Shown here: in pieces, positions 1 through 33,745 of the stretch
How positions within the stretch are numbered: the stretch's first letter is position 1
Layout of the letters: every line of letters begins with the position of its first letter
Source: an uncultured Opitutia bacterium
GTDB lineage: Bacteria; Verrucomicrobiota; Verrucomicrobiia; Opitutales; Opitutaceae
Length of the DNA stretch: 33,745 bases
Direction: 5' to 3'
Assembly (NCBI GenBank): GCA_903859715.1
Contig: CAIONS010000059.1
Location: forward strand, 1-33,745
Position numbers and translations under genes: made by a program
Notes under the pieces: model-generated
Told to the model about the DNA's origin: nothing
Databases searched by the model: none
Seen by the model: the letters and a program-made list of their open reading frames with translations, nothing else

Positions 1-33
1 ACTTGCCACGTCAACTGGCAACCTAGCTTCACA

Positions 34-56
34 TTTTCTCCTCTCAGAGGAGAAAA
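34..56 (-). terminator. Hairpin just downstream of tRNA-His
   Basis: An 11-bp perfect inverted repeat (arms 34-44 and 46-56, TTTTCTCCTCT and its complement) begins one base after the encoded CCA of the tRNA. It could end the tRNA transcript or mark its 3' processing. There is no T-run after the stem on the minus strand, so it is not a textbook intrinsic terminator. The stem itself is A/T at both ends. Confidence 0.35.
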
Positions 57-57
57 A

Positions 58-135
58 TGGGGCGGCCAACGGGACTCGAACCCGCGACCCCAAGATTCAC
101 AATCTTGTGCTCTAACCAACTGAGCTATGACCGCC
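58..135 (-). tRNA. tRNA-His (GTG anticodon)
   Basis: The minus strand folds into a full cloverleaf. The acceptor stem is 8 bp because position -1 is G (base 135) and pairs with discriminator C73 (base 61); this extra G-1:C73 pair is the identity element of tRNA-His. The anticodon stem CAAGA/TCTTG encloses the loop TTGTGAA with anticodon GTG. The T-arm has the expected TTCGAGT loop. The 3' CCA is encoded (bases 58-60). Confidence 0.97.
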
Positions 136-150
136 GTAAAGAGCCGGGGA

Positions 151-178
151 ACTTCGCGAGCCCATCTGGCACTGTCAA
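151..178 (-). promoter_or_regulatory. Possible promoter of tRNA-His
   Basis: On the minus strand a perfect -35 hexamer TTGACA lies at 178-173. Sixteen bases further on is only a weak -10 match (GAAGTT, 156-151). The mature tRNA 5' end is at 135, which fits a short leader. The -35 is convincing; the -10 is not. Confidence 0.3.
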
Positions 179-270
179 TCCCTTCCTCGGATGGATTCCG
201 CCTGCATGACTCTTGGCTCGGTTGGAGATAGTTCGCATCCCGTTGTCTCTCCCATTTTATAAGTCAGCAT

Positions 271-1062
271 ATGCTGTTTTGGCTTAAGAAGGCCGTTTCC
301 TACTGGCTGATGCCGCTGCCACTTTGCCTCGCGCTCATGGTCGCTGGAATCCTGCTCCTGCGGTCCACCCGCTGGCCCCGGGCCGGGCGCATCCTGCTGG
401 CCGCCGGCGCCTTGCTCCTGCTTATCCTGAGCAACAAACAGGTCGGGAACGCCCTGCTCCGGCCGCTGGAAAGCCAATACCCCGCCCTCCCGGAGTTTGC
501 CCCGGGCGCGGTCCTGCCTGCGTCACTCACGGCCTGCGGTACCATTGTCGTGCTGGGTGGCGGTCATGCCGACGCCTCCGGACTCCCGGCCACGGAAAAA
601 CTCAGCACGTCCGCCTTGGCGCGCCTCGTCGAGGCGGTCCGGCTCGCCCGCCTGCTGCCCAACGCCACGTTGCTTGTGTCGGGGCCGGCCGCGGGCTCCG
701 GCGCCACCCATGCGTCGGTGCTCGCCGCCGCAGCCGTTTCACTCGGCATCGATCCGCGCCGGATCGTCCAAATCGATTCCGCCCGCGATACCGACGACGA
801 GGTTCAGGAAGTCCGTCGCCGGCTTGGCCCGGGCAATCCGTTCGCCCTCGTCACCTCGGCGTGGCACATGCCCCGCGCCGTCGCCCTCATGCGGCGCGCC
901 GGGCTCGACCCGCTGCCCTGCCCGACCGACTTTCTCTCCCGGACCAGCACCGATACCCGCGCGAGTGACTGGCTGTTCGATATTTCCGGCCTCGAGCACA
1001 GCACGTGGGCGGTTTACGAGCGGCTCGGCACGACCTGGGCCCGCTGGCAGGGAAAAATCTGA
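271..1062 (+). CDS. elyC: ElyC-type YdcF/SanA (DUF218) envelope protein
   Basis: This 263-residue protein matches the layout of E. coli ElyC, an inner-membrane protein needed for normal peptidoglycan and lipid-carrier metabolism. It has two N-terminal membrane segments (about 10-30 and 38-56), then a DUF218 domain. The N-terminus MLFWLKK, the PLESQYP turn near 66-71, the VVLGGGHAD motif near 93-101 and the SAWHMPRA motif in the C-terminal third all fit the family, as does the length (E. coli ElyC is about 259 aa). The start is secure because the first residues align with ElyC. It stands alone, divergent from the tRNA. A TATAAG box ends only seven bases before the ATG, so the mRNA may be almost leaderless. 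The biochemical role of the family is still poorly defined. Confidence 0.88.
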   Translation: MLFWLKKAVSYWLMPLPLCLALMVAGILLLRSTRWPRAGRILLAAGALLLLILSNKQVGNALLRPLESQYPALPEFAPGAVLPASLTACGTIVVLGGGHADASGLPATEKLSTSALARLVEAVRLARLLPNATLLVSGPAAGSGATHASVLAAAAVSLGIDPRRIVQIDSARDTDDEVQEVRRRLGPGNPFALVTSAWHMPRAVALMRRAGLDPLPCPTDFLSRTSTDTRASDWLFDISGLEHSTWAVYERLGTTWARWQGKI

Positions 1063-1074
1063 GCCGAGCCGGCC

Positions 1075-1095
1075 TTCCCGTCTCAAAAACGGGAA
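1075..1095 (+). terminator. Small hairpin after elyC
   Basis: A 7-bp perfect stem TTCCCGT/ACGGGAA with loop CTCAAAA starts 13 bases after the elyC stop. It is followed by a pyrimidine-rich stretch without a clean T-run. It is a weak terminator candidate. The rest of the spacer up to 1338 holds only the TTCGTG repeat. Confidence 0.3.
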
Positions 1096-1150
1096 TCCAC
1101 CCTCGCTGTTTCCTTCGTTCCCTCCTGTAAAGGCTTCGAATGGCTTGGTC

Positions 1151-1190
1151 TTCGTGTGCTTCGTGCCCTTCGTGGTTAAAATCCGAGGCA
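1151..1190 (+). repeat. Dispersed TTCGTG repeat, copy 1
   Basis: Three tandem 9-mers of the form TTCGTGNNN (1151-1177) are followed by AAAATCCG. Degenerate relatives ending in GGTTAAAAATCC or GTTAAAAATC occur at 14030-14060 and 25895-25920, always between genes. Function unknown. Confidence 0.55.
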
Positions 1191-1338
1191 CTGCCTTCCT
1201 TTTCTGCCGATTCATTCGCATCTTCGCTGGCCAGCGTAACGGTTTCCGTTTGATACTTCGATTGCTTTCACCCCACCCGCCAGCCATGGCCGGTTTTTCC
1301 CTCGCAAACTCCCCCACCCCGGATACCCCAAACCCAAC

Positions 1339-1980
1339 ATGATGTCGTGGCTTAAGAAAATTTTCGGTCGAGAAGAGAAGTTCTTCGACCTGCTCGAGGC
1401 CGGCGCCGGAGAGGCCAAAACCAGCGTTAACCTGCTCGCCAGCTATCTGCATACGCTCAGCGCTGGCGGCCCGCCCGCCAACCTCGACGATTTCGTCCAG
1501 TCCCGCCGCAAGGAGAAGCGCATCCGCCACGAGATGACCGAGCAGCTCAGCCGCACGTTCGTCACGCCCCTCGAACGCGAGGACATCGAGGCCCTCTCTT
1601 TCGCCCTTTACCGCATCCCGAAGGCCGTCGAAAAGATCGTCGAGCGCCTCTCCATTTATCCGGGCCGCGTGCCCCACGCCGCCTTCCAGCGCCAGGCCGA
1701 GCTCCTCAACCTCGCGGCCGATGCTGTCATGTTCATGGTCAAGGAACTGCGCGGCGGCACCCACATGGAGAAGATCCGCGAGGCCAACGACCGTCTCCAG
1801 TACGCCGAGGGCGAGGCGGACAAGGTGATGCTGACCCTGCTCAAGGACCTCTACCACGGGCCCTACGACGCCAAGGAGCTGGTCATCCTCCAGGAAATTT
1901 ATGAGATGGTGGAGCAAGCCGTGGACCGCTGCCGGAATGCCGGCAACATCGTCGTCCAGATCGTGCTGAAGCACTCCTGA
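1339..1980 (+). CDS. DUF47 / PhoU-like Pit accessory protein
   Basis: This 213-residue, mostly helical and strongly charged protein belongs to the DUF47 family (distant PhoU relatives), which is usually encoded directly before a Pit phosphate transporter and thought to modulate it. The N-terminus MMSWLKKIFGREEKFFDLLE is typical, as are the acidic/helical stretches such as REANDRLQYAEGEADKVMLT. The C-terminus ends EQAVDRCRNAGNIVVQIVLKHS, also typical. No signal peptide or membrane segment is seen, so it should act at the cytoplasmic face. The start codon is the first of the frame and gives the usual family length. The stop lies 21 nt before pit, so the two are presumably one transcript. No Pho box is evident upstream, which suggests it lies outside the Pho regulon. 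Confidence 0.92.
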   Translation: MMSWLKKIFGREEKFFDLLEAGAGEAKTSVNLLASYLHTLSAGGPPANLDDFVQSRRKEKRIRHEMTEQLSRTFVTPLEREDIEALSFALYRIPKAVEKIVERLSIYPGRVPHAAFQRQAELLNLAADAVMFMVKELRGGTHMEKIREANDRLQYAEGEADKVMLTLLKDLYHGPYDAKELVILQEIYEMVEQAVDRCRNAGNIVVQIVLKHS

Positions 1981-2001
1981 TCCGAGCGCCGCCCCGCCGT
2001 C

Positions 2002-3066
2002 ATGACGCTCTTCCTGCTGGTACTGCTGGCTGCGCTCGTTTTCGAGTACATCAACGGGTTTCACGATACGGCCAACGCCATCGCGACCGTCGTCTCGACC
2101 AAGGTGCTGACGCCGCGCTGGGCCATCGCCTGGGCCGCGATCTTCAATCTCCTCGGCGCCCTGATGGGCACCGCTGTCGCCTCCACCATCGGCAAGGGCC
2201 TCGTCGACACCCACTTTGTCACGATGGCCACCGTCATGTGCGCCCTGCTCAGCGCCATCGTCTGGGGGCTCTTCACGTGGTGGCTGGGGCTGCCCTCCAG
2301 TTCGAGCCATGCCCTCGTCGGCGGGTTGTGCGGCGCCGCACTCGGCACCGCGCATGGTGACTGGAGCGTATTGCACTGGTCCGTAGTCGACAGTCACGGC
2401 GCGAGCAACGGCCTCTGGCCCAAGATCGTGCTACCCATGGTCGCCTCCCCCCTCCTCGGGTTTGTCGGCGGCGCGACCCTGATGTTTCTCCTCACGGTCA
2501 TCCTGCGCAAAGTCACGCCCCGGATGGTCAACCTGATCTTCGGCAAGGCCCAGCTCCTGAGCGCGGGGTTCATGGGCTACAGCCATGGCTCCAATGATGC
2601 CCAGAAAACCATGGGCATCATCGCGCTCGCCCTGTTCACGGGCACTACGTCGGGTGCGTTCAAGGATTTGCCGGCCTGGGCCTCCTTTCTCCGCACGCCC
2701 GAATTCACCGTGCCTTATTGGGTGATGATCACCTGTGCCCTCACGATGGCCGCCGGCACCGCCGCGGGCGGCTGGCGCATCATTCGCACCATGGGACACA
2801 AGATGGTGAAGCTCCAACCGGTGCATGGCTTTGCCGCCGAGACCACCGCCGCGCTCATCATTCACACCGCCTCGACCTACGGCATCCCCGTCTCAACGAC
2901 CCACGTCATCGCCACCTCGATCATGGGCGTCGGTGCTACGAAGCGTTTCAGTGCTGTCAAATGGGGCCTCGTCGGTCGCATCGTCTGGGCTTGGGTGCTC
3001 ACCCTCCCGATCACCGGCCTGCTCGGCTACGGTTTGGTGAACCTACTCCACGCCTTCGGCGTGTGA
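2002..3066 (+). CDS. pit: PiT-family low-affinity phosphate transporter
   Basis: This 354-residue polytopic membrane protein imports inorganic phosphate, probably as metal phosphate with protons. It shows both copies of the PiT signature: FEYINGFHDTANAIATVVST near residues 14-33 and GFMGYSHGSNDAQKTMGI near 189-206. The SSSSHALVGG stretch (about 100) and the later VSTTHVI stretch (about 296) are the paired repeats of the family. About ten membrane segments can be read. It follows the DUF47 gene by 21 nt, the standard pairing. It converges on the phoR end of the Pst/Pho operon, separated by a 22-bp inverted repeat. With Pst it gives the cell both a low-affinity and a high-affinity phosphate uptake route side by side. 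Confidence 0.95.
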   Translation: MTLFLLVLLAALVFEYINGFHDTANAIATVVSTKVLTPRWAIAWAAIFNLLGALMGTAVASTIGKGLVDTHFVTMATVMCALLSAIVWGLFTWWLGLPSSSSHALVGGLCGAALGTAHGDWSVLHWSVVDSHGASNGLWPKIVLPMVASPLLGFVGGATLMFLLTVILRKVTPRMVNLIFGKAQLLSAGFMGYSHGSNDAQKTMGIIALALFTGTTSGAFKDLPAWASFLRTPEFTVPYWVMITCALTMAAGTAAGGWRIIRTMGHKMVKLQPVHGFAAETTAALIIHTASTYGIPVSTTHVIATSIMGVGATKRFSAVKWGLVGRIVWAWVLTLPITGLLGYGLVNLLHAFGV

Positions 3067-3084
3067 TCCCCGAACTCCCGGAAG

Positions 3085-3203
3085 GGATGGCCACAAAAAG
3101 GCACAAAGGGACCGGGGCTGCGAAGAAGACTTCATTGCGCCTATAGGCGCGCGGGAGATTCGATACGAAGCCTTGGAACCCTTGTGCCTTTTTGTGGCCA
3201 TCC
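3085..3203. repeat. 22-bp inverted repeat between pit and phoR
   Basis: The arms 3085-3106 and 3182-3203 are perfect 22-base complements (core GGCCACAAAAAGGCACAA) with a 75-bp centre that itself contains GCGCCTATAGGCGC. It lies between convergent genes, and the right arm ends before the phoR stop region. It may act as a two-way terminator or be a small non-coding mobile repeat. The perfect arms favour a recently moved or actively maintained element. Confidence 0.7.
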
Positions 3204-3213
3204 AGGTTTGAAA

Positions 3214-4419
3214 CTACCCCGCCGCCGGCAGCGTGAAATAAAACGCCGCGCCCTGCCCCGGCTCGCTCTCCACTCGGACTTCCCCGCCGTGGGCCTGCAC
3301 CGCGTGCTTCACAATGGCGAGGCCCAGGCCCGTGCCGCCTTGCTCGCGCGAACGGGCCTTGTCCACCCGGTAGAACCGCTCGAACACGCGCGCCTGCGCC
3401 TCGCGCGGGATGCCCGGGCCGTCGTCCTTCACGCACATTTCAATCCACGCGCCGTCCATGACCCGGCTGCTCACGGTCAGCACGCCGCCCGCGCGGCCAT
3501 ACTTGATGCCGTTGTCCACCAGGTTGGACAGCACCTGCCGGAGCCGGTCGGGATCCGCCTGCGCCACCAAACCGGCCGGCACTGCGTTCTCCAGCCGGAC
3601 TTCGCGCACCCGCGCCCGCTTGGCCAAATCCTCAAACACTTCCTGCGTCGCGGAACGCAGCGCCGAGGGCTCCGGGTGCAGCTCGATCCGGCCCGAGTCG
3701 AGTTTCGCGAGCAACAGCAGGTCGTCGATCAGCAGCGTGAGCCGGTCGGCATGGCGGTCGATGATCTGCAGCAGCCGGTCGAGCGCCGCCGGGTCGGTTT
3801 TCGCGCCGTCGATCAGGGTCTCGGCCGCGCCCTTGATGAGGGAAAGCGGCGTGCGCAGCTCATGGCTGACGTTGGCCACGAATTCCTGCCGCGCGCCCTC
3901 GAGTTCGCGCAGCCGCGTAAGATCGTGAAACACCAGCATCGCCCCGGTGCCGACCCCGGCAGTGTCGCGCAGGGAAACGGCGTTCACCTGCAGCACGCGC
4001 GGCGGCGGGCCTTCCAGCCGCAGTTCGTGATCGAGGATCGCGGTCTCCTTGCCCAGCCGGGCGGCGAGCGCCGCGACTTCATGATGCCGGACCGCCTCCA
4101 GCAGCGTGCCGCCGATCATCTGGCGTGAAAAACCAAAGAGGGTCTCCGCTGCGCGGTTGGCCAGCGTGATCCGGCCGTGCGGATCGAGCACCACCAGCCC
4201 CTCGATCATGCTGTCGAGCAGCGTCTCCAGCCGGTGCTTGTGCGCCTCCAGAGCCTCCGCGTGCCGGGTCTGCAGCTCCGTAAGTTCCTGCGCATGCCGC
4301 GCGGAGTCGGCGGTGCGCAGCCGGCGCACGTGCCACCACGCGGCGAGGGCGGCGAGGGCGAGGAGGGCGAAAAAGGCGGTCACGGCGTGAACAAAGACCG
4401 CGGCCGGGTCACGAGTCAT
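3214..4419 (-). CDS. phoR: PhoR sensor histidine kinase
   Basis: This 401-residue kinase would phosphorylate PhoB when phosphate is low. Order: one N-terminal membrane segment (about 8-30), a short coiled stretch, a PAS domain (about 62-170, MIEGLVVLDPHGRITLANRA), HisKA with the phospho-acceptor His186 (FVANVSHELRTPL), and an ATPase domain with N303 (LSNLVDNGIKYG), DDGPGIP at 332-338 and GTGLGL at 362-367. No sizeable periplasmic domain is present, as in other PhoR proteins, so it should sense through PstSCAB-PhoU rather than bind phosphate directly. It is the last gene of the porin-pst-phoU-phoB-phoR run, and its start overlaps the phoB end by 11 nt, implying translational coupling. Confidence 0.95.
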   Translation of the reverse strand: MTRDPAAVFVHAVTAFFALLALAALAAWWHVRRLRTADSARHAQELTELQTRHAEALEAHKHRLETLLDSMIEGLVVLDPHGRITLANRAAETLFGFSRQMIGGTLLEAVRHHEVAALAARLGKETAILDHELRLEGPPPRVLQVNAVSLRDTAGVGTGAMLVFHDLTRLRELEGARQEFVANVSHELRTPLSLIKGAAETLIDGAKTDPAALDRLLQIIDRHADRLTLLIDDLLLLAKLDSGRIELHPEPSALRSATQEVFEDLAKRARVREVRLENAVPAGLVAQADPDRLRQVLSNLVDNGIKYGRAGGVLTVSSRVMDGAWIEMCVKDDGPGIPREAQARVFERFYRVDKARSREQGGTGLGLAIVKHAVQAHGGEVRVESEPGQGAAFYFTLPAAG

Positions 4420-5095
4420 CCTTGAAACGGTATCCTACCCCGCGGATCGTCTCGAGATAGTCCGCCGCCGGGCCGATTTTCTCGCGCAGCCGGCGCATGT
4501 GCGTGTCGACCGTGCGGGTGTCGATCGCCGTCTCGTAGCCCCACACATCCTGCAGCAGGCGCTCGCGCGTCTGGACGCGGCCGCGGCGCTTGGCCAGCAC
4601 CGCGAGCAGGTTGAATTCCGTGGCGGTGAGCGTGACGGACTTGCCGTCCACGTGCGCCGCATGGTGCGGGATGTCGATCTGCAGCAGCCCGATCTGGAGC
4701 CGGTCGCCGCTGTCCTCGGCGGACTTCGTGCGCTTCAGCAGCTTGCGGACGCGCAGCACCAGCTCGCGCGGGCTGTAGGGTTTCGTGACGTAGTCATCGG
4801 CGCCGAGTTCGAGGCCGACCACCCGGTCCATCTCCGCCGCCTTGGCGGTGAGCATCAGCACGGGGATGCTGGCCGTGGCGGGATCGCGCCGCATGATCTT
4901 GCAGACCTCCAGGCCGTCCAGCTCCGGCAGCATGAGGTCCAGCACGACAAGGTCGGGCCGCTCCGCGCGCACCGCGGCCAAGGCCTTCAGGCCGTCCGTG
5001 GCGAAGATCGGCGTGAAGCCGGCTTCGCGCAGCTTGAAGCCGAGCACCTCGAGCGCGTCGGGCTCATCATCAACGACCAGGATTTTCGATTTCAT
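4409..5095 (-). CDS. phoB: PhoB response regulator
   Basis: This 228-residue OmpR-type regulator is the presumed activator of the Pho promoters in this window. The receiver domain (1-120) has the acidic pair at 9-10, phospho-acceptor Asp53 (LVVLDLMLPELDG), Thr83 and Lys105. The C-terminal winged helix (about 130-226) carries the DNA-recognition segment around RTVDTHMRRLREKIG. The open frame continues far upstream to 5446, but that extension is antisense noise. The ATG at 5095 aligns with family starts and is preceded by an AAGGAG ribosome site. The gene overlaps the phoU end by 26 nt and the phoR start by 11 nt. The three genes are therefore tightly packed. Confidence 0.96.
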   Translation of the reverse strand: MKSKILVVDDEPDALEVLGFKLREAGFTPIFATDGLKALAAVRAERPDLVVLDLMLPELDGLEVCKIMRRDPATASIPVLMLTAKAAEMDRVVGLELGADDYVTKPYSPRELVLRVRKLLKRTKSAEDSGDRLQIGLLQIDIPHHAAHVDGKSVTLTATEFNLLAVLAKRRGRVQTRERLLQDVWGYETAIDTRTVDTHMRRLREKIGPAADYLETIRGVGYRFKDDS

Positions 5096-5753
5096 TGTTC
5101 TCCTTGAGTCCGGCGTGGCGGATATCCCGCGCTTCGTAAAGATAAACCACTTCCTCCGCGATATTCGTGGCGTGGTCGGCGATGCGCTCCAGGCACTTGG
5201 AGATGACCATGAGCGCAAGGCAGCGGGAAATAGTGGTGGGCCGCTCGACCATGTAGCTGGACAGCTCGCGGTGGAGCTGGCGGTTGAGGTCGTCCACTTC
5301 CTTGTCCCGCGGGATGACCGTGCGGGCGAGCTCGGGCTTGCGCTCGACGAAGGCCGACAGCGCATCGCGCAGCATCTCCAGCGCCATCGTCGCCATGCGG
5401 GGCAGGTCGATGTAGGGCTTGAGCTGCGGCTCCTGCCCGAGGTCATGCGCGCGGCGCGCGATCGAGCACGCCTCGTCGCCGACGCGCTCGAGATTCTGGG
5501 AGATCTTCATCGCGACCGTGATGAAGCGCAGCTCGGTGGCCAGCGGGGCCTTCGTCAGGAGGTGCAGGGCGATGTCGTCCACCTCGATCTCAAACTGGTC
5601 GATGATGTTGTCGTCCTCCTGGACCTTCAGCGCGAGGCCGTCGTCGCGTTCGACGAGCGCCCGCATCGCCCGCGCTACGGCGGATTCGGAGTGGCTCGCC
5701 ATCGCGAGGATCGTCTCCTTCAGCTTGTTCATTTCTTCGCTGTAATGTGTCAT
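5070..5753 (-). CDS. phoU: PhoU phosphate signalling regulator
   Basis: This 227-residue all-helical cytoplasmic protein links the Pst transporter to PhoR and keeps the Pho response off when phosphate is plentiful. It is built of the two usual three-helix repeats, each with a metal-binding signature: SQNLERVGDEACSIA near 105-119 and SKCLERIADHATNIAEE near 186-202. The length matches the family (about 220-240 aa). It sits between pstB (40 nt upstream) and phoB (26-nt overlap), the usual arrangement. The E/D-rich C-terminal tail (KENNEIENPGR) is partly set by the overlap with the phoB start. Confidence 0.96.
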   Translation of the reverse strand: MTHYSEEMNKLKETILAMASHSESAVARAMRALVERDDGLALKVQEDDNIIDQFEIEVDDIALHLLTKAPLATELRFITVAMKISQNLERVGDEACSIARRAHDLGQEPQLKPYIDLPRMATMALEMLRDALSAFVERKPELARTVIPRDKEVDDLNRQLHRELSSYMVERPTTISRCLALMVISKCLERIADHATNIAEEVVYLYEARDIRHAGLKENNEIENPGR

Positions 5754-5793
5754 GGGAATGCGGGGTGGATTTGAAGGGCGCGGCGCCGGCGGC

Positions 5794-6666
5794 TCAACCG
5801 AAACGGCCGGAGACGTAGGCTTCCGTCTGGGCGTTGGCCGGATTGGTGAAGATATTCCGCGTGTCGGCGTATTCGATGAGTTTCCCCATGTAGAAGAAGG
5901 CGGTCTTGTCCGAGCAGCGGGCGGCCTGCTGCATGTTGTGCGTGACGATCACGATCGTGAACCGCGTGCGCAGCTCCTGGATCAGCTCCTCCACCTTCGC
6001 CGTCGCCACCGGGTCGAGGGCCGAGCACGGCTCGTCCATGAGGATGACCTCCGGCTCCACCGCGATCGCGCGGGCGATGCAGAGGCGCTGTTGCTGGCCG
6101 CCGGAGAGGCCGAGGCCGCTGGCGTTCAGCCGGTCCTTCACCTCGTCCCAGAGCGCGGCGCCGCGCAGCGACTTCTCCACCACCTCGTCGAGGCGCGCCT
6201 TGTTCGTGACGCCCTGCAGGCGGAGCCCGAAGGTGATGTTCTCGTAGATCGACTTGGGAAACGGGTTGGACTTCTGGAACACCATGCCGACGCGCTTGCG
6301 CAGCTCGATCACGTCGACGTCCGCTTGGTGGATGTCGACGCCGCGGATCTTGATCGAGCCCTTGGCCACCCGCGTGCCGTCAATCAGGTCGTTCATCCGG
6401 TTGAGGCAACGCAGCAGCGTGGACTTGCCGCAGCCCGACGGCCCGATGAAGGCGGTGACCTTTTTGTCCTCGATCTGCAGGCTCACGTCATGCAGCGCCT
6501 GGGACTGGCCGTAGAAGAAATCGACGTGGTCGATGTCGATCAGCGTCTCGGCGGCCGGTGCCGCCTGGCCGGCGGGCGCCGTGGCGGCCGGTGCCGGCGC
6601 CGTCGCCGGACGAATCGTGGGCGCGGAGGGAAGGGTATCCATGAGAATGGGGGCGGTGATTACCAT
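5794..6666 (-). CDS. pstB: PstB phosphate ABC transporter ATPase
   Basis: This is the ATP-binding subunit of the PstSCAB high-affinity phosphate importer. With the start at 6666 it has 290 residues: Walker A GPSGCGKS at 75-82, Q-loop near 131, signature LSGGQQQ at 187-193, Walker B ending DEP at 211-213 and switch His243. Residues 1-40 are a low-complexity Ala/Pro extension before the domain proper begins at [13 protein letters not shown]. The start at 6666 overlaps the pstA stop (ATGGTAA), which suggests coupling. A second possible start is 6642 (MDTLPS). Neither has a clear ribosome site. The open frame further upstream is the shadow of pstA. Confidence 0.95.
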
Positions 6667-7700
6667 TTGTAGCGGTTCCGGAGGCGGTTGCGGAGCACAA
6701 TCGAGGCCGTCGCGATCAAGGCGACGATCAGCAGGAAGACGAACGCGGTGCCGTACTGCACGCGCTCGGTGTATTCGTTCTGGGGAATCTTCGAGCTGAC
6801 GACGTAGATGTGGTACGGCAGCGCCATCACGCCCTGGAAGAAAAAGTCGGAGAACTTGTCCACCTGCCACGGCAGCTTGTCGCGCACGACATAGGCCGCG
6901 GTGAACATGATCGGCGCTGTCTCGCCCGCGACGCGCGCGATGCCGAGGATGGAGGAGGTCAGGATGCCCGGCAAAGCGTAGGGCAGCACGTTCTTGATGA
7001 TGGTCTGCCACTTGGTCGCGCCGAGCGCGAGCGAGCCCTCGCGGAACCCCTTGGGCACGGCCTTGAGCGATTCCTCGGAGGCGGTGATGATCACCGGCAG
7101 CACCATGAACGCCAGGGTGAACCAGCCGGCAAGGAGCGAGACGTTCCAACCGAAGAAAATGACGAATATGCCGAAGCCGAAGAGGCCGAAGACGATCGAG
7201 GGCACGCCCGCGAGGTTGAGGATGGCGAGGCGGACAAAGCGGATGAACGTGCCGTCCCGCGCGTACTCGTTGAGATAGATCGCGGCGCAGACCCCGAGCG
7301 TGAGCGCGATGGCCATCGAGCCGACCACCAGCAGCACCGTGCCCACGATGCAGGGGAAGATCCCGCCGGCGGAGTACACGTAGCTGTCCGACTTCCCCTT
7401 TGCGACGTCCGGATGGGCCGCCTCAAAGGTCCGGAAGGCCGCGTCCCCCAACTCCATCTTCCGGCCCTGGTACTGGAACACATGGAGCGACTCGGGCGCC
7501 TCGGTGAAGAACGTGGTGTTGATGAACGGCGCCCGGGCCTGGAAAACCGTGCCGGCCCCCCGGACCACGATCGTGCCGATGACCACGGCCCCGCAGAGCA
7601 GGACGAAATAGGTCGCGGCCCCGAACAGGAAGAAAATGAAGCCCTCGCGCCGGCGGGCCGAAGTCAGCTGAGCCCTGAAAACGTGGTGGGTGGCGGGCAT
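6660..7700 (-). CDS. pstA: PstA phosphate ABC transporter permease
   Basis: This 346-residue inner-membrane subunit pairs with PstC to form the phosphate channel. There is one membrane segment at about 22-46, a periplasmic stretch of roughly 65 residues (50-112), then the permease core with five further segments. The coupling-helix region [17 protein letters not shown] is the EAA loop that docks PstB. It is longer than E. coli PstA (about 296 aa) because of the N-terminal periplasmic stretch, as in the larger PstA forms of several phyla. The start at 7700 (MPATHHVF) lies 4 nt after the pstC stop; the open frame upstream to 7796 overlaps pstC and is not used. Confidence 0.95.
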
Positions 7701-7704
7701 GGGA

Positions 7705-9300
7705 TCAGCCGATGGAGATGCGATAGCGGCGCACCACGATCTGCGCCACGTAGTTGATGCCGAGCGAGAGGAAGAACAGCAGGATGCCGACGACAAAGAG
7801 CGCCCGGTAGTGGATGCTGCCCTGCACCACCTCGCCCATCTCCTGCGCGATGATCCCGGTCATGGTGTGCACCGGCTGCGTGACGACCGCGAGGCCGGCC
7901 GAAAAATCCGGGATGGCGATGCGGTTACCCGCGCACAGCAGCACGACCATGGTCTCGCCGATCACGCGGCCCAGGCCGAGGAGCACAGCGGAAATGATAC
8001 CGGAGAGGGAGGCCGGCACGATGATCTTGATCACGGTCTGCAGGCGGGTGGCGCCGAGGGCAAACGAAGCCTCCTTGAAGGCGCGCGGCACGTTGTTGAG
8101 CGCGTCCTCCGCCAGCGTGAAGATCGTCGGCACGGCCATCAGGGCCAGCAGGCACCCGGCCGTGAGGATGTTGAGCCGCTCGCTATAGGGGAAACCCGGC
8201 ACCCACGACAGCCAGCTGGCCTGCGACAGCGCCCGCAGGGCTTGGCCCAGCACCGCGATGCCGAAGAAGCCCAGCACCACCGAGGGGATCGCCGAGATGA
8301 ACTCGATGCCGGGCTTGATGAACTTCTGCTCCGCCGGCGTGGCGATCTGGTTGACATAGATCGCCGCCCCCACGCCGAGCGGCACGGCGAGCAGCAGTGC
8401 GACGGCCGAGACCATCAGCGAGCCCACCAGCAGCGGGATCACCCCGTACCAGTCCTGCCAGAAGCTCGCCGTCAGCCATTCGCGGCCAAAAATAAACGAG
8501 GTGAGGGCCTGCACCGCGGGCACCGGCTTGGCATAGTCCCAGGACTCGAGATGCGAGACCACCGCCGGAAACCCGGAGAGGTACTCGCGCGTCAGCTGCT
8601 TGAACCGGTCCATCCGCACCTGCAGCTCGGGCGTCGGCAGTACCGGGGCCGTCGCAAGGACCTGCTCGATCCGCCTTGAAAATTCGGCGCTCGCCTCCTT
8701 GTAGGCCGGCAGGGTGCCAATGATGGGTTTCAGTTCCTCGGCAAAGTTGACGGGCGTGATGATGACGCGATCGGCATCACCCTTCCTGCCCTCGGCCATC
8801 AGCTGGCGGCGCTCCTCCTTCTTGTCCTCCATCACCGTGAATTTCTCCTTGATCGCGGAAGCCTGCTCGGTGAGGTCGGAAACCAGCGTGCGGATCGGCT
8901 CCACCGTGTCGCCGAACTGGCCGGCGAAATCGTCAAAGACTGCAAGCTTTGCGTTGGCGTCCGCCACCGGCAGCTTTGCCTCCTGCGTGTAATGGCGAAA
9001 TTGCCGCAGCCGCAGGTCCGACAGATAGCGCGTGAGCGCGGTGTGGTCATCCTGCTGCGCGCGGATGAAATCGATGTATTCCAGCCCAGCTTGGCGGTAA
9101 ACCGTCAGGTTCTGCCGGTTCTGGCCGAAGAACCCGGCCCCTTCCCGGAAGAGAAAGTAGGTGATGAGCGCGAGGACGATAATCGAGACAATCGCGTTGC
9201 CGCCGAAGAACACGCGGATGCAATCATCGAAACTCAGCCCGAAAAGCCGGATGCGGCTCTTGTTGACCAGTAAGTGCGAGGCGGGGGACGAGGCTTCCAT
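7705..9300 (-). CDS. pstC: PstC phosphate permease with large periplasmic insert
   Basis: This 531-residue subunit is far longer than classical PstC (about 320 aa). There is a membrane segment at about 33-52, followed by some 210 residues (about 55-268) before the permease core begins at [14 protein letters not shown] (281 on). The inserted part is hydrophilic and predicted helical, with heptad-like charged stretches such as [20 protein letters not shown]. The core has the EAA loop [18 protein letters not shown] and the usual membrane segments. Long PstC proteins with an N-terminal domain are known in other phyla; what the insert does here is unknown. The periplasmic location suggests contact with PstS. 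It follows pstS across a terminator-like hairpin. Confidence 0.94.
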
Positions 9301-9345
9301 CTTTGCAAATCCGATGAGACGAAGGGGCGGAAAATTTCCTGAGCC

Positions 9346-9379
9346 AAATCAAAGCCCGCCGGTCCTGGACCGGCGGGCT
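9346..9379 (-). terminator. Intrinsic terminator/attenuator between pstS and pstC
   Basis: A perfect 13-bp GC-rich inverted repeat (arms 9353-9365 and 9367-9379) is followed on the minus strand by TTTGATTT (9353-9346). It lies 25 bases after the pstS stop. Such a hairpin would leave pstS and the porin at high levels while letting a fraction of transcripts run into pstCAB-phoU-phoBR. Confidence 0.8.
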
Positions 9380-9403
9380 GAATTCAAGGGGGGCCAACCG
9401 GAC

Positions 9404-10216
9404 TCAGTTGGTCACCGGAGCGACAAACCCGATCTTCTCGACGATCTTCTTGCCCTCATCGCTGAGGGTGAAGTCGATGAAGTTCTTCGCTTCACCCGTG
9501 GGTTCGCCATTGGTGTAGTAGAACGTCGGTCGCGCATAGGGATATTTCTTCGCCAGCACGGTGGCCTTGCTCGGCACGGAGCCGTCGATGGCGGCGGCCT
9601 TGATTCCGGGTTCGCTCATGTAGGCAAGTCCGACGTAGCCGATGCCATTCGGATTTTTGGCCACTTCGGCGACGATCTGCTCGTTGCCCGCCATCTTCTG
9701 CGAGGAGGAGGCGTAGTCGCGGTTCTTCGTGGCCAGGGCCTTGAAGTCCGAATAGGTGCCCGAGGACGTGTTGCGGGTGTAGATCGAGATCGTGCCCGCC
9801 GCGCCGCCGACCGCCGACCAGTCGGTGATATCGCCGGCAAAGATCTGCTCGACCTGGCGCTTCGTCAGCGCGGAGACCGGGTTGCCGGAATTGAGGATCA
9901 CCGCGATGCCGTCGTAGGCGACGATCGTGGGCTTCATCGAGACACCCTTCGCCTGCGCCGCGGACATTTCGGTCGGCTTCGCCCGGCGGGAGGACATGCC
10001 AATCTGGGCGGTGCCATCGATGATGGCGGCAATGCCGGTGGTCGAACCCTCGGCCGCGATCTCAAAGGAGACGCCGGGATGGCTCGCCTTGTATTCCTCG
10101 GCCAGCGTGGGGACGAGCTTGGCCCCGAGCGTATCGGAGCCCTTGATGACAAGCTTCTGGGCCCAGGCCGTGGCCGTGGCGAAGATCGCCATGGCAATGA
10201 GAATGATTTTTTTCAT
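9404..10216 (-). CDS. pstS: PstS periplasmic phosphate-binding protein
   Basis: This 270-residue solute-binding protein captures phosphate and delivers it to PstCA. The signal peptide is residues 1-19 (cleavage after ATAWA). The phosphate-contacting loops are recognisable: KGSDTLGAKL near 25-34, AEGSTTGIAAI near 55-65, the SRRAKPTE loop near 76-83, and TRNTSSGTYSDF in the second half. No lipobox Cys is present, so it is a free periplasmic protein. It lies 35 nt after the porin stop and before the terminator hairpin, so porin and pstS form the strongly expressed front of the operon. Confidence 0.95.
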   Translation of the reverse strand: MKKIILIAMAIFATATAWAQKLVIKGSDTLGAKLVPTLAEEYKASHPGVSFEIAAEGSTTGIAAIIDGTAQIGMSSRRAKPTEMSAAQAKGVSMKPTIVAYDGIAVILNSGNPVSALTKRQVEQIFAGDITDWSAVGGAAGTISIYTRNTSSGTYSDFKALATKNRDYASSSQKMAGNEQIVAEVAKNPNGIGYVGLAYMSEPGIKAAAIDGSVPSKATVLAKKYPYARPTFYYTNGEPTGEAKNFIDFTLSDEGKKIVEKIGFVAPVTN

Positions 10217-10251
10217 GTTGGTATTTTATGTAGATTGAAGTGCGTAGCGGA

Positions 10252-11523
10252 TTAGAAATTAACCTGCATCTGGCTGCGGACACCGTCGGTCTTGGCGTTG
10301 GCCGTCCCGCCCGTGACGGTGTCGCGCGACTGGGCGTGCACATAGCCGAGCTGTAGCTTCACGTCATTTCCACGGAAGTAATAATTTCCGCCGAAATACC
10401 ATTCATCCGCCTTGTTCATGGTACCGCCGCTCGGCGATGAACGCGTGGTGTCGCTGAGGTTCACACCCCGGCCATCCGAGTCGATGGAGCTGTAACGGAC
10501 GACCGCTTCAAGGTTCGAGGTCAGCATGTAGGCCGGCTGGATCCAGTAGCCTGAGGGCTTGGCGTCCCGCGTGCCTGCCGCGTTTCCATTCTGATCCTTG
10601 CCGCCGAGATATTCGGCCGAAAGGTCGAAGGGCCCGGTGTTGAGGACCCCGTAGACGGAGTAGACCGTCAGGTTATTTCCCTTGCCCAGAACCAGACCGC
10701 CTTGGTCGGGAAGATCGCCGACGGAAGCACCGAAGCGATACGTCCCGGCCTCGCCGAACTTACCCTTGTAGCCGCCATTAACAAAGTAGGCCAGATTGTT
10801 ATTGGCCGCGGTGCCCGCCGACTGGACGCCGGGATCGGAATTGCCGGTAAGCGAGGAAAACTCGTCGCGCTCGGGGTTGGTGATCGCGACATTGTAGAAG
10901 AAACCATCCTGCGTCCCGCCCACAAAGATGCCCGTACGGTAACTGGCCGCACCAAGGCGCCGGCCGTTGTTCGACTCGACAAAGTAGCGCGTCGCGGGCG
11001 AGCGCTCGATGGCCTTCAGGCTGCCGCTTGAAATATCCCATTCCTCCAAGCCGAGCGGGGCCTTGCGGAAACCCACGTCGACCACCAGCTGGTCGCTTTG
11101 CCGCCAGGTGATGAAGGCCGCGTCAAAGCTGGCGCCGGCGAAGTCGTAATTGAGCGTGCTGCTCCAGCCGTTTCCAAGCTCGGCCTTGGCCCCCAGATAA
11201 ATGCGGCGGAGGAAGAAATGTTCCGTCGACACCGGATTTGCCGCCACGCCGTCGATCGAGGTGCCCAGCCCGGCATATTGGATTTGCAGGCGGCCGCTGA
11301 TCGAAAGCCCCACGGTGCTCTTGCCGCCGGAGATGGTCGAAATGATGCCCGAGGCCGCATCCTTGGTCAGGTCGGCGCGCAATTCTTCCGCCTCCTGGTC
11401 AGTAAGCATGCCTTTCTTTACGAGCACATCGATGAGCGGGCCGCTGTCCTGCGCGAAGGCAGAGCCGGCGGTCAAGAAGGCTCCGACAAGCAGCGCGAGC
11501 CATTTGGATTTCAGGTGAAACAT
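10252..11523 (-). CDS. Phosphate-selective porin, OprP/OprO family
   Basis: This 423-residue outer-membrane beta-barrel probably passes phosphate or polyphosphate into the periplasm. The signal peptide is residues 1-24 (cleavage after AGSAFA). A short helical segment (GPLIDVLVKKGMLTDQEAEELRADL) then precedes the barrel, a common arrangement in these porins. Alternating strands run to the C-terminus, which ends in Phe (SQMQVNF), the barrel-assembly signal. FLRRIYLGAKAELGNGWSST and VDVGFRKAPLG are typical of the OprO/P family. It is the first gene of the pst-pho operon and has the candidate Pho-box promoter directly upstream, so phosphate control is likely. Phosphate selectivity is inferred from family and context; no selectivity loop could be verified. 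Confidence 0.85.
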   Translation of the reverse strand: MFHLKSKWLALLVGAFLTAGSAFAQDSGPLIDVLVKKGMLTDQEAEELRADLTKDAASGIISTISGGKSTVGLSISGRLQIQYAGLGTSIDGVAANPVSTEHFFLRRIYLGAKAELGNGWSSTLNYDFAGASFDAAFITWRQSDQLVVDVGFRKAPLGLEEWDISSGSLKAIERSPATRYFVESNNGRRLGAASYRTGIFVGGTQDGFFYNVAITNPERDEFSSLTGNSDPGVQSAGTAANNNLAYFVNGGYKGKFGEAGTYRFGASVGDLPDQGGLVLGKGNNLTVYSVYGVLNTGPFDLSAEYLGGKDQNGNAAGTRDAKPSGYWIQPAYMLTSNLEAVVRYSSIDSDGRGVNLSDTTRSSPSGGTMNKADEWYFGGNYYFRGNDVKLQLGYVHAQSRDTVTGGTANAKTDGVRSQMQVNF

Positions 11524-11562
11524 GGTGGTTTAGTTTAGGGTTAGGTTTTCTGGAACCCCGCC

Positions 11563-11607
11563 ATCATGCCCCCCGATTGTTACGATTGCGTGGCGGCCTC
11601 GTGACAA
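11563..11607 (-). promoter_or_regulatory. Candidate Pho box and -10 for porin-pst-pho operon
   Basis: Reading the minus strand from 11607 there are three 7-mers at exact 11-bp steps: TTGTCAC, CCGCCAC, TCGTAAC (11607-11601, 11596-11590, 11585-11579). Ten bases later comes CATGAT (11568-11563), a 4/6 match to the -10. PhoB binds direct 7-bp repeats spaced by 4 bp and replaces the -35 contact about 10 bp before the -10. The same layout recurs at 17041-17085. Its site before a phosphate porin is the expected one. Confidence 0.7.
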
Positions 11608-11643
11608 ACGGGCAAAACACCCCCCGCCCCTACCCGAGTTTGC

Positions 11644-13431
11644 CTAAACCGCCGGCTCCGGTTTTTTCCGTTTTTCCACCAGCACCAGGAGCAAATCACC
11701 CTTCGACAAGCTGCCCAGCAGGCGACCCGTGACCGGGTCCACCACCGGCAGCCGCTCGGCCGGGAGGCCGAGAAACCGGCCCAGCGCCTCGGCCAGCGAT
11801 TGTTGCGGTCCGATGCGCGGAAAGTCCTCCCGCATGATGTCGCGCGCGATCACTAATTCCGCGAGGTCCGGCTGGCCCAGGTAGGGCTTGATGTCGTGCA
11901 GTGACACCGCGCCCAGGAAACGGCCGTCAGCGTCGCACACGTACAGGTTGTTCACCCGGACCGAGAGGAACATCTCCGCGATCGCGGCAAACCGCGCGTT
12001 CGGCGCGATCACCGGCGGATTGGCCTTCATCAGGTCCTGCACCCGGCCCGCCGCCAGGTCCGGATCGGGCTCCGCGGCGGTCTTCCGCTTGAGCGACTCG
12101 CTGTAGAGCGAATTCCCCGCAATGCCCTTCGCCGTATAGTAGGCGATCACGCTGCACAGCATGAGCGGCAGGATGATGTCATAGCTCAGCGTCATCTCGA
12201 ACAGCATAATGATCGCCATGACCGGCGCCCGGCTCGCGGCCGCGAGAAACGCCCCCATCCCCACCAGCGCGAACGCCCCCGGGTTCGCCGCGCCCACCGG
12301 CCACACCGCGTGCACCGCGGCGCCAAAGAGGTAGCCCGCGCTCGCCCCCATGAATAGCGACGGCGTGAACACGCCGCCCGGCGCCCCCGAGCCGAACGAC
12401 GCCATCGTCGCGAGCCACTTGCAGGCGAAGACCCCGAGCAGCACCTTCCAGATCACCGGCCCATTCAGGATCTGCACGACCACGCTGTAGCCGTTGCCGC
12501 AGACTTCCGGCACGTTGACCGCCATGATGCCGACCGCCAGCCCGCCCAGCGCGAGCCGCGCGACGATCGGCAGCCGCAGCGCGAGGAAAAATTCCTCCGC
12601 CTGCCTGAGCGACCGCAGGAACATCGGCGCCAGGGATCCCGTGACCAGCCCGAGCACCACGTACGGGCCCATTTCCCACGCGGAGTTGAGCTGGAAGGAC
12701 GGCACGCGGTACATCACCTGCGCCGACGTCAGCACGCGGATGGTCAGGGTCGCGACGACCGCGGACACCGCCAGCGGCCCGAGGCTTTCCATTGCGATCG
12801 AGCCGAGGATGATCTCCGCCACGAAAAAGGAACCGGCGATCGGCGCATTGTACGCCGACGCAATGCCCGCCGCCGCGCCGCAGGCCACCAGCAGCCGCAG
12901 CTGCGGGCCGGTGAACTGCCGCCAGCGTCCGAGCATGGATGCGACCACCGCCGCCAGCTGCACCATCGGGCCTTCCCGGCCGATCGAGCCGCCCGAGCCG
13001 ATCGAGAACAAGGCCGCCGTGCTCTTGACCAAACTTGCCCGCACCGGAATCCGGCCGTTGCCGATGGCGATGGCCTCCATGTAGTCGGTCGAACTCTGCG
13101 CGCGCGCGAGCCGCTGGCCGTAAAGCAGCACCAGTCCCGCCGCCGTGCCGCCGAGCGTCGGCACCAGCAGGCAGCCCCACCAAGGCAGGTGCCGCATGGA
13201 TTCCACGACGCCGGCGCTGGAACCGGTCAGCACCTCGTGCACGCCCTCGGCAAAGGCGGAAAAAATGAGGGAGGTCAGGCTGCCGAGAAACCCGGCCAGC
13301 GCCGCCCAGAGCAGCGTGACCTGCCATTCGGTGAGCTGGATCCTCTCCTGGATCCAGAGCCGCCAGCGCAGCAGCCGCTGCAACCGCTGCAGCAGGAGTG
13401 CCGCCGGATCCGTGGCCCCGGTCCCGCTCAT
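11644..13431 (-). CDS. ClC chloride channel/antiporter with CBS pair
   Basis: This 595-residue membrane protein moves chloride or a related anion. The ClC core (about 35-450) contains the selectivity segment GSGGSIGREGP at 145-155, whose Glu153 is the gating glutamate, and the GGVFTPSLFMGA segment that lines the anion site. No obvious equivalent of the second, proton-transfer glutamate could be assigned, so channel versus antiporter is open. Residues about 465-585 form two CBS domains (QDLMKANPPVIAP and ARDIMREDFPRIGP start them), which in this family often bind adenine nucleotides. Its ATG overlaps the stop of the EIIA-like gene (ATGA), so translation is coupled. Confidence 0.92.
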   Translation of the reverse strand: MSGTGATDPAALLLQRLQRLLRWRLWIQERIQLTEWQVTLLWAALAGFLGSLTSLIFSAFAEGVHEVLTGSSAGVVESMRHLPWWGCLLVPTLGGTAAGLVLLYGQRLARAQSSTDYMEAIAIGNGRIPVRASLVKSTAALFSIGSGGSIGREGPMVQLAAVVASMLGRWRQFTGPQLRLLVACGAAAGIASAYNAPIAGSFFVAEIILGSIAMESLGPLAVSAVVATLTIRVLTSAQVMYRVPSFQLNSAWEMGPYVVLGLVTGSLAPMFLRSLRQAEEFFLALRLPIVARLALGGLAVGIMAVNVPEVCGNGYSVVVQILNGPVIWKVLLGVFACKWLATMASFGSGAPGGVFTPSLFMGASAGYLFGAAVHAVWPVGAANPGAFALVGMGAFLAAASRAPVMAIIMLFEMTLSYDIILPLMLCSVIAYYTAKGIAGNSLYSESLKRKTAAEPDPDLAAGRVQDLMKANPPVIAPNARFAAIAEMFLSVRVNNLYVCDADGRFLGAVSLHDIKPYLGQPDLAELVIARDIMREDFPRIGPQQSLAEALGRFLGLPAERLPVVDPVTGRLLGSLSKGDLLLVLVEKRKKPEPAV

Positions 13432-13892
13432 CGCTTGGTCCCGCGCGCCAGCAGGGCGCGAAACTCCGCCTCCGTGCGCGCCGCCAGCAGCCCGTCGCGG
13501 ATGCCCTCGGTTTTCAGCAGCCGCGTGATCGCGGCCACGGACAAAAGGTACTCCTCCACCTGCTGCTTCGGCGTGCCGACCATGAACACCAGCCGGACCT
13601 GCGGATGCTCGGCGTCAAAGCCCACGCCCGGCGGCGCGATCCGCGCCACCCCGATCACCACGCGCTCCACCGCCGTCGTCCGCGCGTGCGGCAGCGCCAC
13701 CTCGGGCGCGATGCAGACCGGGGCCAGCATCGCCCGCTCCAGCAGCCCGTGCAGGAACAGCGGCGCATCCTTCACTGCCGGACTCTTCGCCAGCTCCGCG
13801 TGCAGCGCACACAGCGCGGCTTCCCGGGAATTCGCCACCAGGTCCAGGATGAGCGCATCCGGCTGGGCGAGAAATTGGGTCGGCAGGTCCAC
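13428..13892 (-). CDS. PTS EIIA type-2 (PtsN/fructose-like) domain protein
   Basis: This single-domain protein of 154 residues (from the GTG at 13892) belongs to the mannitol/fructose EIIA fold used by PtsN. The phospho-acceptor is His69 in EVALPHAR, and the VRLVFMVGTPKQQVEEYLL strand-helix is typical. In other bacteria such proteins regulate ion transporters by binding them. Here the stop overlaps the start of the ClC gene by 4 nt, so a role in controlling that channel is a reasonable inference. The frame opens at 13928 (MFCRAAALSWGN), but the GTG at 13892 has a GGGGGA ribosome-site-like stretch and gives a more usual N-terminus. No EI, HPr or sugar EIIB/C genes are nearby. Confidence 0.85.
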   Translation of the reverse strand: MDLPTQFLAQPDALILDLVANSREAALCALHAELAKSPAVKDAPLFLHGLLERAMLAPVCIAPEVALPHARTTAVERVVIGVARIAPPGVGFDAEHPQVRLVFMVGTPKQQVEEYLLSVAAITRLLKTEGIRDGLLAARTEAEFRALLARGTKR

Positions 13893-14029
13893 GTTCCCCC
13901 AACTTAGGGCCGCCGCCCGGCAAAACAAGCCGCGTTTGAATTTCCGCGCCGGAATATTCTGTGCATCACCGGGCGCACGGCCTCCCGTCGCTTCCCCGAT
14001 GCAATCACGAAGGCGGTCCGGAGTGCTCC

Positions 14030-14060
14030 GCGCCCTCTGCGTTCTCTGTGGTTAAAAATC
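14030..14060 (+). repeat. Dispersed TTCGTG-type repeat, copy 2
   Basis: The degenerate stretch CTCTGTGGTTAAAAATCC (14043-14060) in the spacer between the SNF2 gene end and the EIIA start resembles the 3' half of the element at 1151-1190 and the one at 25895-25920. The 156-bp spacer holds nothing else recognised. Confidence 0.4.
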
Positions 14061-14084
14061 CGGCCGGCGGTCCCTCAGGACTCG

Positions 14085-16775
14085 TCACCGCTCTTTCACC
14101 TCGTCCGCCTCGGTTTCCTCCGGCTCCGGCTCAACCGTCATCGCCGGTTCCGCCACCACCACAGGCGGCGCCGCTGGCTCCACCACTTCCGGCGCGAGTT
14201 CCGGCACCACCTGCGCCGTCAATTGCACCAGCCCGCGCAGCGAGGTGAAATGCTGGCTCAGGTCGAAGTCGCCGCCCAGCCCGCCGATCAGCTTGTCGAA
14301 CAGATCCTTCTTTGACGCCTTCAGTGCCTGGATCCGCTCCTCGATCGTGCCCGCCGTGACCATGCGGTAGACGAACACCGTGCTCTTCTGGCCGATCCGG
14401 TGCACGCGGTCCACCGCCTGCGCCTCCACCGCCGGGTTCCACCACGGGTCGAGCAGGAAGACGTAGTCCGCCGCGTGCAGCGTGATCCCGGTGCCCGCCG
14501 CCTTGAGCGACACCAGCATCGCGGCCGAGCCCTGCGCATTCTGGAAACCCTGCACAGGCTTCAGCCGGTCGAGCGTCATGCCGGTCAGCTCGTACCGCGG
14601 CAGGTCGGGGAAATTCGCCGCCAGCGCCTCGCGCACGCGGTCCAGCAGCATCACGAACTGCGAGAAGATGACGACCTTGTGCCCGCTGCCCACGATCTCG
14701 GCGAGTTTCTCGACCAGCAGGTTGATCTTGCCCGAGTCGCTCAGCGGCGACTTGAGCCAGGGCAGCATGTCGGGATCGCAGCAGGTCTGCCGCAGCCGCG
14801 TGAGCAGCGCGAGGAAGCCGAAGGATTTCTCCCGCATCGCCATGCCCACGTCGTCGCCGAGGCGCTCGAGGCCTTCCGTGCAGATGCGCGCGTACTCCGC
14901 CCGCTGCACATCCGTCATCGGGCAGAGCAGGTCCATCTCAACCTTCGGCGGCAGCTCCGTGGCCACCTCGTTCTTGGTGCGGCGGAGAATGAACGGCGCC
15001 AGTTGCGCGCGGAGCCGCTCCAGCGTGTTGACCCGGTCGGCATTGAGTGCCGCCTCGAAGCCGCTGCGCGACCCAAGCAGGCCGGGCAGCAGAAACCGGA
15101 AGATGCTCCACAGGTCCAGCTGGCGGTTCTCCAGCGGCGTGCCGGTCAGCACCAGCCGGTGGTCCGACCGCACCGCAAAGCAGGTCTGCGTGATCTTCGC
15201 GTCGGGATTCTTGATGAACTGGCCCTCGTCGAGCACCGCGTAGCCGAACTCATGCGCCTCGAGCAGGTGCCGGTGCTTGCGCAGCTGCGTGTAGCTCGCC
15301 AGCCAGACAATCGGATCGGTGCGCTGGGTGAAGTCATGCCCGGTCTTGAGCACATCGACCGGCAGGTCGGGAAAGAATTTCGCAATCTCCTCGCGCCACA
15401 CCGGCACCACGCTCGCCGGGCAGACGATGAGCGTGGACTTGCCCGGCACGCGGCGCGTGGCGAGCACCGTCAGCACCTGCAGCGTCTTGCCCAGGCCCAT
15501 CTCGTCGGCCAGCAGGCCGTGGCAGCCGACATCGCACAGGTGCGACATCCACTCGACGCCGCGGCGCTGGTAGGGTCGGAGGATTTCCGGGAGGGTCGGC
15601 GGCTCCGGCGGTGGCGCCAGCACCTGCTGCCGCCACGCCTCGATCTCGTGCGAGAGCGTGAGCTTCAGCCGCGCATCGTTGAAGAGGGAGAAAATGAGGT
15701 AGGGCGAAAGCGTGCCGTCGGCGTGCGTCTCGGCGATGTTGCGCCGCCACGCGCTGAATGACTCCCAGCGCTCGCCGGCCAGCGCGACGATGCCGAGGTT
15801 CGGCAGGATGACCGGCGACCCGCCGCGCCGGAGCAGCGTGTTAACCTCGGAGTCGGTCAGCATCCGTTCGCCCGCGCGGAAAATCCAGCGGAGGTTCAAC
15901 CCCGTGCCCTCGTTCCCGCCGCCGCGCGTCCCGGCCGGGGCGCGCTCGGCCACGGCCTCGATCTCCACCGTGCGCGTGCCCTTGAGCAGGTTCGCCGAGC
16001 GGTCGTCGAGCTCGACCGCAAACATCTTCCGCCACGCCGGCAGCGTGGTCTTCAGGAAATTCGGGATCTCGACCAGCGACTCGAGCACATAGAGGCCCGT
16101 GTCCTGATGATAGTGGAAGTGCGCCTTGCGCGCGTAGGCCGCGAGCCCGATGAGCTTCGCGCGCTCGCCGGAAGTGACGTGGCCGTTGCCGTTCGCATGC
16201 GCCGCTGTGCCCAGCGCGGGATGGCGGATCTCACCACTCCGCTCGGACCAGTAGGCCTGGAAGGTCAGGCCGGAAGTCTTGGTCTTGAAGGCCAGGAGCA
16301 GCGGACGCGAGGCACCGTTGGCCGGCGCGGGCGCCGGGGCGGCTTTCGGCGGAACCGGGCCGTGATTATAGACCGTGCCATTCCCGTTGGCCATGCCGTT
16401 GCCATTGGACCGGAAGGAACGCGGCGGCTCACCCGGCAGCGGCGAAATCTCATCGGCCACCAGCTCCTCGATCTCGTGCAAACCGGCGACGGCCAACGCA
16501 TGGGCGACGTCGAGATCGGTGGTCGAGGAGCGCACGGCCAGGTTCTGACCCTCCCACTCGATCACGACGTATTCGTCCTTTTTCTCCACGCGGCGGTGGA
16601 TAATCGCGTCCTTGGCCGTCAATTCGAGCTCGCGAACCTCGCCATCCCGGTAAATCCGGCGGCCTTCCTCCAGTTGGGTCGCGCTAAATGCAGTGGCCCA
16701 GTCATTTTCGAGTCGGTCGAACCAGGATTCGAGGGAATGAGGAGTGTAAACGCGCTTAGGTCCGTGCGATTGCAT
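14085..16775 (-). CDS. SNF2/Swi2-family DNA helicase-like ATPase
   Basis: This 896-residue ATPase of the SNF2 superfamily is expected to translocate on double-stranded DNA, perhaps displacing RNA polymerase or other proteins. Residues 1-115 resemble the scaffold of a SWIM zinc finger (YRDGEVRELEL, DEYVVIEWEG) but have no cysteines. A Gly/Asn/Pro-rich linker follows (about 115-160). The ATPase lobes show Walker A DEMGLGKT (424-431), a Walker B of the form DEGQ (516-519) in place of DEAQ/DEAH, TGTPLEN (544-550) and the late motif VDRVHRIGQK. The last 50 residues are Pro/Glu/Val-rich. The start at 16775 (MQSHGPKRVYTP) is preferred; a GTG at 16841 would add 22 residues. It stands alone on the minus strand. 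Confidence 0.92.
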   Translation of the reverse strand: MQSHGPKRVYTPHSLESWFDRLENDWATAFSATQLEEGRRIYRDGEVRELELTAKDAIIHRRVEKKDEYVVIEWEGQNLAVRSSTTDLDVAHALAVAGLHEIEELVADEISPLPGEPPRSFRSNGNGMANGNGTVYNHGPVPPKAAPAPAPANGASRPLLLAFKTKTSGLTFQAYWSERSGEIRHPALGTAAHANGNGHVTSGERAKLIGLAAYARKAHFHYHQDTGLYVLESLVEIPNFLKTTLPAWRKMFAVELDDRSANLLKGTRTVEIEAVAERAPAGTRGGGNEGTGLNLRWIFRAGERMLTDSEVNTLLRRGGSPVILPNLGIVALAGERWESFSAWRRNIAETHADGTLSPYLIFSLFNDARLKLTLSHEIEAWRQQVLAPPPEPPTLPEILRPYQRRGVEWMSHLCDVGCHGLLADEMGLGKTLQVLTVLATRRVPGKSTLIVCPASVVPVWREEIAKFFPDLPVDVLKTGHDFTQRTDPIVWLASYTQLRKHRHLLEAHEFGYAVLDEGQFIKNPDAKITQTCFAVRSDHRLVLTGTPLENRQLDLWSIFRFLLPGLLGSRSGFEAALNADRVNTLERLRAQLAPFILRRTKNEVATELPPKVEMDLLCPMTDVQRAEYARICTEGLERLGDDVGMAMREKSFGFLALLTRLRQTCCDPDMLPWLKSPLSDSGKINLLVEKLAEIVGSGHKVVIFSQFVMLLDRVREALAANFPDLPRYELTGMTLDRLKPVQGFQNAQGSAAMLVSLKAAGTGITLHAADYVFLLDPWWNPAVEAQAVDRVHRIGQKSTVFVYRMVTAGTIEERIQALKASKKDLFDKLIGGLGGDFDLSQHFTSLRGLVQLTAQVVPELAPEVVEPAAPPVVVAEPAMTVEPEPEETEADEVKER

Positions 16776-16856
16776 CCGCTTAAAAGAGTGGACCGTAGGC
16801 TGCGCGTTTTTTCGGGCAATCAAAATCTCGGACAATCTCACCAGTGATGAATTCCG

Positions 16857-16884
16857 AGGTAGGGCGGGTCTCCGACCCGCCCTT
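16857..16884. repeat. GTAGGGCGGG repeat, single copy
   Basis: A short GC hairpin, GGTAGGGCGGGTCT then CCGACCCGCCC, belongs to the same family as the paired ends at 21284-21309 and 21415-21440. It lies in the 341-bp spacer between the SNF2 start (16775) and the glycosyltransferase start (17117). Confidence 0.55.
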
Positions 16885-16894
16885 GATCCCGATT

Positions 16895-16983
16895 GTCATT
16901 CTGAGCGCAGCGAAGAATCCAGTTGGATTGAATCGAAGCCTGCAGCTTTTTCGCACTGTTTTCTTCGATACGCTCAGAACGAC
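16895..16983. repeat. GTCATTCTGA inverted repeat, copy 1
   Basis: The arms 16895-16917 and 16961-16983 are 23 bases each and complementary with three mismatches, around a 43-bp centre. The family core is GTCATTCTGAnCGnAG with GAAGAATCC. A cleaner copy lies at 22766-22854. Confidence 0.65.
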
Positions 16984-17040
16984 AGCATCGGGAATCGGCA
17001 GCCAAGGATCGTGGCCCGCTCCCACTCGAATTTCCCGGAA

Positions 17041-17085
17041 ACGTCACCCCAGCGTCACGCGTTCGCCACACAGGTCGGTCATGTT
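17041..17085 (+). promoter_or_regulatory. Candidate Pho box and -10 for glycolipid operon
   Basis: Three 7-mers at exact 11-bp steps, ACGTCAC (17041-17047), GCGTCAC (17052-17058) and TCGCCAC (17063-17069), are followed after 10 bp by CATGTT (17080-17085). This repeats the layout of the porin promoter at 11563-11607 base for base in spacing. A start of transcription near 17092 would leave a 25-nt leader before the GTG at 17117. Confidence 0.65.
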
Positions 17086-17116
17086 ACGGACCAAAATCCG
17101 TCACACGCCCACCCAT

Positions 17117-18259
17117 GTGAAGCTCACCATCGTCACCGAAACCTTCCCGCCCGAAATCAACGGCGTGGCCATGACCTTTGGCCACATCGCCAGCGAACTC
17201 GGCCGGCGCGGGCATCAGGTGACGGTCTGCCGCCCCCGGCGGGATGATTTGTCCAACGGCGCCGCCCACCCCGAGTTTCACGAGGTCGCACTGCCCGGCC
17301 TGCCCATCCCGGGCTATCCCCTGTTGCGGCTCGGCCTGCCCGCCGGCGGCCGGCTCCGCCGCCGCTGGCGCGCCGACCGTCCCGATCTCGTCCACGTTGT
17401 CACCGAGGGACCGCTCGGCACCTCCGCCGTCACCGCTGCGCGGGAACTCGACGTGCCGGTAACCTCCAGCTTTCACACCAACTTCCACACTTACACGGCG
17501 CACTATGGTTTCGCCCCGCTGCGCCATGCCGCGCTGGGCTGGTTGCGCCACGTGCACAACCGCACCGTACGCACGTTCGCCCCGACCACCGAGCTGTGCG
17601 CGGAATTGACGGCGCTCGGTTTCGTCGGGCTCCGGGTGCTTTCACGCGGGGTCGATACTGTTCAGTTCAATCCCGGCCAAGCCTCGACCGCACTGCGCGC
17701 CACGTGGGGCGCCGGCCCGGATGATCCTGTCGTGCTGCATGCCGGCCGCATGGCCGCGGAAAAAAACTATCCCCTGCTTTTCCGCGCCTTTGCCGCCCTC
17801 CGCGCGGCCGAGCCCCGCTGCCGCTTTGTGCTCGTCGGCGACGGCCCGCTCCGGCCCCGGCTCGAACGCGAGCATCCCGACTGCCTGTTCACCGGCTTCA
17901 TTCCCCGCGAGGAGCTCGCGCGCCACTACGCTTCGGCCGATCTCTACGTTCACGCCAGTCTCACCGAGACATTCGGCAATGTCCTGACCGAGGCCATGGC
18001 CAGCGGGCTCGCCGTTGCCGGTTTCGACTACGCCGCCGCCCGCCAGTTTATCCGTGACGGCGAAAACGGGCTGACCGTCCCCTGCGACCAGCCCGACCGG
18101 CTGATCGCCGCCGCCGTCCGCCTCGCCACGGACGCCCCGCTGCGCACCCGCCTGCGCCGGGCCGCCCGGCTCACCCTTGAACCCCAGTCCTGGGACCACG
18201 TCATCACCCGCTTCGAGGCCGACTTGCTAGCCGTCGTCGCCGCCCACCGCTCCTCATGA
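17117..18259 (+). CDS. GT4-family glycosyltransferase (MgtA/SqdX-like)
   Basis: This 380-residue retaining glycosyltransferase has the GT-B fold of family GT4, whose lipid-acting members include MgtA and SqdX. The N-terminus KLTIVTETFPPEINGVAMT carries the acceptor-side motif, and SFHTNFHTY follows near 119-126. The nucleotide-sugar motif E-x7-E is at Glu284/Glu292 (LTETFGNVLTEAMASG). No signal or membrane segment is seen. The frame is open from 16844, but that region holds repeats and the promoter. The GTG at 17117 matches family starts and is embedded in ATGTGAAG, where the ATG is out of frame and stops at once. Its last codons overlap the next gene (ATGA). The sugar donor is unknown; a glycolipid product is inferred from the neighbours. 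Confidence 0.88.
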   Translation: MKLTIVTETFPPEINGVAMTFGHIASELGRRGHQVTVCRPRRDDLSNGAAHPEFHEVALPGLPIPGYPLLRLGLPAGGRLRRRWRADRPDLVHVVTEGPLGTSAVTAARELDVPVTSSFHTNFHTYTAHYGFAPLRHAALGWLRHVHNRTVRTFAPTTELCAELTALGFVGLRVLSRGVDTVQFNPGQASTALRATWGAGPDDPVVLHAGRMAAEKNYPLLFRAFAALRAAEPRCRFVLVGDGPLRPRLEREHPDCLFTGFIPREELARHYASADLYVHASLTETFGNVLTEAMASGLAVAGFDYAAARQFIRDGENGLTVPCDQPDRLIAAAVRLATDAPLRTRLRRAARLTLEPQSWDHVITRFEADLLAVVAAHRSS

Positions 18260-19386
18260 CCAAGATCCTCATCCTCACCGCCGGCTTCGGCGAAGGCCAC
18301 AACGCCGCCGCCCGCGCACTCGCCGCCGCCATCGACCGCGAGGCCGGTGAAGGCGCCGCGGTCGTCGCGGACATCTTCGCCCTCGCTGCTCCGCGTTTCA
18401 ATTCCCTCGCCCGTCACGGCTACCTCTCGCTCATTAATCGCGCACCGCACGCCTGGAGCCGCCTGTACCACTGGATCGACCGGTCCCACATCGTCGAGCG
18501 CCGCCTCTGGTTCTTCGCGCGTGAAACCCGCGTGCTTCGCCACCTGCTCGCGCGCGAGCGGCCCGACGCCGTCTGCTGCACATTTCCCGTCTGCACGTTC
18601 CTGCTCAATCACATCGCGCGCACCGGCGGCCCCGCCCTCCCCCGGTTCAACATCGTCACCGACTCCATCAGCATCCACTCGCTCTGGTACCGCGCCCCCT
18701 GCGACGGCTGGTTCCTGCCCAACGACGACTCCGCCGCCGTCGTCCTGCGCGCCGGCCTCGATCCCGCGCGCGTGCACGTCCCCGGTTTTCCGGTGCCGGC
18801 GATTTTCGCCCGGGAGGCCGGCGTGCTCACGCCACCCGAGCTCGCCACCGGCGCCGCACCGCGCGTCCTGCAGATCATCAACTCCGGCAAACGCCACGCC
18901 GCCGAAACCGCCCGCCGCCTCCTCGCTGAGGACGACTGGGAAATCACCTGCGCCGTCGGCCGCGACGAGCGCCTGTTCCGTCAGCTCACCGCCCTCGCCG
19001 CCGGCCGGAAGCGGCCCGCCACTATCCTCGGCTGGACGCATCAGATCCCTCACCTGCTCATGACGCACCACGCCGTCGTCAGCAAAGCCGGTGGCGCCAC
19101 CACGCAGGAAGCCATCAACGCCCTCTGCCCGATGATCGTCAGCCAGATCGTGCCCGGCCAGGAGGAGGGTAACTACGAGTTGCTCCGCCGTCACGGTGCC
19201 GGGGCGCTTGCACCCACGCCTGACGCCGTCATCGCGACACTGCGCCAGGCCTTCGCCGACCGCGGCCGCGTGTGGCGCGAATGGCGCGCCGCGCTGGCGC
19301 CGATTTCCCACCCCGAGGCCGCGCGCGACATCGCCCGCCACGTCCTCGCCACCGTTGAACCGCGCCCCGTCGTCTCACTCGCATGA
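18256..19386 (+). CDS. MGDG-synthase/UgtP-like diacylglycerol glycosyltransferase
   Basis: This 376-residue GT-B enzyme resembles monogalactosyldiacylglycerol synthases and processive diacylglycerol glucosyltransferases. The N-terminal domain has the GEGHNAAARAL signature (12-22, the GxGH loop that contacts the lipid acceptor), and the C-terminal domain has the donor loop VVSKAGGATTQEAINALCPMI (about 273 on) with the SKAGG motif. By family it transfers a hexose to diacylglycerol at the inner membrane surface. It overlaps the previous gene and the following kinase gene by ATGA on both sides, so the three are translated together. Next to a PlcP-like enzyme that yields diacylglycerol, it is the best candidate for making the first glycolipid. 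The sugar cannot be read from sequence. Confidence 0.87.
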   Translation: MTKILILTAGFGEGHNAAARALAAAIDREAGEGAAVVADIFALAAPRFNSLARHGYLSLINRAPHAWSRLYHWIDRSHIVERRLWFFARETRVLRHLLARERPDAVCCTFPVCTFLLNHIARTGGPALPRFNIVTDSISIHSLWYRAPCDGWFLPNDDSAAVVLRAGLDPARVHVPGFPVPAIFAREAGVLTPPELATGAAPRVLQIINSGKRHAAETARRLLAEDDWEITCAVGRDERLFRQLTALAAGRKRPATILGWTHQIPHLLMTHHAVVSKAGGATTQEAINALCPMIVSQIVPGQEEGNYELLRRHGAGALAPTPDAVIATLRQAFADRGRVWREWRAALAPISHPEAARDIARHVLATVEPRPVVSLA

Positions 19387-20327
19387 AAGCCCGCTTCATC
19401 CTTAACCCCTGCTCCGGCCGCAATGTCCGCCGTCCCTGGCTCGCGGGATTCGTCCGCGACTTCATCGCCACCCGCGCGCTCGACGCCGACCTCGTCCTGA
19501 CCGAGCGCCCGGGCCACGCCACCGAGCTGGCGCAGGCCGCCCTCGCCGCGGGTTGCGACCGGGTCATCGCCATCGGTGGCGACGGCACCATGAACGAGAC
19601 CGCCCAGGCGCTGCTGCACACGCCCGCTGCGCTCGGCCTCGTGCCCTGCGGCTCCGGCAACGGCCTCGCGCTCCATCTCGACATTCCGACGAAACTGCCC
19701 GCCGCGCTCGCGCTCGCCGCCGATCCCGCCGCCCGCGTCGCCGCGATCGATACCGGCACAGCCAACGGCCGGTCCTTCTTCAATGCCATGGGCTGCGGCT
19801 TCGATGCCGACGTCAGCCGCCGTTTCAACCGCCTCACGCGCCGCGGCCTCGGCGCCTACGCCCGCACCGGCTTCGCCGCCTTCCGCGCGCGGCAGCGCGA
19901 ATGGACCGTCATCCACGGCGGCGGCCGCACCGAGGCCCTGCACACGTTCCTGGTCGCGGTCGCCAATTCCGACCAGTACGGCAACAACGCCCTCATCGCC
20001 CCCGGCGCCCGCGTCGACGATGGCCAGCTCGACCTGGTCGCCGTGCGGCCCGTCGGATACGCGAGCGCCGTCCCGCTCATCGCCCGGCTGTTTCTCGGCA
20101 ACCTGAGCGACAGCCCGCGCGTGATCCGCCTCCGGGACACGCACTTTCTGATCGAACGCTCCCGCCCCGGCCTCATTCACACCGACGGTGAGACCCACAT
20201 GACCGGTGCCACCATCGAGGTCCTGGCCCAGCCCCGCAGCCTCCGCCTGCTCGTGCCCGCCCACGCCCGCGTCATCCCTGCCGATGAAGCCCGCGCTCCC
20301 CGCGGCTTCGCCTTCTCCCCGCCATGA
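19383..20327 (+). CDS. Diacylglycerol kinase family lipid kinase (DagK/YegS)
   Basis: This 314-residue soluble lipid kinase uses ATP to phosphorylate diacylglycerol or a related lipid. The catalytic domain starts ILNPCSG and has GGDGTMNE at 65-72 and PCGSGNGLA at 88-96, both diagnostic. The C-terminal beta-sandwich contains the DGQLDLV and HTDGE motifs of the family. Length is typical (about 290-320). It is the third gene of the coupled run. In a locus that would release diacylglycerol from phospholipids, it could return excess diacylglycerol to phosphatidic acid or tune the flow into glycolipids. The exact substrate (diacylglycerol, ceramide or other) is not decided by sequence. Confidence 0.9.
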   Translation: MKARFILNPCSGRNVRRPWLAGFVRDFIATRALDADLVLTERPGHATELAQAALAAGCDRVIAIGGDGTMNETAQALLHTPAALGLVPCGSGNGLALHLDIPTKLPAALALAADPAARVAAIDTGTANGRSFFNAMGCGFDADVSRRFNRLTRRGLGAYARTGFAAFRARQREWTVIHGGGRTEALHTFLVAVANSDQYGNNALIAPGARVDDGQLDLVAVRPVGYASAVPLIARLFLGNLSDSPRVIRLRDTHFLIERSRPGLIHTDGETHMTGATIEVLAQPRSLRLLVPAHARVIPADEARAPRGFAFSPP

Positions 20328-20359
20328 CCGCGCTCACGCACCCGATTCCTTTCTTCCGC

Positions 20360-20384
20360 GATTGTCACGTAATACGTGACAATC
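20360..20384. promoter_or_regulatory. Perfect 25-bp palindrome upstream of plcP (site 1)
   Basis: GATTGTCACGTA, A, TACGTGACAATC is perfectly symmetric around base 20372. The core TGTCACnTAATAnGTGACA is shared with site 2, centred 45 bp downstream. It looks like an operator for a dimeric regulator that is not encoded in a recognisable place here. It lies in the 151-bp gap between the kinase gene and plcP. Confidence 0.6.
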
Positions 20385-20404
20385 TCACCCCGGGCCCTGG
20401 CGCC

Positions 20405-20429
20405 CAATGTCACTTAATAGGTGACATTG
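20405..20429. promoter_or_regulatory. Near-perfect 25-bp palindrome upstream of plcP (site 2)
   Basis: CAATGTCACTTA, A, TAGGTGACATTG has one mismatched pair around base 20417. The arms differ from site 1 outside the core, so this is not a simple duplication. It lies 49 bp before the plcP start. Confidence 0.6.
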
Positions 20430-20478
20430 TCCGCGCTGCGGCCGGGAACCATCCGAAGCGGAAACTTCCGGCTTTCCC

Positions 20479-21288
20479 ATGAAATCCACCCTGAACGTCC
20501 GCACCGTCATTCTCTCCGACGTGCATCTCGGCACGTCAGAGTGCAAGGCCCGCGAAGTGAATCATTTCCTCCGCCACGTCCGCTGCGACAAACTCATCCT
20601 CAACGGCGACATCATCGACGGCTGGCAGCTCCGCCGCGGCGGCCAGTGGACCAAGGCCCACACGCGTTTCATCCGCATCATCCTCAAGAAACTTGAGAAG
20701 CGCGACACCGAGGTGATTTACCTGCGGGGCAATCACGACGACATCCTCGCGTCGTTTCTGCCCCTCGACTTCGAGCAGCTCCGCATTGTCGAGGACTACG
20801 TGCACGAAAGCCCGCGCGGCCGCTACCTCGTGTTGCATGGCGACGTGTTCGACACCGTCACCCGGAATTTCGTCTTTCTCGCCCACCTCGGCGACTGGGG
20901 CTATCGGATCCTGCTCAAGCTCAACCGCGCCTACAACGCGTGGCGCGCGTGGCGCGGCAAGGAGTACTGGTCGCTCAGCAAGGCGATCAAGGCCCGCGTC
21001 AAGGAAGCCGTCAGCCACGTATCGAACTTTGAGGAACACATCGCGCAGCTCGCCCAGGAACGCGGCTGCACCGGCGTGATGTGCGGCCACATCCACACCG
21101 CCGCCGACAAAATGCTGGGCAGCGTCCACTATCTCAATTCTGGCGACTGGGTCGAGTCGCTCACCGCCGTCGTCGAGCATCTCGACGGCCGCTACGAGTT
21201 GATCGAGTACGTGAACTTCATCCGCGAATTCCCGCCGGAGCCGGAAGCCGCCGAGGAGGCCAGGGTCGAAACCGCCGGCGCAATGTAG
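20479..21288 (+). CDS. plcP: PlcP-like metallophosphoesterase (phospholipase C)
   Basis: This 269-residue protein is a calcineurin-type phosphoesterase with all metal motifs: SDVHLG (13-18), GDIIDG (43-48), GNHD (84-87), HGD (120-122) and GHIH (203-206). Segments YWSLSKAIKARVKEAVSH, SNFEEHIAQLA and NSGDWVESLTAVVEHLDGR place it with the PlcP branch of the LpxH-like family. PlcP of Sinorhizobium is a phosphate-starvation phospholipase C that cleaves phospholipids to diacylglycerol and a phosphorylated head group. The upstream glycosyltransferases and lipid kinase fit that role. The alternative is a UDP-2,3-diacylglucosamine hydrolase (lipid A). The start follows the palindrome region. Its stop TAG and the Met before it come from the repeat starting at 21284. 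Confidence 0.85.
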   Translation: MKSTLNVRTVILSDVHLGTSECKAREVNHFLRHVRCDKLILNGDIIDGWQLRRGGQWTKAHTRFIRIILKKLEKRDTEVIYLRGNHDDILASFLPLDFEQLRIVEDYVHESPRGRYLVLHGDVFDTVTRNFVFLAHLGDWGYRILLKLNRAYNAWRAWRGKEYWSLSKAIKARVKEAVSHVSNFEEHIAQLAQERGCTGVMCGHIHTAADKMLGSVHYLNSGDWVESLTAVVEHLDGRYELIEYVNFIREFPPEPEAAEEARVETAGAM

Positions 21289-21440
21289 GGCGGGGTCGCC
21301 GACCCCGCCAAACCTCCGTCAACCTTCCTGCAGATATCCCGGATCGATCCGGATAAATTCCGGTCATCCGCGAAGATTCGCATAATTCGCGGGAAGGTAC
21401 TCGCGGATCGATCAGGCGGGGTAGCGACCCCGCCCTACAT
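21284..21440. repeat. Inverted GTAGGGCGGGG element between plcP and waaA
   Basis: The two ends (21284-21309 and 21415-21440) begin, reading inwards, with ATGTAGGGCGGGGTCGC in opposite orientation. The ends carry their own CGGGGTCG/CGACCCCG hairpins. The centre has CCGGATCGATCCGG and a CGCGAA/TTCGCG hairpin. It supplies the stop codons of both flanking convergent genes and may serve as a two-way terminator. Confidence 0.75.
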
Positions 21441-22724
21441 CCCCAGCTTCGCCAGCTCCTCGCGGATCACAGCCAGCGTCCGGTTCATCGCGCCGGCATT
21501 ATCCCGCCGCCACTCGCCCGCGGCCGCTGCGATTTCCGCCCGTCGCGTCGCGTCGCCCAGCAACTCCGTCGCGCGCTCCGCCAGCACCACCGGATCCGTG
21601 ACCTCAATGGCAGCATGACGCGCCAGCAGGTCGCGCGCGATCAGCCGGAAATTTCCCATGCCCGGCCCAAACAGCATCGGCTTTTCCAGCGCCGCGGCCT
21701 CGACCGGGGTTTGGCCCTCCGTGTGCGGCGGCAGGCTCTTGCCCACGAAGACCAGATCCGCCAGCTGCAGCAACTGGCGCAGCTCGCCCGTCGTGTCGGC
21801 CACCGCCACATCCACTTCGCCCGCCGCAGACCCGCCCGAACGAAAATGAAACCGCAGCCCCGTGTCCCGCAGCAGGCGTTCCAGCTCGGCCCGACGTTCC
21901 GCATGCCTCGGCACCAGCAGCAGCGAACAGTCCCGACCGGCCGCGCGGCCGCGGCGCAGTGTTTCGATCAGTGCGGCTTCCTCTCCCGGCCAGGTCGACG
22001 AACCCATCAGCACGAGTCCGTCGGGCAGCCCGAGCTCGCGGCGCAGGTCCGCCTTCCTTTCCGCCGTCAGCCGCGGAATCGCGACATCGAGCTTGATGTT
22101 TCCGGTGGTGGTGAGCCGCCCCGGCGGAAATCTCAGTTCCAAAAACCGCGCCGCATCCTGCGCCGAGCAGGGCAGCAGCCGCGTGATGTCCTCCAGCATG
22201 AGTCGCGCCGCCGCCGGAAACGATTTCATCCGGCGAAAGCTGCGATCGGACAGCCGCGCATTGATGCACAGCACCGGCACGCCGCGCGCCGCCGCCTGGT
22301 GGATGTGCTCCGGCCAGCGCTCGCCCTCGGTCAGGATCACGAGGTCCGGGGCAATCTGCCGCCACGCCCGGTGCGCGAACGGCCACCAGTCGAGGGGAAA
22401 GTAGCCGAGGCCGATGGTCTGGCCGCGGTGGCGCTCGGCCGCCAGCCGGTAGCCGGTGCTGGTCGTGGTCGTGAGATAGAGTTCGACACCGTCCGTCTTC
22501 ACCAGCGCCTCGATCAGCGGCGCGATGGCGAGGACTTCACCCACGCTCACCGCCTGCAGCCAGACCCGCCGGACGCCCGGGCGTTTGGCCGGCAGTCCCG
22601 CGTGCGCCCCGAACCGGTGCAGGAAATTCTCCCCGTAACCGCCGCGCCGCCGCATCCGCCACAAGTAGGCCGGAGCCATCACCAGCAGCACGGGCAGGAA
22701 GAGAATGCGGTAAAGCCAGAGCAT
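21435..22724 (-). CDS. waaA: WaaA, Kdo transferase
   Basis: This 429-residue GT-B enzyme attaches 3-deoxy-D-manno-octulosonate (Kdo) to lipid A precursor. An N-terminal membrane anchor is at about 3-22. The catalytic glutamate is Glu63 in WLQAVSVGEVLA. The donor-binding part is clear: PVEAAALEKPMLFGPGMGNF near 345-364, after VGKSLPPHTEGQTP. The usual TEIWPN-type motif reads LTEGERWPEH, a modest deviation that may be lineage-specific. Presence of waaA shows a Gram-negative LPS envelope. It stands alone, convergent to plcP; its last Met-stop (ATG TAG) lies inside the repeat element. Confidence 0.95.
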   Translation of the reverse strand: MLWLYRILFLPVLLVMAPAYLWRMRRRGGYGENFLHRFGAHAGLPAKRPGVRRVWLQAVSVGEVLAIAPLIEALVKTDGVELYLTTTTSTGYRLAAERHRGQTIGLGYFPLDWWPFAHRAWRQIAPDLVILTEGERWPEHIHQAAARGVPVLCINARLSDRSFRRMKSFPAAARLMLEDITRLLPCSAQDAARFLELRFPPGRLTTTGNIKLDVAIPRLTAERKADLRRELGLPDGLVLMGSSTWPGEEAALIETLRRGRAAGRDCSLLLVPRHAERRAELERLLRDTGLRFHFRSGGSAAGEVDVAVADTTGELRQLLQLADLVFVGKSLPPHTEGQTPVEAAALEKPMLFGPGMGNFRLIARDLLARHAAIEVTDPVVLAERATELLGDATRRAEIAAAAGEWRRDNAGAMNRTLAVIREELAKLGM

Positions 22725-22765
22725 CAGCGTTGGGGGAATGTCCCAAGGGCCCGCCAGCCCCCCGT

Positions 22766-22854
22766 GTCATTCTGAACGAAGGGAAGAATCCCGTGAGAGC
22801 GTGCCGCGCCTTTGGCCATCATCCCACTGGATTCTTCACTTCGTTCAGAATGAC
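22766..22854. repeat. GTCATTCTGA inverted repeat, copy 2
   Basis: The arms 22766-22791 and 22829-22854 are 26 bases each with one mismatch, around a 37-bp centre. It is the same family as 16895-16983. It lies between the divergent waaA and M16 genes, so it may sit near their promoters. Confidence 0.75.
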
Positions 22855-22955
22855 AATCCCCGTTTGAAAACACCCGCGTAGTTCAAAAGGACCAAAACCA
22901 TTTGCCGAGACTTTTGTGCTTTTGGTTTCAGCGCGCCAAACGCAGTCTGCCCCTC

Positions 22956-25835
22956 ATGCCCAAGTTAATCCGTCTCCTCGCTTTCGCCCTCCTGATCCCG
23001 CTCGGTTACGCCGCCACGCCGGCTCCCGTTACGCCGCCCACCCCGACCCTGCCGGGCTTTGCCCAGGCCACGAGCGACCTCACCGCCGACCCCGCCGCGC
23101 GCTTCGGCACGCTGCCCAATGGCTTCCGCTACGTCATCTATCCCAACCACGAGCCCAAGGGCCGCGCCTCCCTGCGCCTGCTCGTGATCGCCGGCTCGCT
23201 CCAGGAGACCGAGGAGCAGCGCGGCCTCGCGCATTTTCTCGAGCACATGGCCTTCAACGGCGGCACGCACTTCAAGGCCGGCACCCTCGTGGAATTCTTC
23301 CAGCGCATGGGCATGAGCTTCGGCGGCGACACCAACGCCAGCACGTCCTTCGACCGCACCCTCTATCAGCTGGAACTTCCCGACACCAAGGAAGCGACGC
23401 TCACCGAGGGCCTGAGCGTCCTCGCCGACGACGCCGGCGGCCTGCTCCTCCAACCCGATATGATCGAGAAGGAGCGCGGGATCATCCTCAGCGAGAAACG
23501 CACCCGCGACTCCGTGGGCTACCGTATTTTCGTCTCCCAGTTTGAAACCACCCTCGGCACCACCCTGCTGCCCAAGCGCGTGCCCATCGGCCTCACCGAG
23601 GTCATCGAGCAGGCGAAGCGCGACCGCTTCGCCGACTTCTGGAACACGTGGTACCGCCCCGAGCGGATGGTCGCCGTCGTCGTGGGCGACATCGATCCTG
23701 CCGCGGTCGAGAAACTCATCGTCGCCGCGTTTTCGTCCGTCACCGACCGCGCCCCCGCCCGCCCCGAACCCGACTTCGGCACCATCGCCACGTTCACCGG
23801 CGTACGCACCAACTATCACGCCGAGCCCGAGGCCCCCAGCACCACGGTCTCCCTGAGTTCGATCACGCCTTACGCCCACGAAACCGACAACGCCGCCAAC
23901 CGGCTCAAGGACCTCCCCCGCGATCTCGCCGTCGCCATCCTGAACCGCCGGTTTTCCGAGCTCGCGAAAAAGGAAAACGCGCCCTTCAGCCAGGCCGGCG
24001 CCAATGTTTCCGAGGAGTTCGACTTCCTCCGCGAGGCCGATGTGGATTTGACCTGCAAGCCCGAACAATGGGCCGCCGCACTCGCCGTCGGCGAACAGGA
24101 ACTGCGCCGCGCCCTGGACTATGGTTTCTCCGCCGCCGAGTTGAAAGAGGTCGTCGCCACCTACGTCAACGCCCTCGAACAGGCCGTGAAGACCGCCTCC
24201 ACCCGCCGGTCCGACGCCCTCGCCGAGGAGATCGCCGAGAGCGTGCTGCATCGCGAGGTCTTCACCACGCCCGCCGCGGACCTCGCGCTGTTCGGTCCCG
24301 CCCTCGCCAAAATCACTCCTGCCGACTGCGAGGCCACGCTCCGCACCGCGTTCAATATTCCCGGGCGTTACCTCCTCGTCGCCGGCAATGCCCGGATCGA
24401 GGGCGACGCCAACGCGGCCATCGCCGCCGCCTACACCCGGTCGCGCACCGTCGCGGTGCAGCCGCTCGCCGCCGTCACCGACCTCGCGTGGGCTTACACG
24501 AATTTCGGCCCCGCCGGCCAGGTCGTGAAGCGCGAGCACGTGGCCGATCTTGACCTCGACCTCGTCACCTTCGCCAACGGCGTCCGTCTGAATTTCAAGA
24601 AAACCGATTTTGAAGCCGGCCGCATCCGCGTCTCCGCCCGCGTCGGCAGCGGCCTGATCACCGAGCCCGCCACGGAACGCGGCCTCGTCGGACTGGCCGG
24701 CGGCACCTTCGACGCCGGCGGCCTCGGCCGGCACAGCGCCGACGATCTCCGCCGGATCCTGGCCGGCAAAAACGTCGGCGTCGGATTCCGTCCGAGCACC
24801 GATGCCTTCGATTTCGCCGGCGCCACCACCCGCGACGACCTGCTCCTCGAACTCCAGCTCCTCGCCGCGAAGCTCACCGATCCCGGCTACCGCCCCGAGG
24901 CCCTCCGCCAGGCGCGCAAGGGAATCGAGCAGCTCTACCTCAGCTTCGACCACACGCCGAACGGCCCCTTCGCCACCGAGGTGGCCAATCTCCTCGCGAG
25001 CGGCGATCCGCGCTTCGGTCTGCCCGCCAAGGACGTTATGCTCGGGCACACGCTCGACGAGGTCCGCGCCTGGCTCACACCGCAGCTCAGCCATGGCGCC
25101 ATCGAACTGGCCATCGTCGGTGACCTTGATCCCGACGCGACCATCGCGGCCGTCGCCAAAACCCTGGGGGCGCTTCCACTCCGCCAGCCCAAACCCGCGC
25201 TCGACGACTTGCGCCATGTGGCTTTTCCAGCGCAACCGTTCACCAAGGACTACACCATCGTCTCGGAAATCCCGAAGGGCGTCGTCCGCCTCTACTGGCC
25301 CACGACCGACGGCTACGACGTCAAGCGCACGCGCCGGCTGGCTCTCCTCGCCAGCGTGCTGAACGACCGCCTGCGCGTGAAGGTGCGCGAGGAAATGGGC
25401 GGCACCTATTCCCCGCAGGCGGGCAGCAATGCGAGTGATGTTTTCCCCGGCTACGGCTACTTCTCCGCCAACATTGATATCGCCCCGCCCACCGCCAAGA
25501 AAGTCACCGATCTCGTGCTGAGCATTGGCGACGACCTCGCGAAGAACGGCGTGACCGCGGACGAGCTGATCCGCGCCAAGCAGCCCATTCTCACGGCAAT
25601 CAAGGAATCGCTCCGCAACAACGGCTACTGGCTCGGCGCCGTGCTCGCCCGGGCGCAGGAAAAACCCGAGACCCTCGACTGGTGCCGCACGCGCGTCGCG
25701 GACTTCGAGTCCATCACCACCGCCGAATTAAGCGCCCTGGCCAAGGCCTACCTCACCCACGACCACGCCTCGCGTGCCACCGTGCTGCCCGCTGAAATCC
25801 CCGTTCCGGCGCCCGCCACACCGATGGCCAAGTAA
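22956..25835 (+). CDS. Secreted M16 (insulinase/pitrilysin) zinc protease
   Basis: This 959-residue exported protease has a signal peptide at residues 1-19 (MPKLIRLLAFALLIPLGYA). The first M16 domain has the inverted zinc motif HFLEH (His93, Glu96, His97) and the third ligand in MIEKERGIILSEKRTRDS, so it should be active. It contains two M16 halves of about 450 residues each. The second half lacks HxxEH and ends with the substrate-binding RVKVREEMGGTYSPQAGSNA stretch, as in other long M16 proteins. It probably degrades peptides in the periplasm. The frame opens at 22902, but the ATG at 22956 begins the signal peptide. No operon partner. Confidence 0.93.
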   Translation: MPKLIRLLAFALLIPLGYAATPAPVTPPTPTLPGFAQATSDLTADPAARFGTLPNGFRYVIYPNHEPKGRASLRLLVIAGSLQETEEQRGLAHFLEHMAFNGGTHFKAGTLVEFFQRMGMSFGGDTNASTSFDRTLYQLELPDTKEATLTEGLSVLADDAGGLLLQPDMIEKERGIILSEKRTRDSVGYRIFVSQFETTLGTTLLPKRVPIGLTEVIEQAKRDRFADFWNTWYRPERMVAVVVGDIDPAAVEKLIVAAFSSVTDRAPARPEPDFGTIATFTGVRTNYHAEPEAPSTTVSLSSITPYAHETDNAANRLKDLPRDLAVAILNRRFSELAKKENAPFSQAGANVSEEFDFLREADVDLTCKPEQWAAALAVGEQELRRALDYGFSAAELKEVVATYVNALEQAVKTASTRRSDALAEEIAESVLHREVFTTPAADLALFGPALAKITPADCEATLRTAFNIPGRYLLVAGNARIEGDANAAIAAAYTRSRTVAVQPLAAVTDLAWAYTNFGPAGQVVKREHVADLDLDLVTFANGVRLNFKKTDFEAGRIRVSARVGSGLITEPATERGLVGLAGGTFDAGGLGRHSADDLRRILAGKNVGVGFRPSTDAFDFAGATTRDDLLLELQLLAAKLTDPGYRPEALRQARKGIEQLYLSFDHTPNGPFATEVANLLASGDPRFGLPAKDVMLGHTLDEVRAWLTPQLSHGAIELAIVGDLDPDATIAAVAKTLGALPLRQPKPALDDLRHVAFPAQPFTKDYTIVSEIPKGVVRLYWPTTDGYDVKRTRRLALLASVLNDRLRVKVREEMGGTYSPQAGSNASDVFPGYGYFSANIDIAPPTAKKVTDLVLSIGDDLAKNGVTADELIRAKQPILTAIKESLRNNGYWLGAVLARAQEKPETLDWCRTRVADFESITTAELSALAKAYLTHDHASRATVLPAEIPVPAPATPMAK

Positions 25836-25847
25836 ATCTCGATGATG

Positions 25848-25866
25848 GGAATGCACCATGCATTCC
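25848..25866. terminator. Hairpin between M16 gene and fabF
   Basis: An 8-bp perfect stem GGAATGCA/TGCATTCC with a 3-base loop lies 13 bases after the M16 stop, between convergent genes. A TTTTAA stretch follows about ten bases later. Weak terminator candidate. Confidence 0.35.
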
Positions 25867-25894
25867 GCGCGAAGGTTTTAATGGTAGGGCGAAT

Positions 25895-25920
25895 CCTTCG
25901 TGCGCTCCGTGTTAAAAATC
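25895..25920 (+). repeat. Dispersed TTCGTG-type repeat, copy 3
   Basis: CCTTCGTGCGCTCCGTGTT followed by AAAAATC resembles the copies at 1151-1190 and 14030-14060. It ends eight bases before the fabF stop codon. Confidence 0.45.
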
Positions 25921-25927
25921 CGCCGCG

Positions 25928-27253
25928 TCAGACGCGGCTGACCACCAGCGAGGCGTTGGTGCCGCCGAAGCCGAAGCTGTTGGCGAGCGCCGCGTGCACC
26001 GTCCGCTTCACCGCCACATTCGGCGTGAAGTTCAGGCCCGTCGCCGCGCACTCGGGGTCGACGTTCGTGAGATTGATCGTCGGCGGGACAATGCCGTCGC
26101 GGATCGCCAGCACGCCGGCAAACAACCCCATCGCGCCCGCACCGCCGAGCAGGTGCCCGGTCATCGACTTCACTCCGCTCACGCTCAAGCTCGCCTTATT
26201 CTCAGCGAACACCGTCGCGATCGCCGTGGCTTCCTCGCCATCGCCGCCGGGCGTCGAGGTCGCATGGGCCGACACATAGTCGATGTCCGCCGGCACCAGC
26301 CCCGAACGGGCCAGCGCGGCGCGCATCGCGCGGGCCGAGCCCTCGGCGCCGGGCGCCAGCGAGGAAAGATGATAGGCGTCGGCCGACGCGCCGTAACCGC
26401 GCAGTTCGGCATAGATGCGCGCCCCGCGCTTCACCGCCTGCTCGTACTCTTCCAGCACAAATACGACCGAGCCTTCCGCGAGCACGAAGCCATCGCGATC
26501 CTTGTCGTAGGGTCGCGAGGCCTGTTCCGGCGCATCGTTGCGGGTCGACAGCGCGCGCATCTGCGCAAACGCCCCGATCGCCAGCGGCGTGACCGTGGAC
26601 TCGGCGCCGCCCGCGATCATCACATCGACATCGCCCCGCGCGATGGCCGCCGCGGCTTCACCGATCGAGTGGCCACTCGTGGCACACGCCGACGCCACGC
26701 TCATGTTGGGTCCACGGAAATCCAGCAGCAGGCTCACTTGGCCTGCGAGCAGGTTGGGCGCGATCTGGATGATGAAGAAAGGCGAGATTTTCCGGTAGCC
26801 GCCGGCCTTCCATGTATCATGCATCGCCTCCATCTCGGGCAGGCCGCCCAGGCCGACGCCGAGATTCACGCCCATCCGGTCGGAATCCAGCGCCGCGCGG
26901 TGCGCATCGAGCCCGGAGTCGGCATAAGCCTCGACCGCGGCCGCCGCGCCGAGATGGGTGAAGCGGCCGAATTTCTTCACGTCCTTCTGCGTCATCGACT
27001 GGGCGAGCGGCTCGGCCGCCGGTCCGCGCGGGTGCAGCACCGCGGGCAGCGCGCGCGCGGGATCGAAGTTTTTCACTTCCCCGGCGATCTGCGCCGTGCA
27101 GCCGGCCGGGTCAAACCGCGTGATGCGGCCCAGGCCGCTGCGGCCGGCGATGAGCGCGGCCCAGGTTTCGGGCGCGGAGTTGCCGCAGGGAGTGACGGCA
27201 CCGAGACCGGTGATGACGACGCGGCGGGCGGGAGTGGCAGGCGGGTTGTTCAT
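25928..27253 (-). CDS. fabF: 3-oxoacyl-ACP synthase II (KAS II, FabF-type)
   Basis: This 441-residue condensing enzyme elongates acyl-ACP with malonyl-ACP. It has the Cys-His-His triad: Cys190 (VASACATSGHS), His330 (VSAHATSTPGGD) and His367 (KSMTGHLLGG). The C-terminal FGFGGTNASLV stretch is typical. A roughly 20-residue loop (HPRGPAAEPLAQSMTQKD, about 74-91) is longer than in most FabF proteins. It is not with fabD/fabG/acpP but behind a TetR gene whose stop overlaps its start (ATGA). It may therefore be a regulated paralogue used for a special lipid or for adapting chain composition rather than the housekeeping copy. The other FabF of the genome, if any, is not in this window. Confidence 0.93.
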   Translation of the reverse strand: MNNPPATPARRVVITGLGAVTPCGNSAPETWAALIAGRSGLGRITRFDPAGCTAQIAGEVKNFDPARALPAVLHPRGPAAEPLAQSMTQKDVKKFGRFTHLGAAAAVEAYADSGLDAHRAALDSDRMGVNLGVGLGGLPEMEAMHDTWKAGGYRKISPFFIIQIAPNLLAGQVSLLLDFRGPNMSVASACATSGHSIGEAAAAIARGDVDVMIAGGAESTVTPLAIGAFAQMRALSTRNDAPEQASRPYDKDRDGFVLAEGSVVFVLEEYEQAVKRGARIYAELRGYGASADAYHLSSLAPGAEGSARAMRAALARSGLVPADIDYVSAHATSTPGGDGEEATAIATVFAENKASLSVSGVKSMTGHLLGGAGAMGLFAGVLAIRDGIVPPTINLTNVDPECAATGLNFTPNVAVKRTVHAALANSFGFGGTNASLVVSRV

Positions 27254-27843
27254 GAAGTAGAGGAGGCGAAGGTTTTCCGGAGCATGCGGCGCGAGGATGA
27301 CAGCAACGCATCGCTGCGTGCCGGATCGTCCATGGCGCGGGCAAAGATCAGCGCTCCGACCAGTGAACTCATCAGCTGGGTCACGCAGTCGCGGTTTTCC
27401 CCGGGATCACGCGCCAGGCGCAGCGCGTCGCACAGCCGGTCGAGATGCCGCGCGAACCCGCGCGAATAGTCGCCGCGGGGCGAATCCGTCAGCCGCGCCA
27501 TGTCCGCTCCCACGGCGACCACGAGGCAGCCCGAGCCGCGGTTGTCGCGGTGATGCGGGGAAAGATAACTGTCGATCAGCAGCCGCGCGCGCTTGGCCGC
27601 AGTCGGCTGGGCCGCGATGCGGCCGAGATTTCCGACGGCTTCGTCAAACGCCTCCGCACACGCCTCGGCGACCAGTTCGGACTTGTCGCGAAAGTGCGCA
27701 TAAAAGCCGCCGTGCGTCAGCCCGGCCCGCCGCATGACTTCGTCGACCCCCGTGCCTTCCACACCGCGTTCCCGAAACGCTGCGCTCGCTGCCGTGATGA
27801 TCCGGCGACGCGTGGCATGCTTGTGGGCGGGTGGGTAGCGCAT
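27250..27843 (-). CDS. TetR-family transcriptional regulator
   Basis: This 197-residue regulator has an N-terminal helix-turn-helix (about 10-55; recognition region LTHGGFYAHFRDKSELV) and an all-helical ligand domain with a Cys/Val-rich segment (SGCLVVAVGADMAR). Its stop overlaps the fabF start by 4 nt, so repressor and enzyme are made together. A perfect ATGACG-GT-CGTCAT palindrome lies 14 bases before its start codon, the expected place for an autoregulatory operator. By analogy with other TetR regulators of fatty-acid genes, the ligand could be an acyl thioester or a xenobiotic; the sequence does not decide. Confidence 0.92.
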   Translation of the reverse strand: MRYPPAHKHATRRRIITAASAAFRERGVEGTGVDEVMRRAGLTHGGFYAHFRDKSELVAEACAEAFDEAVGNLGRIAAQPTAAKRARLLIDSYLSPHHRDNRGSGCLVVAVGADMARLTDSPRGDYSRGFARHLDRLCDALRLARDPGENRDCVTQLMSSLVGALIFARAMDDPARSDALLSSSRRMLRKTFASSTS

Positions 27844-27856
27844 GGGAAAACTTTAA

Positions 27857-27870
27857 ATGACGGTCGTCAT
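27857..27870. promoter_or_regulatory. Likely TetR operator
   Basis: The 14-bp palindrome ATGACG-GT-CGTCAT has perfect arms. It is centred about 20 bp upstream of the TetR start on the minus strand and lies in the divergent spacer toward the HIT gene. The rest of this 262-bp spacer (to 28105) holds no gene I can support; a weak TTGACT/TTTGCT pair before the HIT gene may be its promoter. Confidence 0.6.
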
Positions 27871-28105
27871 ACCAATTCGCAAGGGCAATGTAGCTAGAAG
27901 GAAGCACCGGTACCGCCAATCCCAAGGCGCGCTCCCCAAAGCCCTGCCCGCTTGCATTTTAGACCGACCCAAAAGGCATCGCCCCGAAAACCACGAAGCC
28001 TTTGGACCGCCTGAATTCTCCTCCGGCATCCGAAATCCGCCCTCCGCCAGTGCAGCGGGCTTTGACTTTGCCCGGGGCGGCCTTTTTGCTGCGCGACCTT
28101 TGAAC

Positions 28106-28654
28106 ATGCAGCAGCTGCACGCTTATTGGCGCATGGCCTACATCGAGGCACCGCGCTATCCCGCCGAATTCAAGCGCCCCTTCACCGAGCTGCCGGCTAT
28201 GGGCGATGATCGCGCCGCCTTGATCGTCCATCGTTCGGCCCTCTCCTATCTCGTTCTCAACCGCTATCCCTACAATCCCGGCCACCTGCTCGCCGTGCCG
28301 TTCCGGGAAGTGAATGACCTGGAGGAGCTGACCGTCGCCGAGCGCGCCGACCTGATGGAGGAGATCGCCCTCGCCCGCCGGCTGCTCGCCGCCGCCTTCA
28401 AGCCCAACGGCTTCAACATCGGCTTCAATCTGGGCTCCGCCGCCGGCGGCAGCATCGCCCATCTCCACGGCCACATCGTCCCGCGCTGGAACGGCGACAA
28501 TAACTTCATGCCCGTCGTCGGCCATACGCGCATTCTCCCGCAGTCCCTTGAGGCCGTGTGGGACCGCCTCAGCGGCGACACGGCCACCCTGAAACTAAAG
28601 AAGGCCAAGCCCCGGACCCGCCAAGCCGCTTCCCGCCGGCCCAAACCGGCTTGA
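28106..28654 (+). CDS. HIT-domain nucleotide hydrolase/phosphorylase
   Basis: This 182-residue protein has the histidine triad HLHGHIV (His119, 121, 123) near a conserved NGFNIGFNLGSAAGGS stretch. The layout matches the Ap4A phosphorylase-like branch of HIT proteins. By family it acts on dinucleoside polyphosphates or nucleotidyl conjugates in the cytoplasm. The last 20 residues are Lys/Arg-rich (LKLKKAKPRTRQAASRRPK). The frame opens at 27857, but the ATG at 28106 (MQQLHAYWRMAYIEAP) gives the family N-terminus. It lies 16 nt before phoH, so both probably share a transcript. The specific substrate is not known. Confidence 0.88.
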   Translation: MQQLHAYWRMAYIEAPRYPAEFKRPFTELPAMGDDRAALIVHRSALSYLVLNRYPYNPGHLLAVPFREVNDLEELTVAERADLMEEIALARRLLAAAFKPNGFNIGFNLGSAAGGSIAHLHGHIVPRWNGDNNFMPVVGHTRILPQSLEAVWDRLSGDTATLKLKKAKPRTRQAASRRPKPA

Positions 28655-28670
28655 GATCTGCTGCTCCAAG

Positions 28671-29726
28671 GTGACGGCTCCTCCGCCCTGCCCGGTATCC
28701 GTCCGCCGAAATCCGCGATTGTCCAAGACCCTCCATTTTCCCAGCCCGCGCCATCTCCACTCGCTCTACGCGGGGCGGGAGGAAAATCTCGCGCACGCCG
28801 AGCGCGCGCTCGGCGTGAAACTCGTGACCCGCGAGGACTGGCTCAAGATCGAGCCGCCCGCCGGCGCGACCGCCGCGTCCGCCGCCGAGCCCATTCGGCG
28901 CACCGAGGCGCTCTTCCATTTTCTTAACGAGGCTCGCGGCCAGGGCATGACGATCCGCACACCAGACTTCCACCGCATCACCGACGGCTTCGCCCGCGGC
29001 GAAGGTGACCAGATGCGCGCCCTCATCGACGAACCGCTGGTCATCGCCACCAACCGCAAGAGCATCGTCCCGAAAACCCTCGGCCAAAAACTCTATCTCC
29101 AGTCGATGCTGGCCCATCCCGTCGTTTTCGGCATCGGCCCCGCCGGCACGGGCAAGACCTACCTCGCGATGGCCGCAGCGGTCTCCGCGCTCCTGCGCAA
29201 CGAGGTCGAACGCATCATCCTCACCCGCCCCGCCGTCGAGGCCGGCGAGACGCTCGGCTTTCTGCCCGGCGACCTCCGCGAAAAAATCCTCCCCTATCTC
29301 CGCCCGCTCTACGATGCGCTCGGCGACATGCTCGACCCCGAGGACACTGCGCGGCTCACCGAGAAGGGCATCATCGAGATCGCCCCGCTCGCCTACATGC
29401 GCGGCCGCACGCTCTCGCGGTCCTTCATCATCCTCGATGAGGCGCAGAACACCACGCCCGAGCAGATGATGATGTTCCTCACCCGGCTCGGCGAGGACTC
29501 GCGCATGGTCGTGACTGGTGACATCACCCAGATCGACCTGCCGCGCGCCAAGCAAAGCGGACTCCTCGAGGTCCGCCATATCCTCGCCGGCATCCCGGGC
29601 ATCGATTTCCACACCTTCAGCGGCGCCGACGTCGTCCGCCACCCGCTCGTCGGCCGCATCATCGCCGCCTACGAAGCCTACCGGAACCCGATGAACCAGG
29701 AAAACGGCACCACAGGCAAAGCCTAG
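28671..29726 (+). CDS. phoH: PhoH-family ATPase (YbeZ)
   Basis: This 351-residue P-loop ATPase of the PhoH/YbeZ type is thought to act in RNA metabolism with YbeY. Walker A is GPAGTGKT (156-163) and Walker B is IILDEAQN (253-260); the sensor stretch MVVTGDITQIDLP follows. An N-terminal domain of about 140 residues precedes it, as in the family. The start is a GTG at 28671; a TTG at 28719 is an alternative, and neither has a strong ribosome site. It leads the phoH, HD-membrane protein, ybeY series seen in many phyla. No Pho box was found in front of it. Confidence 0.93.
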   Translation: MTAPPPCPVSVRRNPRLSKTLHFPSPRHLHSLYAGREENLAHAERALGVKLVTREDWLKIEPPAGATAASAAEPIRRTEALFHFLNEARGQGMTIRTPDFHRITDGFARGEGDQMRALIDEPLVIATNRKSIVPKTLGQKLYLQSMLAHPVVFGIGPAGTGKTYLAMAAAVSALLRNEVERIILTRPAVEAGETLGFLPGDLREKILPYLRPLYDALGDMLDPEDTARLTEKGIIEIAPLAYMRGRTLSRSFIILDEAQNTTPEQMMMFLTRLGEDSRMVVTGDITQIDLPRAKQSGLLEVRHILAGIPGIDFHTFSGADVVRHPLVGRIIAAYEAYRNPMNQENGTTGKA

Positions 29727-29741
29727 TTCGCTTCACCCTGC

Positions 29742-29783
29742 TTCACTTTTCGAATTTCGGATTTCTACCTTCGAATTTTCATT
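29742..29783 (-). repeat. AATCGAAAAT-type repeat before the HD gene
   Basis: The 60-bp spacer between phoH and the HD gene contains CGAATTTCGGATTTC and TTCGAATTTTC. These are the reverse-orientation relatives of the repeats inside ybeY (32210-32313 and 32426-32459). It ends a few bases before the next start codon. Confidence 0.5.
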
Positions 29784-29786
29784 CCC

Positions 29787-32165
29787 ATGTCCGTCCGCAA
29801 CCAGCTCAAGCTCCTCGTCGGCGGCCTCAACGCCCGCCGGGCGGGACGGCCGGTGCCGGCGCATTCCGCCACGCGGGAGTTCTTCGACCGGAGCCGCGCG
29901 GTCGCGATGCTCATCTTCTTTGCCACCGTCACCGCCATCGTGCTGATCAGCTCGGCCGGCCTGACCACGCTCAACGTTCCGGTCCTCCCCAACCAGCTCG
30001 CGACTGTGCGCGTCGTCGCCCGCACCGCGTTCACCTACGAGAGCAGCGAAAAAACCGACGCCCTGCGCGAGCAGATGACGAACCGCGTCCCGCCGGTTTA
30101 CCGGCTCGATCCCGAACCGTTCCAGCGCTTCGAGGCCGCCGCCCATGACCTGCTCGTGCAACTGGAGGCCTTCGAGCGCACCCACCCAGCGAACGTCTCG
30201 CTCCTCGGCAACAGCCGCTCCGATCTCGCCGAGGTCGTCGACGCCTTCAATGCCCGCGGACCGTACCATGCCACCGTCGAGGACGTCGCCGCGGTCCTCG
30301 CGGCCGGCGATGCGAAGGTACGCGCCGCGCTGTTTGAGAACGGCCTCTCCGCGTTGCGCGATCTTTCCAACGAGGGAGTCCATGATGACGGCCTCGGCAG
30401 TGCGAACCCCGACAGCGTCCTGGTTTTCCAGATTGCGCGTCCCTCGGGCGGCGTAGCGGTCCATTCCGTGCAGTCGCTGGAGGACGCGATGACCTTCCTC
30501 CGGGTGAATCTCGCCGTCGAGGGATTGCCCCGCCCCGCATCCCTCGCCCTCTTCCGTCTCTTCCGCGTCGGCCTGGCGCCCAACCTGGTGTTTGACCGCG
30601 AAGCCACCCGGCAGCGCGAGGCCGAAACCGGGAGCCAGATCAAGCCCGTCATGGTCAGCGTAGCCCGCGGGCAGACCATCATCGAGCCCGGCGAACGCGT
30701 GGCGCCCGAGCAATACGAAATGCTCATGGCCTACCGCCGCTTCGTCCGCGAGCACACCGACTCCGAGTTCAGTGAGAACCTTACGCTGTTCGGCCGCATT
30801 CTCCTCGTGCTCGCCATGGTCATCGCGAGCGTCATCTACATCCGGCTCGAAGACCGCGAAACCCTTCAGAGCAACGGCCGGCTCGGCCTCCTCGCTCTCG
30901 TCGTCATCGTCAACCTCGCCCTCGTCCGGCTCGTCTACTCCCTCGGTGGCGCGGATTTCTTCATTCATGACGGCTCGTGGGCCTCTACCCTCCCCTTCGT
31001 CGCGCCGACCGCGCTCGCGCCGTTGATCGTCGCCATCCTCATCGATGCCGGCTCGGCCATCTTCATGGCGCTGCTGATCTCGATTTTCACCGGCATCATC
31101 TATGGCAACCGGCTCGACCTGATCGTGCTCACCTTCCTCGCCTCGCTCGTGGCCATCTTTGGCTGCCGCGAAGTGCATAAGCGCGGCCGCGTCGTCCGCG
31201 CCGCCGCCGCCGGCGGGCTGACGCTCGCGCTGTTCGCCCTGCCCATCGGCTTCGCCGACCAGGTGCCGCTCGCCACGCTGCTCCGCCAGATGACCGCCGG
31301 CGTCGCCACCGGCCTGCTGACCGGCATGGCCGTGGTCGGCGTGCTGCCCGTGCTGGAGTCACTCTTCAAGCGCACCACCGACATCACGCTCCTCGAGCTC
31401 ACCGACTACAATCATCCGCTCCTGCGCCTCATGCAGCTCGAGGCGCCCGGCACCTACCACCATTCGCTTGTCGTCGCCCAGCTCGCCGAGAACGCCGCCA
31501 ACGCCATTGGCGCCAACCCGCTCCTCGCCCGCGTCTGCGCGCTGTTCCATGACATCGGCAAGACGCCCAACGCCGCCTATTTCACCGAGAACCAGCGGGA
31601 CCGCGTCAATCCCCATGACAGCCTGCCGCCCGCCGAATCCGCCCACATCATCAAGCAGCACGTGTCCGCCGGCGTGGAGCTGGCCCGCCGCCACCGCCTG
31701 CCGCGCGCCGTGATTGACGTGATCCAGCAGCACCATGGCACCACGCTGGTGCGGTACTTCTACGACCGCGCGGTCGCCGCTTCGCGCGCGCCGTTCGCCA
31801 GCATCGCTGGAGCCGGCGACAGCAATCACCCGCTCGGACATGCCTTCACCGCCGTGCCCGAGCAGGTCTACCGCTACGACGGCCCCCGACCGCAGTTCAA
31901 GGAAAGCGCGATCATTTCACTCGCCGACGGCACCGAGGCGGCCACGCGTTCCCTGCGCTCGATCACGGCCGGCCAGCTCGCCCCGTTGCTCGACCGCATC
32001 TTCCGCGACCGCATCGCCGAGAGCCAGCTCGACGAGGCGCCGCTGACTTTCGAGGAACTGGCTAAGATCAAGAACAGCTTCCAGTTCACACTGCTCAACA
32101 TGCTGCACGCCCGCGTCGCCTATCCTCTTGCCGAGCAGCCGCCCGCCAGCGAGGCCAAGGCCTGA
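29787..32165 (+). CDS. pgpH: 7TM-HD phosphohydrolase (PgpH/YqfF family)
   Basis: This 792-residue membrane protein has an N-terminal anchor (about 39-57), a large extracytoplasmic domain (about 60-330), seven membrane segments (about 335-525) and a cytoplasmic HD domain. The HD domain shows TYHHSLVVAQLAENAA (His558/559), the FHDIGKT signature (His588, Asp589) and later HIIKQHVSAG and IQQHHGTT, the full metal set. In Listeria the PgpH member hydrolyses cyclic di-AMP, and the same is possible here, although no diadenylate cyclase gene is in the window. It lies between phoH (60 nt) and ybeY (23 nt), the conserved order. Confidence 0.93.
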   Translation: MSVRNQLKLLVGGLNARRAGRPVPAHSATREFFDRSRAVAMLIFFATVTAIVLISSAGLTTLNVPVLPNQLATVRVVARTAFTYESSEKTDALREQMTNRVPPVYRLDPEPFQRFEAAAHDLLVQLEAFERTHPANVSLLGNSRSDLAEVVDAFNARGPYHATVEDVAAVLAAGDAKVRAALFENGLSALRDLSNEGVHDDGLGSANPDSVLVFQIARPSGGVAVHSVQSLEDAMTFLRVNLAVEGLPRPASLALFRLFRVGLAPNLVFDREATRQREAETGSQIKPVMVSVARGQTIIEPGERVAPEQYEMLMAYRRFVREHTDSEFSENLTLFGRILLVLAMVIASVIYIRLEDRETLQSNGRLGLLALVVIVNLALVRLVYSLGGADFFIHDGSWASTLPFVAPTALAPLIVAILIDAGSAIFMALLISIFTGIIYGNRLDLIVLTFLASLVAIFGCREVHKRGRVVRAAAAGGLTLALFALPIGFADQVPLATLLRQMTAGVATGLLTGMAVVGVLPVLESLFKRTTDITLLELTDYNHPLLRLMQLEAPGTYHHSLVVAQLAENAANAIGANPLLARVCALFHDIGKTPNAAYFTENQRDRVNPHDSLPPAESAHIIKQHVSAGVELARRHRLPRAVIDVIQQHHGTTLVRYFYDRAVAASRAPFASIAGAGDSNHPLGHAFTAVPEQVYRYDGPRPQFKESAIISLADGTEAATRSLRSITAGQLAPLLDRIFRDRIAESQLDEAPLTFEELAKIKNSFQFTLLNMLHARVAYPLAEQPPASEAKA

Positions 32166-32188
32166 GAGGTCGGCTCAAACAAAGCGCC

Positions 32189-32821
32189 ATGGCTGACGTC
32201 GCCGGCTCCAAAATTCGAAAATTGAAATTCGAAATTCGAAAAATTACCCCGATCTCAATCGCGCCGGCGCCATCGATCGGGAATCGAAAATCAAGAATCG
32301 AAAATCGAAAATCTCTCCGCCCGGTCTCCATCGCCAACCGCCACCCACGCCTGCGTCTCGACCGTCACGCCGTCGCTCGGGTCGTCCACACCCTCGACGC
32401 CCATTTCCACGCCGCATCCGCCGCGCAATCGAAAATCGCGAATCGAAAATCGAAAATGAGCCCGCCGCCAGGCGAACTCTCCGTGGTCTTCCTGACCGAC
32501 ACCGCGCTCGCGCAGCTTCACGCCGACTTTCTCGCCGATCCGACCCCGACCGACGTCATCACCTTCGCGGGTGACCCCGCGCACGGCACGGCCGGCGAAA
32601 TCTGCGTGTCCGTCGACGCCGCCGCTGCCTACGCCAGAAAATCCCGGAGTGATTTCAGCGCCGAGCTTACCCTCTACCTCGTCCACGGCTGGCTGCACCT
32701 CGCCGGCTACGACGACCTCGAGCCCGCCAAGAAACGCGCTATGCGCCGCGCCGAGGCCCGCGCCATGAGATTGCTGGAAGCGAATGAAGGTTGCCTGTCC
32801 CGCTTCCGCTGGGCTACATGA
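32189..32821 (+). CDS. ybeY: YbeY endoribonuclease with repeat-derived insertions
   Basis: This 210-residue metallo-endoribonuclease acts in 16S rRNA 3' maturation and ribosome quality control. The core starts at SIANRHPRLRLDRH (47-60), continues with GELSVVFLTD (95-104) and PTDVITF (120-126), and reaches the catalytic HGWLHLAGYDD (His166, His170, Asp176), where the third zinc ligand is Asp in place of the usual His. Residues about 8-43 and 80-90 are basic segments (KFEIRK, IENRKS, IANRKSK) encoded by the dispersed AATCGAAAAT repeat. Without them the length would be near the usual 150-160. No usable start lies between 32189 and the core, so the first repeat block is probably translated. It follows the HD gene by 23 nt. 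Confidence 0.88.
   Translation: MADVAGSKIRKLKFEIRKITPISIAPAPSIGNRKSRIENRKSLRPVSIANRHPRLRLDRHAVARVVHTLDAHFHAASAAQSKIANRKSKMSPPPGELSVVFLTDTALAQLHADFLADPTPTDVITFAGDPAHGTAGEICVSVDAAAAYARKSRSDFSAELTLYLVHGWLHLAGYDDLEPAKKRAMRRAEARAMRLLEANEGCLSRFRWAT
32210..32313 (+). repeat. AATCGAAAAT repeat block in ybeY N-terminus
   Basis: Two runs of the repeat (32210-32245 with TTCGAAA units and 32280-32313 with AATCGAAAATC units) surround a GC centre bounded by CCCGATC and GATCGGG. The block is open in the ybeY frame and encodes Lys/Arg-rich sequence. Confidence 0.75.
32426..32459 (+). repeat. AATCGAAAAT repeat inside the ybeY coding core
   Basis: CAATCGAAAATCGCGAATCG and its continuation to 32459 interrupt the YbeY fold between its first helix and the GELSVVFL strand. 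It is in the same strand and reading frame as the first block and encodes QSKIANRKSKM. Confidence 0.8.
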
Positions 32822-32830
32822 CGCCTTGTC

Positions 32831-33661
32831 ATGAACCCAACTTTTCCCCGGTTGATGGTCCTGGCTTTCGCGTTCCTCGCGCCCAGCTGGGCGCTTTGCG
32901 CTGCTTCTCCCACGAGCTCATCTCGGGCACCGTCGTCAGGCACTATTTCTCCGCCCTACGACTTTCCCCAGCCATTCCCAGTCGGCGACAAACAGGTCAC
33001 CACGAGCGTCGTACTGCGACCCATCGTACCAGTCTACGCCACGCCTCCGGCCGTCCTCGCCGTCTCTGCTGCCCCCGGCACAAGGTTCAAGATTTCGGTT
33101 CCTTTGGCCGACGATGCCATCGCTTCCATTTCGTGGTTCAAGAACGGCCTCCCGTCCGGGATCACAGCCACAACGCTGGACCTTCCATCCGTTGGCGCTG
33201 GCGACGGAGGCACCTACGGAGTTTCTGTGACCGGCATCGACGGACAGGCCAAGAATTTCGAAAACATCATTCTCCGCATCGAAGCATCCGGGGCTTCCCA
33301 GCGGCTCGTCAATCTTTCCACCCGGGCGACGATCAATTCTTCACAGCGGTTTTTCATCAGCGGATTCTGTGTTTCATCCTCATTCGATAATACTTCGAAG
33401 AGCTTTCTGATCCGAGCTGTGGGCCCGACGTTGGCCAATTATGGCATTACCGACCCGCTCGCAGACCCAGAAGTCCATCTCTACGCTGCAGACGGAACGG
33501 AAGTTCCTTTCCCGCCCGCGGTCGCCATTTATCCCAGCTACGCCGATAACGTTTTTTCGCTCGTCGGTGCGTTTCCTCTTGTTTCACCCAAGGATGTGCG
33601 GGTCTTGTTCACTCTTCCTCCGGGCGTGTACACCGCAAAGGTTGAGATTGCCTCGATTTAG
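32831..33661 (+). pseudogene. Secreted Ig-like/LSTRA protein, probably C-terminally cut
   Basis: This 276-residue protein has a signal peptide (about 1-24, ending ALCA), a Ser/Pro-rich stretch, an Ig-like segment (about 80-150, ISWFKNGLPSG and GDGGTYGVSVTG) and then a domain beginning LVNLSTRATINSSQRFFISG with FLIRAVGPTLANYG. That domain is common in exported proteins of this bacterial group and usually runs on past the TLPPGVYTAKVE segment to an ALVEVYE-type end. Here it stops shortly after TAKVE, at a TAG followed by a sequence that looks like an insertion-sequence end. Base use is less GC-rich than in the neighbours, suggesting a faster-evolving or acquired gene. Function unknown. Confidence 0.6.
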
Positions 33662-33745
33662 TGGACACCCGACCAGCGCATGAAACGTGCGCTGTTTGGT
33701 CGCTTCCGAGGACAGGAGCCCCAAGGCTTGCCGCAGGAAGCGACC
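33661..33745. mobile_element. Possible left end of an insertion sequence
   Basis: Directly after the stop codon the sequence GTGGACACCCGACCAGCGCA resembles, from memory, the TGGACACC-type termini of IS3-like elements. It contains a 10-bp inverted repeat that would precede a transposase start. The window ends before any transposase can be read, so this is inference. Confidence 0.35.
33698..33745. repeat. 10-bp inverted repeat at the window edge
   Basis: GGTCGCTTCC (33698-33707) and GGAAGCGACC (33736-33745) are perfect complements around a 28-bp centre. The right arm ends exactly at the window edge, so the full extent is unknown. Confidence 0.5.

Follow-up and report, generated by a model that had tools for sequence, protein, structure and literature searches.

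A putative PhoB-controlled lipid-replacement cluster of two glycosyltransferases, a lipid kinase and PlcP in an Opitutaceae-type bacterium

Introduction

The pairing of PlcP with a GT4 glycosyltransferase is a known one (PMC4796936). In P. aeruginosa, SAR11 and Methylosinus PlcP adjoins a GT4 transferase (Agt) in an operon (PMC8528852, PMC4796936, PMC9239053). In P. aeruginosa PlcP and Agt are reported to make glycolipids under phosphate stress (PMC8528852), and a Pho box is described for the P. aeruginosa and marine plcP clusters; SAR11 Agt yields both MGDG and GADG in E. coli, and types 3 and 5 of the same study are given with ‘some putative glycosyltransferases’ (PMC4796936). In type Ia methanotrophs PlcP lies beside another putative diacylglycerol (DAG) glycosyltransferase, of a type familiar from B. 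subtilis and read by us as a UgtP-type GT28, with no Agt adjoining PlcP and no kinase mentioned (PMC9239053). In Pseudomonas putida BIRD-1 DagK and PlcP are both among the Pi-responsive lipid-remodelling proteins, OlsAB takes the place of the glycosyltransferases and the available portion of the source describes no common operon (PMC5082522).

The locus studied here also has PlcP next to a GT4 transferase, but differs from the PlcP–Agt operons in having GT4 first and PlcP last, an additional GT28 transferase and a kinase, TETFG rather than TDTFG in GT4, and a predicted Pho box of three repeats. The original prediction regarded the four-gene set as undescribed; a set of exactly this make-up, kinase included, did not indeed turn up in the literature searched (supplements aside), but its GT4–PlcP core and the placing of PlcP beside a different DAG transferase are already on record. 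The locus would extend to the Verrucomicrobiota a phosphate-driven lipid replacement that has been characterised mainly in Proteobacteria.

Layout of the cluster

The window (the whole stretch of 33,745 nucleotides that was analysed) carries the following features.

3214–10216, − strand: pstS-pstC-pstA-pstB-phoU-phoB-phoR (PF12849, BPD_transp_1 twice, ABC_tran, PhoU, Response_reg with Trans_reg_C, HisKA with HATPase)
10252–11523, − strand: phosphate-selective porin O/P, head of the pst operon (PF07396)
11578–11607, − strand: Pho box of the porin-pst-pho operon (PWM score 40.3; itself in the training set)
17041–17070, + strand: predicted Pho box upstream of GT4 (CGTCAC/CGTCAC/CGCCAC repeats, 11-bp period; porin-trained PWM score 20.7)
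17117–18259, + strand: GT4 glycosyltransferase, predicted first DAG glycosyltransferase (PF13439/PF00534/PF13692)
18256–19386, + strand: GT28, MGDG-synthase/UgtP-like diacylglycerol glycosyltransferase (PF06925, UgtP-type NCBIfam, phmmer)
19383–20327, + strand: YegS/BmrU-type lipid (diacylglycerol) kinase (PF00781, PF19279, GGDGT motif)
20328–20478, + strand: kinase–PlcP gap, in which a dispersed palindrome occurs twice (20363–20381 and 20408–20426)
20479–21288, + strand: PlcP-type metallophosphoesterase, predicted intracellular phospholipase C (PF00149, tree, motifs)

The closest relatives point to an Opitutaceae-type host, in keeping with the Verrucomicrobiota-like origin first proposed. The description of three ATGA-coupled genes followed by a metallophosphoesterase with five metal motifs, near a pst-pho operon, was borne out for all four ORFs, their strand and the overlaps (GT4/GT28 at 18256–18259, GT28/kinase at 19383–19386). 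Position 17041, with which the range first given opens, is no gene start but the start of the predicted Pho box; GT4 begins at GTG 17117 or ATG 17081. Pfam domains above gathering scores were found in all four products (Glyco_transf_4 with Glycos_transf_1; MGDG_synth; DAGK_cat with YegS_C; Metallophos). The porin-pst-phoU-phoB-phoR operon lies 5.5 kb from the cluster, and genes for a ClC channel and a SNF2 helicase stand between it and GT4.

Among 48 relatives, a sample skewed to close kin, the order GT4-GT28-DGK-PlcP was found in 30, GT4-GT28-PlcP in 11 and GT4-DGK-PlcP in two, and the remainder had the 3′ part alone at a contig start (three) or a lone PlcP (two); these counts argue that the gene order has not arisen by chance. 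One of the GT4-GT28-PlcP loci, L034, belongs to a cultured Opitutaceae strain, Geminisphaera colitermitum TAV2.

The phosphoesterase groups with PlcP

Whether the phosphoesterase is PlcP or LpxH (UDP-2,3-diacylglucosamine hydrolase) was the point on which the original prediction hung its own test, and the test gave PlcP. In a tree of 44 rows the protein groups with the PlcP references and LpxH is split off at 100/99 support; the P. aeruginosa row was taken as PA3219 by its adjoining transferase and the S. meliloti row, which we take to be SMc00171, was chosen by its AHL-synthase/LuxR neighbours. The five metal motifs are DVH, GDIID, GNHDD, HGD and GHIH; the third of them, GNHDD, and a GDWVES motif set the window protein against LpxH, which has GNRDF in five of six proteins. 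The protein is 21% identical to E. coli LpxH and scores 38.5 bits against the LpxH model, where the curated cut-off is 134.

If the enzyme were nevertheless LpxH of lipid A synthesis, the cluster would serve envelope biosynthesis and have no phosphate response. The two families share the calcineurin-like fold and metal motifs, the window protein is the only LpxH-model match in the genome, and kdtA (21435–22724) adjoins its gene; moreover the 25 best Foldseek neighbours of its AlphaFold model (moderate, pLDDT 79.9) are all LpxH, the nearest solved folds, although at a TM of about 0.54 this match does not separate the PlcP and LpxH families. As a sequence search of the PDB also gave LpxH alone, at E 0.23, LpxH is simply the natural nearest fold; kdtA is convergent and lies more than 1.5 kb from PlcP in the relatives L002, L007 and L011, and LpxI is encoded in the genome. 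With the tree, the third motif and the model score, and with a Pho-box-like site common to the cluster and the porin/pst promoter, an LpxH identity is scarcely credible, and the protein is referred to below as PlcP.

The glycosyltransferases and the kinase

The two best NCBIfam models for GT4 are lipid glycosyltransferases, with scores far under their cut-offs, and over a stretch of 320 aa the protein shares 33% identity with the transferase that adjoins PlcP in P. aeruginosa. It has the GRVAxEKN-type donor motif of the Agt/GTcp group (as GRMAAEKN) and its catalytic His region (HTNFHTY, the His being matched by motif, not structure), but the catalytic motif is TETFG (Glu) where the characterised group has TDTFG (Asp). 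Glu was found in all 50 same-class GT4 partners of the survey with a readable motif (two were unreadable), and Asp in all eight GT4 proteins outside the class of the window and in both proteobacterial GT4 proteins checked. In GTcp the D256E change is reported to cost over 90% of activity (PMC8231724). The GT4 tree has three groups, Agt (100/99), Glu-type GT4 of the window's class (85/98) and Asp-type GT4 of other classes (99/98), whose order it does not settle; its two outgroup rows are from the genome of the window and sit on long branches. The window GT4 appears Agt-like in role, and by the Asp feature it is not a member of Agt/GTcp.

GT28 scores 64.8 bits with MGDG_synth (PF06925; gathering score 25) and 149 bits with the UgtP equivalog of NCBIfam, where the cut-off is 500, so that it is not the same equivalog; phmmer matched it to the processive DAG glucosyltransferase 9wde and the MGDG synthase 4wyi. 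The kinase has both DAGK_cat and YegS_C domains and scores 117.6 bits with TIGR00147, just below the cut-off of 118.65. Its substrate is probably DAG, which it would return to phosphatidic acid.

Some members of the DAGK_cat/YegS families phosphorylate other lipids, and besides an integral DgkA the genome encodes a further DAGK_cat protein. Ceramide, a glycolipid anchor or some other non-DAG lipid might be the substrate of the kinase and of one transferase, the product being a special lipid and not a bulk replacement; Caulobacter is reported to make a glycosphingolipid under phosphate stress by two sequential transferases (PMC6445935). This we consider unlikely, as DAG is what PlcP should provide, GT28 falls in DAG-glycosyltransferase families and DagK is listed with PlcP among the Pi-responsive lipid-remodelling proteins of Pseudomonas (PMC5082522).

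A predicted Pho box shared with the porin-pst promoter

Of 30 regions upstream of porin genes in the same family as the window, 28 were used to train a PWM (three repeats, 11-bp period). Within the window only the porin/pst promoter and 17041–17070 score 8 or more, and elsewhere in the 3.18-Mb genome there is no exact match to a pattern fitted to this pair. For comparison, 92 GT4 loci were assembled (41 close relatives, 50 survey loci from an even sample of the phylum, and the window). A site of at least 10 bits was found upstream of GT4 in 50/92 (48/89 without near-identical copies), comprising 39 of the close relatives, 10 survey loci and the window, where resampled sequences gave an expectation of 0.0 and 600,040 control bases a single site. 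The site was absent upstream of GT4 in the other 42/92, including 40 of the 50 survey loci; among loci without it are six same-family GT4-DGK-PlcP loci, all 19 fusion loci tested, L032 and L041, and in the four-gene locus L129 it follows PlcP. It should be noted that a two-repeat motif in some of the box-less loci was spotted by eye and tested post hoc.

The proteobacterial Pho-box consensus, CTGTCATNNNNCTGTCAY, was also considered as the operator. At least 11 matches to it occurred in 7/92 upstream regions against 3.3 expected, which is no clear enrichment, and it was replaced by the porin-promoter box. TGTCA at 11-bp spacing peaks in 10/92 upstream regions, which is merely suggestive.

Genes for pst, phoU or pit were present in 16/90 PlcP regions and 0/40 control regions (Fisher p 0.0018). 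Together with the predicted box upstream of GT4 this favours the phosphate control originally proposed; the GT4 cluster and the porin-pst operon have an operator-like site in common, to which PhoB may bind. Occurrence of the box at a phosphate-uptake promoter as well is new evidence on the cluster, and gives the Opitutaceae a concrete, testable predicted Pho box.

The UgtP-type GT28 of Gram-positive bacteria has a housekeeping function, and the GT4–GT28 order is strongly kept in close relatives, as might be expected of an operon in which the two transferases produce a sugar lipid at all times, DAG is recycled by the kinase and PlcP does no more than trim lipids, phosphate being irrelevant. In this genome, however, the cluster shares its box with the porin/pst promoter alone, and pho genes lie near PlcP across the phylum, so we regard a housekeeping role as very unlikely.

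Proposed mechanism

The gene identities, PlcP membership, common operator-like site, conserved linkage and GT4–PlcP fusions in relatives, all read directly from sequence, point to a PhoB-controlled membrane-lipid replacement operon, a reading we hold to be highly probable. Under phosphate limitation PhoB, whose gene lies about 12 kb away, would bind the three-repeat box and induce GT4-GT28-DGK-PlcP, presumably as one transcript, along with the porin-pst operon. PlcP is predicted to act on phospholipids, PE/PG in all likelihood, and to release DAG by removing the head group with its phosphate; to this DAG GT4 would add a first sugar from a UDP-sugar; GT28 may then extend this to di- or oligoglycosyl-DAG, or make a second, β-linked species, and the kinase would take up surplus DAG. 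The enzyme activities, the sugars and this order of the transferases are all inferred.

PlcP neighbourhoods across the phylum

PlcP was present in 88/288 genomes of the even sample of the phylum. Of the 90 PlcP regions fetched, 23 have the GT4–PlcP arrangement, four have all four genes, five have PlcP–GT28 without GT4, and 24 have no same-strand GT4, GT28 or kinase nearby. The four-gene set therefore recurs in the neighbourhood survey that had been suggested, but only rarely, the common core being GT4–PlcP. In a further 21/90, all in one family, GT4 and PlcP lie in one reading frame of about 630 residues, GT4 N-terminal, PlcP C-terminal, with a short linker (in two, L173 and L188, the GT4 part is weak and possibly degenerate); in the best 12 of 359 matches of a protein search PlcP and transferase genes were separate in all 12, and of the best five of 716 plasmid records matching one such region four were groEL and one was unannotated. 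As the box is found mostly in close relatives, these frequencies suggest that in this cluster the Opitutaceae have elaborated the known PlcP–glycosyltransferase pathway.

A more speculative reading, which we think possible but doubtful, is that in Verrucomicrobiota PlcP and GT4 form one machine, the fusion handing DAG over directly, to which the Opitutaceae operon adds a chain-extending transferase and a reversible kinase valve. Such a valve would let the cell run lipid exchange backwards once phosphate returns, and the natural fusions are direct test objects for DAG hand-over from phospholipase to glycosyltransferase.

An association of lone PlcP with betaine or ornithine lipid genes was rejected: one neighbouring ORF was scanned in each of nine of the 24 regions, and none was of this kind, eight belonging to other families (mannonate dehydratase, mechanosensitive channel, MTHFR, tRNA synthetase, hybrid histidine kinase, PBP-type binding protein, secretin and phosphofructokinase) and one being without a match.

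Palindromes between the kinase and PlcP

The palindrome pair in the kinase–PlcP gap was considered as an operator, a reading then set aside. The family is dispersed over the genome (27 forward matches at up to two mismatches, against one for the reversed control), and as many copies have longer arms with flanks that differ yet remain complementary, they are hairpin-like. Lying where they do, they could uncouple PlcP from the upstream genes; the kinase-to-PlcP distance is 151 bp in the window, and the two matches abut in L007, L012, L019 and L022.

The operon and its surroundings

The source genome (3.18 Mb) is listed as 97.8% complete, and the nearest relatives are Opitutae/Opitutaceae MAGs (PlcP identity up to 92%), bearing out the Verrucomicrobiota-like host of the original prediction. 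The four genes that it had named, their coupling by ATGA overlaps (which join the GT4, GT28 and kinase genes) and the nearby pst-pho operon are all present:

1339-3066: second phosphate transport unit, PhoU-like DUF47 protein and PHO4/Pit permease
10252-11607: porin O/P gene starting the pst operon, predicted three-repeat Pho box before it
Upstream of GT4, opposite strand: SNF2 helicase, ClC channel, then porin O/P-pstS-pstC-pstA-pstB-phoU-phoB-phoR operon
17117-18259, + strand: GT4 glycosyltransferase
18256-19386, + strand: GT28/MGDG-synthase-like transferase
19383-20327, + strand: YegS-type lipid kinase (DGK)
20479-21288, + strand: metallophosphoesterase
Downstream of the phosphoesterase, convergent: kdtA

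The kinase and phosphoesterase genes lie 151 bp apart in the window, and the matches abut in L007, L012, L019 and L022 (L-numbers denote DNA regions around matches). A porin likewise starts the pst operon behind a predicted box in L129 and L191; these and the window, the loci looked at for that order, have pstS after the porin match. The DUF47 and PHO4/Pit pair also adjoins PlcP in L154 and lies inside the PlcP regions of L035 and L191.

The phosphoesterase is PlcP

The phosphoesterase is 38-41% identical to the S. meliloti protein adjoining an AHL synthase/LuxR pair and 46-50% identical to the P. aeruginosa protein adjoining its glycosyltransferase, with 21% identity to E. coli LpxH, the lipid A enzyme that was the rival identity. 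In a 44-row tree, which resolves the inner order among PlcP rows in part, the six LpxH rows were separated at 100/99 and the window protein fell among the PlcP references, the outcome that the original prediction needed from a phylogeny. The third motif reads GNHD in the window, 7/7 PlcP references and 90/90 survey proteins (the survey being an even draw of 288 Verrucomicrobiota genomes); in LpxH it is GNRDF in five of six and GNHDI in one. GDWVES occurs in the window, 6/7 PlcP references and 66/90 survey proteins vs 0/6 LpxH, and HGD was detected in 80/90 survey proteins, which leaves room for differences in some distant members. The closest solved folds to the phosphoesterase model are LpxH (TM about 0.54), as would be expected for a sister family. 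As the genome encodes LpxI, and the LpxH model found no match in it besides the window phosphoesterase, lipid A would not depend on this protein. The tree split, motif 3 and the presence of LpxI make LpxH very unlikely, and by sequence the enzyme is PlcP.

A predicted control site in common with the phosphate-uptake operon

The proteobacterial Pho box gave no clear enrichment, and the box was therefore learnt anew from porin O/P promoters of the same family (80 genomes, of which 30 matched, giving 30 loci). These upstream regions have three repeats with an 11-bp period in common, and a matrix was built from 28 of the 30. Only two places in the window score at least 8: the porin/pst promoter (40.3, a member of the training set) and 17041-17070, upstream of GT4 (20.7, outside the training set). 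A pattern made from both sites matches exactly nowhere else in the genome and, since it had been fitted to both, this absence of other matches is the telling point; three more matches appear at two mismatches (one with a reversed control). The GT4 and phosphate-uptake operons thus have a predicted control site in common.

The matrix was run on GT4 upstream regions of 92 loci (41 from a set of relatives biased to close kin, 50 survey loci and the window). A site of at least 10 bits was found in 50/92 (48/89 once three near-identical copies, one being the same contig twice, were left out), vs 0.0 expected from resampled sequences of the same regions; 40 control regions (600,040 bases) held one such site and none of at least 12. 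The sites are concentrated in close relatives (39/41 vs 10/50 survey loci). In the relatives' set (48 loci, 653 kb) a site of at least 12 precedes GT4 in 36 of the 41 loci having GT4 upstream DNA, with 18 further sites elsewhere, adjoining porin matches in five loci (L015, L016, L025, L027 and L046). No site of at least 10 bits was found in the other 42/92 regions. Among them are L032, L041, L130, six same-family loci of the GT4-DGK-PlcP type, and L129, a locus with all four genes in which the site falls between PlcP and porin.

Distribution and gene fusions

PlcP was found at E 1e-20 or better in 88/288 genomes of the phylum, own genome counted. The other 90 PlcP places were fetched; two of these, in genome G160, are contig-end fragments of a single gene.

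Architectures in 90 regions, scored on the PlcP strand
PlcP alone (some at contig ends; L200 with GT28 on the other strand): 24
GT4-PlcP, separate genes: 23
GT4-PlcP in one reading frame: 21
GT4-DGK-PlcP: 6
GT4-PlcP-GT28: 5
PlcP-GT28: 5
All four genes: 4
Kinases only with PlcP: 1
GT4-GT28-PlcP: 1

The proposed four-gene set accounts for only 4/90 regions of this sample; GT4-PlcP is the most frequent core of the system in the class, and GT28 and the kinase are additions to it, often together in Opitutaceae. Genes for pst, phoU or pit occur in 16/90 PlcP regions vs 0/40 control regions from survey genomes at positions chosen by the analyst (Fisher p 0.0018).

All 21 fusions belong to one survey family, f7 (e.g. 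L140, L142, L149, L165, L174 and L179). Of 13 inspected closely, 11 combine an ordinary GT4 part with a stop-free linker of 15-22 residues; in the other two the GT4 part is weak and the gap measures 93-94 residues. As gene fusion is good evidence for joint action, GT4 and PlcP would belong to one pathway. None of the 19 fusion loci tested has the three-repeat box upstream. A two-repeat version (TGTGAC(G), then CG 11 bp on), spotted by eye in some fusions and in family f11 and counted after the fact, was present in 9/19 f7 fusions (0.28 expected), 4/6 f11 upstream regions (0.09 expected) and 0/18 others; as a lead, it is a candidate Pho box for these two families. The motif lies upstream of GT4 in L157, L170, L176 and L180.

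Proposed pathway and relation to known systems

Phosphate-controlled lipid replacement is well supported by sequence as the function of the operon. Under low phosphate, which would induce the operon, PlcP would make diacylglycerol (DAG), most likely glycosylated by GT4; GT28, whose family includes processive DAG transferases, most likely elongates the GT4 product or makes a second species, and the kinase most likely recycles excess DAG to phosphatidic acid. Since a further DAGK_cat protein and an integral DgkA are also encoded in the genome, the operon kinase may serve as a dedicated copy.

The combination of PlcP, a GT4 (Agt) and a Pho box has been well described (PMC4796936, PMC8528852, PMC8231724 and PMC3972451). 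The window differs in having GT28 and a kinase and in its GT4, where Glu replaces the Agt catalytic Asp, as it does in 50/50 GT4 partners from this class in the survey whose motif could be read. The GT4 tree keeps three groups apart (this class, the Agt of proteobacteria, and Asp-type GT4 from other classes), their mutual order unsettled. Given this residue and grouping the protein should not be filed as Agt; its predicted role is like that of Agt. PMC9239053 describes PlcP adjoining another putative, B. subtilis-like DAG transferase in type Ia methanotrophs and gives PlcP as absent from verrucomicrobial methanotrophs; PMC4796936 records a homologue in one verrucomicrobium single-cell genome, and PMC5082522 lists DagK alongside PlcP among the lipid-remodelling proteins of Pseudomonas. 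Neither the four-gene set, nor GT4-PlcP fusions, nor a Pho box from Verrucomicrobiota was found described in the literature listings and open-access papers covered. Within that literature, the claim that two transferases and a kinase with PlcP are undescribed holds for the exact set, but the PlcP-GT4 and PlcP-DAG transferase pairs are known, and the interest rests more on the shared control site and the fusions than on the four-gene set.

In L163, L182, L183, L185, L186, L198, L202 and L203, which lie outside the class, the partner of PlcP is another kind of GT4, the Asp type with TDTFG, suggesting that PlcP acquired lipid glycosyltransferases more than once. In L077 (Parabacteroides) the gene after PlcP (6744-7895) encodes an MJ1255/VC2487-type glycosyltransferase, not a window-type GT4 and not clearly a window-type GT28.

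Palindromes before PlcP

A dispersed palindrome with the core GTCAC-N7-GTGAC lies at 20363-20381 and 20408-20426 of the window, and directly before PlcP in L002, L008, L011 and L016. It has 27 forward genome matches at up to two mismatches (e.g. L053, L054, L064 and L072). In 22 distinct copies the arms are lengthened by up to 12 more pairs, and as these flanks differ between copies yet stay complementary they point to a family of hairpins, which may be REP-like elements or terminators.
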